Assembly: GCF_003008615.1 (NCBI RefSeq)
Contig: NZ_CP027657.1
Location: 5,456,001-5,520,000, forward strand
Origin: Pseudomonas mendocina
GTDB taxonomy: Bacteria > Pseudomonadota > Gammaproteobacteria > Pseudomonadales > Pseudomonadaceae
Length of the DNA stretch: 64,000 nucleotides
Direction of reading: 5' to 3'
In this document: positions 1 to 64,000 of the stretch, piece after piece
How positions within the stretch are numbered: position 1 is the stretch's first letter
Layout of the letters: the number at the start of each line of letters is the position of its first letter
The notes under the pieces: model-generated
What the model was told of the DNA's origin: nothing
What the model saw: only the letters and a program-made list of their open reading frames with translations
Database searches by the model: none
Program-made: the position numbers and the translations under genes

Positions 1-822
1 GCCTTCTTCCCGTCGCCCTACTCGCTCAGCCAGTTCACCTCGGCGAAATCCGATCTCAGCGGCGCCGACTATCCCAGCCCGTACCAGGGCGGACGCTGGA
101 AGATCCTGCTGATCGGCGCCGACGAGCGTTATTTGCTGACCGACAACGGCACGATGTTCTCCACTGGCAACCACCCGGTGGAAACCCTGCTGCCCATGTA
201 TCACCTCGACAAGGCCGGTTTCACCTTCGATGTCGCCACCCTCTCCGGCAACCCGGTGAAATTCGAATTCTGGGCCATGCCATCCGAAGACAGCGAGGTA
301 CAGGGCCTGTATGGCAAATACCGCGACCGCTTCAAACGCCCACTCAAGCTGGCCGACGTCATAGCAAAAGCACTGGGCGAGGACTCCGACTACATCGGCG
401 TATTCATCCCCGGCGGTCACGGTGCCCTGATCGGGCTGCCCGAAAGCACGGAGGTGAAAGAAGTGCTGCAGTGGGCGGTCGCCAACGACAAATTCATCAT
501 TTCCCTGTGCCACGGCCCAGCGGCACTTCTGGCGGCCGGCGTGGGTGAGTCGGCAGGTAACTACCCCTTCAACGGCTACCGCATCTGCGCATTTCCTGAT
601 GCCCTCGACGCCAAGACGCCCGACATCGGCTACATGCCGGGCCACCTGACCTGGAAGTTCGGCGAACGCCTGCAGGCACTGGGCGTAGAGATCGTCAACC
701 AGGACATCTCCGGTGCGACGCACCAGGATCGCAAACTGCTGACCGGCGACAGCCCGCTGGCCGGCAACAACCTGGGCAAGCTGGCTGCGGCAGCACTGCT
801 GCAAGCGGTCGCGGCGAAATGA
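1..822 (+). CDS. hchA: Protein/nucleotide deglycase Hsp31-type (glyoxalase III), 5' end outside window
   Basis: The frame is open from the first base, so the gene begins before the window; 273 residues are visible. The sequence follows E. coli HchA closely from the N-terminal [11 protein letters not shown] to the C-terminal [12 protein letters not shown] region. It has the DJ-1/PfpI nucleophile elbow with the catalytic cysteine in [10 protein letters not shown] (visible residue 170) and the conserved [15 protein letters not shown] strand-loop. The family works in the cytosol as a holdase and methylglyoxal/glycation-repair enzyme. The stop codon overlaps the start of the LuxR-type gene (ATGA at 819-822), so the two are probably co-transcribed and translationally coupled. 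Identity is clear; only the start is missing. Confidence 0.93.
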
Positions 823-1538
823 AGGACTCGCCAGCCGAGGCAGCCATGCGCGCCGTGCTCGACATCGAGGCGGCGCAAAGCCTGGAAGCGATCAAAGCGG
901 CCGTGCGCGGTTTCGCCAACCCCCATGGCTATGATCGCTTCGTGCTGTTTTCCGCCTCGGCGGCGAGCGAAGAAATCATCGAGCGCATTCATTGGGTGGA
1001 AGGCAACTGGTTCGGTGACGGGCAAGCCGTCGATGCCGAAATCTACATGCGGCGCTGCCCGGTCACGCGCCACCTGCTCGATGCGCGCGATGCCTTCTTC
1101 TGGATCAAGGTGCAGGAGCAGGACGGCGAACGCTACCGCGTGGTTCGCACGCCCAGAGGTGTCGGCGTCCAGGGTTTGCAGGTTCCGGTGTTCGGTCCAC
1201 GGGGGCTGGAAGGCGCCATGAGTCTCGGCGGCATGCAGGTTGATAGTTCGCCACGGGTACGCATGGGGCTCGGTTTGCTCGCCAGCGCGGCGTTCTTCTG
1301 CGCTCGCAGGCTGCTCGAAGCGCCCATGGACGACAGCCTCGGCAAGCTCACGCCGCGAGAGCGCGAAGTGCTGGCCTGGACAGCTGCTGGCCGGCGTCAG
1401 GCGGATATCGCGACGACCCTCGGCCTGTCGGAGCGCACCGTGGAAAACCATCTGCGCTCGGCGCGCCGTCGCCTTGGCGTGACGACGACAGCGCAGGCCA
1501 TCCGCACTGCCATTCGCAATGGTGAGATCGCAGGCTGA
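819..1538 (+). CDS. LuxR-family transcriptional regulator with autoinducer-binding-like N-terminus
   Basis: 239 residues. Residues 1-165 resemble the autoinducer-binding domain of quorum-sensing LuxR proteins. Residues about 177-236 ([15 protein letters not shown] to RTAIRNGEI) form a standard LuxR helix-turn-helix. It overlaps hchA by four bases, so it may control hchA or sense a small molecule linked to carbonyl stress. No luxI-like synthase is nearby, so this would be an orphan ('solo') receptor. The ligand is unknown. The N-terminal assignment rests on length and general pattern, while the DNA-binding domain is certain. Confidence 0.8.
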
Positions 1539-1654
1539 GCGCAGCGGACGCTGCCAGCAGCGTGTGCGCAACAGCACTGCTCGCCAAGCGGCACGCAGCC
1601 CTCCTGCCAGCGGCCATTTGCCACCCAACTTCCCGGCACATCGATATTCAAAAA

Positions 1655-1700
1655 TCGTATTTAACTCAATTCTTTAAATCCCATAGGGTATAAAGACCGG
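1655..1700 (+). promoter_or_regulatory. Likely promoter of the sfnB-like operon (AT-rich block plus TATAAA)
   Basis: In the 245-bp gap before the first sfnB-like gene there is an AT-rich stretch (about 1648-1680) followed by GGTATAAAG at 1687-1695, a good -10 candidate about 90 bases before the ATG at 1784. The layout, AT-rich island then TATA-like hexamer, resembles the other sulfur-gene promoters in this window. This is inferred from sequence only. Confidence 0.4.
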
Positions 1701-1783
1701 ACCACCGGAGCCTCGATATTTCCACCGCTCCGTTGCGCCCTCATCCCGGTGCCGTTGCGGCACATCCACAAGATGAGGTTTGC

Positions 1784-3022
1784 ATGACCAGTCCGATTAC
1801 CCTTGAGGACAGCGACCAGGACGTCGCCCCAGCGCTACACCCCGCCGCCGTTCTCAGCACTGACGCCGAAGCCCTGCAGGCCGCACATGCCCTGGCAGAA
1901 GCGGCGCAGACAGAAGTCATCCTGCGCGACCGCGAACGCCGCCTGCCCTGGGAGCTGGTGGAACGGTTCACCGCCAGCGGCCTTGGCAGTATCGCCGTGC
2001 CGCGCGCCTTCGGTGGCCCGCAGCTATCCTACGTGACCATCGCCGAGGTATTTCGCATCATCTCCGCGGTCGACCCGGCCCTGGGGCAGATTCCGCAGAA
2101 CCAGTTCGGCCTCCTCGGCCTGTTGCAGGCCGGCGCCAGCCCCGAGCAACAACAGCGCCTGTTCGCCAGCGTGCTGGCAGGCGCGCGCATCGGCAACGGC
2201 GGCCCCGAACGGGGCAGCAAGCACACCCTGGACATCCAGGCGCGACTGGTGAAACGCGACGGTCGCTGGCTGTTCAGCGGCGAGAAGTTCTACTCCACCG
2301 GCGCCCTCTTCGCCCACTGGATCGCCAGCAAGGCGCTGGATGAACAGGGCCGGCCGTGGCTGGCCTTCATCCAGCGCGGGCGCCCGGGGCTGCGTGTCGT
2401 CAACGACTGGTCCGGCTTCGGTCAGCGCACCACCGCCAGCGGCACCGTGCTGCTCAACGAGGTGGAGGTCGACGAGAACAACCTGATTCCACTCTGGCCG
2501 CTGGCCGACAAACCGAGCATCCAGGGCGCCTTCTCGCAACTGATCCAGGCCGCGATCGACCTCGGCATCGCCGATGGCGCCCTGCGTGATGCCGTCGCCT
2601 TCGTCCGCGACAAGGCACGGCCGTGGCTCGATGCCAAGGTCGAGCGTGCCGGTGACGACCCCTACGTGATCGCCGATGTTGGCCGCCTGCAGGTCGAACT
2701 GCACGCCGCCGAAGCGCTGCTGCACAAGGCCGGGCGCGTGCTCGACGAAGTCGCCGCCGCCCCCATCGATGCCGACGCCGCCGCCCGTGCCTCCATCGCG
2801 GTGGCCGAAGCCAAGGCGCTCACCACCGAGATCTCGCTGACTGCCAGCGAGAAGCTGCTGGAACTGGCCGGCAGCCGCGCCACCCTGGCCGAGTTCGGTC
2901 TCGACCGTCACTGGCGCAACGCGCGCACCCACACCCTGCACGACCCGGTGCGCTGGAAGTACCACGCCGTCGGCGCGTGGCACCTGAACCAACGTCACCC
3001 TGCCCGCCATTCCTGGATCTGA
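1784..3022 (+). CDS. SfnB-family sulfur acquisition oxidoreductase (acyl-CoA-dehydrogenase fold monooxygenase), copy 1
   Basis: 412 residues. The fold is acyl-CoA dehydrogenase-like, as in DszC and SfnB, enzymes that use reduced flavin and oxygen to oxidise sulfur or carbon next to sulfur rather than to dehydrogenate acyl-CoA. Family landmarks are the RDRERRLP N-terminal motif, the GGPQLSYVTIAEVFR helix, the FSGEKFYSTGA strand and the C-terminal RHWRNARTHTLHDPVRWK. I chose ATG 1784, preceded by GATGAGG at 1772-1778, over an in-frame TTG at 1733. It is followed after 3 bp by a close paralogue, so this is a tandem duplication. The substrate is unknown. A reduced-flavin supplier is needed, and the nearest one in the window is SfnE at 59752. 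Confidence 0.85.
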   Translation: MTSPITLEDSDQDVAPALHPAAVLSTDAEALQAAHALAEAAQTEVILRDRERRLPWELVERFTASGLGSIAVPRAFGGPQLSYVTIAEVFRIISAVDPALGQIPQNQFGLLGLLQAGASPEQQQRLFASVLAGARIGNGGPERGSKHTLDIQARLVKRDGRWLFSGEKFYSTGALFAHWIASKALDEQGRPWLAFIQRGRPGLRVVNDWSGFGQRTTASGTVLLNEVEVDENNLIPLWPLADKPSIQGAFSQLIQAAIDLGIADGALRDAVAFVRDKARPWLDAKVERAGDDPYVIADVGRLQVELHAAEALLHKAGRVLDEVAAAPIDADAAARASIAVAEAKALTTEISLTASEKLLELAGSRATLAEFGLDRHWRNARTHTLHDPVRWKYHAVGAWHLNQRHPARHSWI

Positions 3023-3025
3023 GCC

Positions 3026-4225
3026 ATGAACGCACCTCTGACCAACACGGTGGCGCTGATTCGCAGCGACGCCGAAGCCCTCGGCGTGGCCGAAGCCCTG
3101 GCCCAGGTACTGAGCCCCGGCAGCGCCGAACGCGACCGCGAACGGCGCCTGCCACACAGCGAGCTGGAACTGTTCAGCCACTCCGGCCTGTGGGCCATCA
3201 GCGTACCCAAGGCCTTTGGCGGCGCGGGTGTCTCCAGTGTCACCCTGGCCAAGGTCATCGCCCGTATTGCCCAGGCCGATGCCTCGCTCGGGCAGATTCC
3301 GCAAAACCACTTCTATGCCCTGGAAGTGCTGCGCATCAACGGCAGCGAAGCCCAGCAACGCCGCCTCTACGGCGAAGTGCTGGCCGGGCGACGCTACGGC
3401 AATGCCCTGGCCGAACTCGGCACCAAGACGGCGCTGGATCGCAACACGCGGCTGAGCCGCGATGGCGAGCACTATCGCGTCAACGGACGCAAGTTCTACG
3501 CCACCGGCGCGCTCTATGCGCAGCGTATTCCCACCCTCGCGGTGGACGATGAGGGCCGCGGCCAACTGGCCTTCATCCCGCGTCAGGCGGCCGGCCTGCA
3601 GGTGATCGATGACTGGAGCGGCTTCGGCCAGCGCACCACCGGCAGTGGCTCGGTGCTGCTCGACAACGTGCCGGTGGCCGCCGACGACGTGGTGCCGTTT
3701 CAGAGCGCCTTCGACCGTCCGACCACCGTCGGCCCGTTCGCCCAGTTGCTGCATGCGGCCATCGACACGGGCATCGCCCGCGCCGCCTACGAAGACCTGC
3801 TGCAGTTCATCCGGCACAAGTCACGCCCCTGGATCGACGCCGGCATCGACAAGGCCAGCGACGATCCACTGACCCAGCAGGAAATCGGTCGCCTGGTGAT
3901 TCGCCTGCACGCCAGCGAAGCGCTGCTGGAGCGCGCTGGCGAATTCGTCGACCGCGCCCAGATTGCGCCAGATGAACACAGCGTCGCCGCGGCCTCGATC
4001 GCCGTGGCCGAAGCGCGCGCCATCAGCACCGAAGTCTCGCTGCTGATTGCCAGCAAGCTGCTGGAGCTGTCCGGCAGCCGCGCCACCCTGGCCGAGTTCG
4101 GCCTCGACCGCCACTGGCGCAACGCGCGCACCCACACCCTGCACGACCCGGTGCGCTGGAAGTACCACGCCATCGGCGACTACGTGCTCAACGAGCGCCT
4201 GCCGCCGCGCCGGGGGACCATCTGA
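3026..4225 (+). CDS. SfnB-family sulfur acquisition oxidoreductase, copy 2
   Basis: 399 residues, clearly paralogous to the preceding gene. Both carry the RDRERRLP motif, WSGFGQRTT in the middle domain and an essentially identical C-terminal RHWRNARTHTLHDPVRWKYHA. The start ATG lies 3 bp after the first copy's stop, and the last base of the stop codon is shared with the start of the following LLM monooxygenase (4225), so the three are translated from one message. Paired copies may form a hetero-oligomer or have diverged in substrate. The N-terminal 80 residues and the 240-300 region differ most, which favours different substrates, but this is inference. Confidence 0.85.
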   Translation: MNAPLTNTVALIRSDAEALGVAEALAQVLSPGSAERDRERRLPHSELELFSHSGLWAISVPKAFGGAGVSSVTLAKVIARIAQADASLGQIPQNHFYALEVLRINGSEAQQRRLYGEVLAGRRYGNALAELGTKTALDRNTRLSRDGEHYRVNGRKFYATGALYAQRIPTLAVDDEGRGQLAFIPRQAAGLQVIDDWSGFGQRTTGSGSVLLDNVPVAADDVVPFQSAFDRPTTVGPFAQLLHAAIDTGIARAAYEDLLQFIRHKSRPWIDAGIDKASDDPLTQQEIGRLVIRLHASEALLERAGEFVDRAQIAPDEHSVAAASIAVAEARAISTEVSLLIASKLLELSGSRATLAEFGLDRHWRNARTHTLHDPVRWKYHAIGDYVLNERLPPRRGTI

Positions 4226-5643
4226 TGGCTCGGGAAATCCTCCTCAACGCCTTCAACATGAACTGCATCGGGCACATCCATCACGGGCTGTGGACGCACC
4301 CGCGCGACCGCTCGACGGACTTCAACCAGTTGAGCTACTGGACGGAACTGGCCCAGTTGCTCGAACGCGGACTGTTCGACGGCCTGTTCATCGCCGATAT
4401 CCTCGGCGTTTACGACGTTTATCAGAACAACATCGACCTGCCGCTGCAGGAGGCCATCCAACTACCGGTCAACGACCCGCTGCTGCTGGTCTCGGCCATG
4501 GCCGGCGTGACTCGACACCTGGGGTTCGGCGTGACCGCCAACCTCAGCTACGAGGCGCCCTACACCTTCGCCCGACGCCTATCGACCCTCGACCATCTCA
4601 CTCAAGGGCGCATCGGCTGGAACATCGTCACCGGTTATCTGGACAGCGCAGCCAAGGCCATGGGCCAGCCACAGCAGGTCGAGCACGACCGTCGCTACGA
4701 TCAGGCCGACGAGTACCTGGAAGTGCTCTACAAGCTGCTCGAAGGCAGTTGGCAGGACGATGCCGTGCTGGCCGACCGCGAGCGACGCCTCTACGCGCAA
4801 CCCGGCAAGGTGCACAAGGTGCGCCACCAGGGCGAGTTCTATCAGGTCGAGGGTTATCACCTCAGCCAGCCATCGCCGCAGCGCACGCCGCTGCTGTTCC
4901 AGGCCGGCTCGTCGCCACGCGGCCTGCGCTTCGCCGGAGAGCATGCCGAGTGCGTGTTCATCGGCGGCAACGACCATGCAGCAGTACGCGCCCAGGTCGA
5001 CAAGGTGCGCGCCAGCGCCGTGGCGGCGGGTCGCGCAGCCGAGGGCATCAAGGTGTTCATGGGTATCGCCGTGATCGTCGCGCCGACCGAAGCCGAAGCG
5101 CGCGACAAGCACGCCGAGTACCTGCGCTACGCCAGCCCGGAAGCCGGCATCGCGCATTTTTCCAGTTCCACCGGCATCGATCTGGCCGCCTTCGACCTGG
5201 ATGAGCCAATCCAGCCGCGCAAGACCAACGCCATCGAGTCGGTGGTCAAGACCTTCAGTGGCTGGACCAAACGCCGCCTGCTCGAGCAGCACGCCCTCGG
5301 CGGCCGCTATCCGCTAGTGGTCGGCTCGCCGGAGCAAGTGGCCGAACAACTGATCGCCTGGATCGACGCCACCGGTCTGGACGGCTTCAACCTGACCCGC
5401 ATCGTCACCCCGGAAAGTTACGCCGACTTCATCGACCTGGTGATTCCCGAGCTGCAACGCCGTGGCCGCTACAAGACCGCCTACGCAGACGGCGCCCTGC
5501 GCCACAAGCTGTTCGGCCAGGGCCCGCGCCTGCCATCCGATCACCCCGGTGCCGCCTGGCGCGACCCCGCCCGCCTGGAGCACCAGCACAGCATCACCCA
5601 CGAACTGCGAGGCCTCAGCAGCAACGCGCTGAGCCTGCTCTGA
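4225..5643 (+). CDS. LLM-class flavin-dependent monooxygenase, NtaA/SnaA/DszA family
   Basis: 472 residues, the usual length for the NtaA/SnaA/DszA branch of bacterial luciferase-like (TIM-barrel) enzymes. Visible family features are the GLFDGLFIADILGVYDVYQ start of the barrel, RRLSTLDHLTQGRIGWNIVTG, and QAGSSPRGLRFAGEHAECVF. DszA of Rhodococcus opens the sulfone made by DszC, and here a DszA-like enzyme directly follows two DszC/SfnB-like enzymes. By analogy this is a sulfoxidation followed by C-S cleavage route that ends in sulfite or a sulfinate. It lies 20 bp before a MetQ-like binding protein, linking the route to uptake. A paralogue sits at 10077. Confidence 0.88.
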   Translation: MAREILLNAFNMNCIGHIHHGLWTHPRDRSTDFNQLSYWTELAQLLERGLFDGLFIADILGVYDVYQNNIDLPLQEAIQLPVNDPLLLVSAMAGVTRHLGFGVTANLSYEAPYTFARRLSTLDHLTQGRIGWNIVTGYLDSAAKAMGQPQQVEHDRRYDQADEYLEVLYKLLEGSWQDDAVLADRERRLYAQPGKVHKVRHQGEFYQVEGYHLSQPSPQRTPLLFQAGSSPRGLRFAGEHAECVFIGGNDHAAVRAQVDKVRASAVAAGRAAEGIKVFMGIAVIVAPTEAEARDKHAEYLRYASPEAGIAHFSSSTGIDLAAFDLDEPIQPRKTNAIESVVKTFSGWTKRRLLEQHALGGRYPLVVGSPEQVAEQLIAWIDATGLDGFNLTRIVTPESYADFIDLVIPELQRRGRYKTAYADGALRHKLFGQGPRLPSDHPGAAWRDPARLEHQHSITHELRGLSSNALSLL

Positions 5644-5663
5644 ACCCCTACAAGGACGCCATC

Positions 5664-6458
5664 ATGCTCAAGACCCTGAAAACCCTGACCCTCGGCACCC
5701 TGCTCGCCGCCAGCACCCTGGCCCAGGCCGAGCCGCCCCTGAAACTCGGCACCACCGCCGCGTTCGCGCCGCCGCTGGAAGTGGCCGTGGCCGAGGCGAA
5801 GAAGCAAGGCCTGGAAGTCGAACTGATCGAGTTCACCGACTGGATCGCACCCAACGTCAGCCTGGCCAATGGCGACATCGACGTGAACTACTTCCAGCAC
5901 ATTCCCTTCCTGGAAAACGCCAAGTCCGAAGGTGGCTACGACCTGGTGCCAGTGGCGCGCGGCGTGCTCAACAACGTCGGCCTGTACTCGAAGAAGCACA
6001 AGGACTTCTCCACCCTGCCGGACGGCGCCAAGGTGGCCATCGCCAACGACCCGATCAATGGCGGGCGTGGCCTGCAACTGCTGCGCAAGGCCGGGCTGAT
6101 CGAGCTCAAGCCGGACGTCGGCTACAAGGCCACCCTGGACGACATCACCGCCAACCCGAAGAACATCCGCATCATCGAGCTGGAAGCCGTGCAACTGGTG
6201 CGTGCCCTGGATGAAGTGGACGTGGCCCAGGGCTACCCGCACTACATTCGCCTGGCCGGCACTCATGACCCGGAGTCGGCGTTGCTGTTCGACGGCCTGG
6301 ACAACCCCGAGTACATCATCCAGTTCGTCGCCCAGCCGGCCAAGGCCAAGGACGCCCGCCTGCTCAAGTTCATCGACATCTACCAGCACTCGCCGGCCGT
6401 GCGCGCCGCTCTGGACAAGGCCCACGGCAAGCTCTACCAGCCAGGCTGGGAAAGCTGA
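5664..6458 (+). CDS. metQ: MetQ/NlpA-family ABC substrate-binding protein
   Basis: 264 residues with an N-terminal signal peptide (ending near TLAQAEP, no lipobox cysteine, so periplasmic rather than lipoprotein). The NlpA-family pattern is clear: [45 protein letters not shown] and [19 protein letters not shown]. The family binds methionine and related compounds. In this operon, downstream of three monooxygenases, the ligand is more likely a sulfur compound the enzymes can attack, possibly a methionine derivative, a thioether or sulfone. Followed immediately by matching ATPase (6460) and permease (7541) genes. Confidence 0.85.
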
Positions 6459-6459
6459 C

Positions 6460-7557
6460 ATGAGCGGCTTCGACCCACATCTGCAGCAGGCCGCACAGGC
6501 CAGCCAGGCCGTCGACACGCACCTGCGCTTCGACAACCTGGGCAAGGCCTACGACGGTGCCAGTGGCCTGGTGCAGGCGCTGCGTGATATCGACCTCGCG
6601 ATCACCCGCGGCGAAGTGTTCGGCATCATCGGGCGCAGCGGCGCGGGCAAGTCCTCGCTGCTGCGCACCATCAACCGCCTGGAGCAGCCCAGCAGCGGCC
6701 GCGTGCTGATCGACGGCATCGACATCGCGCTGTATGACGAAGATCAGCTGGTCGCCCTGCGTCGGCGCATCGGCATGATCTTCCAGCACTTCAACCTGAT
6801 GTCGGCCAAGACCGTGTGGCAGAACGTCGAGCTGCCACTGAAGGTCGCCGGTGTGCCGCGCGAATCACGCCAGCGCAAGGTGCGCGAACTGCTCGAACTG
6901 GTCGGCCTGCAGGACAAGCACGCGGCCTATCCGGCGCAGCTTTCCGGCGGGCAGAAACAACGCGTGGGGATCGCCCGCGCCCTGGTACATGACCCGCAGA
7001 TATTGCTCTGTGACGAAGCCACCAGCGCGCTCGACCCGGAAACCACCCAATCGATCCTCGGCCTGCTGCGTGAGATCAACCAGCGCCTGAACCTGACCGT
7101 GGTGCTGATCACCCACGAAATGACGGTAATCCGCGAAATCTGCGACCGCGTGGTGGTGCTGGAACAAGGCGAAGTGGTCGAGCAAGGGCCGGTGTGGCGC
7201 GTCTTCGGCGCCCCCCGCCACGAAGTGACGCGCACCCTGCTCGCACCGTTGCAGCATGCCCTGCCGGCACGCCTGCAAGAGCGCCTGCGCAGCGAGCATG
7301 AACGCGCTGACGACGAGCTGATACTGCGCCTGCACTTCACCGGTAGCGGCCTGGAACCTGACCTGCCAGCCATCGGCGCGGCACTCGGCGGCCGGGTGAA
7401 ACTGCTCGACGCCAGCCTCGAGCAGATCCAGGGCCATGCGGTAGGCCACCTGATTCTCGCCGTCGGCCAATCGCCGTTCGCTCACCCCACCCTGCTCGAC
7501 AACGCACGGCCACTGGCCAATCACCTGGAGGTACTGGGTTATGTCGCTGCTGCTTGA
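6460..7557 (+). CDS. metN: MetN-type ABC transporter ATP-binding protein with NIL domain
   Basis: 365 residues. Walker A GRSGAGKS at residues 58-65, ABC signature LSGGQKQR, Walker [13 protein letters not shown] and the H-loop ITHEM are all intact. The last about 75 residues match the NIL regulatory domain of MetN, which binds methionine and inhibits transport when sulfur is plentiful. The chosen ATG at 6460 starts right after the metQ stop. An upstream in-frame extension would overlap metQ deeply and is not credible. The 3' end overlaps metI by 17 bp. Confidence 0.9.
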
Positions 7558-8194
7558 TCGCCTCTGGCAAGGTTTGCTCGACACCCTGCTGATGGTCGGC
7601 GTGTCATCGTTATTGGCACTGCTGGCCGGCATCCCGCTGGCGGTGTTTCTGGTCACCAGCAGCAAGGGTGGCATCTTCGAGGCGCCTCGGCTGAACCAGG
7701 TGCTCGGCGCCATCGTCAACCTGTTCCGCTCGATCCCTTTTCTGATCCTGATGGTGGCGCTGATTCCCTTCACCCGCCTGATCGTCGGCACCACCTACGG
7801 TGTCTGGGCGGCGGTGGTGCCGCTGACCATCGCCGCCACGCCGTTCTTCGCGCGCATCGCCGAAGTCAGCCTGCGCGAGGTCGACCACGGTCTGATCGAA
7901 GCCGCCCAGGCCATGGGCTGCCGCCGCTGGCACATCGTCTGGCACGTGCTGCTGCCCGAGGCCCTGCCGGGCATCGTCGGCGGTTTCACCATCACCCTGG
8001 TGACCATGATCAATTCCTCGGCCATGGCCGGCGCCATCGGCGCAGGTGGCCTCGGCGACCTGGCCTACCGCTACGGTTACCAGCGCTTCGACAGCCAGGT
8101 GATGCTCACCGTGATCGTCGCCCTAGTGGTGCTGGTCAGCCTGATCCAGTTCAGCGGCGACCGCCTAGCCAAGCACCTAAACCACCGCACCTGA
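7541..8194 (+). CDS. metI: MetI-type ABC transporter permease
   Basis: 217 residues, typical MetI length, with about five predicted membrane helices. The permease coupling motif is present as [20 protein letters not shown], followed by [20 protein letters not shown], a strong MetI signature. It overlaps metN by 17 bp, and the QNI set is complete in the order metQ-metN-metI. The transporter should sit in the inner membrane and import methionine-like or other small organosulfur ligands. Confidence 0.9.
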
Positions 8195-8230
8195 TTTCTT
8201 ACCCAGCTCACAATACGCATCGGAGATGCA

Positions 8231-9052
8231 ATGAAAAAACGTAGTCTGCTCGCTCTGGGCATTGCCTTGATCACCACCTGCTCCAACGCCCTCGCCGGCC
8301 CTGTTCTCGACCGCGTGCAGCAGCGCGGCGAAGTGGTGGGCGTACTGATGGAAAACTATCCGCCCTTCTCCTTTCTCAACGAGCAGAACCAGCTCGATGG
8401 TTTCGATGTGGACATCGCCAAGGCCGTAGCCGAGCGCCTGGGCGTTAAGCTGCGTCTGGAAACGCCATCCTGGGACGTGATCGCTGCCGGTCGCTGGGGT
8501 GGTCGCTATGACGTGTGCATCTGCTCCATGACGCCAAGCCAGGCGCGCGCCGAGGTCTTCAACTTTCCGCTCAACTACTATGCCTCGCCCGCTGTCATCG
8601 TGGTCAACGCCAAGGATGAGCGCATCCACAGCGGCAAGGATCTGAACGGCAAGAAAGTGGGCGTGATCACGGCATCCACCTACGAGAGCTACCTGCGCAA
8701 GGATCTGCTGATCGAAGGAGCCGAAGACCAGAAGATCGACTACCCCTTCGAGCAGGTGCAGATCGCGCCCTACGACAACGAGACCGTTGCCTTCCAGGAT
8801 CTCGCCCTCGGCGCTGGCGTGCGCCTGGACGCCATGGTCACCAACCTGGTGACGGCCAAGGAGCGCATCGCTGCCGATCCCCGCTTCAAGGTGACCGGCG
8901 AGGTGCTGTATGGCGAACCCAATGCCGTGGCCACCGAGAAAGGAGACCCGGAATGGGACGCCAGGTTGGTCGAGATATTCGCAGCACTCAAGCAGGACGG
9001 CACCCTGGCGAAGATCTCGCAGAAATGGATCGGCGCCGATATCAGCCAATGA
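8231..9052 (+). CDS. Family-3 extracellular solute-binding protein (polar amino acid/cystine type)
   Basis: 273 residues, with a Sec signal peptide ending near SNALAGP. It has the family-3 binding-protein pattern VLMENYPPFSFLNEQNQLDG and FDVDIAKAVAERLGVK. The preceding gap has GGAGATG close to the start. It overlaps the next permease by four bases (ATGA at 9049-9052). No ATPase gene follows, so the complex must borrow one, for example from metN or from the tcy-like set at 30560. Cystine or another sulfur amino acid is a reasonable guess from context only. Confidence 0.8.
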   Translation: MKKRSLLALGIALITTCSNALAGPVLDRVQQRGEVVGVLMENYPPFSFLNEQNQLDGFDVDIAKAVAERLGVKLRLETPSWDVIAAGRWGGRYDVCICSMTPSQARAEVFNFPLNYYASPAVIVVNAKDERIHSGKDLNGKKVGVITASTYESYLRKDLLIEGAEDQKIDYPFEQVQIAPYDNETVAFQDLALGAGVRLDAMVTNLVTAKERIAADPRFKVTGEVLYGEPNAVATEKGDPEWDARLVEIFAALKQDGTLAKISQKWIGADISQ

Positions 9053-9891
9053 CCGCCTTCCCTCAACCACCCCGCCCGCCGCGCCTCGCGGCGGGCATCC
9101 TGTCCGCTCTGCCACGTTTCTTCGGTTTTCGCGTACGCCTGTACCTGACCTGGGCCGTGTTGCTGGCCCTGTGCGTCGCGTTCTTCCTGACCTTCGACCT
9201 GAAGTTCTCGGTGATCGTCGACAAGTGGCCAAACCTGGTGGGCATCAACCTGGGCCCCAACGGTTTCCTCCAGGGCGCCGCATTGACCCTGTTTCTCAGC
9301 GTCTGCTCGATCGTCGTATCGGTACTGCTGGGCTTTCTCGCCGCGCTGGCACGCCTGTCCTCCAGCGCGGTGGCCTTCGGTATCGCGACCTTCTATGCCT
9401 CGTTCTTCCGCGGCACACCGCTGCTGATCCAGATCCTGCTGATCTACCTGGGGCTACCGCAAATAGGCCTGGTGCCCGGAGCGATCACGGCAGGCATCCT
9501 GGCCCTGTCGCTGAACTATGGCGCTTACCTGAGCGAGATCTTCCGCGCGGGCATCCTCGGTGTCGCCCGCGGCCAGCGCGAGGCGGCGTTGGCACTGGGC
9601 ATGCGGCGCAGCGTGATCTTCTGGCGCATCGTTCTGCCCCAGGCCATGCGCACCATCCTGCCGCCCACCACCAACCAGTTCATCTCCATGCTCAAGGACT
9701 CCTCGCTGGTATCGGTGATGGGGGTATGGGAAATCATGTTCCTGGCCCAGTCCTATGGGCGTTCCTCGTACCGCTACATCGAGCTGCTGACCACTGCCGC
9801 CGTTATCTACTGGCTGCTGTCGATTGGTTTGGAGCTGATCCAGGCACGGCTGGAGCGGCACTACGGCAAGGGCTTCCAGGAGCGGCGCTAG
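9049..9891 (+). CDS. Amino acid ABC transporter permease (HisM/GlnP family)
   Basis: 280 residues. After a proline-rich start there are several hydrophobic helices. YASFFRGTPLLIQILLIYLG is the family landmark and REAALALGMRRSVIFWRIVL is the ATPase-coupling EAA loop. I placed the start at ATG 9049, which overlaps the binding-protein stop; longer in-frame alternatives would lie inside the binding-protein gene. It partners with the preceding protein, but the expected ATPase is absent locally. Confidence 0.85.
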   Translation: MTAFPQPPRPPRLAAGILSALPRFFGFRVRLYLTWAVLLALCVAFFLTFDLKFSVIVDKWPNLVGINLGPNGFLQGAALTLFLSVCSIVVSVLLGFLAALARLSSSAVAFGIATFYASFFRGTPLLIQILLIYLGLPQIGLVPGAITAGILALSLNYGAYLSEIFRAGILGVARGQREAALALGMRRSVIFWRIVLPQAMRTILPPTTNQFISMLKDSSLVSVMGVWEIMFLAQSYGRSSYRYIELLTTAAVIYWLLSIGLELIQARLERHYGKGFQERR

Positions 9892-9927
9892 TACCCAGGT
9901 GCCGCGCAGGATAACGGAGGCTTTACC

Positions 9928-9989
9928 TAGGGTGCGCCATGCGCACCAGGCCAGCACCGCGGTATTTCCGGTGCGCACAGCGCACCCTA
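9928..9989. repeat. REP-like inverted repeat, GTGCGC family
   Basis: A palindromic unit whose outer arms read TAGGGTGCGC and GCGCACCCTA, with a second GTGCGCACC-type arm inside. The same unit recurs near 22433, 25845-26080, 26961, 46837 and 51663. It lies between two genes and can form a strong hairpin in the transcript. Confidence 0.7.
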
Positions 9990-10076
9990 CCCGGAGCGCC
10001 AGACCAGCTGCGACCTCCGGAGCCGACAGCACGACGTTGCTGACCAGTCCCCTCAATTCATTACTAGAGAATGTTC

Positions 10077-11456
10077 ATGTCCGATCCAACCCCCCTGCTC
10101 TTTGGCCTCTACGAACAAGCCAGCGTCGGCTGTGGCGGCGCGCCCAGCCTGTGGACGCATCCGGCCGACGAACGCCTGGGCATCAACACCCTGAGATTCT
10201 GGTCGAACCAGGCACGCATTGCCGAACAGGCCAACCTCGACCTGTTCTTCTTCGCCGATGTGCTGGGCTTCTACGATGTTCATGGCGGTAACCACGACGC
10301 TGCCTTGAAATGGGCCGTGGAGGCGCCGGCCAATGACCCGCTGCTGCACATACCGGCATTGGCCGCACTGACCGAACACCTCGCCTTCGGCGCGACGGTC
10401 AGCACCACCTACGAACACCCGTTCAGCCACGCACGGCGCTTCAGCACGCTGGATCACCTGACCGGCGGACGTGTCGGCTGGAACATCGTCACCTCCTACC
10501 TGACCAGTGCCGCGCGCAACTTCGGGCTGGATCGGATGATCCGCCACGATGATCGGTATGAGCGCGCCGAAGAGTTCATGGACGTGGTCTACAAGCTCTG
10601 GGAAGGGAGCTGGGCAGATGATGCCGTGGTGGCTGACAAGGCAAGACAGCTTTACGCCCGTGGCGAGCGGGTTCGCCCGTTCAACCACGAAGGCACCCAC
10701 TACCGAGTGGCCGGGCCGCACCTGACGGCACCCTCGCCACAACGCAGCCCGCTGCTGATCCAGGCAGGCTGGTCGGGTCGGGGCCGGCAGTTCGCCGCCA
10801 AGCATGCCGAGCTGATTTTCACCGCCAAGTCCGACCCGCTGGAGATCCGCGCCGGACTCGATGATATCGCCCGCCAGGCCGTGGCCAACGGCCGCGCCGC
10901 CGATGACGTGAAATCGCTCACGGTGTTGCGGATCGTCACCGCGCCCACCGCCATCGAGGCGCAGCGCAAGTACGATCAGTTGCAGAACAACTATCACCTG
11001 CAGGCGCAACTGGTCAGCTATGCCGGCGACACCGGCATCGACATAGACCGCTACGCCGACAACGAACCGCTGACCACCCATACCGAAGGCATGACCTCCT
11101 ACGTCATGCGCCCCGATGGCAGCGGCAAGCCGCTGACCGCTGGCGATGTGCGTCAGCGCTTCGCCAGGGTCACCCGCGGCACCGACCTGATTCTGGTCGG
11201 CACGCCGGCCCAGGTCGCCGAGAAGATCGAGGAACACGCGCGGATTTCCGGCACCACCGGCTACATGCTCAACCCGCTGATCAGCCCCGGTACACTGACC
11301 GACTTCGCCGAACTGGTGGTGCCCGAGTTGCAGAAACGTGGGCTCTACCGAACCGCAGCGCAAAGCGGCACCTTACGCTCACGGCTGCGCGCTGACAGAG
11401 CCGATCATCTGCCAGGCAATGCTTACGGGGCTCGTTTCAGGTTCACTCAGGACTGA
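10077..11456 (+). CDS. LLM-class flavin-dependent monooxygenase, NtaA/SnaA/DszA family (second copy)
   Basis: 459 residues from ATG 10077. An in-frame ATG at 10071 touches the AGAGA motif at 10066-10070 and leaves no spacing, so 10077 is preferred. It is a paralogue of the enzyme at 4225, with DLFFFADVLGFYDVHGGN, RRFSTLDHLTGGRVGWNIVTS and QAGWSGRGRQFAAKHAELIF. It needs reduced FMN from a separate reductase. It sits just beyond the orphan binding-protein/permease pair and likely belongs to the same sulfur unit, although a REP element separates them. The substrate is unknown. Confidence 0.87.
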   Translation: MSDPTPLLFGLYEQASVGCGGAPSLWTHPADERLGINTLRFWSNQARIAEQANLDLFFFADVLGFYDVHGGNHDAALKWAVEAPANDPLLHIPALAALTEHLAFGATVSTTYEHPFSHARRFSTLDHLTGGRVGWNIVTSYLTSAARNFGLDRMIRHDDRYERAEEFMDVVYKLWEGSWADDAVVADKARQLYARGERVRPFNHEGTHYRVAGPHLTAPSPQRSPLLIQAGWSGRGRQFAAKHAELIFTAKSDPLEIRAGLDDIARQAVANGRAADDVKSLTVLRIVTAPTAIEAQRKYDQLQNNYHLQAQLVSYAGDTGIDIDRYADNEPLTTHTEGMTSYVMRPDGSGKPLTAGDVRQRFARVTRGTDLILVGTPAQVAEKIEEHARISGTTGYMLNPLISPGTLTDFAELVVPELQKRGLYRTAAQSGTLRSRLRADRADHLPGNAYGARFRFTQD

Positions 11457-11605
11457 TTGCCCAGACGAAGAAAAGCTCGCCCAGCTTGCGCCGAGCGGGT
11501 TTCGACGATGATCGAACGACAGGTGGCACCGCACGAGGGTTTATTTCCTGGCGTGTTGTTTTCGAGTTGAACTCAAAGCAATCACCGCATGCTGCAGACA
11601 ATCTG

Positions 11606-12772
11606 CTAACCCTGCACGCAAGCCCACTCAACCCGATTGCGCCCCGCCGTCTTCCCCCGGTACAAGGCGGCATCCGCCTGCTGCAGACACTCATCGAACG
11701 TCTGCGCGCTGGTGAACTCATCCGAAACGCCAATGGTCGCCGTGCAGCGAATCGGTTGCTTCACGCCAATACCGGACACTTCGCTGTGTTCGATCGCCGC
11801 CCGCGTACGCTCCGCCAGCTGCAGCACGCCGGCCCTGTCCGTATCCAGGGCGATGACCACGAATTCCTCACCGCCCAGCCGGCAGATCAGATCGCCCTGG
11901 CGGGCGGTGGCCTTGAGGACGTCGGCAACACGCGTCAGGACGAGGTCGCCGACGTTGTGACCATGGGTGTCGTTGATGCGCTTGAAGTGGTCGATATCCA
12001 CGATCAGCAGGTAGGCCGGCCCGGCCGTGCGGGAGCGGAAATGCGCCTCCAGGGCATCCATCAACCCGCGCCGATTCAGCAGGCGGGTCAGCGGGTCATG
12101 TGCGGCCAGGGTGCGCAGTTCATCGGTCAGGCGGCGCAATACCAGCCATACCGCGCAAGGCGGCAGCACGGTTGCCAGGAAGGACATGTAGATGTAGAAG
12201 ATCTTCTGGAAGCTGCTGCTCATGTCGATGGCAGCCAGGCCGTCATCAAGGATCAGGGCGAATTTCACGGCGTTGAGTAGGCAGATGCCAGCGATCAACA
12301 CGGCGAACACCATCATTTCCACGCTCAGGTCCCTGGCATAGCTGCGGCTGCCATGCAGCGCTACCACGGTCATGGCCAGAAACAGCAGCGTGCAGGTACC
12401 CGCCAGCATGGCATGGCGGGCCGCATCGCCGAGCACCGACTGCACCAGCACCTGCAACAGCGAATAGCCGATGGCCAGAACCAGCAGAGGGCGCAGCACC
12501 AGAGTGGGGCGCTCGAAGAAGCGCATGGCACCCAGCACGTAGGCTACTGGGGCGCAAAGGGTCAGCGTATGGTTGACGACGCTCAGGAAACCCCAGTCCG
12601 GCGGGCCGTCAAGCAGTTGCAGGATATAGGCAAGGCCGAGCAGCAGATTGCCCAGCGCGAAGACTTCCATACCCATTTTCTTGCCGTTCAGCCGGGTACT
12701 GATCAGCAGGAACATCACGCAGAAACACAGAAGGTGCACGCAGAGCATGCCGAGAATAACGGTGGTGGTCAT
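11606..12772 (-). CDS. Membrane-bound diguanylate cyclase (GGDEF domain)
   Basis: 388 residues. The first about 210 residues contain several hydrophobic segments forming an integral-membrane sensor. The GGDEF domain spans about residues 220-385, with the DPLTRLLNRRGL start, the DIDHFKRINDTHGHNVGD motif, and an intact active site RLGGEEF (GGEEF at 300-304). The product-inhibition I-site RxxD is present as RQGD at 291-294, so the enzyme should be active and feedback inhibited by cyclic di-GMP. It stands alone between sulfur and tricarboxylate transport genes and looks unrelated to them. Confidence 0.9.
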   Translation of the reverse strand: MTTTVILGMLCVHLLCFCVMFLLISTRLNGKKMGMEVFALGNLLLGLAYILQLLDGPPDWGFLSVVNHTLTLCAPVAYVLGAMRFFERPTLVLRPLLVLAIGYSLLQVLVQSVLGDAARHAMLAGTCTLLFLAMTVVALHGSRSYARDLSVEMMVFAVLIAGICLLNAVKFALILDDGLAAIDMSSSFQKIFYIYMSFLATVLPPCAVWLVLRRLTDELRTLAAHDPLTRLLNRRGLMDALEAHFRSRTAGPAYLLIVDIDHFKRINDTHGHNVGDLVLTRVADVLKATARQGDLICRLGGEEFVVIALDTDRAGVLQLAERTRAAIEHSEVSGIGVKQPIRCTATIGVSDEFTSAQTFDECLQQADAALYRGKTAGRNRVEWACVQG

Positions 12773-13114
12773 GGGATTCGCGTAAGTGGGAAGGACAGTA
12801 ATATCAGCCTAGCCAGAACAATTGATGGAAGCGCCCGTAACCTGGATCCCTTCGGCGCTTCTAGTGTATCGGCAGGGTAATTTAATACTGCAGATCCTAT
12901 TTACGGATAACAGAGGAAGTAATGGAGGGGGATGTGGAGCGGTGATGACTGCCCTTCTCTTTTGGGATCGTCTGGAAGAGATTGCCGGGTATCAGTCGGG
13001 GGCTGGATTGGGAGTAGCTGGTTTTGCTTGCCGGATTTGGAGCGCTCTCGGATAAGTCCGCTTCCACAAGGGGCTGGCGGGGCTCGGCAGATAGAGGTGA
13101 ATCGGGCTAGACGA
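12773..13114. other. Intergenic stretch without recognisable gene
   Basis: Between the divergently placed start of the GGDEF gene and the terminator of the tct operon. Short open frames here have no plausible ribosome-binding site or protein-like composition. No REP palindrome was recognised. Confidence 0.5.
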
Positions 13115-13152
13115 AAAGAAACCCGCGCGGTGTTTACCGGGCGGGTTTCTTT
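13115..13152 (-). terminator. Rho-independent terminator of the tct operon
   Basis: A perfect 12-bp inverted repeat (13115-13126 with 13141-13152, arms AAAGAAACCCGC/GCGGGTTTCTTT) with a 14-base loop. Read on the minus strand it ends in a T-rich tail and follows the last tct gene by about 30 bp. It could also act weakly in the other direction. Confidence 0.8.
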
Positions 13153-13183
13153 TGTGCTGCGGCTACCTTGGCTATTTACCTTT

Positions 13184-14170
13184 TCACTCGATCTGCGCAC
13201 CCGACTCCTTGGCCACCTTGCCCCAGCGCACCCGGTCTTCACGGATGATGCGGGCGAACTCCTCGGGAGTGGTGTACTCCACGGTGATGCCGTTCTGGCC
13301 GAAGCGCTCGGCGGTCTGCTCGGATTTGGCGATCGTGCCGATCTCCTGGTTCAGGCGCTCGACGATGGCCGGCGGCGTCTTGGCCGGCAGGACGATGCCG
13401 AACCAGCCGGAGGTTTCCAGACCTGGCAGACCGGCCTCGGCGGCGGTCGGAACATCCGGCAGCAGCGGCGAGCGTTGCACGCTGGTCAGGGCCAGGCCAC
13501 GAACTTTGCCCGCCTGGATCTGCGGCGCGAGGATGGTCAAAGTGTCTACCGCCACATCCACTTCACCACCCAGCAAGGCGGTCACGGCTGGCGCGCTGCC
13601 CTTGTAGGGCACGTGCAGCAGGTCGATACCGGCCAGGCTCTTGAACAGCTCACCGGACAGGTGGCACAGCGTGCCGTTGCCGCAGGAGGAATAGCTGATC
13701 GCCCCCGGCTTGGCCTTGGCTGCGGCGATCAGTCCTTGCAGGTCGGTCACGTCCAGATTGCCGTTGACGGCGATGACGTTGGGAATCGACGCCACCACCG
13801 AGACCGGGGCGAAGGAGGTCTCCGGGTCGAAGCGCAGGTTGTCGGCCAGGTTCGGCAGGATGGTCAACTGCCCGGCGGTGGCCAGCGACAGGGTGTAGCC
13901 ATCCGACTTGGCCTTGGCCGCGGCTTCTGCGGCGATGGCGGTACCGGCGCCCGGCTTGTTGTCCACCACCACCGGCTGGCCGAGGGCACTGGACAGCTGG
14001 TCGGCATAGTAGCGACCGATGGTGTCGGCACCGCCACCGGGCGGGAACGGAATGATCAGGGTCAGCGGCTTGCTCGGCCAGGCGGCTTCGGCCTGGGCCA
14101 GCACCGGCGACAGGGCCAGGCCAGCGAGCAGCAGGCCGGCACCGAGTTTACGCAACGTGAATCGGGACAT
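13184..14170 (-). CDS. tctC: Tripartite tricarboxylate transporter substrate-binding protein (Bug/TctC family), copy 1
   Basis: 328 residues with a Sec signal peptide ending near VLAQAEA. Bug-family landmarks are SKPLTLIIPFPPGGGADTIGRYYAD, VVDNKPGAGTAIAAE, SYSSCGNGTLCHLSGELFK and LLHVPYKGSAPAVTALLGGEVD. These proteins catch carboxylated ligands in the periplasm for the TctAB pump. Last gene of a minus-strand tctB-tctA-tctC-tctC operon, 16 bp after its paralogue, followed by a strong terminator. The ligand is unknown. A carboxylated sulfur compound would fit the setting but is only a guess. Confidence 0.87.
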   Translation of the reverse strand: MSRFTLRKLGAGLLLAGLALSPVLAQAEAAWPSKPLTLIIPFPPGGGADTIGRYYADQLSSALGQPVVVDNKPGAGTAIAAEAAAKAKSDGYTLSLATAGQLTILPNLADNLRFDPETSFAPVSVVASIPNVIAVNGNLDVTDLQGLIAAAKAKPGAISYSSCGNGTLCHLSGELFKSLAGIDLLHVPYKGSAPAVTALLGGEVDVAVDTLTILAPQIQAGKVRGLALTSVQRSPLLPDVPTAAEAGLPGLETSGWFGIVLPAKTPPAIVERLNQEIGTIAKSEQTAERFGQNGITVEYTTPEEFARIIREDRVRWGKVAKESGAQIE

Positions 14171-14186
14171 GGGCAGCTCCTTGCGC

Positions 14187-15161
14187 TCAGTCGAAGGTGA
14201 TGTGGGATTGCTTGACCACCTCGGCGTACTTGGCCGAGTCGCTGGCGATCTGCTCGGCGAAGACCTGCGGGGTCGACGGCCAGGCAGTCAGGCCCTGGGT
14301 GGCCAGTTTCTCCTGCACGGCCGGCGAAGCAGCGGCCTTGGCGATTTCGTCATTGAGCCGTTCGATCACTGCCGCCGGGGTGGCGGCTGGCGCGCTGAGA
14401 CCGAACCAGGAAGTGACTTCGAAACCGGGGTAACCCAGTTCGGCGACGGTCGGCACTTCAGGCAACAGCGGCGAGCGTTCGCGCGAGGCGATGGCCAGGC
14501 CCTTGAGTTTGCCGGCCTGGATCTGCGGCGCGAGGATGGTCAGGGTGTCCACCGCCAGGTCGACGTTGCCGCCGAGCACCGCGCTCACTGCCGGCGCACT
14601 GCCCTTGAACGGCACGTGCAGCAGGTCGGTGCCGGTGGTCAGGCGCAGGTATTCGCCGGCCAGGTGAACGATGGTGCCGCTGCCACTGGAGGAGTAGGAC
14701 AGCTCGCCCGGTTTGCGCTTGGCCAGGGCGACCAGCTCCGGCAGGGTCTGTGCCGGCACCTTGTCATTGGCGGCGACCACCAGGCCGGTATAGGCCAGCA
14801 AGGACACCGGGGCGAAGGCGGTCTGCGGGTCGAACTTGAGGTTGTCGACGATATGCGGCAGCACGGTCAACTGGCCGGTGGGCACCAGCGACAGGGTATA
14901 GCCATCGGGCTTGCTGGCAGCGACGAACTCGGCGGCGATGGCCGTGCCGGCGCCGGGTTTGTTGTCCACCAGCACGGTCTGGCCCAGCGACTGGGTGAGC
15001 GCGTCGGCGTAGATGCGCGCCACGGTATCGGCGGCACCACCCGGCGGGTACGGCACGACGATCTTCACGGCCTGGCTGGGCCAGTCGGCGGCACTGACGG
15101 CCAGGGATGCGGACAGCGTGGCCAGCGCCAGCAGGCGCTTGATAAAGGGTTTTGCAGACAT
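14187..15161 (-). CDS. tctC: Tripartite tricarboxylate transporter substrate-binding protein (Bug/TctC family), copy 2
   Basis: 324 residues, signal peptide ending near LAVSAAD. It shares the Bug-family backbone with its neighbour (VVPYPPGGAADTVARIYAD, VDNKPGAGTAIAAEFV, HVPFKGSAPAVSAVLGGNVD), so the two are tandem duplicates. The gene lies 223 bp after tctA, across a REP-like palindrome. Two binding proteins for a single TctAB pump suggest two related ligands or differing affinities. Confidence 0.87.
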   Translation of the reverse strand: MSAKPFIKRLLALATLSASLAVSAADWPSQAVKIVVPYPPGGAADTVARIYADALTQSLGQTVLVDNKPGAGTAIAAEFVAASKPDGYTLSLVPTGQLTVLPHIVDNLKFDPQTAFAPVSLLAYTGLVVAANDKVPAQTLPELVALAKRKPGELSYSSSGSGTIVHLAGEYLRLTTGTDLLHVPFKGSAPAVSAVLGGNVDLAVDTLTILAPQIQAGKLKGLAIASRERSPLLPEVPTVAELGYPGFEVTSWFGLSAPAATPAAVIERLNDEIAKAAASPAVQEKLATQGLTAWPSTPQVFAEQIASDSAKYAEVVKQSHITFD

Positions 15162-15226
15162 CTTGTTGGTTTCCTTAGTGGTTCACGAGGGCAGAGAACG
15201 GCTATGTCCGGTTTGCTGACGTGCCT

Positions 15227-15276
15227 CTGTGGGAGCGGCTTCAGCCGCGAAATTCGCGGACAAGTCCGCTCCCACA
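15227..15276. repeat. REP-like inverted repeat, GGGAGCGGCTTCAGCCGC family
   Basis: Arms CTGTGGGAGCGG and CCGCTCCCACAG enclose the characteristic CTTCAGCCGCGA core. The element lies inside the tct operon between tctA and tctC and may adjust expression by stopping polymerase or protecting RNA ends. Confidence 0.65.
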
Positions 15277-15384
15277 GGGCAGGCGACAAGCAACGGGGAC
15301 ATGGCCCGGTAAAACCCTGACTGCCGTGAGCAGAACCGTTGGCGGCGCCGTGTTGCACGTATGTCCGGGGATGAAAGAAATCGC

Positions 15385-16890
15385 TCAGTTTTCTTCGCTG
15401 AAGGCCACCTGGCGCGTAGCCCGCAGTCGCGGCAGGCACATGATCAGGATCAGCCCGACAGCGAGCAGCAGCAGGGTCAGGCTCAGCGGACGAGTGAAGA
15501 ACACGCTGGGGTCGCCACGCGAGAGCAGCATGGCGCGGCGCAGGTTCTCCTCCATCATCGGCCCGAGAATGAAACCCAGCAGCAACGGCGCCGGCTCGCA
15601 GCGCAGCTTGATCAGCAGGTAACCGAGCAAGCCGAAGGCCACGGTGAGCAGCACGTCGAACAGGCTGTTGTTGACGCTGTACACGCCGATGCAGCAGAAC
15701 AGCAGGATCGCCGGATACAGCAGGCGGTATGGCACCGACAGCAGCTTCACCCAGATGCCCACCAGCGGCAGGTTGAGCACCAGCAACATCAGGTTGCCCA
15801 CCCACATGCTGACGATCAGCCCCCAGAACAACTCGGGGCGCTCGGTGATCACCTGCGGGCCGGGCACGATGCCGTGGATCATCATGGCGCCGACCATCAG
15901 CGCCATCACTGCGTTGGACGGCAGGCCCATGACCAGCAGCGGAATGAACGAGGTTTGCGCGCCGGCGTTGTTGGCCGACTCGGGGCCGGCGACGCCCTCG
16001 ATGGCGCCCTTGCCGAAACGCTCGGGCTCCTTGGCCAGGCGCTTTTCCACCATGTAGGAGGCGAACGCGCTGAGCATCGCCCCGCCGCCGGGCAGGATGC
16101 CGAGTACCGAGCCGAGGCCGGCGCCACGCAGTACTGGTTTCCAGGCGCGGCGGTAGTCGTCGCGGTTGGGCAGGACACGACCGATGCGTTTGAGCAGCGG
16201 CGTGCGCGATTCGTCGCGCTCCAGGTTGGCGATGATCTCGCCGATGCCGAAGATGCCCATGGAGATGACCACGAAGTCGATACCGTCAGCCAGTTGCGGC
16301 AGGCCGAAGGTGAAGCGCTCCGCGCCGGAGTTCACATCCACGCCGACCAACCCGAGCAATAGACCGAGCAGGGTCATGGCCAGCGCCTTGATCAAATCGC
16401 CCTGGGCCAGCACCACCGCAGCCACCAGGCCGAGCAGCATCAGCGAGAAATATTCCGCCGGGCCGAAACGCAGGGCGAATGCCGACAGTGGCGCAGACGC
16501 CGCCGCCACCAGCAGGATGGCCAGGCTGCCGGCGACGAAGGAGCCGATGGCGGCAATCCCCAGCGCTGCGCCCGCCCTGCCCTGACGTGCCATGGCGTGG
16601 CCATCCAGGCAGGTGACCACCGATGACGATTCGCCAGGCAGGTTGACCAGGATCGCCGTGGTCGAACCACCGTACTGGGCGCCGTAGTAGATGCCCGCGA
16701 GCATGATCAACGCCGCTGCTGGCGGCAGCCCGTAGGTGATCGGCAGCAGCATGGCGATGGTCGCCACCGGCCCCAGGCCCGGCAGCACGCCGACCAGGGT
16801 GCCGAGGGTGACGCCGATCAGGCAGTACAGCAGGTTCTGCCAGGTCAGCGCGGCGTCGATGCCGATGGCGAGGTTGGCCAAGAGATCCAT
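15385..16890 (-). CDS. tctA: Tripartite tricarboxylate transporter large permease TctA
   Basis: 501 residues, the normal TctA length, with about eleven hydrophobic helices. Signature segments are GVLPGLGPVATIAMLLP near the N-terminus, GIYYGAQYGGSTTAILVNLP, and ILPGGGAMLSAFASYMVEKR in the second half. The start is ATG 16890, preceded by GGAGGG at a good distance; longer in-frame reading would run into tctB. Works in the inner membrane with TctB as a secondary, ion-driven importer fed by the Bug-family binding proteins. Confidence 0.92.
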   Translation of the reverse strand: MDLLANLAIGIDAALTWQNLLYCLIGVTLGTLVGVLPGLGPVATIAMLLPITYGLPPAAALIMLAGIYYGAQYGGSTTAILVNLPGESSSVVTCLDGHAMARQGRAGAALGIAAIGSFVAGSLAILLVAAASAPLSAFALRFGPAEYFSLMLLGLVAAVVLAQGDLIKALAMTLLGLLLGLVGVDVNSGAERFTFGLPQLADGIDFVVISMGIFGIGEIIANLERDESRTPLLKRIGRVLPNRDDYRRAWKPVLRGAGLGSVLGILPGGGAMLSAFASYMVEKRLAKEPERFGKGAIEGVAGPESANNAGAQTSFIPLLVMGLPSNAVMALMVGAMMIHGIVPGPQVITERPELFWGLIVSMWVGNLMLLVLNLPLVGIWVKLLSVPYRLLYPAILLFCCIGVYSVNNSLFDVLLTVAFGLLGYLLIKLRCEPAPLLLGFILGPMMEENLRRAMLLSRGDPSVFFTRPLSLTLLLLAVGLILIMCLPRLRATRQVAFSEEN

Positions 16891-16900
16891 CGAGCCCTCC

Positions 16901-17395
16901 TCAGACTGGCAGCACGGGCAATTGCAAACCCAGGCCCCAGGCGAATACCAACCCGCCGAAACCGGCGAGCGCCAGGCCCAGCGCAACCTGCTCGCCGAGG
17001 CGCACCTGCGGCCTCGCGTAGCCGCTGAGCAGGGTCATCGCCAGGGTCGCCAGCAGCAAGCCCAGCACCGGCACCAAAAAGGCGAAGGCCAGCACACCGG
17101 CGGCGATGAACAACGCCGGGCGCAGCACGAACAGCGATTCCAGCGCATCACGCTCGACCAGGCGCCAGGACAGGCTGCGCAACACGATCACGGCGCCGAG
17201 CAGTGTCAGGGCGACGCAGACCAGCAAAGGGAAATAGCCCGCGCCCATGCGCATGGCGTTGCCCAGCGGATAGCTCAGGGCAATCGCCCCGCCACCCATG
17301 CCGAAAGCGATGAACAGCGCGCCGGCGATGGCATCGCGCGGGTTGCGGATTTGCAGGCCGGTACGTGCGACCGTAGAGGTTGTAGCGGATGACAT
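16901..17395 (-). CDS. tctB: Tripartite tricarboxylate transporter small permease TctB
   Basis: 164 residues with four hydrophobic helices and the conserved GAGYFPLLVCVALTLLGAVIVL segment (residues about 51-72). It is the first gene of the minus-strand tctB-A-C-C operon, 10 bp before tctA. TctB is the poorly conserved small membrane subunit of the transporter, and position plus topology make the call secure. Confidence 0.88.
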   Translation of the reverse strand: MSSATTSTVARTGLQIRNPRDAIAGALFIAFGMGGGAIALSYPLGNAMRMGAGYFPLLVCVALTLLGAVIVLRSLSWRLVERDALESLFVLRPALFIAAGVLAFAFLVPVLGLLLATLAMTLLSGYARPQVRLGEQVALGLALAGFGGLVFAWGLGLQLPVLPV

Positions 17396-17576
17396 CGGCG
17401 TCTCCGAGGCCCCTATCCGGAGCCGGTTGTCACATTCGTGAAACCCGCTCCGTTGATACGGTCGCAGAGAAAGTTTGTTGCGCTGGGCAGTTAACTCTTG
17501 GCGCCCGTAGCCCGGATGAAATCCGGGAACCCCTGGCGAAACATCCCAGGATTACCTCTGAGCTTCGCGGTTGGCT

Positions 17577-17602
17577 CCCCTCTCCCGCTTGCGGGAGAGG
17601 GG
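17577..17602. repeat. Perfect hairpin of the CCCTCTCCC/GGGAGAGGG repeat type
   Basis: CCCCTCTCCCGC and GCGGGAGAGGGG pair perfectly over 12 bp around a 2-base loop. It has the look of the common dispersed bacterial CCCTCTCCC repeat. There is no T-run, so it is not a classical terminator. Confidence 0.6.
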
Positions 17603-17697
17603 CTGGGGGAGAGGGTAAAACTCGCCCCGTAGCCACCATCGGTGCGCACAGCGCAGCCTACGCTTGAACACTCGCTTGTCGCCGCGCCCGTAGCCCT

Positions 17698-17750
17698 GTG
17701 GGAGGGGCTTTAGCCGCGACAGGAAATCTCGCCGCTGAAGCGCCTCCCAC
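17698..17750. repeat. REP-like inverted repeat, GGGAGCGGCTTCAGCCGC family (diverged)
   Basis: GTGGGAGGGGCTTTAGCCGCGA faces GCCGCTGAAGCGCCTCCCAC. It is a degenerate member of the family seen at 15227 and in the 25770 tandem array, located just after the stop of the ACAD-like gene. Confidence 0.6.
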
Positions 17751-17765
17751 GGGAGCCTGAAAAGC

Positions 17766-18941
17766 TCAGCCCTTCACCAATCCAAAAGCCGTCTTGCCCG
17801 CCAGCACCAGGGCACTGTCACGCTGCGGCGTATGCACGCGACCGCACAACACGTTGCGGTAATGCCGCTGCAGCGGATGATGCAGCGACAGACCGTGGTT
17901 ACCGGTCAGCTCCAGCGCCTTCTCCACCACGGCCACCGCGTTCTCGGTCACTGCCACCTTGATCAGCCCCGCCTCCTGGCTGGTCAGCGGCTGGTTGCTG
18001 AGGGCGTCCAGTTGCAGCCGGTTGGCCAGCAGCAGCCCTTCGATCTGCCCCACCACTTCCTGCACCCGCGGCAAGCTCGACAGCGGCGCACCGAGGCTGG
18101 CCGGTGTACGTTCGGCCAGCCACTGCAGCAGCCAGTCCCGTGCGGCGCGGGCAGCGCCGTCGTAGATGGCGCCGAGCAAGGTGGCCATGCCGCGATTGAA
18201 ATCGGCCAGGGCCGGGGCGTTGAGCGCAGGCGGCTGGTCGGCCGGGTAGACGTCCACCGCATGTTCCAGCGGCAGGCGCACGCCCTCGAAGATCACCTCG
18301 TGGCTGCCGGTGGCGCGCATGCCCAGGTGATCCCAACTCTCGACGATGCGGATACCGGGGGTATCGCGGTGCACCAGCCAGGTGCCGATCAACGGCACCG
18401 GATTGTCGCTACGTGCCCACACCGCCAGCCAGGTCAGGCCAGGGATGCCGGTGGTGTAGAGCTTGTGGCCATCGAGAATCCAGCCATCGGCCTGGCGCCT
18501 GGCCACCGTTTGCGGCAGGCCGCCACGGGCCGGTGAACCCAGCTCGGGCTCGACACGCAGGCTGTTGATCAGCGCGCCCTCTTCCACCGCCTCGCGAATC
18601 ACCCGGCGCTTGAGCGCCTCGTGCCAGTTGGGGTTGTCCGCCAGACGCCGGTGATACAGGTACTGCATGCACAGCACCAGCGCGGTGGATGGCTCGCCCT
18701 TGGCCACGGCGCCGACCACCCGGCGCAGTTGCGCCAGATCGGCCCCGCCGCCACCGGCACGCACGTCGCAGGCCAGGCCGAGCAGTCCGTACTGACGCAG
18801 CCGCGCCAGATTGCCATGGGGGAAGGCGCTGTCGCGGTCGAGCTGTTCGGCCCCCTCGCCCATTTCGCGACTCAAGCGCTGCAGAAAAACATCGTCGAGC
18901 AACGGTTGGCGTGAATGCTCGGCCAGGTGGTGCAGGCTCAT
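17766..18941 (-). CDS. Acyl-CoA-dehydrogenase-fold flavin monooxygenase (SfnB/DszC-like)
   Basis: 391 residues. The acyl-CoA dehydrogenase fold is shown by LVLCMQYLYHRRLADNPNW, ILDGHKLYTTGIPGLTWLAVW, and SWDHLGMRATGSHEVIFEGV. The C-terminal LELTGNHGLSLHHPLQRHYRNV carries the conserved arginine/histidine region. Within a sulfonate operon such proteins act as two-component monooxygenases rather than fatty-acid enzymes. It overlaps the upstream SsuD-like gene by four bases (TCAT at 18938-18941). Last gene of the operon 22084 to 17766. The substrate is unknown. Confidence 0.8.
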   Translation of the reverse strand: MSLHHLAEHSRQPLLDDVFLQRLSREMGEGAEQLDRDSAFPHGNLARLRQYGLLGLACDVRAGGGGADLAQLRRVVGAVAKGEPSTALVLCMQYLYHRRLADNPNWHEALKRRVIREAVEEGALINSLRVEPELGSPARGGLPQTVARRQADGWILDGHKLYTTGIPGLTWLAVWARSDNPVPLIGTWLVHRDTPGIRIVESWDHLGMRATGSHEVIFEGVRLPLEHAVDVYPADQPPALNAPALADFNRGMATLLGAIYDGAARAARDWLLQWLAERTPASLGAPLSSLPRVQEVVGQIEGLLLANRLQLDALSNQPLTSQEAGLIKVAVTENAVAVVEKALELTGNHGLSLHHPLQRHYRNVLCGRVHTPQRDSALVLAGKTAFGLVKG

Positions 18942-20020
18942 GCCACGGCCGCCTGTTTCTGCCGCTCAGCCACCTTGGCGCGGGTCAGCGGCAGCAGTTC
19001 GCGGCCGTATTCGATGGCATCCTCTACCGGATCGAAGCCACGAATCAGGAAGGTGGTGATGCCCAGGTCGTAGTAATCGAGGAAGGCGTCGGCCACCTGC
19101 TCCGGCGTGCCGACCAGCGCCGTGGAGTTGTGCGCGCCACCGACCACCTTGGCGATGCCGGTCCACAGGCGCTTGTCCACACGGTCGCCCTTGGCCACGG
19201 TTTCACGCAGGCGCTGGGCACCAACGCTCTCGGGCTTGTTCGGCAGCACCGCGCCGGAACGCTCCAGACGCTCGCGGGCGCGTTGCAGGATGTCGTCGGC
19301 CTTGGCCCAGGCGGCCTCTTCGGTCGCCGCGACGATGGGCCGGAACGACACGCTGAACTTCACCTCGCGGCCATGACGAGCAGCCTCGGCGCGCACCTTC
19401 TCGATGGTCTCGCGGGTCTGCTCCAGCGACTCACCCCACAGTGCATAGACATCGGCATGCTCGCCGGCAACCTTCACCGCAGCTGGCGACGATCCACCGA
19501 AATAGATCGGCAGCTTCGACTGCTGCGGCTTGATCGCGGAGAAGGCCTTTTCCGCACGGTAGTGCTCGCCCTCGTGGTCGAACGGCTCGGCGCTGTTCCA
19601 CACCTGCTTGATCACTCGCAAGAATTCATCGGTGCGCGAATAGCGCTGGTCATGGTCGAGCCAGTCACCGTCCTTGCGCTGCTCGGTGTCACTGCCGCCA
19701 CTGATCACGTGCAGAGCCAGGCGGCCGTCGAGCAGGTGGTCGAGGCTGGCCAGCTTGCGCGCGGCCAGAGTCGGCGCAACGAAGCCGGGACGATGCGCCA
19801 GCAGGAAATTGATGCGCGAGGTGGACAGCCCGGCCAACGCGGTGACCAGGAAGCCATCCGGCTGATCCGACCAGTGCCCGACCAGAAGACGGTCGAAGCC
19901 GGCTTCCTCGTGGGCCTGGGCGCTGCGCACGATGAAGTTCTTGTCGAATACCGGGCCTTGCGGAGCGATGACTTCCGAAGACAGCCGATGGCCGATCATG
20001 CCGATGAATTGAATGCTCAT
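18938..20020 (-). CDS. SsuD-like LLM flavin-dependent alkanesulfonate-type monooxygenase
   Basis: 360 residues from ATG 20020. The luciferase-like barrel of the SsuD branch is seen in [59 protein letters not shown] and the C-terminal TALVGTPEQVADAFLDYYDLG. SsuD-type enzymes use FMNH2 and oxygen to split sulfonates into aldehyde and sulfite. The gene is 16 bp downstream of the SsuA-like gene and has a paralogue at 20999, on the other side of it. An in-frame extension upstream would run into the SsuA-like gene and is rejected. Confidence 0.87.
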   Translation of the reverse strand: MSIQFIGMIGHRLSSEVIAPQGPVFDKNFIVRSAQAHEEAGFDRLLVGHWSDQPDGFLVTALAGLSTSRINFLLAHRPGFVAPTLAARKLASLDHLLDGRLALHVISGGSDTEQRKDGDWLDHDQRYSRTDEFLRVIKQVWNSAEPFDHEGEHYRAEKAFSAIKPQQSKLPIYFGGSSPAAVKVAGEHADVYALWGESLEQTRETIEKVRAEAARHGREVKFSVSFRPIVAATEEAAWAKADDILQRARERLERSGAVLPNKPESVGAQRLRETVAKGDRVDKRLWTGIAKVVGGAHNSTALVGTPEQVADAFLDYYDLGITTFLIRGFDPVEDAIEYGRELLPLTRAKVAERQKQAAVA

Positions 20021-20036
20021 TTGAGGCTCCCTGCCC

Positions 20037-20981
20037 TTACTCGAAGGACTTGCTGAACGAGGTGTCGACGATGCTGCTGGTGTCGAGCTTCTTGGCCAGC
20101 GCGCCGGTTTCCACGAGGAAGTCGGCAGTTTCCTGATAGTCGCGGGCAGCGCCCTCATCCACCGGGCCGACGGTCATGTTGGCGTGGCCGATCCAGTTGC
20201 GTGATACGGACTGGTCGAGGTTGGCCTTCTTCGCCCACAGGTCGGCATAGGTTTCCTTGTTCGCTTCGACCCAGGCGCGGGCTTTCTGCAAGCGACCGAG
20301 GAAGTCGGCGATGGCGGCGCGCTTGGGCTCGATGGAGTCGGCATTGGCAGCAATGCTCGACAGGCCGGGCATCAGGTCGCGGGCGGTGAGCAGCGGCTTG
20401 GCGCCGGAGAACAGGGTCTGCTGGGAGATATAGGGTTCCCACACCGGGAAGGCGTCGATGCTGCCACGCGGGAAAGCGGCGGCGGCGTCGATAGGCATCA
20501 GTTTGACGAACTCGACGTAATCATGCGGCAGGCCGGCCTTTTCCAGCGCACGCAGGGTCAGTTGCTGGCTCCAGGCGCCGGGCCAGTAGGCGACCTTCTT
20601 GCCCTTGAGGTCTGCGATGGACTTGGCGGTGGAGTCCTTGGGCACCAGCAGCGCGATGGTGTCCGGGTTCTGCCGCGACACGCCGATCAGCTTGACCGGC
20701 GCGCCCTTGGCGGCGAGGAAGATGAAGCCCGAGTCGCCGAGAAAGCCCAGGTCGACCGCACCGGCCTCCAGCGCTTCGGCCACCGGCGCAGCCGACTGGA
20801 AGTGCTTCCAGTCAACGGTGTACGGCGCACCTTCGAGTACGCCGGAGGCCTCCACCGAAGCGCGCACGTTGTAGTAGTTCTGATCACCGATGCGCAGCAC
20901 CGTCGGGTCGGCCGCATGGACCAGCGGTGCAGCGATGGCGAGGGCCGCGAGGCTACGGCGGAAAAGTCGAGTCAAGTTCAT
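20037..20981 (-). CDS. Aliphatic-sulfonate-type ABC substrate-binding protein (SsuA-like)
   Basis: 314 residues with a Sec signal peptide ending near PLVHAAD. Pattern RIGDQNYYNVRASVEASGVL, FHSAAPVAEALEAGAVDLGFLGD-like segment (here FQSAAPVAEALEAG) and KVAYWPGAWSQQLTLRALEK match SsuA proteins that bind linear sulfonates. The gene is flanked by two SsuD-like monooxygenase genes in one minus-strand operon, but no permease or ATPase gene is present, so it must dock with a transporter encoded elsewhere (for instance 36425/38351). Confidence 0.83.
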   Translation of the reverse strand: MNLTRLFRRSLAALAIAAPLVHAADPTVLRIGDQNYYNVRASVEASGVLEGAPYTVDWKHFQSAAPVAEALEAGAVDLGFLGDSGFIFLAAKGAPVKLIGVSRQNPDTIALLVPKDSTAKSIADLKGKKVAYWPGAWSQQLTLRALEKAGLPHDYVEFVKLMPIDAAAAFPRGSIDAFPVWEPYISQQTLFSGAKPLLTARDLMPGLSSIAANADSIEPKRAAIADFLGRLQKARAWVEANKETYADLWAKKANLDQSVSRNWIGHANMTVGPVDEGAARDYQETADFLVETGALAKKLDTSSIVDTSFSKSFE

Positions 20982-20998
20982 GAGGCAGTCTCCAAAAG

Positions 20999-22084
20999 TC
21001 AGCCGGCCCGGCGCTGTTGCAGGGTGGCGATTTGTTCACGGATTGCCGGGATCAAACCCCGGCCATAGCGTTCGGCGTCGTCCAGGGGGTCGAAGCCGCG
21101 AATCAGGAAGGTAGAGGCGCCGTGCTGCCAGTAGCGGCCGAGGGACTGCGCCACCTGCTCGGGCGTGCCGACCAGGGCAGTCGAGTTCCACTGCGCACCG
21201 GTCAGCCGGGCGACGCCCGTCCACAGGCGCTCGTCCAGCACTTCGCCGCGTTGAGCAGCGGCCAGCAGGCGTTGCGAACCGGCATTGCTCGGTGCGTGGT
21301 CATTGATCGGCAGGCCAAGGCGTGTGCGGTTGTCGCGGATGCGTTCGAGGATCTCCGCGGCGCGTTTCCAGGCTGCCTCCTCGGTGTCCGCCACGATCGG
21401 CCGGAACGACACCGATACCCGCGGGCTGCGGCCCTGCGCCTGGGCAGCGGCACGTACGCGCTGCACGTGCTCGGCGAAATCGGCGACCGGTTCGCCCCAC
21501 AGCATGTAAGTGTCGGCATGGCGTGCGGCAACCTCGATGGCCGCTGGCGAGGAGCCGCTGAAGTAGATCGGGATATGCGGCTTCTGCTGGGTGCGCACGT
21601 TCGGCAGCGCGCCCTTGAAGCGGTAGTAGGTACCTTCGTGATCGACCGGCGCATTGGCCGTCCAGATCGCCTTGAGGGCATTCAGGTACTCATCGGTGCG
21701 GGCGTAGCGCTGGTCGTGGTCGAGCCAGTCGCCATCGCGCTGCTGGTCGGCATCGCTGCCGCCACTGATGACGTTGAGCGCCAGGCGCCCATTGCTGAAC
21801 TGATCCAGTGTCGCCAACTGGCGAGCGGCCAGCGGCGGCGCGATCACGCCCGGACGGTAGGCCAGCAGAATGCCAAGGCGCTCGGTGGCGGCGGCGATGA
21901 ACGAGCTGACCACCGCACCTTCGGCACCATTGGAGAAATAGCCGACCAGTGCGCGGTCGAAACCGGCCTGCTCGTGAGCCTGGGCGAAGCGGCGCACGAA
22001 GTCCGCATCCACCGCCTCGCCCAACGGCTGATCCACCTCGGCACTGGGGGTGGCGGTGATCATGCCGATGATTTCCACGCTCAT
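20999..22084 (-). CDS. SsuD-like LLM flavin-dependent alkanesulfonate-type monooxygenase (second copy)
   Basis: 361 residues from ATG 22084, with AGGAG about 7 bases upstream. Its barrel motifs match the paralogue at 18938: GFDRALVGYFSNGAEGAV, LATLDQFSNGRLALNVISGG, YFSGSSPAAIEVAARHADTY and TALVGTPEQVAQSLGRYW. First gene of the operon, read from a promoter region holding two GCTTATAAGC palindromes. The two copies probably differ in substrate range. FMNH2 must come from a reductase coded elsewhere. Confidence 0.87.
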   Translation of the reverse strand: MSVEIIGMITATPSAEVDQPLGEAVDADFVRRFAQAHEQAGFDRALVGYFSNGAEGAVVSSFIAAATERLGILLAYRPGVIAPPLAARQLATLDQFSNGRLALNVISGGSDADQQRDGDWLDHDQRYARTDEYLNALKAIWTANAPVDHEGTYYRFKGALPNVRTQQKPHIPIYFSGSSPAAIEVAARHADTYMLWGEPVADFAEHVQRVRAAAQAQGRSPRVSVSFRPIVADTEEAAWKRAAEILERIRDNRTRLGLPINDHAPSNAGSQRLLAAAQRGEVLDERLWTGVARLTGAQWNSTALVGTPEQVAQSLGRYWQHGASTFLIRGFDPLDDAERYGRGLIPAIREQIATLQQRRAG

Positions 22085-22305
22085 GTCGCGCTCCTGTGTG
22101 GTTATGCCAATCGCCAGCACAAGAACGCTTTTTGCTTATAAGCAGACGTTATTGCCTAACGGATGCTTATAAGCTATCGACAAGTTTCGCAGGAGGGAAA
22201 TTCATTTTAGTCATAACGTAATATGCAAATTGCGCACTTAATGATTTTTCATTTTGCGCGTTACGCATATTGATCAAGCAGGTGTTGCGTAGGCCGCGTA
22301 CAGCC
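22085..22305 (-). promoter_or_regulatory. AT-rich promoter region of the ssuD-like operon
   Basis: The region upstream of 22084 is far richer in A+T than its surroundings (about 22105-22270). It holds two palindromes (see 22133-22174) and several TATAAT-like hexamers, and ends at a REP element. No gene is visible. Confidence 0.5.
22133..22174 (-). promoter_or_regulatory. Pair of GCTTATAAGC palindromes, probable LysR-type operator
   Basis: TGCTTATAAGCA at 22133-22144 is a perfect 12-bp palindrome, and GCTTATAAGC at 22165-22174 a perfect 10-bp one. Their centres are 31 bp apart, three helical turns, placing them on the same face. They sit 49 to 90 bp before the ssuD-like start. A GCTTAT half-site recurs at 23461-23466 before the neighbouring LysR gene, which suggests that regulator binds here. 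Confidence 0.5.
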
Positions 22306-22365
22306 GTAGCCCGGATGCAATCCGGGAGCCCCGTGGCGGCAATCCCCGGATTTCATCCGGGCTAC
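22306..22365. repeat. REP-like inverted repeat, GTAGCCCGGATG family
   Basis: GTAGCCCGGATGCAATCCGG on the left faces CCGGATTTCATCCGGGCTAC on the right. The same unit recurs at 17507 (half), 51738, 54686 and 56337. Confidence 0.7.
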
Positions 22366-22432
22366 GGCCTCCCGCTGGGGCATGCCGCAACACCGGGCCT
22401 GTACATAGGCGAAGAACGCCGGCGCACAGCCC

Positions 22433-22533
22433 GTAGGGTGCACCGTGCGCACCAAGGCATTCGCCCAGATAACTCACCCAAACCTGACAGCACTCTCTCC
22501 TGTCCAGGTGCCGGTGCGCGCGGCGCACCCTAC
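22433..22533. repeat. REP-like inverted repeat pair, GTGCGC family
   Basis: GTAGGGTGCACCGTGCGCACC at the left and GGTGCGCGCGGCGCACCCTAC at the right form a long-range inverted repeat across about 60 bp. It lies immediately after the LysR stop codon and may serve as a transcript end. Confidence 0.6.
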
Positions 22534-22537
22534 AAGA

Positions 22538-23443
22538 TCACGCTGCTCTGCCGCTTTCCCCCAGCCGCTCGGCGATCACTTCACCGAACAGGTCGACGGC
22601 GCCCTGCAGGTTGCCGACGAAGGCAGCACGCACCAGCCACAGGTCGATCACCGGTTTGAAGTCGCTGACGTTGAGCACTTCCAGGCGCTCGCGATGGCGA
22701 CTGCCCTCCAGCAGCGGCGCCGGTACCAGGCCTAGGCCCATGCCATTGGCCACCAGGCCCAGTTGCAGATCGGTGCCGAAGATTTCCAGGTTCACCGCCA
22801 AATTCAGCCCCTGCTCCGCCAGAGCCCGCTGCAGACCGGCACGGAAACCGCAACCATCCGGATTGAGCACCCAGCCCCGTGCCTGGCACTCGGCCAGGCG
22901 GCAACTGCGTTTGCTGGCAAAGCCCTTGGGCGCCACCACCACTAGGTTCATACGTGCCAGCGACTGCCCCACCAAACCTTCGGGGAATACCTTGCCCGCC
23001 GGGAACAATGCTGCCACCGCATCCAGCTCACCGTTCTCCAGGCGCTTGAGCAGCCCGCCGCCCCAGCCATTGGACACCTGCACCTGCAGATCCGGATAGG
23101 CGCCCTGCAGGCGCTGCAGCGCTTCCAGCAGCAGCGTATCGCCCACCGTCTGTGGCACACCGAGGCGCAACGAGCCCGATGGCATCGCATCGCTGGCCAC
23201 CAGATCGCGCAGGGCATCGATCTCGCGCTGCACCGAGCGGCACTGTTCGTACACCCGCAAACCGATGGGCGTCGGCTTGAGCGGCTTGGTATTGCGATCG
23301 AGCAATTCCACACCCAGCGCTTCCTCGAAATTCTGCAGGCGCCGGGTGATGGCCGACTGGGTGAGCTGCAGCGATTCGGCCGCCTGATTCAGCGACTGCA
23401 GGCGGATCACCGCGACGAAGGCGTCGATGTCATCTATCTTCAT
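22538..23443 (-). CDS. LysR-family transcriptional regulator
   Basis: 301 residues. N-terminal winged helix-turn-helix (MKIDDIDAFVAVIRLQSLNQ, AITRRLQNFEEALGVELLDR) followed by a periplasmic-binding-like effector domain (residues about 90-295). It lies between a sulfonate monooxygenase operon, transcribed in the same direction after it, and a divergent thiol dioxygenase/rhodanese operon. The likely targets are both flanking operons. A GCTTAT half-site in its own upstream region matches the palindromes before 22084. Effector unknown; a reduced sulfur metabolite is a fair guess. Confidence 0.85.
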   Translation of the reverse strand: MKIDDIDAFVAVIRLQSLNQAAESLQLTQSAITRRLQNFEEALGVELLDRNTKPLKPTPIGLRVYEQCRSVQREIDALRDLVASDAMPSGSLRLGVPQTVGDTLLLEALQRLQGAYPDLQVQVSNGWGGGLLKRLENGELDAVAALFPAGKVFPEGLVGQSLARMNLVVVAPKGFASKRSCRLAECQARGWVLNPDGCGFRAGLQRALAEQGLNLAVNLEIFGTDLQLGLVANGMGLGLVPAPLLEGSRHRERLEVLNVSDFKPVIDLWLVRAAFVGNLQGAVDLFGEVIAERLGESGRAA

Positions 23444-23534
23444 TCTTAATTCGCATATTAGCTTATGAATAAATTGAATTTTTATGATTATAGCGAGCTT
23501 GTTACCTTAGCGCCGTCGCTACCGGGATACCACC
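23444..23534. promoter_or_regulatory. Divergent AT-rich promoter between lysR and thiol dioxygenase genes
   Basis: A 91-bp gap, strongly AT-rich from 23447 to 23500. It includes GCTTATGAATAA at 23461-23472, a T/A-N11-type LysR-like site. Both operons must start inside it, typical of LysR-controlled divergent pairs. Confidence 0.45.
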
Positions 23535-24137
23535 ATGAGTAACCAAACCAACCTGCATCGCCTGCGCACCTTCATCGATGAGCTGGCCACGTTGCTTGAC
23601 GAGACCGCCAACGAAGCCATCATCCTCGAACGCGGCGCTGACCTGCTCCGCCAACTGGTCAGCCACGACGACTGGCTGCCCGCAGCATTCGCCCAGCCAG
23701 ACCCGCAACGCTACCAGCAGTACCTGCTGCACGCCGATTCGCGCCAGCGCTTTTCCATCGTCAGCTTCGTCTGGGGGCCAGGCCAACAAACGCCGGTACA
23801 CGACCACCGGGTCTGGGGCCTGATCGGCATGTTGCGCGGTGCCGAGCTGTCGCAAGGCTTTGCCATCGATGCCAGCGGCCTGCGCGCCGAGGGTGAAACG
23901 GTGCGCCTGGAGCCAGGGCAGGTCGAGGCGGTATCACCGCGTATCGGCGACATCCACCAGGTCAGCAACGCCTTCAGCGACCGCACCTCGATCAGCATCC
24001 ACGTCTACGGCGCCAACATCGGCGCCGTGAAGCGTGCCGTCTACCTACAGGACGGCAGCGAGAAAACCTTCATTTCCGGCTATTCCAACAGCCTTCTTCC
24101 CAACCTCTGGGATCTGTCCAAAGAGAACCCCGCATGA
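23535..24137 (+). CDS. Cysteine dioxygenase-family thiol dioxygenase (cupin)
   Basis: 200 residues, a small cupin. The iron-binding three-histidine set is visible as H89 and H91 in TPVHDHRVWG and H141 in GDIHQVSNAF. This family oxidises a free thiol (cysteine or 3-mercaptopropionate) with O2 to the sulfinate. The segment YQQYLLHAD carries glutamine where eukaryotic cysteine dioxygenases have the substrate-binding arginine, which fits the bacterial Gln-type 3-mercaptopropionate dioxygenase group. It overlaps the rhodanese gene by four bases, and this gene pair is a familiar association in bacteria. Confidence 0.85.
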   Translation: MSNQTNLHRLRTFIDELATLLDETANEAIILERGADLLRQLVSHDDWLPAAFAQPDPQRYQQYLLHADSRQRFSIVSFVWGPGQQTPVHDHRVWGLIGMLRGAELSQGFAIDASGLRAEGETVRLEPGQVEAVSPRIGDIHQVSNAFSDRTSISIHVYGANIGAVKRAVYLQDGSEKTFISGYSNSLLPNLWDLSKENPA

Positions 24138-25717
24138 GCCAGATTGCTACCCGCTCCTTCCATACCATCCGCCAGGCCCTGCTCGACAAGCAGGAAGTGG
24201 CCCTGATCGATGTGCGTGAAGAAGCGCCTTTCGCCGAAGAGCACCCGCTGTTCGCCGCCAACATTCCGCTGTCCAAACTGGAGCTGGAGGTCTACGCCCG
24301 CATCCCGCGTCGCGACACCGCCGTGACCGTTTATGACGATGGCGAAGGTCTGGCGCAGGAAGCCGGCAAGCGCCTGCTCGCCCTCGGCTACAGCGACGTG
24401 GCGCTGCTCGAAGGCGGCCTGGCCGGCTGGCGCGCGGCGGGTGGCGAACTGTTCCGCGACGTCAACGTGCCGAGCAAGGCCTTCGGTGAACTGGTGGAGA
24501 GCGTGCGTCATACGCCATCGCTGGCCGCCGAGGAAGTGAAAGCCCTGCTCGACGCCAAGGCCGACGTGGTGGTGCTCGACGCGCGCCGCTTCGACGAATA
24601 CCAGACCATGAGTATTCCTACCGGCATCAGCGTGCCGGGCGCCGAACTGGTGCTGCGCGCCCGCGAACTGGCGCCGAACCCGGCCACCCGCATCGTGGTC
24701 AACTGCGCCGGGCGTACCCGCAGCATCATCGGCACCCAATCGCTGGTGAATGCCGGCATTCCCAACCCGGTGTCGGCGCTACGCAACGGCACCATCGGCT
24801 GGACACTGGCCGGCCAACAACTGGAACACGGCCAGGCCCGCCGCTTTGGCGAGGTCAGCGCGACCAATCACGAGCAGGCCGCACAGGCTGCACGTGCCGT
24901 GGCCGACAAGGCTGGCGTAGGTCGCGCCAACCTGGAGGATCTGGCGCGCTGGCAAGACGAAGCCGGCCGCACCACCTACCTGTTCGACGTGCGTACCCCG
25001 GAAGAATACGAAGCAGGCCATCTGCCGGGCGCCCGCTCCACGCCGGGCGGGCAACTGGTGCAGGAGACCGACCACTTCGCCAGCGTACGCGGTGCCCGCG
25101 TGGTACTGGCCGATAGCGACGGTGTGCGCGCCAACATGAGCGCCTCCTGGCTGGCGCAGATGGGCTGGGACGTGCACGTGCTCGATGGTCTGCAGGACAG
25201 CGACTTCACTGCGCGCGGTGCCTGGCAGCCACCGCTGCCGGCCCTGCCCCAACCCGCCGCCATCGATGCACCGACGCTGGCCGCCTGGCAGGCCGAAGGC
25301 AATACCCTGGTGCTCGATTTCACCGCCAGCGCCAACCATGTCGCGCGGCATATCCCCGGCGCCTGGTGGGCACTGCGCTCGCAACTGCCGCAAGCTCTGG
25401 AGAAACTGCCGCTGGCCGAACGCTACGTGCTGACCTGCGGCAGCAGCCTGCTGGCGCGTTTCGTGGTCAGCGAGCTGGAAGAGCTGACCGGCAAACCGGT
25501 GACGTTGCTTGAAGGCGGCACCGCCGCCTGGGTCGCTGCCGGCCTGCCGGTGGAAGCCGGTGATCAGCACCTGGCCGTACCACGCAGCGACCGCTACCGC
25601 CGCCCCTACGAGGGCACCGACAACCCGCGCGAAGCCATGCAGGGTTATCTGGACTGGGAGTTCGGCCTGGTCGAACAGCTTGGTCGCGACGGTACCCATC
25701 ATTTCCGTGTGATCTGA
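24134..25717 (+). CDS. Multidomain rhodanese-like sulfurtransferase (four rhodanese domains)
   Basis: 527 residues with four rhodanese-like units at roughly 10-110, 125-240, 265-365 and 375-490. Only the second (C191, VNCAGRTRS) and fourth (C435, LTCGSSLLAR) keep the persulfide-carrying cysteine. The first and third have aspartate-containing loops (YDDGEG, ADSDGV) and look inactive. It is coupled to the thiol dioxygenase gene by an ATGA overlap. The enzyme probably carries sulfane sulfur between persulfide donors and acceptors. An alternation of inactive and active units suggests two thiosulfate-sulfurtransferase-like halves in tandem. Confidence 0.88.
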   Translation: MSQIATRSFHTIRQALLDKQEVALIDVREEAPFAEEHPLFAANIPLSKLELEVYARIPRRDTAVTVYDDGEGLAQEAGKRLLALGYSDVALLEGGLAGWRAAGGELFRDVNVPSKAFGELVESVRHTPSLAAEEVKALLDAKADVVVLDARRFDEYQTMSIPTGISVPGAELVLRARELAPNPATRIVVNCAGRTRSIIGTQSLVNAGIPNPVSALRNGTIGWTLAGQQLEHGQARRFGEVSATNHEQAAQAARAVADKAGVGRANLEDLARWQDEAGRTTYLFDVRTPEEYEAGHLPGARSTPGGQLVQETDHFASVRGARVVLADSDGVRANMSASWLAQMGWDVHVLDGLQDSDFTARGAWQPPLPALPQPAAIDAPTLAAWQAEGNTLVLDFTASANHVARHIPGAWWALRSQLPQALEKLPLAERYVLTCGSSLLARFVVSELEELTGKPVTLLEGGTAAWVAAGLPVEAGDQHLAVPRSDRYRRPYEGTDNPREAMQGYLDWEFGLVEQLGRDGTHHFRVI

Positions 25718-25724
25718 GAAAGGG

Positions 25725-25744
25725 GCGCGGCGGTTCGGCCGCGC
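25725..25744 (+). terminator. GC-rich hairpin after the rhodanese gene
   Basis: GCGCGGC and GCCGCGC pair over 7 bp with a 6-base loop, 8 bases after the stop. There is no clear U-tract, so termination efficiency is doubtful. Confidence 0.4.
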
Positions 25745-25769
25745 ATTCCTGCACACCCTGGTGCTCTAT

Positions 25770-26153
25770 GTAGGAGCGGCTTCAGCCGCGAGTCTTTTCG
25801 TGGCTGAAGCCACTCCTACAACCTCCACCACAATCGGCGATCCACGCGGTGCGCACGGCGCACCCTACCCGTCACCGTAGGAGCGGCTTCAGCCGCGAGC
25901 TTTTTCGTGGCTGAAGCCACTCCTACAACCTCCACCACAATCGGCGATCCATGCGGTGCGCACAGCGCACCCTACCCATCTCCGTGGGAGCGGCTTCAGC
26001 CGCGAGCCTTTTCGTGGCTGAAACCACTCCTACAACCTCCACCACAATCGGCGATCCATGCGGTGCGCACAGCGCACCCTACCCATCTCCGTGGGAGCGG
26101 CTTCAGCCGCGAGCTTTTTCGTGGCTGAAGCCACTCCTACAACCTCCACCACA
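25770..26153. repeat. Tandem array of a 107-bp composite REP unit, 3.6 copies
   Basis: Copies start at 25770, 25877, 25984 and 26091, exactly 107 bp apart, the last one being cut after about 63 bp. Each full unit holds a hairpin (GTAGGAGCGGCTTCAGCCGC facing GGCTGAAGCCACTCCTAC), a linker ACAACCTCCACCACAATCGG, and a GGTGCGCAC-GCGCACCCTAC palindrome. Copies differ at only a few bases, so the amplification is recent. Open frames crossing the array are repeats of each other and not genes. Confidence 0.92.
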
Positions 26154-26302
26154 GCAAGCTGCTGTTTGTCGGGCCATGGCCGCACAACGATAAATTCGTC
26201 CCATTATTGGCGCTCGCCTTCTTCGCCAGGGTTCTGCCGGCTGATCGGCTGCGCTAGCGTCGGAGGCTTCACTCACGCCGCAATCGCGCACAAGGAGGTT
26301 CC

Positions 26303-26725
26303 ATGTCGATCAAGACGCTTTACGCTCTGCCGATACTCGCCAGCCTGATGCTGGCCGGTTGTGTCGGCAGTCCCATGGAGCGGGCCATTCCCAATATCCC
26401 CGGGCTGATGGCGAAGAACTCCTGGCCCGGCAAGCCTGCCTCCGAGGCCATCGCCCAGTATGGTGAACCACACGTGATCAAGGATCTCGGCGACGGTCGC
26501 CAGCAGTATCTATGGTTCGACAATTGGAATCGCAGCTGGGAAGAGCTTTCGTCCAGTTACATCGCGCCAGGGCCGGGCGGCTGGTACCGCTACAACGAAT
26601 ATTCAACGCGCACGCGTCATTACAGTTGCTCGGTGATGATGGACATCGATCAGAACAAGATCGTCCAGCGCTTCGACTACCACGACAATATCCGCGGTGC
26701 CTGTAGCAATTACTTCAGTCTGTGA
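26303..26725 (+). CDS. Small outer-membrane-type lipoprotein of unknown function
   Basis: 140 residues. The N-terminal signal MSIKTLYALPILASLMLAGC ends in a good lipobox (LAGC, cysteine 20), so it should be lipidated. AGGAGGTT lies just before the start. The mature part contains a GEPHVIKDLGDGRQQYLWFD stretch resembling SmpA/OmlA-like or other small envelope lipoproteins in which a glycine-proline turn precedes a strand, and two later cysteines. No function can be assigned. It stands alone after the 107-bp array. Confidence 0.75.
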   Translation: MSIKTLYALPILASLMLAGCVGSPMERAIPNIPGLMAKNSWPGKPASEAIAQYGEPHVIKDLGDGRQQYLWFDNWNRSWEELSSSYIAPGPGGWYRYNEYSTRTRHYSCSVMMDIDQNKIVQRFDYHDNIRGACSNYFSL

Positions 26726-26771
26726 GCCATGGGCACGGTGAATTGCCCGGCAGCGCCCAGATCCAGGCGCG

Positions 26772-26811
26772 CAAAAAAAGAACGCCGAGTCGGCTAAGCC
26801 GGCTCGGCGTA
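26772..26811 (-). terminator. Rho-independent terminator, minus strand
   Basis: ACGCCGAG (26782-26789) pairs with CTCGGCGT (26803-26810), extended inside by CGGCT/AGCCG. On the minus strand the stem is followed by CTTTTTTTG (complement of 26772-26780), a proper U-tract. It lies about 200 bp beyond the metQ-like gene at 27013. On the plus strand the tail is poor. Confidence 0.75.
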
Positions 26812-26960
26812 AACGCAAACCCGTTGGTACAGGTTTACTACCGTGATCTACGGTGGGCAGCTGCGACACAGAAAGAGCTACCGAATGGTCAATACCGATC
26901 AGCCACTCTGTAGGGGGTTGCAGGATCACCTGCCGGGCGCACCTGTGACGGTGGCCTCTC

Positions 26961-26981
26961 GGTGCGCACGGCGCACCCTAC
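26961..26981. repeat. Half REP, GTGCGC family
   Basis: GGTGCGCACGGCGCACCCTA occurs once here, between the terminator and the end of the metQ-like gene. The rest of 26812-27012 holds nothing recognisable. Confidence 0.6.
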
Positions 26982-27012
26982 GTAGTGATTGGCATCAGCC
27001 GGATGTATCGGG

Positions 27013-27795
27013 TTAGAAAGCCGGCAACACCGCACCTTCGTAACGTTTCTCGATGAAGGCCTTCACCTCCGGACTGGTCAGCGCAGCAGAGAGTTTCTTG
27101 ATCGCCTCGCTGTCCTTGTTGTCCGGGCGGGCCACCAGGTAGTTGACGTAAGGCGAGTCGCTGCCTTCGATCAGCAACGCATCGCGCTTGGGATTGAGCT
27201 TGGCTTCCAAGGCGTAGTTGGTGTTGATCAGCGCCAGGTCGACCTGATTGAGCACGCGTGGCACGGTAGCCGCTTCCAGCTCACGGAACTTGAAGTTGCG
27301 TGGGTTATCGGCGATGTCGCGCGGCAATGCCTGGGCGCTGTTGGGATCCTTGAGGGTCAGCAGGCCGGCCTTCTGCAGCAGGAGCAGCGCACGGCCGCTG
27401 GTGCTGACTTCGTTGGGAATGGCGATGGTGGCGCCGTCCGGCAGTTCGTCGAGCGACTTGTACTTGGTCGAATAGGCGCCGAAGGGTTCGACGTGCACGC
27501 CCTGCACGATCACCAGTTCGGTGCCACGCTGTGCATTGAAGGTGTCCAGGTACGGCTTGGTCTGGAAGTAGTTGGCGTCCAGATTCTTCTGGCTCACCTG
27601 CAGGTTGGGTTGAACGTAGTCGGTGAAGACCTTGATATCCAGATCCACGCCTTGCTTGGCCAACTCGGGCTTGATCAATTCGAGGATTTCGGCATGCGGC
27701 ACCGGCGTGACGGCAACGCTCAGCTTTTCGCCAGCGTGGGCCAGGGAGGCAGTCAGGGCAGCGGCCAGGGCGCTCAACAGCAGGGTCTTCTTCAT
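27013..27795 (-). CDS. metQ: MetQ/NlpA-family substrate-binding protein
   Basis: 260 residues from ATG 27795 (AAGGACACC upstream). Signal peptide ending near SLAHAGE, without lipobox. The NlpA-family pattern is strong: VTPVPHAEILELIKPELAKQ, VFTDYVQPNLQVSQKNLDAN and IPNEVSTSGRALLLLQKAGL. It is a single gene, with no MetN or MetI beside it, so it probably feeds the metNI set at 6460-8194 or one elsewhere. It is transcribed away from the dcyD-tcy operon, from a shared AT-rich intergenic region. Confidence 0.87.
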   Translation of the reverse strand: MKKTLLLSALAAALTASLAHAGEKLSVAVTPVPHAEILELIKPELAKQGVDLDIKVFTDYVQPNLQVSQKNLDANYFQTKPYLDTFNAQRGTELVIVQGVHVEPFGAYSTKYKSLDELPDGATIAIPNEVSTSGRALLLLQKAGLLTLKDPNSAQALPRDIADNPRNFKFRELEAATVPRVLNQVDLALINTNYALEAKLNPKRDALLIEGSDSPYVNYLVARPDNKDSEAIKKLSAALTSPEVKAFIEKRYEGAVLPAF

Positions 27796-27894
27796 GGTGT
27801 CCTTGTTCTCGGTCTGTGGCACCGGCTGGATCGACAGTCCGGCGCGTTTTGGCAGATGCCCGACGGATGTGGCGGGCTGAGCGCGACAGTACGA

Positions 27895-27995
27895 ATAATT
27901 TTTTATTCCATAAAATAATTATTAATTATTTTCTTATACCCAAAATAATCTTCCGCTTGCGCTTGTGAGCTCAGCCTTCTCCCACCTAGAGTCAA
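27895..27995. promoter_or_regulatory. Divergent AT-rich promoter of metQ-like and dcyD genes
   Basis: 27896-27955 is almost pure A+T and contains TAATTATTAATTATTTTCTT followed by TATACC. Toward dcyD, TAGAGT at 27987-27992 within CCCACCTAGAGTC matches the same words before tcyJ (29061). Toward the metQ-like gene the same AT block gives the upstream part. Similar blocks precede other sulfur operons, which suggests a common activator such as CysB. Confidence 0.5.
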
Positions 27996-28020
27996 TAGCC
28001 TTCGCTCCCAGGAGGCTCCC

Positions 28021-29013
28021 ATGCTCACCGTCGCCCTCGCCCGCTTCCCCCGCCTGCCACTGGTTCCCCAAGCAACCGCCCTGCAACGCCTGCCACGCCT
28101 GTCCCTGCATCTGGGGCGGGATATCTGGATAAAGCGCGATGACCTCACTCCCCTGGCACTCGGCGGTAACAAGGCGCGCAAGCTGGAGTACCTTGCCGCC
28201 GATGCGCAGGCCAAGGGCGCCGACGTGCTGGTCACTGCTGGCGCCATCCAGTCCAACCACGTGCGGCAGACCGCAGCGGTTGCCGCGCAACTCGGGCTGG
28301 GCTGCCTGGCCCTGCTGGAGAACCCCATCGATAGCCGCAGCGACGACTATCTGAGCAACGGCAATCGCCTGTTGCTCGACCTGTTCGGTGCCGAGGTGGA
28401 AAACGTCGCCAGCCTGGACAACGCCGACCAGCTGCTGGAGGACGCCTGCCAACGCCTCAGCGCTGCCGGGCGACGTCCCTACCTGGTGCCGATTGGCGGT
28501 TCCAATGCACTCGGCGCGCTCGGCTACGTGCGCGGCGGGCTGGAGCTGGCCGAACAGATCAGCGCCAGCGGCCAGGACTTCGCCGCCGTGGTGCTGGCCT
28601 CCGGCAGCGCCGGCACCCACGCAGGCCTGGCGTTGGCGCTGGGAACAGTGCACCCCGGCACCCGTGTGATCGGCGTGACCGTTTCGCGCAGCGAAGCCGC
28701 GCAGCGCCCCAAGGTGGAAAGCCTGCTACAGCGCACGGCCGAGCTGCTTGGCGTAGACGTGCCGCCCGGAACGCGACCAGAACTATGGGACACCTATTTC
28801 GCACCACGTTACGGCGAGGCCAACGCCGCCGGCCTGGACGCAATCCGCCTGCTGGCGAGCCTGGAAGCGATCCTGCTCGACCCGGTCTACACTGCCAAAG
28901 CCTTCGCTGGCTTGCTAGATGGGCTCAAGCGAGGTGCCTTTTCTGGCAATGGGCCGCTGCTGTTCCTGCACACGGGCGGCTCGCCGGCACTCTTCGCCTA
29001 CAAACAAAAGTGA
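28021..29013 (+). CDS. dcyD: D-cysteine desulfhydrase
   Basis: 330 residues, PLP fold type II of the ACC-deaminase/D-cysteine desulfhydrase family. The cofactor lysine is K51 in ALGGNKARKLEYL. SNHVRQTAAVAAQLG, IGGSNALGALGYV and SGSAGTHAGLALAL are family signatures. The enzyme breaks D-cysteine into pyruvate, ammonia and sulfide. AGGAGG (28010-28015) sits 5 bases before the ATG. It leads an operon with a cystine ABC importer, the usual partner, so imported D-cystine or D-cysteine can be used as a sulfur source. Confidence 0.9.
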   Translation: MLTVALARFPRLPLVPQATALQRLPRLSLHLGRDIWIKRDDLTPLALGGNKARKLEYLAADAQAKGADVLVTAGAIQSNHVRQTAAVAAQLGLGCLALLENPIDSRSDDYLSNGNRLLLDLFGAEVENVASLDNADQLLEDACQRLSAAGRRPYLVPIGGSNALGALGYVRGGLELAEQISASGQDFAAVVLASGSAGTHAGLALALGTVHPGTRVIGVTVSRSEAAQRPKVESLLQRTAELLGVDVPPGTRPELWDTYFAPRYGEANAAGLDAIRLLASLEAILLDPVYTAKAFAGLLDGLKRGAFSGNGPLLFLHTGGSPALFAYKQK

Positions 29014-29066
29014 ATATTTGAATAATTTTTTAATTATTTAGAGGCATAAGAATTTCCACCTAGAGT
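29014..29066 (+). promoter_or_regulatory. AT-rich internal promoter before the cystine-binding protein gene
   Basis: AT block 29014-29040 followed 21 bases later by TAGAGT at 29061-29066 (in CCACCTAGAGTGG). The same AT block, about 20-base gap and TAGAGT precede the encapsulin operon (51586-51640, minus strand). This suggests that the tcy genes can start independently of dcyD. Confidence 0.45.
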
Positions 29067-29097
29067 GGCGCCACCTTCCCACTTGCATGAGGTCACC

Positions 29098-29895
29098 ATG
29101 AAATTCTCCAATCTGCGTCGTCATTTTCTCTTCGGTAGCCTGGCCCTCATGCTGGGCGCCAGCTTCAGCGCACCGAGCTTTGCCGCTGACCTGCTCGATG
29201 ACATCAAGGCCCGTGGCACCATCAAGGTCGGCCTCGAAGGCACCTACCCGCCCTTCAACTATCAGGATGAGAACGGCAAGCTGACCGGCTTCGAAGTCGA
29301 ACTGGCCGAAGCGCTGGCCAAGGAGCTGGGGGTCAAGGCCGAGTTCCAGCCGACCAAGTGGGACGGCATCCTCGCCGCGCTGGAATCCAAGCGTCTGGAT
29401 GTGGTGATCAATCAGGTAACCATCTCCGACGAGCGCAAGAAGAAATACGACTTCTCCACGCCCTACACCATCTCCGGCATCCAGGCGCTGACCCGCAAGG
29501 CTGACGGCGACAGCATCAAGAGCGCGCAGGATCTGGCCGGCAAGAAAGTCGGCGTGGGCCTCGGCACCAACTACGAACAGTGGCTCAAGGACAACGTGCC
29601 GAAAGCCGACATCCGCACCTACGACGACGATCCGACCAAGTTCCAGGATCTCAACGTCGGTCGTATCGACGTGATCCTGGTGGATCGCCTGGCGGCGTTC
29701 GAGATGGTCGAGAAAACCGGTGGTCGCCTGGCCGTGGCCGGCGACGCTTTCTCCCGCCAGGAGGCCGGAATCGCCCTGCGCAAGGGCAACCCTGAACTGC
29801 TCGCCGCCATCGACCAGGCGCTGGCCAAACTGAGTGCCGACGGCACCCTCAAGCAACTTTCCGAGAAATGGTTCAAGGCTGACGTCACCCGATGA
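29098..29895 (+). CDS. tcyJ: Cystine ABC transporter substrate-binding protein
   Basis: 265 residues from ATG 29098, with a Sec signal peptide ending near SFAADLL. Sequence follows E. coli TcyJ (FliY): IKVGLEGTYPPFNYQDENGK, EFQPTKWDGILAALESKRLD and VINQVTISDERKKKYDFSTP. It binds L-cystine and related compounds in the periplasm. Followed by its permease with a four-base overlap and its ATPase with a one-base overlap. Confidence 0.92.
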   Translation: MKFSNLRRHFLFGSLALMLGASFSAPSFAADLLDDIKARGTIKVGLEGTYPPFNYQDENGKLTGFEVELAEALAKELGVKAEFQPTKWDGILAALESKRLDVVINQVTISDERKKKYDFSTPYTISGIQALTRKADGDSIKSAQDLAGKKVGVGLGTNYEQWLKDNVPKADIRTYDDDPTKFQDLNVGRIDVILVDRLAAFEMVEKTGGRLAVAGDAFSRQEAGIALRKGNPELLAAIDQALAKLSADGTLKQLSEKWFKADVTR

Positions 29896-30560
29896 TCGAG
29901 TCCGCCCTGCAGTTGGCTCTGGAGTCTGCGCCTTTTCTCCTCAAAGGCGCCTACTACACCGTCGTACTCAGCCTGGGCGGCATGTTCTTCGGCCTGCTGC
30001 TGGGCTTCGGCCTGGCAGTTGGCCGTCTGTACGGGCCGGCGCCGCTGCGCTGGCTCACCCGCCTGTACGTGTCCTTCTTTCGCGGCACGCCACTGCTGGT
30101 GCAGCTGTTTCTGATCTACTACGGCCTGCCGCAACTGGGCATCCAGCTCGATCCGCTGCCGGCCGCGCTGATCGGTTTCTCGCTGAACATGGCCGCCTAT
30201 ACCTCCGAGATTCTCCGCGCCGCCATTGCCTCCATCGACCGTGGCCAGTGGGAAGCCGCCGCCAGCATCGGCATGAGCAAGACGCAGACGCTGTACCGGG
30301 CCATTCTCCCGCAGGCCGCACGCACCGCCCTGCCGCCACTGGGCAACAGCTTCATTTCGCTGGTCAAGGACACTGCCCTGGCCGCCACCATTCAGGTGCC
30401 GGAACTGTTCCGTCAGGCGCAGTTGATCACCGCGCGCACCTTCGAGATTTTCACCATGTACCTGGCGGCCGCGCTGATCTACTGGGCGCTGGCCAGCATC
30501 CTCGCGCACTTCCAGGCGCGCCTGGAAGCCAGGGTCAACCGGCACGAGCAGGACAACTGA
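29892..30560 (+). CDS. tcyL: Cystine ABC transporter permease
   Basis: 222 residues with about five membrane helices. It has the amino-acid permease landmark YVSFFRGTPLLVQLFLIYYG and the coupling loop WEAAASIGMSKTQTLYRAIL. Overlaps tcyJ by four bases and touches tcyN by one. Forms the inner-membrane channel of the TcyJLN cystine importer. Confidence 0.92.
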   Translation: MIESALQLALESAPFLLKGAYYTVVLSLGGMFFGLLLGFGLAVGRLYGPAPLRWLTRLYVSFFRGTPLLVQLFLIYYGLPQLGIQLDPLPAALIGFSLNMAAYTSEILRAAIASIDRGQWEAAASIGMSKTQTLYRAILPQAARTALPPLGNSFISLVKDTALAATIQVPELFRQAQLITARTFEIFTMYLAAALIYWALASILAHFQARLEARVNRHEQDN

Positions 30561-31315
30561 TGATTTCCGTGCGCAATCTGCGAAAAGCCTTCGGCAGCAA
30601 CGAAGTGCTCAAGGGTATCGACCTGGACGTCGCCGCCGGGGAAGTGGTCGCCATCATTGGCCCCAGCGGCTCGGGCAAGACCACCCTGCTGCGCTGCCTC
30701 AACCTGCTGGAGCAGCCCAGCGGCGGCCAGATCACCATTGGCGATATCCATATCGACGCCGACCGGCCGCTGAAGAGTCAGCAGAAACTGATTCGCCAGC
30801 TGCGCCAGCACGCCGGCTTCGTGTTTCAGAACTTCAACCTGTTCCCGCACCGCACCGCGCTGGAAAACGTCATCGAAGGCCCGATACAGGTGAAGAAGGA
30901 GCCGCGCGAACAGGCACTGGCCCACGCCTATGCCCTGCTCGCCAAGGTGGGTTTGAGCGGCAAGGAAGACGCCTACCCCAAGCGCCTGTCCGGCGGTCAG
31001 CAGCAACGCGTGGCCATCGCCCGCGCCCTGGCCATGCGCCCGCAGGTGATCCTCTTCGACGAACCCACCTCGGCACTCGACCCGGAGCTGGTAGGCGAAG
31101 TGCTGACCACCATCCGCGATCTCGCCGAAGAAAAGCGCACCATGGTCATCGTTACCCATGAAATGGCTTTCGCCCGCGATGTAGCGGATCGGGCGATCTT
31201 CATCGACCAGGGACGCATCGTCGAACAGGGCCCGGCCAAGACCCTGTTCACCGCGCCCCAGCATGAGCGCACGCGGCAGTTCCTCAGCAAGTTCCTGCTC
31301 GACCGCACGCTGTAG
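30560..31315 (+). CDS. tcyN: Cystine ABC transporter ATP-binding protein
   Basis: 251 residues from ATG 30560, overlapping the tcyL stop. Walker A GPSGSGKT at residues 34-41, signature LSGGQQQRVAIARAL, Walker B VILFDEPTSALD, and H-loop VTHEM are complete. Last gene of the dcyD-tcyJLN operon. It could also energise the ATPase-lacking binding-protein/permease pair at 8231-9891, which is of the same family. Confidence 0.92.
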   Translation: MISVRNLRKAFGSNEVLKGIDLDVAAGEVVAIIGPSGSGKTTLLRCLNLLEQPSGGQITIGDIHIDADRPLKSQQKLIRQLRQHAGFVFQNFNLFPHRTALENVIEGPIQVKKEPREQALAHAYALLAKVGLSGKEDAYPKRLSGGQQQRVAIARALAMRPQVILFDEPTSALDPELVGEVLTTIRDLAEEKRTMVIVTHEMAFARDVADRAIFIDQGRIVEQGPAKTLFTAPQHERTRQFLSKFLLDRTL

Positions 31316-31321
31316 TCAACT

Positions 31322-31336
31322 GCCGCAGCGTGCGGC
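31322..31336 (+). terminator. Short hairpin after tcyN
   Basis: GCCGCA and TGCGGC pair around a 3-base loop in the 26-bp gap between convergent genes. There is little U-tract, so this is only a possible terminator. Confidence 0.35.
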
Positions 31337-31341
31337 TTCGA

Positions 31342-32358
31342 TCAACTACCCGGATTGGTGTGGGCTTCCTCGAAGAAATAATCCTTCCAGGACGCGGCCT
31401 TGTTCTTCAGTACACCCAACTCATGCAGCTTCTCGGCATAGATGAAGGTGCGCTGCGGCGATACGGTGAAGTCGTTCTCCGGGTCTTCGATGATCTTTTT
31501 CACGAAGTCCAGCGGCAGCTTGGAGTTCTCCACGCGGATGTAGATTTCGGCAGCCGCGGCCTTGTCAGCCTTGATGATCTGCTCGGCTTCCACCAGCGCG
31601 TCGTAGAACGCCTTGTAGGTCTTGGGGTTCTCGTCGTGGAATTTCTCGGTGGCGTAGAGCACGTTGAACGTGGCCTGGCCGCCGAGGATGTCGTAGCTGC
31701 TGATCAGCTTGTGCACCTTGGGGTTCTCCAGCGCCTGATACTGGAACGGCGGGCTGGAGAAATGCGCGGTGATTTCCGAGCCGCCCTTGATCAGCGCCGC
31801 GGTGGCATCCGGGTGTGGCAGGCTGACGGAGATCTTGTCGAAACGCTGGAAGTCGGCGTTGCCGTACAGCTTGGCGGTCTCGATCTGCAGGGTGCGCGAC
31901 TGGAAGCCGACGCCGGCAGCCGGCACCGCGATGCGATCCTTCTCGCCGAGGTCATCCAGGGTCTTTACCTCCTCGCGATTGCTCAGCAGGTAGTTGGGCA
32001 GCGAGCCCAGCGCGGCCACGGCCTTGACGTTCTGCCGGCCATGGGTGCGATCCCACACGGTGAGCATCGGCGGCACACCGGCCGAGACCACGTCGATGGC
32101 ACCGGCCAAGAGCGCCTCGTTCATCGCCGTGGCGCCGGAGATGGTGCGCCATTCGACTTCGATCTTGTCCAGCCCCTGAGCCTTGGCGTGTTTCTCGATC
32201 AGTTGCTGATCCTTGACCACGTGCAGCACCAGATAGCCGATACCGAACTGCTGAGCGATGCTGATCTGGCCTTCGGCCTGAGCGGCCAGCGGAGTTGTCA
32301 GGGCACCGAGCAAGCCCAGCGCGGCGGCCAGTCGGCCGAATTTGAAGGTATTGGTCAT
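31342..32358 (-). CDS. Sulfonate/sulfate-ester-type ABC substrate-binding protein, copy 1
   Basis: 338 residues from ATG 32358. Signal peptide ends near LAAQAEG. It is a paralogue of the protein at 34268: both have ISIAQQFGIGYLVLHVVKDQ-like openings (EQFGIVYLLLNVVRDQ in the other), LTVWDRTHG, DRIAVPA and a PHPDATA loop. It belongs to the NMT1/SsuA-like group that includes AtsR of P. putida. Last gene of a minus-strand operon with permease, ATPase, second binding protein and dioxygenase, separated from the permease gene by a REP element. Confidence 0.82.
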   Translation of the reverse strand: MTNTFKFGRLAAALGLLGALTTPLAAQAEGQISIAQQFGIGYLVLHVVKDQQLIEKHAKAQGLDKIEVEWRTISGATAMNEALLAGAIDVVSAGVPPMLTVWDRTHGRQNVKAVAALGSLPNYLLSNREEVKTLDDLGEKDRIAVPAAGVGFQSRTLQIETAKLYGNADFQRFDKISVSLPHPDATAALIKGGSEITAHFSSPPFQYQALENPKVHKLISSYDILGGQATFNVLYATEKFHDENPKTYKAFYDALVEAEQIIKADKAAAAEIYIRVENSKLPLDFVKKIIEDPENDFTVSPQRTFIYAEKLHELGVLKNKAASWKDYFFEEAHTNPGS

Positions 32359-32405
32359 CGTGTAGTTCTCGTTATGTGAGTTCAATTGTGTTGTGAAAAC
32401 AGCAT

Positions 32406-32500
32406 GTAGGGTGGGCCGGACGGCGATCCGCTTCAGGCTTGTAGGGTGGGCTTCAGCCCACCAACGGTGCGTCCAATTGGTGGGCTAAAGCCCACCCTAC
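32406..32500. repeat. REP-like repeat, GTAGGGTGGGCTTCAGCCCACC family
   Basis: GTAGGGTGGGC occurs at 32406 and 32441, and GCCCACCCTAC at the right end, forming nested inverted repeats. It is inside the operon between permease and binding-protein genes. A second copy lies at 56712. Confidence 0.65.
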
Positions 32501-32517
32501 GGAGTGATAAATCGCTT

Positions 32518-33384
32518 TCAGCGCTGCATCCCCCAGCGCTTGACGGTCACGCGTTCGATGCTGGCGAAGATCAGGTTCTCCACCAACAGGCCGATCAGGA
32601 TCACTGCCACCAACCCGGCGAAGACCTTGTCGGTGTAAAGCTCGTTGCGGTTCTGGAAGATGTACCAGCCCAGGCCGCCCTTGCCGCTGGACGCACCGAA
32701 CACCAGCTCGGCGGCGATCAACGTGCGCCAGGCGAAAGCCCAGCCGATCTTCAGCCCGGAAAGGATCGACGGCAGCGCCGCCGGAATCAGGATGAACAAC
32801 ACGAAGCGCAGCCCCTTGAGGCCGTAGTTGCGCCCGGCCATGCGCTGGGTCTCGGAAACACCAAGAAATCCCGCATAGGTATTCAGGGCCAGCGCCCAGA
32901 GCACCGAATGCACCAGCACGAAGATCAAGCTGTTCTCGCCCAGGCCGAACCACAGCAGCGACAGGGGCAACAGGGCGATGGCCGGCAGCGGATTGAACAT
33001 CGAGGTCAGCGTCGACAGCAGGTCACGGCCGAGCTGGGTCGAGACCGCCAGGCTGGTGAGCAGAAAGGCCAGAACGATGCCGATCAGGTAGCCCTTGATC
33101 AGTACCGACAGCGAGATCGCCACCTTCTCCAGCAGCTCACCGGTGCCGATGCCCTCGACGAAGGCCTTGGCCGTCTGCAGGAAGCTGGGTAGCAGCAGGT
33201 CGTTGGCCTGGTAGCGGGCAGCCGCCTCCCAGATCAGCGCCAGGACAACCAGGATCAGCGACTTGCGCAGCCAGCCCTGCTGCCACAGGCGCTGCACCAG
33301 GGGCAGCTCACGCTCGACCTTGAGATCAGGCAGCGGCTGCAGGGTAATTTCGTATTCCTCACGCCGTGCGGGGGAAAGACTCAT
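32518..33384 (-). CDS. ABC transporter permease, SsuC/AtsB type
   Basis: 288 residues from ATG 33384, with GGAGAG about 8 bases upstream. About six membrane helices. FNPLPAIALLPLSLLWFGLG and the coupling loop MAGRNYGLKGLRFVLFILIP are typical of sulfonate/nitrate/taurine permeases. It follows the ATPase gene by 13 bp. Together with 33398 and the two binding proteins it forms a complete importer of the AtsRBC kind (sulfate esters or sulfonates). Confidence 0.87.
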   Translation of the reverse strand: MSLSPARREEYEITLQPLPDLKVERELPLVQRLWQQGWLRKSLILVVLALIWEAAARYQANDLLLPSFLQTAKAFVEGIGTGELLEKVAISLSVLIKGYLIGIVLAFLLTSLAVSTQLGRDLLSTLTSMFNPLPAIALLPLSLLWFGLGENSLIFVLVHSVLWALALNTYAGFLGVSETQRMAGRNYGLKGLRFVLFILIPAALPSILSGLKIGWAFAWRTLIAAELVFGASSGKGGLGWYIFQNRNELYTDKVFAGLVAVILIGLLVENLIFASIERVTVKRWGMQR

Positions 33385-33397
33385 GGGATCACTCTCC

Positions 33398-34261
33398 TCA
33401 GTAGGCGATACGGATGTCTTGGAAGCCCAGCTCGGCGGCCTTGCCGCCCTCGCCGTCCTCGTCGAACAACAAGCGGTGGATACGCTGCGCGGTCTGCTGG
33501 AAAGCCACGCCACCGAGGCTGTGCAGGTCGAACTGGTGGCTGTTGATCTCCGCACGGACACGACCTGGGTGCGGCGACAGCAGCAGGATGCGGTTGCCGA
33601 CGATCAGCGCTTCCTCGATGGAGTGGGTGACGAACAGCAGGGTGAAACGCACCTCCTCCCACAGCTCCAGCAGCTCTTCCTGCATCTTGCGGCGGGTCAG
33701 TGCGTCCAGAGCAGCGAAGGGTTCGTCCATCAACAGGATCTTCGGCTGCATGGCCAGCGCACGGGCAATCGCCACACGGGCCTTCATGCCGCCGGACAGG
33801 GTGTGCGGGTAGGCATCGGCGAAAGCGGCCAGGCCAACCTTCTCCAGGTAATGCAGGGCGCGCTCTTCGGCTTCCTTACGGCCCAGGGTTCGTGAAGCCA
33901 GCAGCGGGAACATGACGTTCTGCTTCACCGTCTTCCACGGCGGCAACTGGTCGAACTCCTGGAACACCACGATGCGATCCGGGCCCGGTTCGCGCACCTC
34001 GGCGCCATCGAGGCGGATATTGCCGGCGACCGGTTCGATGAAACCGGCCACCGCCTTGAGCAAGGTGGACTTACCGCAGCCGGAGGGGCCGAGCAGCACG
34101 AAACGATCGGCGCGATCCACCTCGAAACTGACTTCGTGGGTGGCGCGTACTACGCGCTGCGGGGTGCGATATTCGAGGCTGACCTTCTCCACCTGCAACA
34201 GAGTGTCGAAGGCGCCTGCGGTTGGCGTGCTGGCCGTGTGGCCTTGCAGAGGGGCATTCAT
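33398..34261 (-). CDS. ABC transporter ATP-binding protein, SsuB/AtsC type
   Basis: 287 residues. Walker A GPSGCGKS, signature LSGGMKARVAIARAL, Walker B ILLMDEPFAALD and VTHSIEEALIVGNRILLLSP (H-loop) mark the nitrate/sulfonate/taurine ATPase family. It lies 6 bp after the binding-protein gene. The FQEFDQLPPWKTVKQNVMFP Q-loop region is also standard. Energises import through the 32518 permease. Confidence 0.9.
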   Translation of the reverse strand: MNAPLQGHTASTPTAGAFDTLLQVEKVSLEYRTPQRVVRATHEVSFEVDRADRFVLLGPSGCGKSTLLKAVAGFIEPVAGNIRLDGAEVREPGPDRIVVFQEFDQLPPWKTVKQNVMFPLLASRTLGRKEAEERALHYLEKVGLAAFADAYPHTLSGGMKARVAIARALAMQPKILLMDEPFAALDALTRRKMQEELLELWEEVRFTLLFVTHSIEEALIVGNRILLLSPHPGRVRAEINSHQFDLHSLGGVAFQQTAQRIHRLLFDEDGEGGKAAELGFQDIRIAY

Positions 34262-34267
34262 GGGTTA

Positions 34268-35311
34268 TCAGCTTCCCTGACCGATGGCGGCGTCTTCGAA
34301 GAAGTAGTCCTGCCAACTGGCCGGTTTGTTTTTGATGGCACCGACGCGCTGCAGGAACTCCGCCAGTGGGTAGGTGTTGGTGGGGGTGACGGTGAACTGG
34401 AATTGCTCGTTGTCGATGATCTTCAGCAGATCCTCGCGACTGATCTTGGCGCCGGTGACGCGGATGTAGGTGTCTGCTGCCGCACCCTTGTCGTTCTGGG
34501 CGAACTGGGCTGCTTCGGCCAGCGCGGCGACGAAGGCCTTGTAGGTCTTGGGGTTGTCGTTGCGGAATTTCTCGGTGGCATAAAGCACGGTCGGCGAGTT
34601 CGGACCGAGCAACTCGTAGGTATCGAGCACCACGTGCACGTTGGGGTTCTCCAAGGCCTGGTTCTGGAACGGCGGGTTGGAGAAATGCCCGGTCAACTCG
34701 GTACCGCCGGACAACAGCGAGGCGGTGGCATCCGGGTGCGGCAACGCCACGGTGTACTTGTCGAGGCGGTCGAACGCCTTGTCGCCCCACTGCTTGGCGG
34801 CGGCGTACTGGAGGAAGCGCGATTGCACCGAAACGCCCACCGCCGGTACGGCGATACGATCCTTCTCGGTGAAGTCGGCGATGGTCTTGACCTTGGGATT
34901 GTTGCTCAGCAGGTAGTACGGGAAGTTGCCCAGCGAAGCCACGCCCTTGACGTTCTGCTTGCCGTGGGTGCGATCCCAGACGGTGAGCAATGGACCAATG
35001 CCGGCACCGGCAATGTCGATGGCGCCGGACAGCAGCGCATCGTTGATCGCCGCGCCGCCAGAGAGCTGCTGCCAATCGACCTTGATGTCCAGGCCATCGG
35101 CCTTGCCGTGCTTCTCGATCAACTGCTGATCACGTACGACGTTGAGCAACAGGTAGACGATGCCGAACTGTTCGGCGATGCGAATCTGCCCCTCGGCATG
35201 GGCGGCCTGAGGCGCCGCCAGCGAGCCTGCCAGCAGGCTCAGAGAAAGCCCGGTAGCGCTGGCCAGCCGGCCAAAACGCGGAATGAAGGAAAAACGTTTG
35301 CCTAGAGACAT
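34268..35311 (-). CDS. Sulfonate/sulfate-ester-type ABC substrate-binding protein, copy 2
   Basis: 347 residues, with a long signal peptide ending near AAHAEGQ. Shares QQLSGGAAINDALLSGAIDI, LTVWDRTHGKQNVKGVASLG and FSNPPFQNQALENPNVHVVL with its paralogue at 31342, which sits at the other end of the ATPase/permease pair. Two such proteins probably deliver different sulfate esters or sulfonates to the same channel. It follows the TauD-family dioxygenase gene by about 54 bp. Confidence 0.85.
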   Translation of the reverse strand: MSLGKRFSFIPRFGRLASATGLSLSLLAGSLAAPQAAHAEGQIRIAEQFGIVYLLLNVVRDQQLIEKHGKADGLDIKVDWQQLSGGAAINDALLSGAIDIAGAGIGPLLTVWDRTHGKQNVKGVASLGNFPYYLLSNNPKVKTIADFTEKDRIAVPAVGVSVQSRFLQYAAAKQWGDKAFDRLDKYTVALPHPDATASLLSGGTELTGHFSNPPFQNQALENPNVHVVLDTYELLGPNSPTVLYATEKFRNDNPKTYKAFVAALAEAAQFAQNDKGAAADTYIRVTGAKISREDLLKIIDNEQFQFTVTPTNTYPLAEFLQRVGAIKNKPASWQDYFFEDAAIGQGS

Positions 35312-35365
35312 GGTGTGACTCCATTCGGATGCAGGCGGAAAGGGACATAACGGTGTTGCGGCCTT

Positions 35366-36256
35366 TCAGAACGGCACGTCGCCCTGGATGGTCGTGCGGT
35401 GCATGCGTCGGCGCAGGTGACTCGGGCAACCAGTGGCCAGGTGGATCAGCGCACGGTTGTCCCAGAACACCATGTCGTGTGGTTGCCACTGGTGGCGGTA
35501 GATGAACTCGGGTCTGGCGCTGTGGGCATAGAGTTCGGCGAGAATCTGCCGGCTTTCATCCTCGGGAATATCGAGAATGTGGGTGGTGAAGTTCTCGTTG
35601 ACGAACAGGCCCTTGCGCCCGGTTTCCGGGTGGGTGCGCACCACCGGGTGAACGACCGACTTGACCTCGGCCAGCTGCGCCTCGGTCAGGGTCGGGCGGC
35701 GAATGCCGGCGAATACCTCATCGGCATAGCGCGCGGTGTAGGAATGCGCGGCGCGCTTGCCTTCGATGGCCTGGCGCAATTCGGCTGGCAGGGTTTCATA
35801 GGCCAGTTGCTGGCTGGCGAACAGCGTGTCGCCGCCCTCTTCCGGCAGCTCCTGGGCCAGCAGCATGGAGCCGAGGCTGGGGAACTCCTTGTAGGACAGG
35901 TCCGAGTGCCAGAACTTGCCGGCATCACCCAGGCCGATGGGCTGACCGTTCTCGACGATGTTGGAGATGATGAAGATTTCCGGGTGATCGGCCAGCAGGA
36001 ACTGCTTGAGCACATGGATCTGCAGCGGGCCGAAGCGGCGGCTGAAAGCAATCTGCTGCTCGGGGGTGATGCGCTGGTCACGAAACACCAGCAGGCCATG
36101 ATCCAGATGGGCGCGATGGACACGGGCGAAGTCTTCATCGCCGAGCGGCCGGGTCAGATCCAGACCGATGATCTCGGCGCCAACGGGCGCATCGAAGGGG
36201 CGAACTTCGAATGACTGTGCCGACGCCGCGGTGGTGGTATGGGCTACTGCCGACAT
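35366..36256 (-). CDS. TauD/TfdA-family 2-oxoglutarate-dependent dioxygenase
   Basis: 296 residues. The iron facial triad is visible: H117 and D119 in FWHSDLSYKE, and a distal histidine in RRMHRTTIQGD near the C-terminus, beside the arginines that bind 2-oxoglutarate. Family members hydroxylate taurine or alkyl sulfates so that sulfite or sulfate is released. I chose the second ATG (36256), which has GGAG 6 bases upstream, over 36268. Placed at the head of an AtsRBC-like importer operon, it resembles the atsK-atsRBC arrangement, but the substrate cannot be read from sequence. Confidence 0.85.
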   Translation of the reverse strand: MSAVAHTTTAASAQSFEVRPFDAPVGAEIIGLDLTRPLGDEDFARVHRAHLDHGLLVFRDQRITPEQQIAFSRRFGPLQIHVLKQFLLADHPEIFIISNIVENGQPIGLGDAGKFWHSDLSYKEFPSLGSMLLAQELPEEGGDTLFASQQLAYETLPAELRQAIEGKRAAHSYTARYADEVFAGIRRPTLTEAQLAEVKSVVHPVVRTHPETGRKGLFVNENFTTHILDIPEDESRQILAELYAHSARPEFIYRHQWQPHDMVFWDNRALIHLATGCPSHLRRRMHRTTIQGDVPF

Positions 36257-36277
36257 AGAAAACTCCATGCAAAGGCG

Positions 36278-36343
36278 CCAATCGGCGCATCACTTTGACC
36301 GGCCGAGGGTTCGGCCATGTGTTCAGTGCGGCGCGCCGATTGG
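36278..36343 (-). promoter_or_regulatory. Folded leader upstream of the TauD-family gene
   Basis: CCAATCGGCGC (36278-36288) is the exact complement of GCGCCGATTGG (36333-36343), an 11-bp outer stem. GGCCGA at 36301-36306 and TCGGCC at 36311-36316 form an inner hairpin. In RNA this gives a compact structure 20 to 90 bases before the start codon. A regulatory role is only a possibility. Confidence 0.35.
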
Positions 36344-36360
36344 TCGGCAGGTACGCATGG

Positions 36361-36420
36361 ATTTGAACTTTATAGGTATAAGAAAATTAATTTAAATACC
36401 GATTAGTCATATTCATATGA
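36361..36420 (-). promoter_or_regulatory. AT-rich promoter of the TauD-family operon
   Basis: On the minus strand an A+T block ends in ATTTTCTTATACCTATAAAG (complement of 36368-36387). It shares ATTTTCTTATACC with the dcyD upstream region (27946-27960). TATAAAG is a likely -10 element about 110 bases before the gene. Confidence 0.45.
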
Positions 36421-36424
36421 CCCA

Positions 36425-37189
36425 TCAGCGACTCGCGCCATGACTCCAGCGCGCATACAGCGAACGTGCCGCGGTGTCGAGGCAGAAACCCAGCACGCCG
36501 ATCAGCAACACCATGGCCATCAGCTCCGAATAGGCCAGGCGGTCACGGGTATCGAGGATGTAGTAGCCAAGACCGGCGCTGACACCGAGCATCTCGCACG
36601 GCACCAGCACGATCCATAGAATGCCGATGGCCAGGCGCACGCCGGTGAGCACATGACCGAGCACACCGGGCACGATCACTCGACGCAGGGTTTCCCAACG
36701 CGTGGCGCTTAGGCTGCGTGCCAGCTGCAGCCAGCGCGCATCCAGCGCCTTCACCCCGGCGGCGGTGTTGAGCAGGATCGGCCACACGGCGGCGAAGGCC
36801 AGCAGGAAGTAGATCGGCTGGTCGCCAACGCCCATCACCATCACGGCAATCGGCATCCACGACAGCGGCGAAATCATGCGCAGGAACTGGAAGGCCGGCG
36901 TGGTCGCCCACTCCAGGTTGCGCCAACTGCCCACCAGCAACCCCAGCGGCACGCCGATCAGCAGCGCCAGGCCAAGGCCGATGAAGATGCGCTTGAGGCT
37001 GACCAGCACGTGCTCGAACAGCTCCGGCCGCTGCAGCAGTTCGACCAGGCTGGCCAGCGTGGCCTGGGGCGTGAACAACGCCACCAGGCCTTCGCCACTG
37101 CTGAACAGCGCCAGCAGCAACCACCACAGCAGGAACAGACCGAGCAGCCCGGCCAGGCCGAGCCCCCAGCTTTTCAGCGAGGTGCTCAC
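36425..37189 (-). CDS. ABC transporter permease, SsuC/TauC type
   Basis: 254 residues with about six membrane helices. FLRMISPLSWMPIAVMVMGV and the loop LQLARSLSATRWETLRRVIV are standard for the sulfonate/nitrate permease family. It overlaps the binding-protein gene by four bases (37186-37189). It is the last gene of the operon 40230 to 36425 (monooxygenase, ATPase, binding protein, permease). Confidence 0.88.
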   Translation of the reverse strand: MSTSLKSWGLGLAGLLGLFLLWWLLLALFSSGEGLVALFTPQATLASLVELLQRPELFEHVLVSLKRIFIGLGLALLIGVPLGLLVGSWRNLEWATTPAFQFLRMISPLSWMPIAVMVMGVGDQPIYFLLAFAAVWPILLNTAAGVKALDARWLQLARSLSATRWETLRRVIVPGVLGHVLTGVRLAIGILWIVLVPCEMLGVSAGLGYYILDTRDRLAYSELMAMVLLIGVLGFCLDTAARSLYARWSHGASR

Positions 37190-38385
37190 ACCGCGATCTC
37201 CTCGACGCGCTCGAAGCTCGAAGGCGCACCGAAGGCCTTGAGCCCGCCGACGGCTTCGATGGCGGTGCGTACGAAGCGATCGTCCACCAGATCGCGCGCC
37301 GTGGCAGCCGGGTCGAGATCGGCGAGGAAGCGGCTGTTGCCTTCGATCAGGGTGTTCTTCAGGCGCTTGACCAGTTCCTCGGTGTAGCTGGGAAAGGGAT
37401 ACGGCTGGAAGTCAATACGCTTGTCGGCCCAGTCCCCATGCTGGATCGCGCCGCTGGCCAGGTAGGCGTCACGTTCGCTGGCAGCCGGCGCCAGCACCCG
37501 GCCGAGCACGTCCGGTGTATGGGGCGTGTAGCGATTGGCACCGTCCTTGGACAGCAGCTGAGCCGCCTCCGCGCGGTTGTCGCGCGTCCACAGTTGCGCC
37601 TTGACGATGGCGTTGACCACCTTTTGCGACCACTCGGGGCGGTTGTTCAGGTCGTGCTCGTGCATGAACACCACGCAGCAGGCATGGTTGCGCCACACAT
37701 CGCCGGTAAAACGCTGGATGCGCCCGACCTTGAGGTTCTCGGCCAGGGCATTGAACGGTTCGGCGACGATGTAGCCGGCGATGCGCTTGCTGGCCAGGGC
37801 CGGCGGCATGTCCGAGGGCGGCAGCACCACCAGGTTGACCTCGTTGGCGGCGATGCTGGCGTTGGCCGCCTTGCTCACCGGGGTCAGACCGCTGTCGCGC
37901 AGCAGTTGTTGCACCACCACGTTGTGGATCGAGTACCAGAACGGAATGGCGATGGATTGCCCGCCGAGCTGCTTCACATCCTCGATGCCCGGCGCCACGG
38001 TCAGACCCGAACCACCGACGTGGTTCCATGCCACCACCTTGGCCGGCACCTTGCTGCCGTAGCGCGCCCAAACGGTCATCGGCGACAGCAGGTGGATGAC
38101 GTTGACCTGGCCGGAGATGAACGCCTCGATTACCTGCGCCCAGCTGCGCAGCAATACCGGACGCTCGGACTGGATGCCCTCGGCCTCGAACAGGCCGTTG
38201 TTATGTGCCACCAGCAAGGGCGTGGCGTCGGTGATCGGCAGGTAGCCGATGCGCACAGGCGCGTCCGGCTCGCTGACGGCACGCGCCTGCAGGCTGGTCA
38301 ATAGTGGGAAGGCACCGGCTGCGGTGAGCAGGCCAGTCAGTTTGATGAAGTCACGACGAGTATGAGTGGGATCGTCCAGGCACAT
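37186..38385 (-). CDS. ABC substrate-binding protein with Tat signal (CmpA/NrtA/SsuA type)
   Basis: 399 residues from ATG 38385. The N-terminus carries a twin-arginine signal, THTRRDFIKLTGLLTAAGAF, so export should be by Tat in folded form, unusual for sulfonate binding proteins and common for nitrate/bicarbonate-type relatives. VRIGYLPITDATPLLVAHNN opens the binding domain. It overlaps the ATPase gene by 35 bp and the permease gene by 4 bp. The ligand is unknown but sits in an organosulfur context. Confidence 0.83.
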   Translation of the reverse strand: MCLDDPTHTRRDFIKLTGLLTAAGAFPLLTSLQARAVSEPDAPVRIGYLPITDATPLLVAHNNGLFEAEGIQSERPVLLRSWAQVIEAFISGQVNVIHLLSPMTVWARYGSKVPAKVVAWNHVGGSGLTVAPGIEDVKQLGGQSIAIPFWYSIHNVVVQQLLRDSGLTPVSKAANASIAANEVNLVVLPPSDMPPALASKRIAGYIVAEPFNALAENLKVGRIQRFTGDVWRNHACCVVFMHEHDLNNRPEWSQKVVNAIVKAQLWTRDNRAEAAQLLSKDGANRYTPHTPDVLGRVLAPAASERDAYLASGAIQHGDWADKRIDFQPYPFPSYTEELVKRLKNTLIEGNSRFLADLDPAATARDLVDDRFVRTAIEAVGGLKAFGAPSSFERVEEIAV

Positions 38386-39169
38386 GGCAGGGCTCCAGCG
38401 GTTCGATTGAATGTCCGTTGTTGCGGCTCGCCCGCCGTAGGGTTTTGAGGATGTCGACGCGCAGGGCGCCAAGCTCATCGACCAGGTCAGCGCGTGGCTG
38501 CGGCAGGTCGATGTGCCACTGATCGAGCGTGTGCGCCGGGGTGCCACCCAGTAGCAGGATACGATCGGACAGCAGCAGCGCTTCATCGATGTCATGGGTG
38601 ATCAGCACGGCAGCGGTCTGCCGCTCGCGGATCAGGTTCAACAGTAGCTGTTGCATGTCGGCGCGGGTCACTTCGTCCAGTGCGCCGAAGGGTTCGTCGA
38701 GCAGCAGTACGTGCGGCTCGCGGGCCAGGCAGCGGGCTAGCGCGGTGCGCTGGGCCATGCCGCCGGAGAGTTCGCTGGGGTAGCGCTCGCGGGCGTGGGA
38801 AAGATCCACTGCAGCAATCGCCTGGTCGATCAGCGCCTGACGCTGTGCACCGGTGCGGCTCGGTTGACGGGCGAAATCCAGGCCGAAGCCGACGTTCTGC
38901 TCCAGGCTCAACCAGGGCAGCAGCGACGGATCCTGAAAGGCCACCGCCACCCGTGGGTGCGGCCCGTTCAGCGCCTCGCCGAACAACTCCACCCTGCCCT
39001 GCTGCGCCGCCTGCAAGCCTGCCAGCACGCGCAGCAGGCTGGACTTGCCCACCCCGCTGGGGCCAAGAATGCTGACCAGCTCGCCGGCACGCAGCTCCAG
39101 CTGGAAACCTTCCAGCACGCTGCGCTGGGCGTAGCCCAGGCTGATGTCACGCGCGTGCAGGACGCTCAT
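38351..39169 (-). CDS. ssuB: ABC transporter ATP-binding protein, SsuB type
   Basis: 272 residues. Walker A GPSGVGKS, signature LSGGMAQRTALARCL, Walker B VLLLDEPFGALDE and LITHDIDEALLLSDRILLLG are all intact. It overlaps the ACAD-like gene by four bases and the binding-protein gene by 35 bp. The last 30 residues extend beyond the ABC fold and are poorly conserved; they are encoded in the overlap. The ssuB name reflects family, not proven substrate. Confidence 0.85.
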   Translation of the reverse strand: MSVLHARDISLGYAQRSVLEGFQLELRAGELVSILGPSGVGKSSLLRVLAGLQAAQQGRVELFGEALNGPHPRVAVAFQDPSLLPWLSLEQNVGFGLDFARQPSRTGAQRQALIDQAIAAVDLSHARERYPSELSGGMAQRTALARCLAREPHVLLLDEPFGALDEVTRADMQQLLLNLIRERQTAAVLITHDIDEALLLSDRILLLGGTPAHTLDQWHIDLPQPRADLVDELGALRVDILKTLRRASRNNGHSIEPLEPCHVPGRSHSYSS

Positions 39170-40230
39170 GCCGCCAGCTCGCCGTGCTTGCGCAGTTCAC
39201 TGCGCAACTGCACCAGGCTCGGCGTGACCACCGGCACGAAGGCCGACTCACGCAGACGCCGGGCAAAACCGCTGCCATGCACCTGCAGGTAGGCCTTGCC
39301 GCCGCTGGCCTGCAGCTCCAGTTGCACCGCCTCGGCCGCCACCTGGGCCAGACCGATACGGATCTTGAACAGCGGCACCGGGCCGGCGGCGAAATGGCCG
39401 TGTTTCAAACCATCGCGTAGCGCGCGCTCAAGCCCTTTCAGTTCGCCTTCGAGCACCTGCCACTCGCCTTCCAGCACCGAGCGGCCATCGCCCAGCCGCG
39501 CCTTGGCTTCCGCCAGGGAGCGCCGCGCCAGGCCAATCGACAGCCCACACTGCAACCCGAGGAAGGCCGGGCGCACACGCGGCAGGTAACTGCGCGCATC
39601 GGCGGCGATCAGCCAATCTCGGCCGAGTGTTGCACCTTCGATACGAATCGCAGCGGTGTTGCTCGATTGCAGGCCCAGCAGTTGCAGGTCGTCGCTGCGC
39701 ACCAGTCCCGGCAAGTCATCCGGCAGCGCCGCCACGAAGGGCTGCGCGCCCGGCAGGTCGATGGCGGCGGCCACCGTGAAACCACTCTTGCGCAGGTTGG
39801 TGACCCACGGCAATTGGCCGCCCAGTCGCCAGCCATCGCCTTGCGCCTGGGCCACCACGCCCAGTTGCTCGATACCGGAAAGAAACTTCATGGCGTTGGA
39901 CAGGCCGGTGGCGCCGGCCTTGCGCCCGCCGAGCAGATCACCCAGCAGGCGTTCGCGCAGACCGACGTTGTCGCTCTGCAGCAAGTACTCGATAAAGGCG
40001 CGCTGGCCCCAGAGGACGAACGCGGCGGTCAGCGAGTGGCTGGCGACCTGGGCGATGGCTTCGACGCCATCGGTCACGTCGCCACCGGCACCGCCCAGCT
40101 CGGGTGCGATACCGTGGCGCAGTACATCGGCGGCGGCCAGTTGGTCGAGCAGGGTTTCGCCGTCGAGCTGGCCCCGGTCGAGTGCATCGGCCTGAGCGTC
40201 CAGCCATTGGCGCAACGAGTGATCGAGCAT
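39166..40230 (-). CDS. Acyl-CoA-dehydrogenase-fold flavin monooxygenase (SfnB/DszC-like)
   Basis: 354 residues from ATG 40230, with AGGAG about 10 bases upstream. Shorter and more diverged than the SfnB-like enzymes elsewhere in the window. Recognisable are LAAADVLRHGIAPELGGAGG, SHSLTAAFVLWGQRAFIEYL and LGLQCGLSIGLARRSLAEAK. Being first in an operon with an SsuBAC-like importer, it probably acts on the imported compound as a two-component monooxygenase. A true fatty acid or acyl-CoA role is unlikely here but not excluded. Confidence 0.75.
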   Translation of the reverse strand: MLDHSLRQWLDAQADALDRGQLDGETLLDQLAAADVLRHGIAPELGGAGGDVTDGVEAIAQVASHSLTAAFVLWGQRAFIEYLLQSDNVGLRERLLGDLLGGRKAGATGLSNAMKFLSGIEQLGVVAQAQGDGWRLGGQLPWVTNLRKSGFTVAAAIDLPGAQPFVAALPDDLPGLVRSDDLQLLGLQSSNTAAIRIEGATLGRDWLIAADARSYLPRVRPAFLGLQCGLSIGLARRSLAEAKARLGDGRSVLEGEWQVLEGELKGLERALRDGLKHGHFAAGPVPLFKIRIGLAQVAAEAVQLELQASGGKAYLQVHGSGFARRLRESAFVPVVTPSLVQLRSELRKHGELAA

Positions 40231-40257
40231 GCGGTCGGTCTCCTTCAAGGCCGGTTC

Positions 40258-40818
40258 TCAGGCCTCGGCCTGTTCCCAGCGATAGCGCGCAAGCTCGGGG
40301 TTGAGCGGCGTGTGGGCAAAACTGTTGGCAAAGTTGCACAGGGTCGCCAGGCTCACGCCGAGGATCACCTCCAGCGCCTGGCCCTCTTCGAATCCCGCCT
40401 CCTTGAACGCCTGGTACTCGGCATCGCTGACGTTGCCACGAGTGGCGATCACCGCTCGGGTGAAGGCGGCCAGGGCCTCGTAACGGGCATTGGGCAACTC
40501 GCCACGGGCACGCAGCGCCTCGACCACCTCGGCCGGTAACCTGGCCTTGTTCTGGGCCACCGCCGTATGGCCTGCCACGCAGAAACTGCAGCCATGGGTG
40601 GTGGCAGCAATCAGCTGAATCACCTCGCGCTCGGCCAGGCCGAGACTGGCCTTGCCATTGAGTGCGGAGACGGTGACATAGGTTTCCAGGGCAGCCGGCG
40701 CATTGGCCAGAACAGCCAACAGATTGGGAATGAAACCCGAGTTGTTCAGGGCGTTCTGCAGGAACGGACGGGCTTCTTGCGGGGCCGATTCAAGAGTCTG
40801 TAGGGTGACGCGAGACAT
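40258..40818 (-). CDS. AhpD/carboxymuconolactone-decarboxylase-family peroxidase-like protein
   Basis: 186 residues with the AhpD-type redox motif: C77 and C80 in HGCSFCVAGH plus H84 and an upstream glutamate in the AEREVIQ helix. Such proteins act as alkylhydroperoxide reductases or thiol-disulfide oxidoreductases. AGGAG precedes the start. The 27-bp gap to the monooxygenase gene suggests one operon, in which the protein could clear peroxide produced by uncoupled flavin monooxygenases. It is divergent from an AraC-type regulator. Confidence 0.83.
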   Translation of the reverse strand: MSRVTLQTLESAPQEARPFLQNALNNSGFIPNLLAVLANAPAALETYVTVSALNGKASLGLAEREVIQLIAATTHGCSFCVAGHTAVAQNKARLPAEVVEALRARGELPNARYEALAAFTRAVIATRGNVSDAEYQAFKEAGFEEGQALEVILGVSLATLCNFANSFAHTPLNPELARYRWEQAEA

Positions 40819-40921
40819 GGTTCATCTCCTAACCAAGAGGTGTGGCACTATTGTCTTGGTTATAAAAATCGTGAGCCATATTCTAAAGTCGCGTTCACTT
40901 GCTCCTGAGTCTTTCCATTAG

Positions 40922-41827
40922 ATGAATTCTTCCACTGCCCCTTTTGAATGGTTATTAGACAGTCTGGAACTGGACGCCAGCCTGTTCCATGTCGGCCGTT
41001 ACTGCGGCAGTTGGCAGGCCAGCACTCACGGCCTGGCGCGCGCCAGCTTCCACCTGCTGGTTCAGGGCGAGTGCTGGCTGCACCTGCACGAACGCGAACA
41101 GAGCATCGCCCTGCACAGCGGCGACGCCGTGTTCCTGCTGCGCGACCTGCCCTACCGGCTATCCGACGCGGCCTCGCCCGAACAGGCGCAGTGCAACCCA
41201 CGCATCGCCATGCAGGCACTGGACGCCAGCGCGCGTGATGGCGTGAGCCTGGTCTGCGGCTTCTTCCATTTCCGTCCAGGGCTGAGCAGCCTGATCATCG
41301 ACGCCCTGCCCGATCACCTGATCCTGCGCGCAGGAGAGCCAGGTTCCAGCGCTGCACGGCGGCTGTTCGAACTGATCATGGAGGAATGCTCACGCAACGA
41401 AGGCCCGGCCGGCGCCCTGCTGGAGCGCCTCAGCCACCTGCTGTTTCTCTATGTGCTGCGCGAACAGAGCCAGGCCGTGGCCGACCTCGGCGGGCTGCTG
41501 GGCCTGGCCCGCCACCCGCAATTCGCCGCCCTGCTCGAACGCCTGATCGCCCAACCCCAGCAGGTCTGGCCGCTGGAACAGATGGCCGAATTGACCGGGC
41601 TGTCGCGCTCGGCCTTCTGCAAGCGCTTCCAGGAGCTGGCCGGCACCTCGCCCGGCCATGTGCTGCTGAGCCTGCGCATGCGCCAGGCCTGCCGCCTGCT
41701 GCAACAAGGCCAACCGGTCGCCGAGGCAGCCGACGCCTGCGGCTACCAGTCGGTAGCCGCCTTTACACGGGCATTCAGCAAGGTGGTCGGGGTGTTGCCG
41801 GGGGCGTATCGGAAGCAATTTGGGTGA
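40922..41827 (+). CDS. AraC-family transcriptional regulator with cupin sensing domain
   Basis: 301 residues. The N-terminal half (about 1-180) is a cupin-type effector domain with HLLVQGECWLHLHEREQSIA-like strands. The C-terminal 100 residues hold two helix-turn-helix motifs (LEQMAELTGLSRSAFCKRFQ, ADACGYQSVAAFTRAFSKVV). It is divergent from the AhpD-like gene with a 103-bp gap, the usual layout for a regulator and its target. The start has no obvious ribosome-binding site. Confidence 0.87.
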   Translation: MNSSTAPFEWLLDSLELDASLFHVGRYCGSWQASTHGLARASFHLLVQGECWLHLHEREQSIALHSGDAVFLLRDLPYRLSDAASPEQAQCNPRIAMQALDASARDGVSLVCGFFHFRPGLSSLIIDALPDHLILRAGEPGSSAARRLFELIMEECSRNEGPAGALLERLSHLLFLYVLREQSQAVADLGGLLGLARHPQFAALLERLIAQPQQVWPLEQMAELTGLSRSAFCKRFQELAGTSPGHVLLSLRMRQACRLLQQGQPVAEAADACGYQSVAAFTRAFSKVVGVLPGAYRKQFG

Positions 41828-42009
41828 GCGGCAGCTCAAGGCAATAGACAGACGTCGCTCCAGGCACAGGAGCAAAGGCGGTGCTGCAGGCTTGAAGGTT
41901 TGGACGATCGGATATCCCGAAGCATGCAACGGCATCGGGAACATCCCGAGAGAGCCAGGGAAGCGGCGAACCCTGGGCTCGCCGTCATTCAGTTGATTGC
42001 CATCGTCGC
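41828..42009. other. Intergenic gap between convergent genes
   Basis: 182 bp between the AraC-type and SDR genes, which converge. No terminator-like hairpin with a T-run was recognised. Confidence 0.4.
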
Positions 42010-42792
42010 TTACAGCGTCGATATCGTGCCGCCGTCGATACGGTGCTCGGAGCCAGAGATCGAGGCGGCTCGGGGGGACGCCAGGAAGACGATCAGATCA
42101 GCCACCTCCTGAGGCTTGGCCGGCCTACCCAGGGGGATTCCGCCTATCGCCTCCATAACGATTCGTTTCCCTCCTTCGTAGTCGGTTCCCGCTTGCTCAG
42201 CGAGCCGCTCTGCAAACCTTACGGACGCCTCGGTCTCTATCCACCCAGGTGCGACGCTCAGCACACGAACCCCTTTAGGCGTTACCTCTCTCGCAAGGGA
42301 CTTGCTGTAGGTGGTGAGCGCTGCCTTGGCGGCGGCGTAGGCTGTAGTGGACTCGGGGAGAGGCATCATGCGCTGGATCGAACTTACATGGATGATGACG
42401 CCCGCCCCCTGCGTCAGCATGGATGGCAGCAGCGCGCGATCCAGGCGTACGGCAGGCATCAGATTCAAGTTCAGCTCTGCCAGCCAATGCTCATCACTGA
42501 GGGCGGCAAAGCCACCACCTGGAGCGCTTGAACCACCGACCACGTTTATCACGATATCGACACCGCCCCAGCTCTCGAGGACAGTCTGCGCGAGGCGAGC
42601 GACACCTTGTGCCGTCGTCAGATCGGCAGCGATATAGGTGACGCCGTCCACAGATGGTACTGACACGTCGCGCGCCGATGTCGCCACCCGGGCGCCAGCC
42701 TCCACGAGGATCTGCACGACAGCAGCGCCAAGCCCCATCGTGCCGCCGGTGACCACAGCGCGCAGGCCATTGAGTTGCAAGTCGAAGCTCAT
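42010..42792 (-). CDS. Short-chain dehydrogenase/reductase
   Basis: 260 residues, classical SDR. Cofactor loop VTGGTMGLGAAVVQ near residue 15, NVVGGSSAPGG in place of the usual NNAG, and catalytic Y in TTAYAAAKAALTTYSKSLAR (YxxxK). The C-terminus GSEHRIDGGTISTL matches family. It overlaps the SnoaL-like gene by four bases. No sulfur link is seen; the substrate is unknown. Confidence 0.87.
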   Translation of the reverse strand: MSFDLQLNGLRAVVTGGTMGLGAAVVQILVEAGARVATSARDVSVPSVDGVTYIAADLTTAQGVARLAQTVLESWGGVDIVINVVGGSSAPGGGFAALSDEHWLAELNLNLMPAVRLDRALLPSMLTQGAGVIIHVSSIQRMMPLPESTTAYAAAKAALTTYSKSLAREVTPKGVRVLSVAPGWIETEASVRFAERLAEQAGTDYEGGKRIVMEAIGGIPLGRPAKPQEVADLIVFLASPRAASISGSEHRIDGGTISTL

Positions 42793-43115
42793 GCCGTGAT
42801 CTCCAGCGATGCGATCAGGCCGCGCTCAAGACGAAAGCGGTACGACAGAACGATCGGGCTACCAGGGAAGTTGCCGCTGACGTTGGCGCGGACGAGTTGC
42901 AATCCGTCCTCTTGCTCAATGGCAAAGGGCACGCTCGTCGCGCTGTACTTGGCCGACGCCTCGGCCATAAAGGCCTTGATGGCGTTGATACCCGTGTAGG
43001 TGTGACCGTCGTCCTTCATCACGGCTTGCGCCGTGAAGCAATGCACCAGGGCTTCAGGATTGTGTTCGGCGGCGAAGTACACAGCGATGGGCTCGGGCAG
43101 GGTCAAGCTAGGCAT
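42789..43115 (-). CDS. SnoaL/NTF2-like small protein
   Basis: 108 residues with the cone-shaped NTF2-like pattern: VYFAAEHNPEALVHCFTAQA, VMKDDGHTYTGINAIKAFMA and a final SYRFRLERGLIASLEI strand. Such proteins are small isomerases, hydrolases or ligand carriers. Forms a two-gene operon with the SDR, divergent from a LysR gene that probably controls it. Confidence 0.8.
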   Translation of the reverse strand: MPSLTLPEPIAVYFAAEHNPEALVHCFTAQAVMKDDGHTYTGINAIKAFMAEASAKYSATSVPFAIEQEDGLQLVRANVSGNFPGSPIVLSYRFRLERGLIASLEITA

Positions 43116-43217
43116 GTTGTCAGCTCCATAGGGTCGGTGACAGCCCTAGGATGCGTACCGGACAGAATTAACTGAATCACCTAGAATCGGCATTGGCTAT
43201 GTAGAGAAAAATGCACA

Positions 43218-44147
43218 ATGCGCGGATCCGAATTTGCTGAGCTAAAAGCCTTCGTGGCCATCGTCGAACGCCAAAGCTTCGCCCGCGCAGCAGAGCATCT
43301 GGGTCTCTCGCCCTCCGCGCTCAGCCAGACCATTCGGCAACTCGAAACTCGCCTTGGCACACGCCTGCTCAATCGCACCACCCGCAGCGTCGCGCCCTCG
43401 ACGAGTGGCGAACAGCTCTACAACCGCATTGCTCCCTTGTTTCGAGAGATGGCTGTTGCCGTCGCTGAAGCCAGTGAGGCAACAGGGCAGATAAGCGGAA
43501 CGCTTCGTATCAATACGCCAGGGATCGCCGCCAGAACCCTCATCGCCCCCCGGCTGGCACGCTTCCACCAGGCATACCCTGATGTGCTGCTCGACATCGT
43601 GGTCGACGATGCACTGGCCGATATCGTGCTTGGCCGTTTTGATGCGGGCATCCGTATGGGTGGCCGGCTGGAGAAGGACATGGTGGCCGTCCGCCTCACC
43701 CCGGATCTGAACATGGTCGCCGTGGCATCTCCGGATTACCTCGCACATCGAGGCACACCCCAGTCACCTGCCGAGTTGCAGGATCATGCCTGTATCAACT
43801 GGCGACTGCAGATGGACGGCAGGCCCTATCGCTGGGAGTTCCAGGAACGGGGACAGCCGCTGGAAGTGGCGGTCGATGGCCCCGTCGTCACCAATCACCC
43901 CGACATAGGCATCGCTGCCGCTCTACAAGGGCTCGGCATTGCCTATCATTTCGAGAGAGAAGCCGTGGGTGAGCTTCTGGCCCAGGGACGACTGATCCAG
44001 GTCCTTGCTGACTGGTCGATCTCGCGTCCAGGGCTGTTCCTCTATTACCCGAATAGACAACACCGGCCAGCCGCCCTCGGTGCATTCATCGACTGTCTAT
44101 TGGATCGCAACCTGTTCGATCAGCCCTGCTCCGCGTCCCCTCGATGA
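43218..44147 (+). CDS. LysR-family transcriptional regulator
   Basis: 309 residues. N-terminal HTH (ELKAFVAIVERQSFARAAEH, LSQTIRQLETRLGTRLLNRT) and a C-terminal effector-binding domain. It is of the group often placed opposite small oxidoreductase operons. It lies 102 bp from the SnoaL-like gene, divergent. The likely target is the SDR/SnoaL pair. Confidence 0.87.
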   Translation: MRGSEFAELKAFVAIVERQSFARAAEHLGLSPSALSQTIRQLETRLGTRLLNRTTRSVAPSTSGEQLYNRIAPLFREMAVAVAEASEATGQISGTLRINTPGIAARTLIAPRLARFHQAYPDVLLDIVVDDALADIVLGRFDAGIRMGGRLEKDMVAVRLTPDLNMVAVASPDYLAHRGTPQSPAELQDHACINWRLQMDGRPYRWEFQERGQPLEVAVDGPVVTNHPDIGIAAALQGLGIAYHFEREAVGELLAQGRLIQVLADWSISRPGLFLYYPNRQHRPAALGAFIDCLLDRNLFDQPCSASPR

Positions 44148-44290
44148 TAAGCGCAAGGCAAAGGGCGCGGCGGTAGCTTTTGAGCGCTGGTTTTACTGTC
44201 GACACCGTAACGCGGCCGAACTTAATTCCTGGCCATGGACTGTTGTTAGCCGATAGCGTCCGGTCGAGATAGGCAGAAATCGGCCATTAA

Positions 44291-44500
44291 CTAGCACCCT
44301 TCGAAACAGATGTTGCGCGTATCAATACATTCCTGTCTGGCTTCTGGGCTGTTAGCTGTATTCATGCAGGCCCCATAATTAAGGTTGCAGTGTTGCTGGC
44401 AGCTATTTTCTGCTGCTTCATCGGTGAAATTAGCTTGCTTATTCATGCCTACTGCACAGCCAGCAATGAGTATTGCAAAAAAAATAGCTGATGGCTTCAT
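44291..44500 (-). CDS. Small cysteine-rich lipoprotein, unknown
   Basis: 69 residues from ATG 44500, coupled to the upstream exported-protein gene by an ATGA overlap (44497-44500). A signal segment MKPSAIFFAILIAGC ends in a lipobox (IAGC). The mature part has six more cysteines, spaced so as to suggest disulfides (SCQQHCNLNYGAC, CIDTRNICFEGC). Base composition is markedly more AT-rich than the surrounding genes. I recognise no family. Confidence 0.6.
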   Translation of the reverse strand: MKPSAIFFAILIAGCAVGMNKQANFTDEAAENSCQQHCNLNYGACMNTANSPEARQECIDTRNICFEGC

Positions 44501-45078
44501 GTTTTTATACATTCACCACTCCACCTTGCAGGGTCAAAGCTGTGGAATTCCTTGCTGTAGTTGCTATTCGGTTGAACAGTTGCAATCTCGACAGAATGTA
44601 ATTGGCGACGCTCAAATTGCTCTTTAAAAACCCGACATTCATAGCGTACCGGTCGATTGCTCTGGTTTTTAATCAGCAGCACTCCGATATTCGCAAATGA
44701 ATCTTTATTCTTAACCACTGCTGAAGTTGGGCCAGTAGGGGGCGAATATGGATTGTCGACGCCCTCGGGGGGAGGATAGGCAGTATAAAAATCTTCTTCA
44801 CTCAACCCACTCCCACCATCGTACTTAGATTCGCAGCTTCCCTGCTGATTGGGGTTGTTGAATGTATAGCTATACTCACCATTAGCTCTCACAACATTTT
44901 TCGACACGCACTTAGCCCAGCATGAATTATTCGTGCGCGCGTGCTTATTTGCCTGTAGATTATAAAACCAACAAGCTTTAGCTACTGTCGTCCCCTTGCC
45001 AGTAATATCTGTTCCACCAAAAGCAACTACTGGGACTGCCAATGAAGTAGACAGCAAGAGTATTGAAAACCTCCTCAT
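44497..45078 (-). CDS. Exported cysteine-containing protein, unknown
   Basis: 193 residues from ATG 45078, with GGGAGAG upstream. The signal peptide ends near VVAFGGT. The mature protein has seven cysteines, a low-complexity YPPPEGVDNPYSPPTGP linker in the middle and a C-terminal strand-rich part. Base composition is AT-richer than average and rare codons are frequent, pointing to horizontal transfer together with the small lipoprotein gene it overlaps. No family is recognised. Confidence 0.6.
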   Translation of the reverse strand: MRRFSILLLSTSLAVPVVAFGGTDITGKGTTVAKACWFYNLQANKHARTNNSCWAKCVSKNVVRANGEYSYTFNNPNQQGSCESKYDGGSGLSEEDFYTAYPPPEGVDNPYSPPTGPTSAVVKNKDSFANIGVLLIKNQSNRPVRYECRVFKEQFERRQLHSVEIATVQPNSNYSKEFHSFDPARWSGECIKT

Positions 45079-45457
45079 GCTTCTCTCCCTGAAGAATGGA
45101 TGTGGGAAGCAGTTATATAATTTCTCTAGATACATTGCTCTTAAATTGTGTGTCGCTGCGGCACGGAAAAAACTCAAGCGCACGAATTAAGATAGCCCAT
45201 TTTTTAAGCCCTGCAACTGCACTCAACAACAGCACGGTCAACTATGAAAGACAGATACAAAAGGGCTGTCTATGCTAAAGCAGTGCCGTTGTACCGATCC
45301 ATGCGGGGGGATTGGTCGATAGCGGCCAGCCGGCCGTTGTCACACGCGGCCTCTGGCAGGGCACTGCCTAGTCACACAAACTGCTCACAGTCACAACCGG
45401 GTATGAAGGCGGCACTGCTTTTTCCGAAAGCGGATTGCTAACCACTCACTGCCTGCC

Positions 45458-45595
45458 CTAACAAGACGCTCCTACCAACCGACTCCGACGATCCATGGCC
45501 ACCGCGACAATAGCCATGAGGATGACGAGGGTGTAGGCGAAAAGTCCCAAGTTGATGCCGAGGATCAGTTTCTCGGAGCCGTCGCTGAGTACCAT
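45458..45595 (-). CDS. Putative single-span membrane small protein or gene remnant
   Basis: 45 residues. A hydrophobic segment, GLFAYTLVILMAIVAVAM, followed by positively charged DRRSR, fits a single membrane helix with its C-terminus in the cytoplasm. The frame remains open for about ten codons upstream of the ATG, so it may be the remains of a longer membrane protein. There is no clear ribosome-binding site. Low confidence. Confidence 0.3.
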   Translation of the reverse strand: MVLSDGSEKLILGINLGLFAYTLVILMAIVAVAMDRRSRLVGASC

Positions 45596-45711
45596 CGAAC
45601 CACCGTAGCTAGCACCAGTAACTCAGTAAAAAACCGCCAATCACGAACACCGTTAGCCAGCTTGCGGGGAATGCTCAGGCAGCGACAACCCTGGCCAATG
45701 GAGCCCAGCAT

Positions 45712-46653
45712 TCATGGTCGAGGCCTGACAAAACGCTGCTCCAGGACTTCCTTGCCCCATTGCGCGCCTGGCCGCTCCTCTGCCAATACGAAGTTGCGTG
45801 CTTCATAGAGATGGCGTGCGGCGTGCAGTCCAGAGAAGGTCCATAGGTGCGTTTCAGTGAAATTCCGTTCATCGACGAACGACAGGGCCGCGTCCAGCAG
45901 CTTTTTCCCCACCCCACCGCCACGGGCCTCATCGGAGAGAATGAACCAGCGCAAATGCGCTACGTTCTCGCCCATGTCCTGGCCATCGATGGCCACGGAA
46001 CCTACGATCTGGCCATCGAGACACGCCGTCCAGATGGCATTTCCTGGGTTTTCCAGGCGATTGCAAAACTCGGCGAGCCCGCTCGCCACTACGGACTCGA
46101 AGCGCTGGCCGAAACCTGACTCGCGTGAGTAATACAGCGCATGCATGTCCGTGATACGGGCGATGATGCCTGGTCGGTATCCCCGCACGATCTCGATATT
46201 GAGTGAACGATCAGGGGTGCCCGACGTGATATCGAGCGCCTGGGTATAAAGCCGCATGCCCGCGAGTACAAGCTGGCCCTCGCCAGGTTTCAACCGCTCC
46301 AGAGCGGCAATGACCTGAGCGCGGGCGAAGTCGTGGATTGCAGCCACACGCTGCTTACCCGCAGCGGTCAGAGAGAGCATCTTGACGCGGCCATCGTCCT
46401 TCCCAGGCGTCTCCTGCAGCTCACCGGACGCCACCAACTTGCGCAGCATACGGCTCACGCTGGACTTTTCGAGTCGAAGCCGAGCACCGAGATCACGCGC
46501 CGTGATCTCTCCTTGTTCGATCTCGATCAGGGCATGCACGGCAGACGGCGAGAGGTCGGTTCCTGCAAAGTCGCCCCCCATGAATCCAAGCTCGCGAACC
46601 ATTGTTCGAGAGATCGCGCGAATTTCTTCAACCAGGTACTTATCAGCGTGCAT
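45712..46653 (-). CDS. MarR-type HTH and GNAT acetyltransferase fusion protein
   Basis: 313 residues from ATG 46653 (GGAGG about 8 bases upstream). Residues 1-145 form a MarR winged helix (ITARDLGARLRLEKSSVSRM, RKLVASGELQETPGKDDGRV). Residues about 155-310 form a GNAT fold with the acetyl-CoA loop LSDEARGGGVGKKLLDAALS. This two-domain layout is common in proteobacteria, with unknown acetyl acceptors. A GTTG-N7-CAAC palindrome just upstream could be its own operator. Confidence 0.87.
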   Translation of the reverse strand: MHADKYLVEEIRAISRTMVRELGFMGGDFAGTDLSPSAVHALIEIEQGEITARDLGARLRLEKSSVSRMLRKLVASGELQETPGKDDGRVKMLSLTAAGKQRVAAIHDFARAQVIAALERLKPGEGQLVLAGMRLYTQALDITSGTPDRSLNIEIVRGYRPGIIARITDMHALYYSRESGFGQRFESVVASGLAEFCNRLENPGNAIWTACLDGQIVGSVAIDGQDMGENVAHLRWFILSDEARGGGVGKKLLDAALSFVDERNFTETHLWTFSGLHAARHLYEARNFVLAEERPGAQWGKEVLEQRFVRPRP

Positions 46654-46695
46654 CCCAAGGCCTCCGCAATAATGGATGCACGTTACAACCAATAA

Positions 46696-46710
46696 GTTGC
46701 TTAGTACAAC
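46696..46710 (-). promoter_or_regulatory. Possible MarR operator
   Basis: GTTGCTTAGTACAAC is an interrupted palindrome (GTTG-N7-CAAC) 43 bases before the MarR-GNAT start, in an AT-rich stretch where the promoter should be. Spacing and size suit MarR-type dimers. Confidence 0.35.
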
Positions 46711-46836
46711 AAAATTCAGACATGTGCCTTCGCTGAGGCCTGGGCACAGACTCGCTGCAAGGAAGGGCTGAAAGAAAAACCACCTGAGCGCCTGATGCCG
46801 ATCAGATAAACGTAGTGTCTGGCACGCATAGCCTTT

Positions 46837-46916
46837 GTAGGGTGTCGCGGGGCCGCCCAGACCGTGTGCACCGAGATGCTGGCGCCACGACCATTGGTGC
46901 GCACAGCGCACCCTAC
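46837..46916. repeat. REP-like inverted repeat, GTGCGC family
   Basis: A degenerate left arm GTAGGGTGTCGCGG and an intact right arm GGTGCGCACAGCGCACCCTA. Confidence 0.55.
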
Positions 46917-47117
46917 GTAACCTTATCCTGACGCTTAAGTGACTGGCATTAACCTGAGCGCCCTACTCCTGGGCGTCCTCGGGGTACTGCTCTGCACTTC
47001 ACAGCGCGGATCATCTCTCGGTGCGCGCGTCCGCTACAGGTCGAAATGCACGCCCATGGCGTGGCAGCTTGTAGCCGATAGCCGCCAGGCTTCTGACGGT
47101 GCCCATGCACAAACGAA

Positions 47118-47143
47118 AGCCCCCGGCCTCGCGACCGGGGGCT
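47118..47143 (-). terminator. Rho-independent terminator of the encapsulin operon
   Basis: AGCCCCCGG and CCGGGGGCT pair over 9 bp with an 8-base loop. On the minus strand the stem is followed by TTCGTTTG. It lies 18 bp after the cysteine desulfurase stop. Confidence 0.75.
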
Positions 47144-47160
47144 CGTTCATGGCTGAGGGT

Positions 47161-48936
47161 TCAGCGTCTGCGCGCCAGACGCTGCACGGTATCGACCAGC
47201 AGATCCACTTCACCAATGGTGTTGTAGAACGCCAACGACGGTCGCACCGTGGCCTCGACCCCGAAGCGGCGCAGGATCGGCTGCGCGCAGTGGTGGCCGG
47301 AGCGTACGGCGATGCCCTCGCGGTTGAGGGCGGCGCCGACTTCCTCGGTGCGGTAGCCGTCGAGCACGAAGGACAGCACGCTGGCCTTGTGCGCCGCGGT
47401 GCCGATCAGGCGCAGGCCAGGGATGGCCGACAGACCACGGGTGGCGTACACCAGCAGGTCATGCTCGTAGCGCTGGATGTTCTCCAGCCCCAGACGCTCG
47501 ACGTATTGCAACGCCGCCCCCAGCCCCACCGCATCGGCGATGTTGCCGGTGCCGGCCTCGAAACGCGCAGGCGGCCCCTGGTACACCGTCTTCTCGAAGG
47601 TGACGTCGGCGATCATGTTGCCGCCGCCCTGCCAGGGTGGCAGTTGCTCGAGCAGATCGCGCTTGCCGTAGACCACGCCGATACCGGTGGGGCCGAAGAT
47701 CTTGTGTCCGGAGAACACCAGAAAATCGGCATCCAGCGCCTGCACGTTGACCCGCAGGTGCGAGACCGACTGTGCGCCATCCACCAATACCTTGGCACCC
47801 ACCGCATGCGCCAGGCCAATGATCTCGGCTACCGGCGTCACCGTACCCAGGGCGTTGGAGACCTGAGTGATGGAGACCAGCTTGGTGCGCGGGCAGAGCA
47901 GCTTGGCGTATTCCTCAAGAATGATCTGCCCCGTGTCGTCCACCGGAATCACCCGGATCTTCGCGCCCACTTCGGCCGCCAGCTGTTGCCAGGGGACGAT
48001 GTTGGCGTGGTGCTCCAGGTGGGAAACGATGATTTCGTCCCCCGCACCGATGAACTTGCGGCCGAAGGTGTTGGCGATCAGGTTGATGCCTTCGGTGGCG
48101 CCACGCACGAAGATGATCTCCTCCTCCGAACGTGCACCGAGAAAGCGTCGCACCGTGCTCCTGGCACCTTCGTAGGCATCCGTGGCACGCGCCGCCAGTT
48201 CGTGCGCGGCGCGGTGGATGTTGGAGTTCTCGTGCTCGTAGAAGTAGCTGATGCGCTCGATCACCTGGCGTGGCTTCTGCGTGGTGGCGGCATTGTCGAA
48301 CCACACCAACGGCTTGCCATTGGCCCGCTCCTGGAGGATGGGAAAGTCACGACGCACGGCGTTGACATCGAAGCTGCCGGTAGTCTGTGGCTGGCCGGAT
48401 GCCTGCGGCGCCTTCTCCAGACGCGGTGCCGATCCCTGGTCGAGGAAGTAGAACTGCCCCGCTCCGCTCTGCACTTGCGCAGGTGTCGATGTCGTGCTGC
48501 GTGACTCGCCCAGCAGCGATTGCAGCACCTGGGCCAGCTCGTCGCCACCCGGCAGGCCATCGCTGCGCGCAGCGACGCGATCCTCGCGCGTTGCAGAATC
48601 ACTGACGCCGGGTGCCGGCAGGTCACTGAAGTAATAGCCAGAGGGGGCAGCCGCACCACCGGCACCCGGTGGCTGCACGATCGCAGCACCCGGATAGACC
48701 TGGGGAATGGCCGCCGTATAGGCCTGCGGCGAACCCAGATCCAGACCATCGAGGGTGCCGGCCGGTGCGGTCGCGGTCTGCGGCGCTTCATGGGCGGTCA
48801 GGCTGGGCGCCTCACCGCCGGCACGCGGCACCTCGCCCGGTTTGGCGGCGAACAGCTCATTGGCCAGACGCGCCAGGCTGGCGAGATCCGGCAGGCCGTC
48901 AGCCTGGGGCTCAGCGGTAAGCAACTGGGTAGTCAT
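47161..48936 (-). CDS. Encapsulin cargo cysteine desulfurase (family 2A, SufS-like with N-terminal targeting domain)
   Basis: 591 residues, about 185 longer than SufS. Residues 188-591 are a group II cysteine desulfurase: HHANIVPWQQ with the substrate histidines, PLP lysine K412 in FSGHKIFGPTG, and catalytic C550 in RSGHHCAQP. The enzyme takes sulfur from L-cysteine as a persulfide, giving alanine. Residues 1-187 are proline/alanine-rich and probably disordered, with short conserved-looking motifs (LPDLASLARLANELFA, SGYYFSDLPAPGV, GQFYFLDQG). In family 2A encapsulin systems such an extension directs the enzyme into the shell. The gene overlaps the shell gene by 26 bp and is the last of the operon. 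The identity is strong by sequence and neighbour. Confidence 0.93.
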   Translation of the reverse strand: MTTQLLTAEPQADGLPDLASLARLANELFAAKPGEVPRAGGEAPSLTAHEAPQTATAPAGTLDGLDLGSPQAYTAAIPQVYPGAAIVQPPGAGGAAAPSGYYFSDLPAPGVSDSATREDRVAARSDGLPGGDELAQVLQSLLGESRSTTSTPAQVQSGAGQFYFLDQGSAPRLEKAPQASGQPQTTGSFDVNAVRRDFPILQERANGKPLVWFDNAATTQKPRQVIERISYFYEHENSNIHRAAHELAARATDAYEGARSTVRRFLGARSEEEIIFVRGATEGINLIANTFGRKFIGAGDEIIVSHLEHHANIVPWQQLAAEVGAKIRVIPVDDTGQIILEEYAKLLCPRTKLVSITQVSNALGTVTPVAEIIGLAHAVGAKVLVDGAQSVSHLRVNVQALDADFLVFSGHKIFGPTGIGVVYGKRDLLEQLPPWQGGGNMIADVTFEKTVYQGPPARFEAGTGNIADAVGLGAALQYVERLGLENIQRYEHDLLVYATRGLSAIPGLRLIGTAAHKASVLSFVLDGYRTEEVGAALNREGIAVRSGHHCAQPILRRFGVEATVRPSLAFYNTIGEVDLLVDTVQRLARRR

Positions 48937-49843
48937 GGTATTTGTCGACCTCTACGTCATCGAGTACGGCCAGGGCATCTTCGGTCAGCACCGCCAGCGA
49001 GCAGTACAGCGAGATCAGGTAGGAAGCGATGGCGTTGCGGTTGATCCCCATGAAGCGCACCGACAGCCCCGGGCTCTGCTCGCCGGCCACGCCCGGCTGG
49101 TACAGGCCGATCACGCCCTGGCGCTTGTCGCCGACGCGCAGCAGCAGGATCTTGGTCTTGCCGTCGTCATCGAACGGCACCTTGTCCGATGGGATCAACG
49201 GCAGGCCGCGCCAGGTGAGGAACTGCGAACCGAACAGGCTGACGGTGGGTGGCGGCACGCCGCGACGGGTGCACTCGCGACCGAAGGCGGCGATGGCCAG
49301 CGGGTGGGCGAGGAAGAACGCCGGCTCCTTCCAGACCTTGGCGATCAGCTCATCGAGGTCGTCCGGGGTGGGTGGGCCGCCCAGGGTGGAGATGCGCTGG
49401 GCCGGGTCGACGCTGGACAGCAGGCCATACTCGGGGTTGTTGATCAGCTCGTTTTCCTGACGCTCCTTGATGGTCTCGATGGTCAGGCGCAGTTGCTCGC
49501 GAATCTGGTCGTGCGGGCTGCTGTAGAGGTCGGAGACACGGGTGTGCACGTCGAGGATGGTGGTCACCGCGTTGAGGAAATACTCGCGCGGCGCGTCTTC
49601 GTAGTCGACGAAGGTCTGCGGCAACACCGCCTCGTCGCGCTGGGAACAGGCGACCTGCACGTTGAGCGGGTTCTTCACCTTGTTCAGGCGGAAGATGCCG
49701 GCCTCCACCGGCGTCCACTGCAGCAGGTGTACCAGCCAGCGCGGGGTGATGGTGGAAAGTTGCGGTACGGTCTTGGTCGCGTTCGCCAGTTGCCGGGCGG
49801 CACTGTCGCCGAGGGCAAGGCGTACATCCTGATTGTCAGCCAT
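48911..49843 (-). CDS. srpI: Family 2A encapsulin shell protein (SrpI-like)
   Basis: 310 residues. The sequence closely follows SrpI of Synechococcus elongatus: ARQLANATKTVPQLSTITPR, RWLVHLLQWTPVEAGIFRLN, NPREYFLNAV-like segment (APREYFLNAVTTILDVHTRV) and FFLAHPLAIAAFGRECTRRG. Family 2A shells have an HK97-phage-like fold and assemble into hollow particles of about 25 nm. AGGAG lies 7 bases before the ATG. Downstream lies the cargo enzyme, upstream a serine acetyltransferase and a rhodanese, which is the known family 2A set. In published work such compartments have been tied to sulfur storage. Confidence 0.95.
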   Translation of the reverse strand: MADNQDVRLALGDSAARQLANATKTVPQLSTITPRWLVHLLQWTPVEAGIFRLNKVKNPLNVQVACSQRDEAVLPQTFVDYEDAPREYFLNAVTTILDVHTRVSDLYSSPHDQIREQLRLTIETIKERQENELINNPEYGLLSSVDPAQRISTLGGPPTPDDLDELIAKVWKEPAFFLAHPLAIAAFGRECTRRGVPPPTVSLFGSQFLTWRGLPLIPSDKVPFDDDGKTKILLLRVGDKRQGVIGLYQPGVAGEQSPGLSVRFMGINRNAIASYLISLYCSLAVLTEDALAVLDDVEVDKYHDYPVAYR

Positions 49844-49947
49844 GGAACACTCCTGTTGCGGTTTTCAAGGCGCGCAGAATCCCGCACGGTCGTGATCGCA
49901 CGACCGTCGTGTGGATGCTGTGCAGGGGTTGCGGCGAACGCCGCGGA

Positions 49948-50925
49948 TTAACCGGTGTTGCTGGCCTGGTGCTGCAGGCTGGCCTGGGTCACGTTGCTGC
50001 CGGGCGGCACACTGCGCGTCAGCCAGACGTTGCCGCCGATGCTGGAGCCCTTGCCGATGGTGATGCGTCCCAGGATGGTGGCGCCGGCGTAGATCACCAC
50101 GTCATCCTCGACGATCGGGTGACGCGGCTCACCCTTGAGCAACTGCCCGCTCTCGTCAGCCGTGAAGCGCTTGGCGCCAAGGGTCACGGCCTGGTAGATG
50201 CGCACATGGTTGCCGATGATCGCGGTCTCGCCGATCACCACCCCAGTGCCGTGGTCGATGAAGAAGCTGTGGCCGATCTGCGCGCCGGGATGGATGTCGA
50301 TACCGGTGGAGGAATGAGCGATTTCCGCACCGATACGTGCCAGCAATGGCAGGCCGGCGCGGTACAGGTGGTGGGCCAGGCGATGGTGGATGACGGCGAG
50401 GATACCCGGGTAACACAGCAGCACTTCGTCGACGCTACGCGCCGCCGGGTCGCCGGCATAGGCGGCCAGCACGTCGCTGTCGAGCAGGCGGCGCAGGCCC
50501 GGCAGCGCAGCGGCGAAATCGCGCACGATAGCGATGGCCTCGGCCTCGCTGTCTTTCTCCACGTCGCCCTGCTGACGCGCGGCATAGCGCAACTCCAGGC
50601 GCACCTGCGACAGCAGGCTGTTGAGCGCACTGTCGAGGGTGTGGCCGACGTAGAAGTCCTCGCTTTCCTGGCGCAGGTCGCTGGGCCCGAGGCGCATGGG
50701 GAACAGTGCTCCGCAGAGGCCTTCGAAGATCGCCTCCAGCGCCTGTCGCGAGGGCAACTCGCGGCTGCCCAGTTCACGGTTACGGCCAGTGCGGCTGCGC
50801 CAGTCGCTACGCGCCTCACGCAATTGCTCGACGATCTGCTCGAGTTGCCAGTTGACGCGCGGCGCTCGGCTGTCAGCCAGATGCGGGTTGAGGTATTCCA
50901 GGTCTGCAATGTGCTGGTGGGGCAT
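49948..50925 (-). CDS. epsC: Serine O-acetyltransferase, EpsC-type
   Basis: 325 residues. The C-terminal left-handed beta helix has hexapeptide repeats and the catalytic segment FFIDHGTGVVIGETAIIGNH (H225). The N-terminal half is the alpha-helical domain of bacterial SATs. The enzyme makes O-acetylserine, the precursor that accepts sulfide to give cysteine. It is 104 bp before the shell gene in the same direction. The long N-terminus (about 300-residue class) is that of the SATs linked to family 2A encapsulins rather than of CysE. It supplies the cysteine that the cargo desulfurase consumes. Confidence 0.92.
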   Translation of the reverse strand: MPHQHIADLEYLNPHLADSRAPRVNWQLEQIVEQLREARSDWRSRTGRNRELGSRELPSRQALEAIFEGLCGALFPMRLGPSDLRQESEDFYVGHTLDSALNSLLSQVRLELRYAARQQGDVEKDSEAEAIAIVRDFAAALPGLRRLLDSDVLAAYAGDPAARSVDEVLLCYPGILAVIHHRLAHHLYRAGLPLLARIGAEIAHSSTGIDIHPGAQIGHSFFIDHGTGVVIGETAIIGNHVRIYQAVTLGAKRFTADESGQLLKGEPRHPIVEDDVVIYAGATILGRITIGKGSSIGGNVWLTRSVPPGSNVTQASLQHQASNTG

Positions 50926-51000
50926 TTCGATTACTCAGAAAAACGCTGCGATGCCTGAGGCCGCGAGCACCGCTCGCGCCTCCCGTTGGCGGTCAATGGC

Positions 51001-51522
51001 TCAATCCTGTACCCAGGGCAGGTTCCAGTGCCGCCAGCCACCGCTCTCGCCCCGCTGGCGCTGGGCATCCAGATCGCCTTCGAAACCCTCGAGCACATTG
51101 AATACCTCGGAGAAACCAGCCGCCGTGGCCGCAGTCGCTGCCGCTGCCGAGCGCTTGCCGCTGCGGCACAGCAGTACCACCGGCTTGTCGCGGGGCACCT
51201 TGGTTTCCAGCTCACGCAGAAAGCGCGGGTTCTTGATCAGTGCCGGGCCGTTCTGCCAGGGCACATGCAGGCTGTTCGGCACATGGCCGACGAATTTCAG
51301 CTCCTCGAAAGTGCGCACATCGACCAGGGTCGCCTCGCCCGCCTCGACCAGTGCCCAGGCCTCCGGCGGATAGAGGCTGCCGGCATAGATGACGCCTTGT
51401 TCATGGCCACGAATGCGAGCCCGTTCGAACAACTCGTCGCTGGATACGGCCAGCACGCTGCGCAGGTCGGTGGGACGCTGGATGGAAACGGCAGGCTGAG
51501 AAGCGATGTCTGCGGACGGCAT
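51001..51522 (-). CDS. Single-domain rhodanese, encapsulin operon
   Basis: 173 residues. One rhodanese domain with the active-site loop LLCRSGKRSAAAA (C119) and VDVRTFEELKFVGHVPNSLH. A 50-residue N-terminal extension (SSDELFERARIRGHEQGVIY) is unusual for simple rhodaneses. AGAGGATC lies just before the ATG. First gene of the operon and 75 bp before epsC. A rhodanese often accompanies family 2A encapsulins and could pass sulfane sulfur to or from the compartment. Confidence 0.88.
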   Translation of the reverse strand: MPSADIASQPAVSIQRPTDLRSVLAVSSDELFERARIRGHEQGVIYAGSLYPPEAWALVEAGEATLVDVRTFEELKFVGHVPNSLHVPWQNGPALIKNPRFLRELETKVPRDKPVVLLCRSGKRSAAAATAATAAGFSEVFNVLEGFEGDLDAQRQRGESGGWRHWNLPWVQD

Positions 51523-51579
51523 TAACAGATCCTCTAGTTGGCTAGTCGGGGCAGGCAGTCGGTCTGCGGCGCCGCGTTG

Positions 51580-51645
51580 AGTCCTACTCTATGCCTAGCG
51601 CATATATCCAAAAAATAATTAATTATTTTATTTGCCAAACAAAAA
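51580..51645 (-). promoter_or_regulatory. Promoter of the encapsulin operon
   Basis: On the minus strand, an A+T block (51609-51640, TAATTAATTATTTTTT type) is followed about 20 bases later by TAGAGT (complement of 51586-51591), about 60 bases before the rhodanese start. This repeats the layout before tcyJ (29014-29066), including the TAGAGT hexamer, and suggests control by the same sulfur-starvation activator. Confidence 0.5.
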
Positions 51646-51662
51646 GGAATATCAAATAAAGC

Positions 51663-51721
51663 GTAGGAGGCACCATGCGCACCAAAAGATCGGCATTCCC
51701 GGTGCGCACGGCGCACCCTAC
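51663..51721. repeat. REP-like inverted repeat, GTGCGC family
   Basis: GTAGGAGGCACCATGCGCACC and GGTGCGCACGGCGCACCCTAC, in the space between two minus-strand operons. Confidence 0.65.
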
Positions 51722-51737
51722 GGGAAAGCGTAGAGCC

Positions 51738-51796
51738 GTAGCCCGGATGAAATCCGGGGAGAACATCGGTGAAATCCCGGATTGCATCCGGGCTAC
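51738..51796. repeat. REP-like inverted repeat, GTAGCCCGGATG family
   Basis: GTAGCCCGGATGAAATCCGG and CCCGGATTGCATCCGGGCTAC. Its right end forms the stop codon of the DUF971 gene, so the repeat borders the gene directly. Confidence 0.7.
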
Positions 51797-52062
51797 AGTC
51801 CGCGCAGGTAGTCCCAGGGGTAGATACCGCGGTCGTGGCCGTCGCTGAAGATCAGTTGCACGCCATATCCCTGAGCGTTGATGGCCTGCACGCGGATGTC
51901 GATTGGTGCCAGATCGATACGCCCGTGCAGGCGCGCCGCGCGGCACTGCGAGCAGGGGCAGGCCGCGCGCAAACGCGCGTGGGCAAGCTCGCTGCGGCTG
52001 CCGTCCGGCCAGTCCAGCAGAAGCTGCCCAGCGGCGCTGCGCAGGGAGGTTGGCGCTATCAC
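51793..52062 (-). CDS. DUF971-family protein (GBBH-like N-terminal domain)
   Basis: 89 residues. Start is GTG 52062, overlapping the HEAT-gene stop (GTGA), a coupled start that is easy to miss. The DUF971 pattern is present: LLLDWPDGSRSELAHARLRA, ACPCSQCRA and the C-terminal DGHDRGIYPWDYLRGL. The domain also occurs at the N-terminus of gamma-butyrobetaine hydroxylases and with Fe-S and Mrp proteins, and its CxC/CxxC cysteines (CPCSQC) may bind metal. Last gene of the GntR-AprA-like operon. Function unknown. Confidence 0.82.
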   Translation of the reverse strand: MIAPTSLRSAAGQLLLDWPDGSRSELAHARLRAACPCSQCRAARLHGRIDLAPIDIRVQAINAQGYGVQLIFSDGHDRGIYPWDYLRGL

Positions 52063-53042
52063 CGGTCTGTACCCTGTAACTGCGCGAGGGCGATACGCAC
52101 GGCCTTGCGCACTTCCGGGTCGCCGTCGTTTTCCGCAGCCTGCAGAGCCGGTACCGCGCTTTTGTCGGCCAGCTCGCCCAGGGCCAGGGCCGCCTCCTTG
52201 CGCAGGTTGCTGATGCTGTGGCCGAGCAATTCCACCAGTGCCGGCAAGGCAGCGGCATGGCGCAACTTGCCCAGCGCTCGGGCGGCGCGCAGGCGTACCT
52301 GCCAGTAGCCATCGCCAAGAGCCTCGATCAGCGCTGCACCGGCTTCGTTCAGGCCGACCTTGCCAAGGGTGGTGGCGGCCTCCTCGCGCACCTGCCACTC
52401 ACGGTCGTGCAGGGCTGCGCGTAGTGCGGGCAGGACGCTGGCATCACGGGCCAGGCCCAAGGCACCGGTAGCCGCTCGGCGCACTTCGGTATCGGCGTCG
52501 TCACTGGCCAGGCGCGCCAGGGCCGGCAGCGCCTCATGCTGCTTGAGCCAGCCGAGAATGCCGACCGCCTCGCGACGGACGAAGGCGTCGCTGTCGTCCA
52601 GCGCCTCGAGCGCCTGCGGTGCGGCGTCGGCCAGGCGCAACTCGCGCAACGCACGCAGGGCGCTGGCGCGAACGAAGGCATCGGCATGCCTGGCCCAGGG
52701 CAGGATCACCCGCCCGGCTTCGGCGCTTTTCAGCTCGCTCAGGCTCTGCGCGGCGGCGCTGCGTACACGCTCATCGGCATCGGCCAGCGCGGCGCACAAG
52801 GCTGCAACCACCTCGGGCTCCTCCCAGGCCTCGAGCAGGCGCGCCGCCTCGGCGCGTACAGCAGCGTCGGCATCCTCACGCAAGGCGCGGGCAAGCCAGG
52901 GCAAGGCGTCCGGATCTTCCAGATCGGCCAGGTCGATCAGTGCGATACGGCGGATGCCGGCATCGTCAGCGGCCAGACGCGGCAGCAGGTCGAGAATGTC
53001 GGGGTTTTCGGTGGTCAGGTCAGCAAGGTTAAGGTCGGTCAT
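52059..53042 (-). CDS. HEAT-repeat protein
   Basis: 327 residues, made almost wholly of HEAT/PBS-lyase-type repeats of about 31 residues. Repeats such as DADAAVRAEAARLLEAWEEP, DADERVRSAAAQSLSELKSA and DDSDAFVRREAVGILGWLKQ recur from residue 25 to the C-terminus, giving an acidic helical solenoid. There is no signal peptide. It overlaps the ATPase gene by four bases at its start and the DUF971 gene at its end. A scaffold or adaptor role within the operon's enzyme system is inferred. Confidence 0.88.
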   Translation of the reverse strand: MTDLNLADLTTENPDILDLLPRLAADDAGIRRIALIDLADLEDPDALPWLARALREDADAAVRAEAARLLEAWEEPEVVAALCAALADADERVRSAAAQSLSELKSAEAGRVILPWARHADAFVRASALRALRELRLADAAPQALEALDDSDAFVRREAVGILGWLKQHEALPALARLASDDADTEVRRAATGALGLARDASVLPALRAALHDREWQVREEAATTLGKVGLNEAGAALIEALGDGYWQVRLRAARALGKLRHAAALPALVELLGHSISNLRKEAALALGELADKSAVPALQAAENDGDPEVRKAVRIALAQLQGTDR

Positions 53043-53896
53043 AGGGCGATTCGCAATGTCGGATGATCGGTGGTCGGCAGGCCCAGCGGCGTCAGGCGCG
53101 GCAGTTCACGGCCGTCCTCATGGCGCAGCAGCTCCAGGCAGTGGCGCTTGAGGTGGGTGAAGCCGGGGCTGGTGAGCAGGCTGGCATTGCGCGGGCGTGG
53201 GAATTCCAGGCGCAGGTCTTCGATGAAGCGGCCGGGACGCGGGCTCATCACCAGGATGCGGTCGGCGAGAAACAGCGCCTCGTCGATATCATGGGTAACG
53301 AACACCACGGTGGTGCGGATGCGCGTCCAGATATCCAGCAGCAGTTCCTGCATGCGTGCACGAGTCTGCGCATCCAGGGCGCCGAAGGGTTCATCCATCA
53401 GCAGCAGGCGCGGCCGGTTGATCAGAACGCGGGCGATCTCGGCGCGTTGCTGCATGCCGCCAGACAGTTGATTGGGCCAGCGCTGGGCGAAATCCTGCAG
53501 GCCGACCAGGCGCAGCATCTCCAGCGCCTGCTCGCGCCTTTGCATCTTGCCGATGCCCTGCATCTTCAGGCCGAAAGCGACGTTGTCCAGCACGCTGCGC
53601 CAGGGCAACAGGGTGTGGTGCTGGAAGACCATGCCGCGCTGCGGCGATGGCCCTGCTACGGCATTGCCATCGACCAGCAGGCTGCCGCCGCTGAGCTGCA
53701 GGTGCCCGGCCAGGGCGCCGAGCAACGTCGACTTGCCGCAGCCGGAAGGCCCGAGAATGCAGACGAACTCGCCGGGTTCGATGGCGAAGTCCAGACGTTG
53801 CACCGCCTCGAAGGCCTCGCGACCCTGACCAAGGCGAATGGACAGTTGTCGGCCATCGATACGCCCCGGCGTTGGAGCCTGTTGGTAGACACTCAT
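53039..53896 (-). CDS. ABC transporter ATP-binding protein, SsuB/TauB type
   Basis: 285 residues. Walker A GPSGCGKS, signature LSGGMQQRAEIARVL, Walker B LLLMDEPFGALD and FVTHDIDEALFLADRILVMS are intact. It overlaps the permease gene by four bases (53893-53896). Third component of the importer coded between the ferredoxin-like and HEAT genes. Confidence 0.9.
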   Translation of the reverse strand: MSVYQQAPTPGRIDGRQLSIRLGQGREAFEAVQRLDFAIEPGEFVCILGPSGCGKSTLLGALAGHLQLSGGSLLVDGNAVAGPSPQRGMVFQHHTLLPWRSVLDNVAFGLKMQGIGKMQRREQALEMLRLVGLQDFAQRWPNQLSGGMQQRAEIARVLINRPRLLLMDEPFGALDAQTRARMQELLLDIWTRIRTTVVFVTHDIDEALFLADRILVMSPRPGRFIEDLRLEFPRPRNASLLTSPGFTHLKRHCLELLRHEDGRELPRLTPLGLPTTDHPTLRIAL

Positions 53897-54675
53897 GTGC
53901 GCTTGCCTCCGCTCTGGTACCAGGGTGTGGCGAAGGCGCCGAGGCGCCGCACCAGCGTGCTGCTGACCATGCCAAGCACGCCGATCAGCAGCATGCCGAC
54001 GACGATGTCCGGGTAGTTCTGCAGGGTGTAGGACTCCCAGGTGTAGTAGCCGATGCCGAACTGGCCGGAGATCATCTCGGCGGTAACCAGGCAGAACCAG
54101 GAGGTGCCCATGCCGATGGCCAGGCCGGTAACGATGCTCGGCGCGGCGCCGGGCAGCACCACTTCGCGCAGGATGGCCAGCCGCCCTGCCCCGAGGCTGC
54201 GCGCCGAGGCCACCAAGCGCGGGTCGACACCTTCGACGCCATGCACGGTGTTAAGCAGGATGGGAAACAGCGCGCCGGTGAAGGTGATGAAGATCATCGA
54301 CGCCTCGGACGACGGGAACATCAGGATCGCCAGGGGAATCCAGGCCACGGCGGGAATCGGCCGCAGCACTTCCAGTGGCGGCAACAGGCTGTCTTCGGCC
54401 CACTTCGAGCGGCCGATGGCCAGGCCCAGCAGCACGCCTGCAACGGCGGCAGCCAGATAACCGGTGAACACCCGCCCCAGGCTGCTGCCGAGGTGGTCGG
54501 CGAGCTTGCTCGATTGCAACAGGTGCCAGGCGGCATCCAGTACAGCGGCCGGGGTCGGCACGTAGGTGAAAGCGATCAGCCCCAGATCCAGGCGCTGGTT
54601 GGCGGCCACCTGCCAGAACAGCAGGCAGGCGGCCAGCGAGGCCAGGCGCAGGGGCCAGCGATAGAGCGAGGTCAT
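53893..54675 (-). CDS. ABC transporter permease, SsuC/TauC type
   Basis: 260 residues with about six hydrophobic helices. EVLRPIPAVAWIPLAILMFP and the coupling loop ASARSLGAGRLAILREVVLP belong to the nitrate/sulfonate/taurine family. It lies 132 bp after the binding-protein gene, across a REP element. Confidence 0.9.
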   Translation of the reverse strand: MTSLYRWPLRLASLAACLLFWQVAANQRLDLGLIAFTYVPTPAAVLDAAWHLLQSSKLADHLGSSLGRVFTGYLAAAVAGVLLGLAIGRSKWAEDSLLPPLEVLRPIPAVAWIPLAILMFPSSEASMIFITFTGALFPILLNTVHGVEGVDPRLVASARSLGAGRLAILREVVLPGAAPSIVTGLAIGMGTSWFCLVTAEMISGQFGIGYYTWESYTLQNYPDIVVGMLLIGVLGMVSSTLVRRLGAFATPWYQSGGKRT

Positions 54676-54685
54676 GGCAATCTCC

Positions 54686-54746
54686 GTAGCCCGGATGAAA
54701 TCCGGGAAGAACCGTGCTGCGTTGTCCCGGATTTCATCCGGGCTAC
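54686..54746. repeat. REP-like inverted repeat, GTAGCCCGGATG family, inside operon
   Basis: GTAGCCCGGATGAAATCCGG and CCCGGATTTCATCCGGGCTAC in the 132-bp space between binding-protein and permease genes. Confidence 0.7.
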
Positions 54747-54807
54747 GTCAGGCCCTCTGCCAGCGCCCTTTCGCAGGATCGGAAGGCGGTGGACAGAGGG
54801 CCAGGTC

Positions 54808-56214
54808 TTAGCGGCTGGCCACCAGCTTCTGGTTGACGCCGACGAAGTCCAGCGCTTCGCCGCCGTTGGCCTGGGCGTAGGACTGGGCTTGTTCCTTGAG
54901 CAGGAAGGCGCTCAGCTCACCCTTGCCGTTGCGCACGAACCAGGCCTGGTTGGCCAACAGCTTGAGCCCGCTGTCGGCGGCGTGAGCGTAGATGGCGCGG
55001 ATGTCCTTGCCCTCTTCTTCCAGCGCAGCCAGGGCCTGGAGCGCGGCCTCCGGCGAGGCGTAGCTGCGTACCTTGTCTTCGCCACGTACCCAGATCTGCG
55101 CAACGCGCTTGAAGTCGGTGATCGGCTTGCCGGTGACGGCATCGTTGGCCTTCAGGGCGACCGGCGCGTAGTTGGCCAATGCCTTGTCGTAGTCCACGCC
55201 GGACGCGGCAAAGGCCTGACGCACATAGCGGTCGTCGATGAAGGTATTCAGGTCGAGATCGCGGTTGGTGCGTTTGAGCGTCTTGAGGGTTTCCAGCGCG
55301 CCAGCAACGGCCTTGCGGTACTCCGGCTTCCAGGTCAGGTCACGGGTCTGCAGGCCCAACGGGCCATGGAACAGGTAGTTCACCTCGGCTTCGATGCCGG
55401 TGACCTTCTCGATCAGCAGGCTGTACTTCTCGGGATCGCTGGCCAGCAGTTGGTTGGCTTCGATACCGGCACGCAGATAGGCGACCACCACTTCCGGGTA
55501 CTTCTCGGCGTACTCGGCGTTGACCAGACCACCGTGGAAGGTCGGCGCCTGGGTCTGCGAGCCATCGAAGATCTTGCGGGCGAAGCCGCGGTTGGGGAAC
55601 AGGTCGGCGAAGGGCACGAAGTCGGCATGGGCATCGATACGGTTGCTGCGCAGCGCCGAACCGGCGATTTCCGGAGCCTGGGCGATGATCCGCACGTCCT
55701 TTTCCGGATCCCAGCCCTGGGCCTGGATCGCACGCAGCAGGACGCCATGGGCCGTGGAGGCGAAAGGCACGGAAATGGTCTTGCCTTTCAGGTCGGCCAG
55801 CGACTGCACTGGCGAGGCAGCTGGCACCACGATGCCATTGCCGCTGCCCTTGATGCTGCCGGATAGCACGTTGATCAGTAGGCTGCGTTTACCGGCTTCC
55901 TCATGCGCGACGCCATTGAAGGCGGCGGGGAATTCAGCCATGGCGCCGAAATCCAGCTTGCCGGCAACCATCTCGTTGGTCAGCGGTGCGCCACTGGTGA
56001 AGTTCTTCCATTCGACGACGTATTTGGCGTCCTTGTACTTGCCGTCCTTCGGCAGGTACTTGTCGAGCAGGCCCAACTCGCGGATGAGCAGGCCGCCAGC
56101 GGCGCAGTTGATGGTGGTGTCCTGGGTGCCGATGGCGACCCGGATGGTTTCGGCCGACGCCTGGATGGCGGCGAGTGCCAGCGCAAGGCCGGCCAGGGTG
56201 CTACGCAAGAGCAT
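54808..56214 (-). CDS. ABC substrate-binding protein, NrtA/SsuA-like, unusually long
   Basis: 468 residues, about 130 more than standard SsuA or TauA. Signal peptide ends near IQASAET. The binding-protein core is recognisable in VEWKNFTSGAPLTNEMVAGK, LDFGAMAEFPAAFNGVAHEE and KGKTISVPFASTAHGVLLRA. Extra C-terminal sequence (about residues 340-468) lengthens the second lobe. The gene comes after the ferredoxin and flavoprotein genes. A sulfonate or other sulfur oxyanion is the likeliest ligand by context. Confidence 0.83.
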   Translation of the reverse strand: MLLRSTLAGLALALAAIQASAETIRVAIGTQDTTINCAAGGLLIRELGLLDKYLPKDGKYKDAKYVVEWKNFTSGAPLTNEMVAGKLDFGAMAEFPAAFNGVAHEEAGKRSLLINVLSGSIKGSGNGIVVPAASPVQSLADLKGKTISVPFASTAHGVLLRAIQAQGWDPEKDVRIIAQAPEIAGSALRSNRIDAHADFVPFADLFPNRGFARKIFDGSQTQAPTFHGGLVNAEYAEKYPEVVVAYLRAGIEANQLLASDPEKYSLLIEKVTGIEAEVNYLFHGPLGLQTRDLTWKPEYRKAVAGALETLKTLKRTNRDLDLNTFIDDRYVRQAFAASGVDYDKALANYAPVALKANDAVTGKPITDFKRVAQIWVRGEDKVRSYASPEAALQALAALEEEGKDIRAIYAHAADSGLKLLANQAWFVRNGKGELSAFLLKEQAQSYAQANGGEALDFVGVNQKLVASR

Positions 56215-56336
56215 GGGTGTTCTCCCCTCGAATCATTGAGTGTTGGAATCGTCTCCGCCAGCAGGTGGGCCGGTGGGAAACGAGGGGTGTTGCATCAGGC
56301 GTCCGGTGGTTGGCCGGATGGCGGGTTTTGCTTGTC

Positions 56337-56406
56337 GTAGCCCGGATGAAATCCGGGACCGGTGGATCAAGGTGGCCAGAGCATTCCCGGATTGCATCCG
56401 GGCTAC
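56337..56406. repeat. REP-like inverted repeat, GTAGCCCGGATG family, inside operon
   Basis: GTAGCCCGGATGAAATCCGG and CCCGGATTGCATCCGGGCTAC, with a GTGCGC-type fragment directly after (56427-56450). It fills the 237-bp space between the ferredoxin and binding-protein genes. Confidence 0.7.
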
Positions 56407-56451
56407 GCGCAGGGGCCGTGATATTTCCTAGGGTGCGCCGCGCGCACCGGC

Positions 56452-56697
56452 TCAACGCAGCAGGTAAGGAATCTCCACCTTCACCGCACCGGTCGGGCAG
56501 TCCTTCTCGCAGGGCATGCAGTACCAGCATTCGTCGAAGGCCATGTAGGCCTTCTGCGTGGCCGGGTTGATCGCCAGCAGATCCATCGGGCACACCTCGA
56601 CGCAGACGGTGCAGCCCTTGTCGGCGATGCACTTGTCTTCATCGACGATCACCGGTGCGCTGCTGCGAAAGAAGATTTCCTGGGGTTGATAGGCCAT
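56452..56697 (-). CDS. AprB-like ferredoxin with two [4Fe-4S] clusters
   Basis: 81 residues with eight cysteines in two sets: C23, C29, C32 and C36 (DKCIADKGCTVCVEVCP) and C57, C60, C63 and C67 (ECWYCMPCEKDCPTG). The insertion within the first set and the words VCPMDLLAINPATQKAYMAF and CWYCMPCEKDCPTGAVKV closely resemble the beta subunit of APS reductase (AprB), but the C-terminal AprB tail is missing. It comes 86 bp after the AprA-like flavoprotein gene and probably supplies it with electrons. I find this more likely than a general ferredoxin. Confidence 0.83.
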   Translation of the reverse strand: MAYQPQEIFFRSSAPVIVDEDKCIADKGCTVCVEVCPMDLLAINPATQKAYMAFDECWYCMPCEKDCPTGAVKVEIPYLLR

Positions 56698-56711
56698 GTC
56701 ACGTTATCCAT

Positions 56712-56779
56712 GTAGGGTGGGCTTCAGCCCACCAGGCTGTTCGGTGGGCTGAAGCGGATCACCGCCCGGCCCACCCTAC
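56712..56779. repeat. REP-like repeat, GTAGGGTGGGCTTCAGCCCACC family
   Basis: GTAGGGTGGGCTTCAGCCCA and GGCCCACCCTAC in the gap between flavoprotein and ferredoxin genes. It touches the end of the flavoprotein frame. Confidence 0.65.
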
Positions 56780-56783
56780 GAAG

Positions 56784-58511
56784 TCACGCCGCCGCCTCGG
56801 TCTTCACCCGCAGTCGGTCGTAGGCGCTCTGCTCATCCGCCGCCAGGTCGATCAGGTAAGGCTCGACCGGTTTCTTGAAGCTGGTCATCTCGCCCTGCTC
56901 GTTCTTCTTCAGATGGGCATGGCAGAACCACTCGGCGTCATTGCGCTGCGGGTGGTCGACGCGGTGGTGGTACAGCCCCCAGCGGCTCTCGGTACGGAAC
57001 AACGAAGCGCGCGCGGCCATCTCGGCGCAGTCGCGAATCACGCTGACCTCCAGCGCACGCATCAGCTCGTGCGGGTTGTTGGCCTTGAGCTGATCCAGGT
57101 CGCGCTCGATCTCGGCGAAGCGGGTCAGGCCGATCTCCATCTTCTTGGTCACCTTGGGTGGCTGCAGGTAGTCGTTGACCATGCGCCGCAGCTTGTACTC
57201 CACCTGCGCCGGCGGCAGGCCATGCTCACGCTTGAGCGGGGCATACACCCGCGCCCGCTCGCGCTCGACCTGCGCAGCATCCACCGGGGTGAAGTCGCGC
57301 CCGGCGATGTAGGCGGCGGCGTTGCTACCGGCGAACCAGCCGTAGGTGAAGGCGCCGAGCATGTAGTTGTGCGGCACCGCGGCCATATCGCCAGCGGCGT
57401 ACAACCCCTTGACCGAGGTCTCGGCCTTCTCGTTGACCCATACGCCCGAGGCGCTGTGACCGGAGCAGAAACCGATCTCGGAGATATGCATCTCGACCAT
57501 GCCGGTGCGGTAGTCGGTGCCGCGCCCGGCATGGAACTGGCCGCGACTCGGCCGCTCGTTGCTGTGCAGGATTTCTTCGATGGTCTGGATGGTTTCCTCG
57601 GCCAGGTGGTCGAGTTTGAGGAACACCGGGCCATTCCCGCCTTCGAGTTCCTGGTGGAACTCCCACATCATCTGCCCGCTCCAGTAGTCGCACTCGATGA
57701 AGCGCTCCCCTTTGTTATTCGCGGTGTAGCCGCCCAGCGGGCCGGTGACGTAGGCGCAGGCCGGGCCGTTGTAGTCCTTGATCAACGGGTTGATCTGGAA
57801 GCATTCGAGGTTCGCCAGCTCAGCCCCAGCGTGATAGGCCATGGCATAGCCGTCGCCGGCATTGGTCGGGTTCTCGTACGTACCCATCAGGTAGCCCGAG
57901 GCCGGCAGGCCCAGGCGCCCGGCGGCGCCGCAGGCGAGGATCACCGCCTTGGCGCGGATCACATGGAAGTCCGCCGTGCGGCAGTCGAAGCCCATCACAC
58001 CGTTGACCGCACCGTCGGCGTCGGTCAGCAGACGGGTGGCGATGACGCGGTTGGTGATCTCCACCCGCGCCCGCTTGAGCTGGCGGTACAGTACCTTCTT
58101 GATGTCGTGCCCTTCCGGCATCGGCAGCACGTAGGCGCCCATGTGGTGCACCTTCTTCACCGCGTAGTCGCCGGTCTCGTCCTTCTCGAACTTCACGCCC
58201 CAGCGGTCGAGCTGCTCGATGGTCTCGAAACTCTTGCTGGCATAGGCGTAGACCGCCGCCTGATTGACGATGCCGTCGTTGGCGATGGTGATTTCCTTGG
58301 TGTACTGCTCCGGCGTGGCATGACCGGGAATCACCGCGTTGTTGAGGCCATCCATGCCCATGCTGATGGCACCGCTGCGCTTGACGTTGGCCTTGTCCAG
58401 CAGCAACACGCGCAAGTCGCGGTTGGCCTCCTTGGCCTTGATCGCCGCCATCGGCCCGGCGGTACCGCCGCCGATCACCACCAGATCATATTCGCGTTCG
58501 AGGGTGTTCAT
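56784..58511 (-). CDS. AprA-like/fumarate-reductase-family flavoprotein
   Basis: 575 residues from ATG 58511. FAD-binding GGGTAG at residues 14-19 in YDLVVIGGGTAGPMAAIKAK, then KRSGAISMGMDGLNNAVIPG, very like the RSGAVAQGLSAIN stretch of APS reductase alpha (AprA). A second FAD contact is GLYAAGDMAAVPHNYMLGAF. The fumarate-reductase/succinate-dehydrogenase/APS-reductase flavoprotein family shares this layout, and the following AprB-like ferredoxin favours an Apr-type two-subunit enzyme. It is shorter than dissimilatory AprA (about 650). It probably reduces or oxidises a sulfur compound brought in by the ABC importer. The catalytic residues could not be checked without an alignment. Confidence 0.83.
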   Translation of the reverse strand: MNTLEREYDLVVIGGGTAGPMAAIKAKEANRDLRVLLLDKANVKRSGAISMGMDGLNNAVIPGHATPEQYTKEITIANDGIVNQAAVYAYASKSFETIEQLDRWGVKFEKDETGDYAVKKVHHMGAYVLPMPEGHDIKKVLYRQLKRARVEITNRVIATRLLTDADGAVNGVMGFDCRTADFHVIRAKAVILACGAAGRLGLPASGYLMGTYENPTNAGDGYAMAYHAGAELANLECFQINPLIKDYNGPACAYVTGPLGGYTANNKGERFIECDYWSGQMMWEFHQELEGGNGPVFLKLDHLAEETIQTIEEILHSNERPSRGQFHAGRGTDYRTGMVEMHISEIGFCSGHSASGVWVNEKAETSVKGLYAAGDMAAVPHNYMLGAFTYGWFAGSNAAAYIAGRDFTPVDAAQVERERARVYAPLKREHGLPPAQVEYKLRRMVNDYLQPPKVTKKMEIGLTRFAEIERDLDQLKANNPHELMRALEVSVIRDCAEMAARASLFRTESRWGLYHHRVDHPQRNDAEWFCHAHLKKNEQGEMTSFKKPVEPYLIDLAADEQSAYDRLRVKTEAAA

Positions 58512-59272
58512 GCCGGGCGCTCCTTGTTGCGGTCGATGCGCAGGCGGTACTGGAAGGCATCGCCACGGTAGTAGAGGTATTCGAAGTCCAGCGGCGTGCC
58601 GTCGGCGCCGTGGGTCAGGCGCTCGATACGCATGATCGGCGCGCCCTCCTCCACGTCCAGCGCGTGGGTCAGGTCGTCCTCGGCGAGTACCGCGTCGATG
58701 GCCAGGTCGGCATGGCCGAGGGCGATACCGCAGTCGTTCTCGATGATCAGGAAGATGTCGCGCGCCACCAGGTCGGCCTTCTCCAGCTTCTCGCCGATGG
58801 CACGGGGCACGTAGGTGACTTCCAGCGAGACCGGCTCGCGATTGACCAGGCGCACACGCTTGATCTCGGTCACCGGCGCGCCCTCCTCCAGTTGCAGGCG
58901 CTCGGCCACACGGGCGCTGGCCGGCAGATGCTTGAGGCTGGTGAGGCGGTTGAGCACCTCGTAGCCCATCTGCGACATGGACTCGGCCAGGCCCTGCAGG
59001 GTGCTGACGTTCTGGAACGCCTTGGGCTTGGCGACGAAGGTGCCCTTGCCGTGGATCTTGAAGATCAGCCCTTCCTTCTGCAGGTCGCCGAGGGCCTGGC
59101 GCACGGTGATACGGCTGACGTCGAACGCCTTGCCCAGCTCGCTTTCCGAGGGCATGCGGCTGTGCGGCGGGTAGGTGCCATCGAGGATGCGCGTGCGCAG
59201 CAATTCCTTGAGCTGGCTGTACAGCGGTACGGGTGAAAGCGGTAGCAGTTGGGCCATGTTCCGTCTCGTCAT
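58508..59272 (-). CDS. GntR/HutC-family transcriptional regulator
   Basis: 254 residues from ATG 59272; ATG 59257 is also possible. N-terminal winged helix (LYSQLKELLRTRILDGTYPP, ELGKAFDVSRITVRQALGDL) and a UTRA ligand-binding domain from about residue 85, with THALDVEEGAPIMRIERLTH. It overlaps the flavoprotein gene by four bases and heads the minus-strand operon. A palindrome at 59278-59291, right before the start, fits a HutC-type operator, so self-repression released by the imported compound or its product is likely. Confidence 0.88.
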   Translation of the reverse strand: MTRRNMAQLLPLSPVPLYSQLKELLRTRILDGTYPPHSRMPSESELGKAFDVSRITVRQALGDLQKEGLIFKIHGKGTFVAKPKAFQNVSTLQGLAESMSQMGYEVLNRLTSLKHLPASARVAERLQLEEGAPVTEIKRVRLVNREPVSLEVTYVPRAIGEKLEKADLVARDIFLIIENDCGIALGHADLAIDAVLAEDDLTHALDVEEGAPIMRIERLTHGADGTPLDFEYLYYRGDAFQYRLRIDRNKERPA

Positions 59273-59277
59273 TTCCA

Positions 59278-59291
59278 CTTGTCATAACAAG
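59278..59291 (-). promoter_or_regulatory. HutC/GntR-type operator before the GntR gene
   Basis: CTTGTCATAACAAG has perfect arms CTTGT and ACAAG around four bases. It lies five bases before the preferred start, inside the 5' leader, where a bound repressor would block transcription of the whole operon. Confidence 0.5.
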
Positions 59292-59380
59292 TTGTAGCAA
59301 GACGATAGCGAGCATAAGCATGAAGGTGGAAATACTTTTATTGCATAAGGTTATGGCGCCAGGAGCAGGTTCGGATTGCC

Positions 59381-59386
59381 GGTATA
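59381..59386 (-). promoter_or_regulatory. Candidate -10 box of the GntR-AprA-like operon
   Basis: TATACC on the minus strand, 12 bases outside the left end of the 50-bp palindrome. It mirrors the TATAAG box on the other side. Confidence 0.4.
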
Positions 59387-59398
59387 CGACTGCACCTC

Positions 59399-59448
59399 TT
59401 ATCTCTAAAAATAATATAAATATTTATTTATATTATTTTTAGAGATAA
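59399..59448. promoter_or_regulatory. 50-bp perfect AT-rich palindrome between divergent sulfur operons
   Basis: Positions 59399-59422 are the exact reverse complement of 59425-59448, 24 bp per arm with a two-base centre, almost wholly A and T apart from two G/C pairs per arm. Each side is followed by a TATA-like box at nearly equal distance (11 and 12 bases). This points to one symmetric activator site serving both the sfnE and GntR operons. Confidence 0.7.
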
Positions 59449-59459
59449 CTCTTAACCGT

Positions 59460-59465
59460 TATAAG
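59460..59465 (+). promoter_or_regulatory. Candidate -10 box of the sfnECR operon
   Basis: TATAAG, 11 bases outside the right end of the palindrome. A start near 59472 would give sfnE a leader of about 280 bases. Confidence 0.4.
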
Positions 59466-59562
59466 ACGAGGGATCAAGGCCGTAGCAACCCGTACCGCCA
59501 ATGCTCGAAGACTCGGAAATGCTGATGCCTGAACCAGTACCTGCCTCCGCTCACACCCTACG

Positions 59563-59609
59563 AACTGTTGCCACAGCAACAGCAGGACAACTGTTGATCC
59601 AGCAACAGC
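59563..59609 (+). promoter_or_regulatory. Tandem inverted repeats, possible activator sites
   Basis: AACTGTTGCCACAGCAACAG begins at 59563, and AACTGTTGATCCAGCAACAG begins 26 bases later. Each has CTGTTG facing CAACAG. Two such dyads in tandem upstream of a sigma-54-like box look like binding sites for an enhancer-binding protein. Confidence 0.4.
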
Positions 59610-59625
59610 GATTCAACAATTCGTC

Positions 59626-59641
59626 TGGCACATCAACAGCA
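59626..59641 (+). promoter_or_regulatory. Possible sigma-54 promoter of sfnE
   Basis: TGGCACATCAACAGCA has the GG and GC doublets ten bases apart as the -24/-12 element requires. TGGCAC is exact, but the -12 half reads CAGCA instead of TTGCA. It lies 111 bases before the sfnE start. The next genes include a sigma-54 activator. Confidence 0.35.
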
Positions 59642-59751
59642 CCGAGCCCTCTGATTGCCGGCCAGGCCAGTGTTTCCGGGGTGCGTGCTGCTGGTATGGC
59701 GATTGCTCCAGGTGCCTCACCTCGAGCCACAGCCCTACAGGAATATCTCGG

Positions 59752-60315
59752 ATGAGCACTCCCCTTAAAGTCGTCGCCGTTTCCGGTGGCACCTCCCGTC
59801 CCTCGCGCACTCTGGCACTGACCGAAGCCATCGTCAGTGAAGTCGGCAAGCATCTGGTCATCGACACCCACCTGATCGAACTGGGCAACATCGCCCGTCC
59901 GCTCGGCGGTGCGCTGTGGCGCAAGGAGCTGCCGGAAACCGTCGAACACGAACTGCGCCAGATCGAGTCAGCCGATCTGCTGGTGGTCGCCGCGCCGGTC
60001 TATCGTGGCACCTATCCGGGGCTGTTCAAGCACCTGTTCGACCTGATCGGCCAGGATGCGCTGATCGACACCCCGGTGCTGCTCGCCGCCACCGGTGGCA
60101 GTGAACGCCATGCGCTGGTGCTCGATCACCAGTTGCGCCCGCTGTTCAGTTTCTTCCAGTCGCTGACCCTGCCCATCGGCGTGTACGCCAGCGAGTCCGA
60201 CTTCGCCGACTACCGCGTCGCCAGCAATGCCCTGCAGGCGCGTATCGAACTGGCTGCCGAGCGCGCCGCCGCTCTGCTGCGTGGCCAGGCGCATGCCCTG
60301 CGCAAGATCGCCTGA
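59752..60315 (+). CDS. sfnE: NAD(P)H-dependent FMN reductase (SfnE/MsuE)
   Basis: 187 residues, flavodoxin-like NADPH-dependent FMN reductase. VVAVSGGTSRPSRTLALTEA is the FMN-phosphate loop, and VVAAPVYRGTYPGLFKHLFD and ATGGSERHALVLDHQLRPLF match the SsuE/MsuE/SfnE group. It supplies FMNH2 to partner monooxygenases. It is the first gene of the sfnECR set as known in P. putida. In this window it is the only recognisable flavin reductase for about ten flavin-dependent monooxygenases. Confidence 0.92.
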   Translation: MSTPLKVVAVSGGTSRPSRTLALTEAIVSEVGKHLVIDTHLIELGNIARPLGGALWRKELPETVEHELRQIESADLLVVAAPVYRGTYPGLFKHLFDLIGQDALIDTPVLLAATGGSERHALVLDHQLRPLFSFFQSLTLPIGVYASESDFADYRVASNALQARIELAAERAAALLRGQAHALRKIA

Positions 60316-60324
60316 GGAGTTCGC

Positions 60325-60378
60325 ATGAGCCAGCACCCCATTTGCCTGGAAGGCCAATCAGCGAGGGATATCGCGTGA
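60325..60378 (+). CDS. 17-residue peptide gene between sfnE and sfnC
   Basis: MSQHPICLEGQSARDIA, read from ATG 60325 with a strong ribosome-binding site (GAGGAG at 60314-60319, five bases away). Its TGA overlaps the GTG start of sfnC (GTGA at 60375-60378). Such a short translated frame ending exactly at the next start suggests translational coupling or a leader peptide. Single cysteine at position 7. No homologue is known to me. Confidence 0.5.
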   Translation: MSQHPICLEGQSARDIA

Positions 60379-61562
60379 GAACCAATCAACAACCCACCGT
60401 GCTCAGCCCCTTGCAGACCGCTCGCCGGCTGGCTGCGGATTTCGCCGAGACCGCCGTCGAACGCGACGAGGCCGGCGGCACCCCCAAGCAGCAGCGCGAT
60501 GCGATCCGTCAGAGCGGCCTGTTGTCGCTGAGCATCCCGACCCAGTTCGGCGGCCTTGGCGCCAGCTGGAGCGAAACCCTGGGCGTGGTGCGCGAGTTCG
60601 CCAAGGTCGACAGCTCCATTGCCCACGTCTTCGGCTTCCAGCACCTGATGCTGGCCACCGTGCGCCTGTTCTCCCGCCCCGATCAGTGGCAGCCCTGGTT
60701 CGAGCAGACCGCGCGCAAGAACTGGTTCTGGGGCAATGCACTCAATCCGCTGGATACCCGCACCGTGGTCAAGACCTTCGATGGCTGGCGTGAGTTTTCC
60801 GGCAAAAAGAGCTTCTGTTCCGGCGCCAGCGACTCGGAAATGCTGATTGCCTCTGCGGTCGACGAAAGCGCCGGCGGCAAACTGCTGATCGCCGCCATTC
60901 CCAGCGGCCGCACCGGCATCACCCTGCACGGCGACTGGAACAACATGGGCCAGCGCCAGACCGACAGTGGCAGCGCCACCTTCGAGCGCGTGCGCGTGGA
61001 AGAGAACGAACTGCTGCTCGACCCCGGCCCGCTGAGCACGCCCTTCGCCTGCCTGCGCCCGCTGATCGCCCAACTGCACTTCGCCCATATCTTCCTCGGC
61101 ATCGCCGAAGGCGCCCTGGAGGAGGCCCGTCAGTACACCCTCAAGGAAGGCCGGCCCTGGTTTCGCTCCAAGGCTCAGCACGTCAGCGAAGACCCTTATG
61201 TGCTGCGCCATTACGGCGAGTTCTGGGTCGGCCTGGAAGGCGTGCGCCTGCTGGTTGAACGCGCCGCCGCGCAACTCGACGACGCCTGGCACAAGGAACA
61301 CGCCCTCGGTGCCGAGGAGCGCGCGCAACTGGCGCTGTCCATCGCCACGGCCAAGGTGGCGGCTGCCCGCACCGGCCTGGATATCTGCAACCGTCTGTTC
61401 GAGGTGACCGGCGCTCGCGCCACCCACGCCTCGCTACGCCTCGACCGCTACTGGCGCAACCTGCGTACCCAGAGCCTGCACGACCCGGTGGACTACAAGC
61501 TCCACGAACTGGGTGAGTGGGCACTGAACCAGACGCGCCCTACACCCTCTTTCTACTCATAG
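60375..61562 (+). CDS. sfnC: SfnC/MsuC monooxygenase (acyl-CoA-dehydrogenase fold)
   Basis: 395 residues from GTG 60375. GAGGG lies eight bases before it; the TTG at 60342 is the only other in-frame choice. ACAD-fold two-component monooxygenase with ETAVERDEAGGTPKQQRDAI, VHGFQHLMLATVRLF-like helix (VFGFQHLMLATVRLFSRPDQ), NNMGQRQTDSGSATFERVRV and C-terminal RYWRNLRTQSLHDPVDYKLH. In P. aeruginosa the MsuC relative acts on methanesulfinate. It uses FMNH2 from SfnE. Confidence 0.9.
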   Translation: MRTNQQPTVLSPLQTARRLAADFAETAVERDEAGGTPKQQRDAIRQSGLLSLSIPTQFGGLGASWSETLGVVREFAKVDSSIAHVFGFQHLMLATVRLFSRPDQWQPWFEQTARKNWFWGNALNPLDTRTVVKTFDGWREFSGKKSFCSGASDSEMLIASAVDESAGGKLLIAAIPSGRTGITLHGDWNNMGQRQTDSGSATFERVRVEENELLLDPGPLSTPFACLRPLIAQLHFAHIFLGIAEGALEEARQYTLKEGRPWFRSKAQHVSEDPYVLRHYGEFWVGLEGVRLLVERAAAQLDDAWHKEHALGAEERAQLALSIATAKVAAARTGLDICNRLFEVTGARATHASLRLDRYWRNLRTQSLHDPVDYKLHELGEWALNQTRPTPSFYS

Positions 61563-61570
61563 GGATGCCC

Positions 61571-62674
<1,104 letters not shown>

Positions 62675-62750
62675 GAGGCCGGCACGCACGCGCGCCATCG
62701 GCTCACTACCTACCTTGCGTTGCCCCAACCACAGCAACGAGGAAAACATC

Positions 62751-63881
62751 ATGAGTCTCGACATCTTCTGGTTCCTGCCCACCTCCGGCGACACCCGCTA
62801 CCTCGGTCACTCCGGCAGTGGTCGCCCGGCCACCAACGCCTACATGCGGCAGATCGCCGTGGCCGCCGACCAGCTCGGCTACGATGGCTTGCTGATCCCC
62901 ACCGGCGCCAGTTGCCTCGATCCCTGGGTCACCGCTGCCAGCCTGGTGCCGGTCACCCAGCGCATCAAGCTGCTGGTGGCGCTGCGCACCTCCCTGGGCA
63001 ACCCCACCGCTTCGGCCCGCCAGGCCGCCAGCCTGGATCAGGCCAGCGGCGGTCGCCTGCTGCTCAACGTGGTGCCCGGCGGCGATGCCACCGAACTGGA
63101 AGCCGACGGCGTATTCCTCGCCCACGACGAGCGCTACGAAGCATCCGATGAATTCCTCAGCATCTGGCGCCGCCTGCTACAGGGCGAGAAGGTCGACTTC
63201 GACGGCAAGCACCTCAAGGTGCGCGGCGCGCAGAACTTCTTCGAGCCGGTGCAGAAACCCTATCCGCCACTGTACTTCGGCGGCTCCTCCCCTGCCGCCC
63301 ACGAACTGGCGGCCAAGCACGTCGACGCCTACCTGACCTGGGGCGAACCACCGGCCGCCGTGGCCGAGAAGATCGCCGATGTTCGCGCTCGCGCCGCCAA
63401 GCATGGTCGCAGCGTACGCTTCGGCGTGCGCCTGCACGTGATCGTGCGCGAAACCAACGAGAAGGCCTGGGCCGCCGCCGACGAGCTGATCAGTCATCTG
63501 GACGACGCCACCATCGCCGCTGCCCAGGCCAACTACGCCAAGATGGACTCAGAAGGCCAACGGCGCATGGCCGCGCTGCACGGTGGCGACCGCAACAAAC
63601 TGGAAGTCGCACCCAACCTCTGGGCCGGTGTCGGCCTGGTGCGCGGCGGCGCTGGCACCGCGCTCGTGGGAGACCCGGAAACGGTCGCTGCACGCCTGCT
63701 GGAATACGCGGATCTGGGCGTCGACAGCTTCGTGCTGTCCGGCTACCCGCACCTGGAAGAAGCCTACCGCTTCGCCGAACTGGTGTTCCCGCTGCTGCCC
63801 GGCAAGGGCAAGGTCACCGTCGAAGGCGCGTTCACCGGTGGTGCGTTCGACGTGCGTGCCGGCCAGGAGAAAGTCGCATGA
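62751..63881 (+). CDS. msuD: FMNH2-dependent alkanesulfonate/methanesulfonate monooxygenase (SsuD/MsuD)
   Basis: 376 residues from ATG 62751 with GAGGAAA before it. It matches SsuD along its length: [79 protein letters not shown] and [20 protein letters not shown]. The enzyme splits C1-C10 sulfonates to aldehyde and sulfite. In the sfnECR neighbourhood MsuD (short sulfonates) is more likely than SsuD, but sequence by eye does not settle it. The 76-bp gap after sfnR may hold its own promoter. Confidence 0.88.
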
Positions 63882-64000
63882 AGGTCATCGACCTGCGCTG
63901 CCGCCCGGCCTACCTGCACCCCTTCTTCGGTGGCGTACCCGGCTCGCCTGAACATGACGTCGCCCGCTGGCTCAATCGCCGCGTCGGCACCCGAGGGGCG
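63878..64000 (+). CDS. Start of an unidentified gene, possibly amidohydrolase family, cut by window end
   Basis: Forty-one codons, opening [19 protein letters not shown]. Start overlaps the monooxygenase stop (ATGA), so it is the next gene of the operon. A short beta strand followed by a histidine resembles the start of a metal-dependent TIM-barrel hydrolase, but too little is present to decide. Confidence 0.4.

Follow-up and report, generated by a model that had tools for sequence, protein, structure and literature searches.

We demonstrate that the window, a 64,000-nucleotide stretch of the Pseudomonas mendocina genome, carries on its minus strand a four-gene operon which, judged by its predicted proteins, is of the family 2A encapsulin type, consisting of a shell, a dedicated cysteine desulfurase (CD) as cargo, and a serine O-acetyltransferase (SAT) and a rhodanese as accessories. 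This family 2A operon, which in the present lineage is set within an organosulfur-scavenging island, is likely to serve for the storage of sulfur. Beyond what is an ordinary operon, a similar sulfonate neighbourhood is found in several other bacteria.

The first gene of the operon (51001..51522, minus strand) encodes a rhodanese that matched Pfam model PF00581 with 63.8 bits (cut-off 22.2) and that contains the loop CRSGKRS. The second gene (49948..50925, minus strand) encodes an EpsC-type SAT with a score of 164.2 bits for NF041874 (cut-off 150) and of 169.2 bits for the cysE model TIGR01172, the latter being below the cut-off of 210.65. This SAT is a second copy, and a separate cysE above cut-off is located at G000:C1:969658-970143. 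The third gene (48911..49843, minus strand) codes for the family 2A encapsulin shell (NF041162, 543.9 bits, cut-off 380) and overlaps by 26 bp with the fourth (47161..48936, minus strand), which codes for the CD cargo with an N-terminal extension of about 187 residues (NF041166, 909.7 bits, cut-off 800). The first-pass annotation had placed four such genes on the minus strand at 47161-51522, and all of them were found there with identities (EpsC, shell, CD and rhodanese) above the model cut-offs; the scores for NF041162 and NF041166 likewise bear out the family 2A membership claimed for them.

The shell protein comprises 310 residues, in which Pfam recognized the SrpI-like domain alone (355.8 bits) and no cNMP domain. 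Its score for the family 2B model is likewise above cut-off (435.2 bits against 400), although this match is confined to the shell part common to both families, at profile positions 211-449. The nearest solved sequence is that of 8t6r (589 bits over residues 2-310), which we take to be the shell of Acinetobacter baumannii with a sulfur-storage role. Nine matches to PF00266 at E ≤ 0.001 were obtained in the genome, the operon CD among them. In SufS models the SufS-like part of this CD begins at residue 188-193, in agreement with the 187-residue extension proposed earlier. Residues K412 and C550, presumably the catalytic residues of the CD, were invariant across eight aligned CDs, and the extension contains the sequences LARLANELF, YYFSD and FYFLD.

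Just beyond the CD stop codon, a terminator-like stem-loop is present (47117..47144, minus strand) with a stem of 12 pairs, 9 of them GC, and a T-containing tail, as expected from the claim that a terminator closes the unit. Because the terminator scan returned 2 terminator-like sites when 2.1 were expected from shuffles, the case for this terminator is its length and its place alone. Between the neighbouring upstream module and the rhodanese gene, the minus strand was free of terminator-like sites in the same scan, and read-through from upstream is therefore possible. A sigma-70 promoter was not found over 46900-52100. Nor did the stretch 44000-60000 contain an RNA element that reached the gathering score of any Rfam family.

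The make-up of the operon is ordinary, and the four-gene set has already been published as typical of family 2A: as far as the available text of PMC8346489 goes, 1281 family 2A operons with CDs are known and SAT and rhodanese are their most enriched accessory genes. In a genome scan, all four genes were present in 71 of 80 loci, these being the best 80 of at least 594 candidate stretches. Sixty-five of the 71 complete loci have all genes on one strand and 6 have the SAT inverted; among the remaining nine, six were flagged as contig end and three (L010, L066 and L086) carry no such flag. At least two YYF/FYF motifs occur in 71 of 78 CDs; no more than 21 of the 78 conform to a strict pattern of the first loading motif.

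In the proposed function, the SAT would raise O-acetylserine, which a cysteine synthase encoded elsewhere in the genome would join with sulfide derived from sulfonates or sulfones that the cell has scavenged. The CD, as the predicted cargo, would strip the sulfur from cysteine and keep it inside the shell, and the rhodanese may move sulfane sulfur in or out. Sulfur starvation would probably switch the operon on through a conserved element, perhaps via a LysR-type activator such as CysB, and the operon is probably part of a sulfur-starvation response. We favour the sulfur-store reading because shell and cargo score above the NCBI cut-offs, the four-gene set is kept, cargo-loading motifs are present, and the genome holds a second SAT and an extra CD; the sulfonate neighbourhood, the upstream element and the published operon type, induction and storage point in the same direction. 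What counts against it is the fact that no cysteine synthase is found among the four operon genes; the chain from O-acetylserine over cysteine into the shell, as it had been claimed, is a putative one. The reading is further weakened because the sulfonate link is absent at 22 of 34 loci and because a sequence model of the element found only the operon's own site genome-wide at E ≤ 10.

Instead of storing sulfur, the shell might shield the CD in such a way that sulfur passes only to the co-encoded rhodanese and is directed to selected targets. Such a channelling role for the rhodanese is proposed in the available text of PMC8346489, which differs from the release through the rhodanese that the first-pass annotation had claimed, and a rhodanese is retained near the shell in 74 of the 80 loci (best 80 of at least 594). 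However, later papers, as far as their available text shows, cite CD encapsulins as known sulfur stores (PMC12407261; PMC12140327), and we consider channelling unlikely as a replacement for storage.

Returning to the sulfur store, the surroundings of the operon are rich in genes for organosulfur use. The window region contains genes for SfnB-like enzymes, FMN-dependent monooxygenases, sulfonate-type ABC transporters, a TauD-like enzyme and MsuE, and in the same window cystine and methionine transporters and a D-cysteine desulfhydrase are encoded. The earlier figure of about fifty sulfur-scavenging genes is an overcount, as about 39 of 58 automatic gene models are plausibly sulfur-related, or 35 when the operon is excluded; this tally is our own count over the 58 models, of which the stretches 819-1538 and 26303-26725 lay outside the library scans.

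Directly upstream of the operon and on the same strand, there is a module with genes for a regulator, a flavoprotein, a ferredoxin, a binding protein, an ABC transporter, a HEAT protein and a GBBH-like protein. Starting from the side of the operon, it comprises a small GBBH-like_N (DUF971) protein (51793..52062, minus strand; PF06155, 77.2 bits), a HEAT-repeat protein (52059..53042, minus strand; PF13646, 213.7 bits) and an ABC ATPase with its permease of the sulfonate/taurine/nitrate kind (53039..54675, minus strand), for which all named transporter models stayed below cut-off. These are followed by an SsuA-like binding protein (54808..56214, minus strand; TIGR01728, 115.2 bits, below the cut-off of 163.5), a 4Fe-4S ferredoxin that is AsfB-like by position (56452..56697, minus strand; PF12838, 36.1 bits) and a flavoprotein of the fumarate-reductase/AprA-like type that is AsfA-like by context (56784..58511, minus strand; NF006131, 1144 bits, cut-off 587). 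The name AsfA did not occur for the flavoprotein among the 120 matches listed of 6245. The last gene (58508..59278, minus strand) encodes a regulator, GntR-like by eye, in an open reading frame that was missed by automatic gene picking. Relatives of the flavoprotein have 575 residues; the automatic model gave it 267 additional N-terminal residues, which were rejected because they result from translating the regulator gene in the wrong frame. The HEAT protein of the module was found in 14 of 57 relatives, all of the same genus, and the shell in 2 of those 14. For the remaining 12, a survey of the about 1.5 kb available beyond the HEAT gene, made with the too-long flavoprotein query, detected neither a rhodanese nor an SAT. 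Module and operon are optional neighbours.

The occurrence of sulfonate genes beside other shell loci was studied with the E. coli tau and ssu proteins, TauB and SsuB excepted, as queries. Of the 80 loci, 34 from 33 genomes were sampled, namely all non-Acinetobacter loci on contigs >100 kb except L046, and seven Acinetobacter loci; L011 is a second locus in the genome of L010. For comparison, 96 control stretches of 20 kb each were drawn at random from the same contigs, no nearer than 25 kb to the shell. Sulfonate genes lay within about 10 kb at 12 of 34 shell loci versus 7 of 96 random stretches (Fisher one-sided 2.5e-4, in a test that treats related loci as independent and that was designed after the loci had been inspected). 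With TauB added, the counts were 13/34 and 7/96. Three unrelated E. coli genes gave no clear rise (7/34 versus 16/96), and sulfate-transport queries were found at 13 of 34 shell loci versus 21 of 96 controls (p 0.05). Among 19 genus-level groups, 6 went up, 2 went down (Azotobacter and a Moraxellaceae MAG) and 11 were tied, with a Wilcoxon p of 0.02 on the 8 that differ. When the window's own genes were used as queries, 13 of 34 loci versus 15 of 96 controls were positive in a comparison that favours relatives of the window; there, LysR, which was meant as a control, was raised (9/34 versus 4/96) and the GGDEF control was lower (0/34 versus 10/96). This comparison, as well as the survey of flanking sets, was made with a flavoprotein query that includes the spurious N-terminal 267 residues. 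In that survey, the flavoprotein module flanked the Pseudomonas loci L009, L013, L016 and L018. Elsewhere, the Serratia flanks contain sfn/met genes and those in Acinetobacter tau genes, sometimes together with the flavoprotein module. Curvibacter and a comamonad have tau- and ssu-like genes at this place, and HGW-Gammaproteobacteria-11 has ssu/msu-like genes. The sulfonate neighbourhood recurs in differing arrangements and in a patchy manner, being absent at 22 of the 34 loci, and the tie to sulfur scavenging that had been claimed from the window is supported by the enrichment near the shell above random stretches. A published report of the sulfonate link was not found among the listed titles of the open-licence literature; it may be in print, and the supplementary neighbourhood tables of PMC8049743 were outside this search.

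The neighbourhood might also be incidental: as an accessory that is mobile or readily lost, the operon would merely happen to adjoin sulfonate genes in some few lineages, with no functional tie to them. This would agree with the rarity of the shell in the genus, where 3 of 199 genomes had a match above cut-off and 4 more had weaker ones, with a shell in 2 of the 14 relatives (out of 57) that have the HEAT protein, and with 11 of 19 groups tied and 2 going down, in a comparison where loci of the same genus are not independent and had been inspected before the test. In contrast, differing sulfonate genes adjoin the operon in Pseudomonas, Serratia, Acinetobacter, Curvibacter, the comamonad and HGW-Gammaproteobacteria-11, and unrelated genes were not clearly raised, so that we doubt a merely incidental association. 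Cystine-type transporter genes and the D-cysteine desulfhydrase in the window might suggest a safety valve that disposes of surplus cysteine from cystine uptake, with stored sulfur as a by-product, but this is very unlikely, as the operon SAT would increase the cysteine supply and the homologue of Synechococcus elongatus, according to the available text of PMC8049743, is induced by a lack of sulfate and not by excess.

As to how a sulfur store might be switched on, a 42-bp AT-rich element (51610..51651, minus strand), whose near edge lies 88 bp before the start codon of the rhodanese, is conserved in ten loci. Across these ten chosen loci (six Pseudomonas, including the window, two Azotobacter, one Stutzerimonas and one Azomonas) mean column identity was 85%, whereas similarity is much lower further upstream. 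A matrix built from the nine other loci scored the window copy at 67.2, which was reached by none of 1000 dinucleotide shuffles of the region. The next matrix sites in the window are at 59406-59447 (50.0), preceding the neighbouring, arylsulfonate-like module, and at 27910-27951 (34.4), between the MetQ and D-cysteine desulfhydrase genes; both beat 1000 shuffles of their own region, and the score of 50.0 compares with a maximum of 40.8 from column-shuffled matrices. Over 800 kb taken from other parts of the genome, scores of ≥20 were reached at 4 sites, the best of them (33.1) lying before a porin-like open reading frame with no evident sulfur role. Of 34 loci outside Acinetobacter on which the matrix had not been trained, 13 have their best plus-strand site upstream of the rhodanese; 60 shuffled matrices gave 6.8 on average and 10 at most. 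For Acinetobacter the element was rejected, as 11 of 26 loci had their best site upstream of the rhodanese and 7 of 60 shuffled matrices equalled that.

Evidence that the element extends to other sulfur genes is suggestive at the level of these matrix scores. The site at 59406-59447 was not conserved in three relatives, and a sequence-only model left the 59406 site unmatched and, apart from the operon's own site, gave two weak, incomplete matches within the window (8.6 bits, E 0.23; 3.8 bits, E 7.7). Applied genome-wide at E ≤ 10, with 150 of 284 first-look candidates scored, the same model returned the operon's own site alone, which speaks against a genome-wide regulon acting through the element. 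We presume that the element would suit a LysR-type activator such as CysB. No CysB site sequence was found in the available text of PMC9023270. A wider idea would be that proteobacterial family 2A encapsulins form an optional part of the organosulfur-scavenging response, banking the sulfur of sulfonates and related compounds under a common starvation activator that acts via the element, and that they have come to lie repeatedly and independently beside sulfonate sets. We put this forward only tentatively, as somewhat improbable, because the facts against a shared regulon weigh on it.

These findings bear on the question of which sulfur source fills the stores of CD encapsulins, and when. If the sulfonate link is true, it points to cultures whose only source of sulfur is taurine, methanesulfonate or an arylsulfonate, and hosts such as Azotobacter or environmental Pseudomonas would allow a direct test of the store.

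According to the available text of PMC4267179, Pseudomonas putida S-313 requires the asf kit for aromatic sulfonates. The module upstream of the operon likewise has a reductase/ferredoxin pair, a binding protein and an ABC transporter, a likeness by description and not by sequence; in contrast to the LysR-type regulator of the kit, its adjoining regulator appears GntR-like, and HEAT and GBBH-like proteins are present in the module. When compared with the family 2A CD operons described in the available text of PMC8346489, the operon is alike in its shell lacking a cNMP domain, its CD with an unannotated N-terminus and its SAT and rhodanese accessories, and is itself no different, whereas sulfonate neighbours are not mentioned in that text. 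With the SrpI/CyD system of Synechococcus elongatus PCC 7942 (PDB 6x8m), the shell aligned at 514.7 bits over residues 3-305. S. elongatus belongs to another phylum, and packing and induction by a lack of sulfate have been shown there, whereas both are predictions for the Pseudomonas operon. The available text of PMC8049743 describes two motifs in the S. elongatus cargo that those of the CD extension resemble, and reports that the homologous shell and cargo rise sharply when sulfate is withheld.

The window harbors a family 2A encapsulin operon (47161-51522, minus strand). A relative of the LysR-type regulator encoded at 43218-44147 of the window was found close to the operon in 9 of the 34 shell loci (for example L013, L018, L032 and L034), as compared to 4 of 96 control stretches of 20 kb drawn at random from the same contigs.

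The operon is adjoined by a module (51793-59278) that comprises a regulator, an AprA-like flavoprotein, a ferredoxin, a sulfonate-type ABC transporter, a HEAT protein and a GBBH-like protein. The HEAT protein was present in 14 of 57 relatives, and in most of these 14 the encapsulin is absent. Upstream of the module's regulator, a long, AT-rich and almost perfect palindrome is located at 59391-59456, and no conservation of this stretch was found in the three relatives in which it was checked.

Elsewhere in the sulfur region, two TctC genes and one TctA gene of tripartite tricarboxylate transporters are encoded at 13184-16986. Also, a protein of 527 residues is encoded at 24134-25717, for which the MoeB match, in the stretch shown, spans the rhodanese part only, and this protein possibly consists of several rhodanese-like domains.

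Azotobacter vinelandii CA harbors two shell loci: L011 possesses the complete four-gene set of rhodanese, serine acetyltransferase, shell and cysteine desulfurase, and L010 has neither rhodanese nor serine acetyltransferase in its vicinity. In three genomes of the genus to which the window belongs (loci L005, L006 and L007), the shell relatives scored 331-336 bits, which is below the family 2A cut-off of 380 bits (NF041162), and they possibly belong to family 2B.
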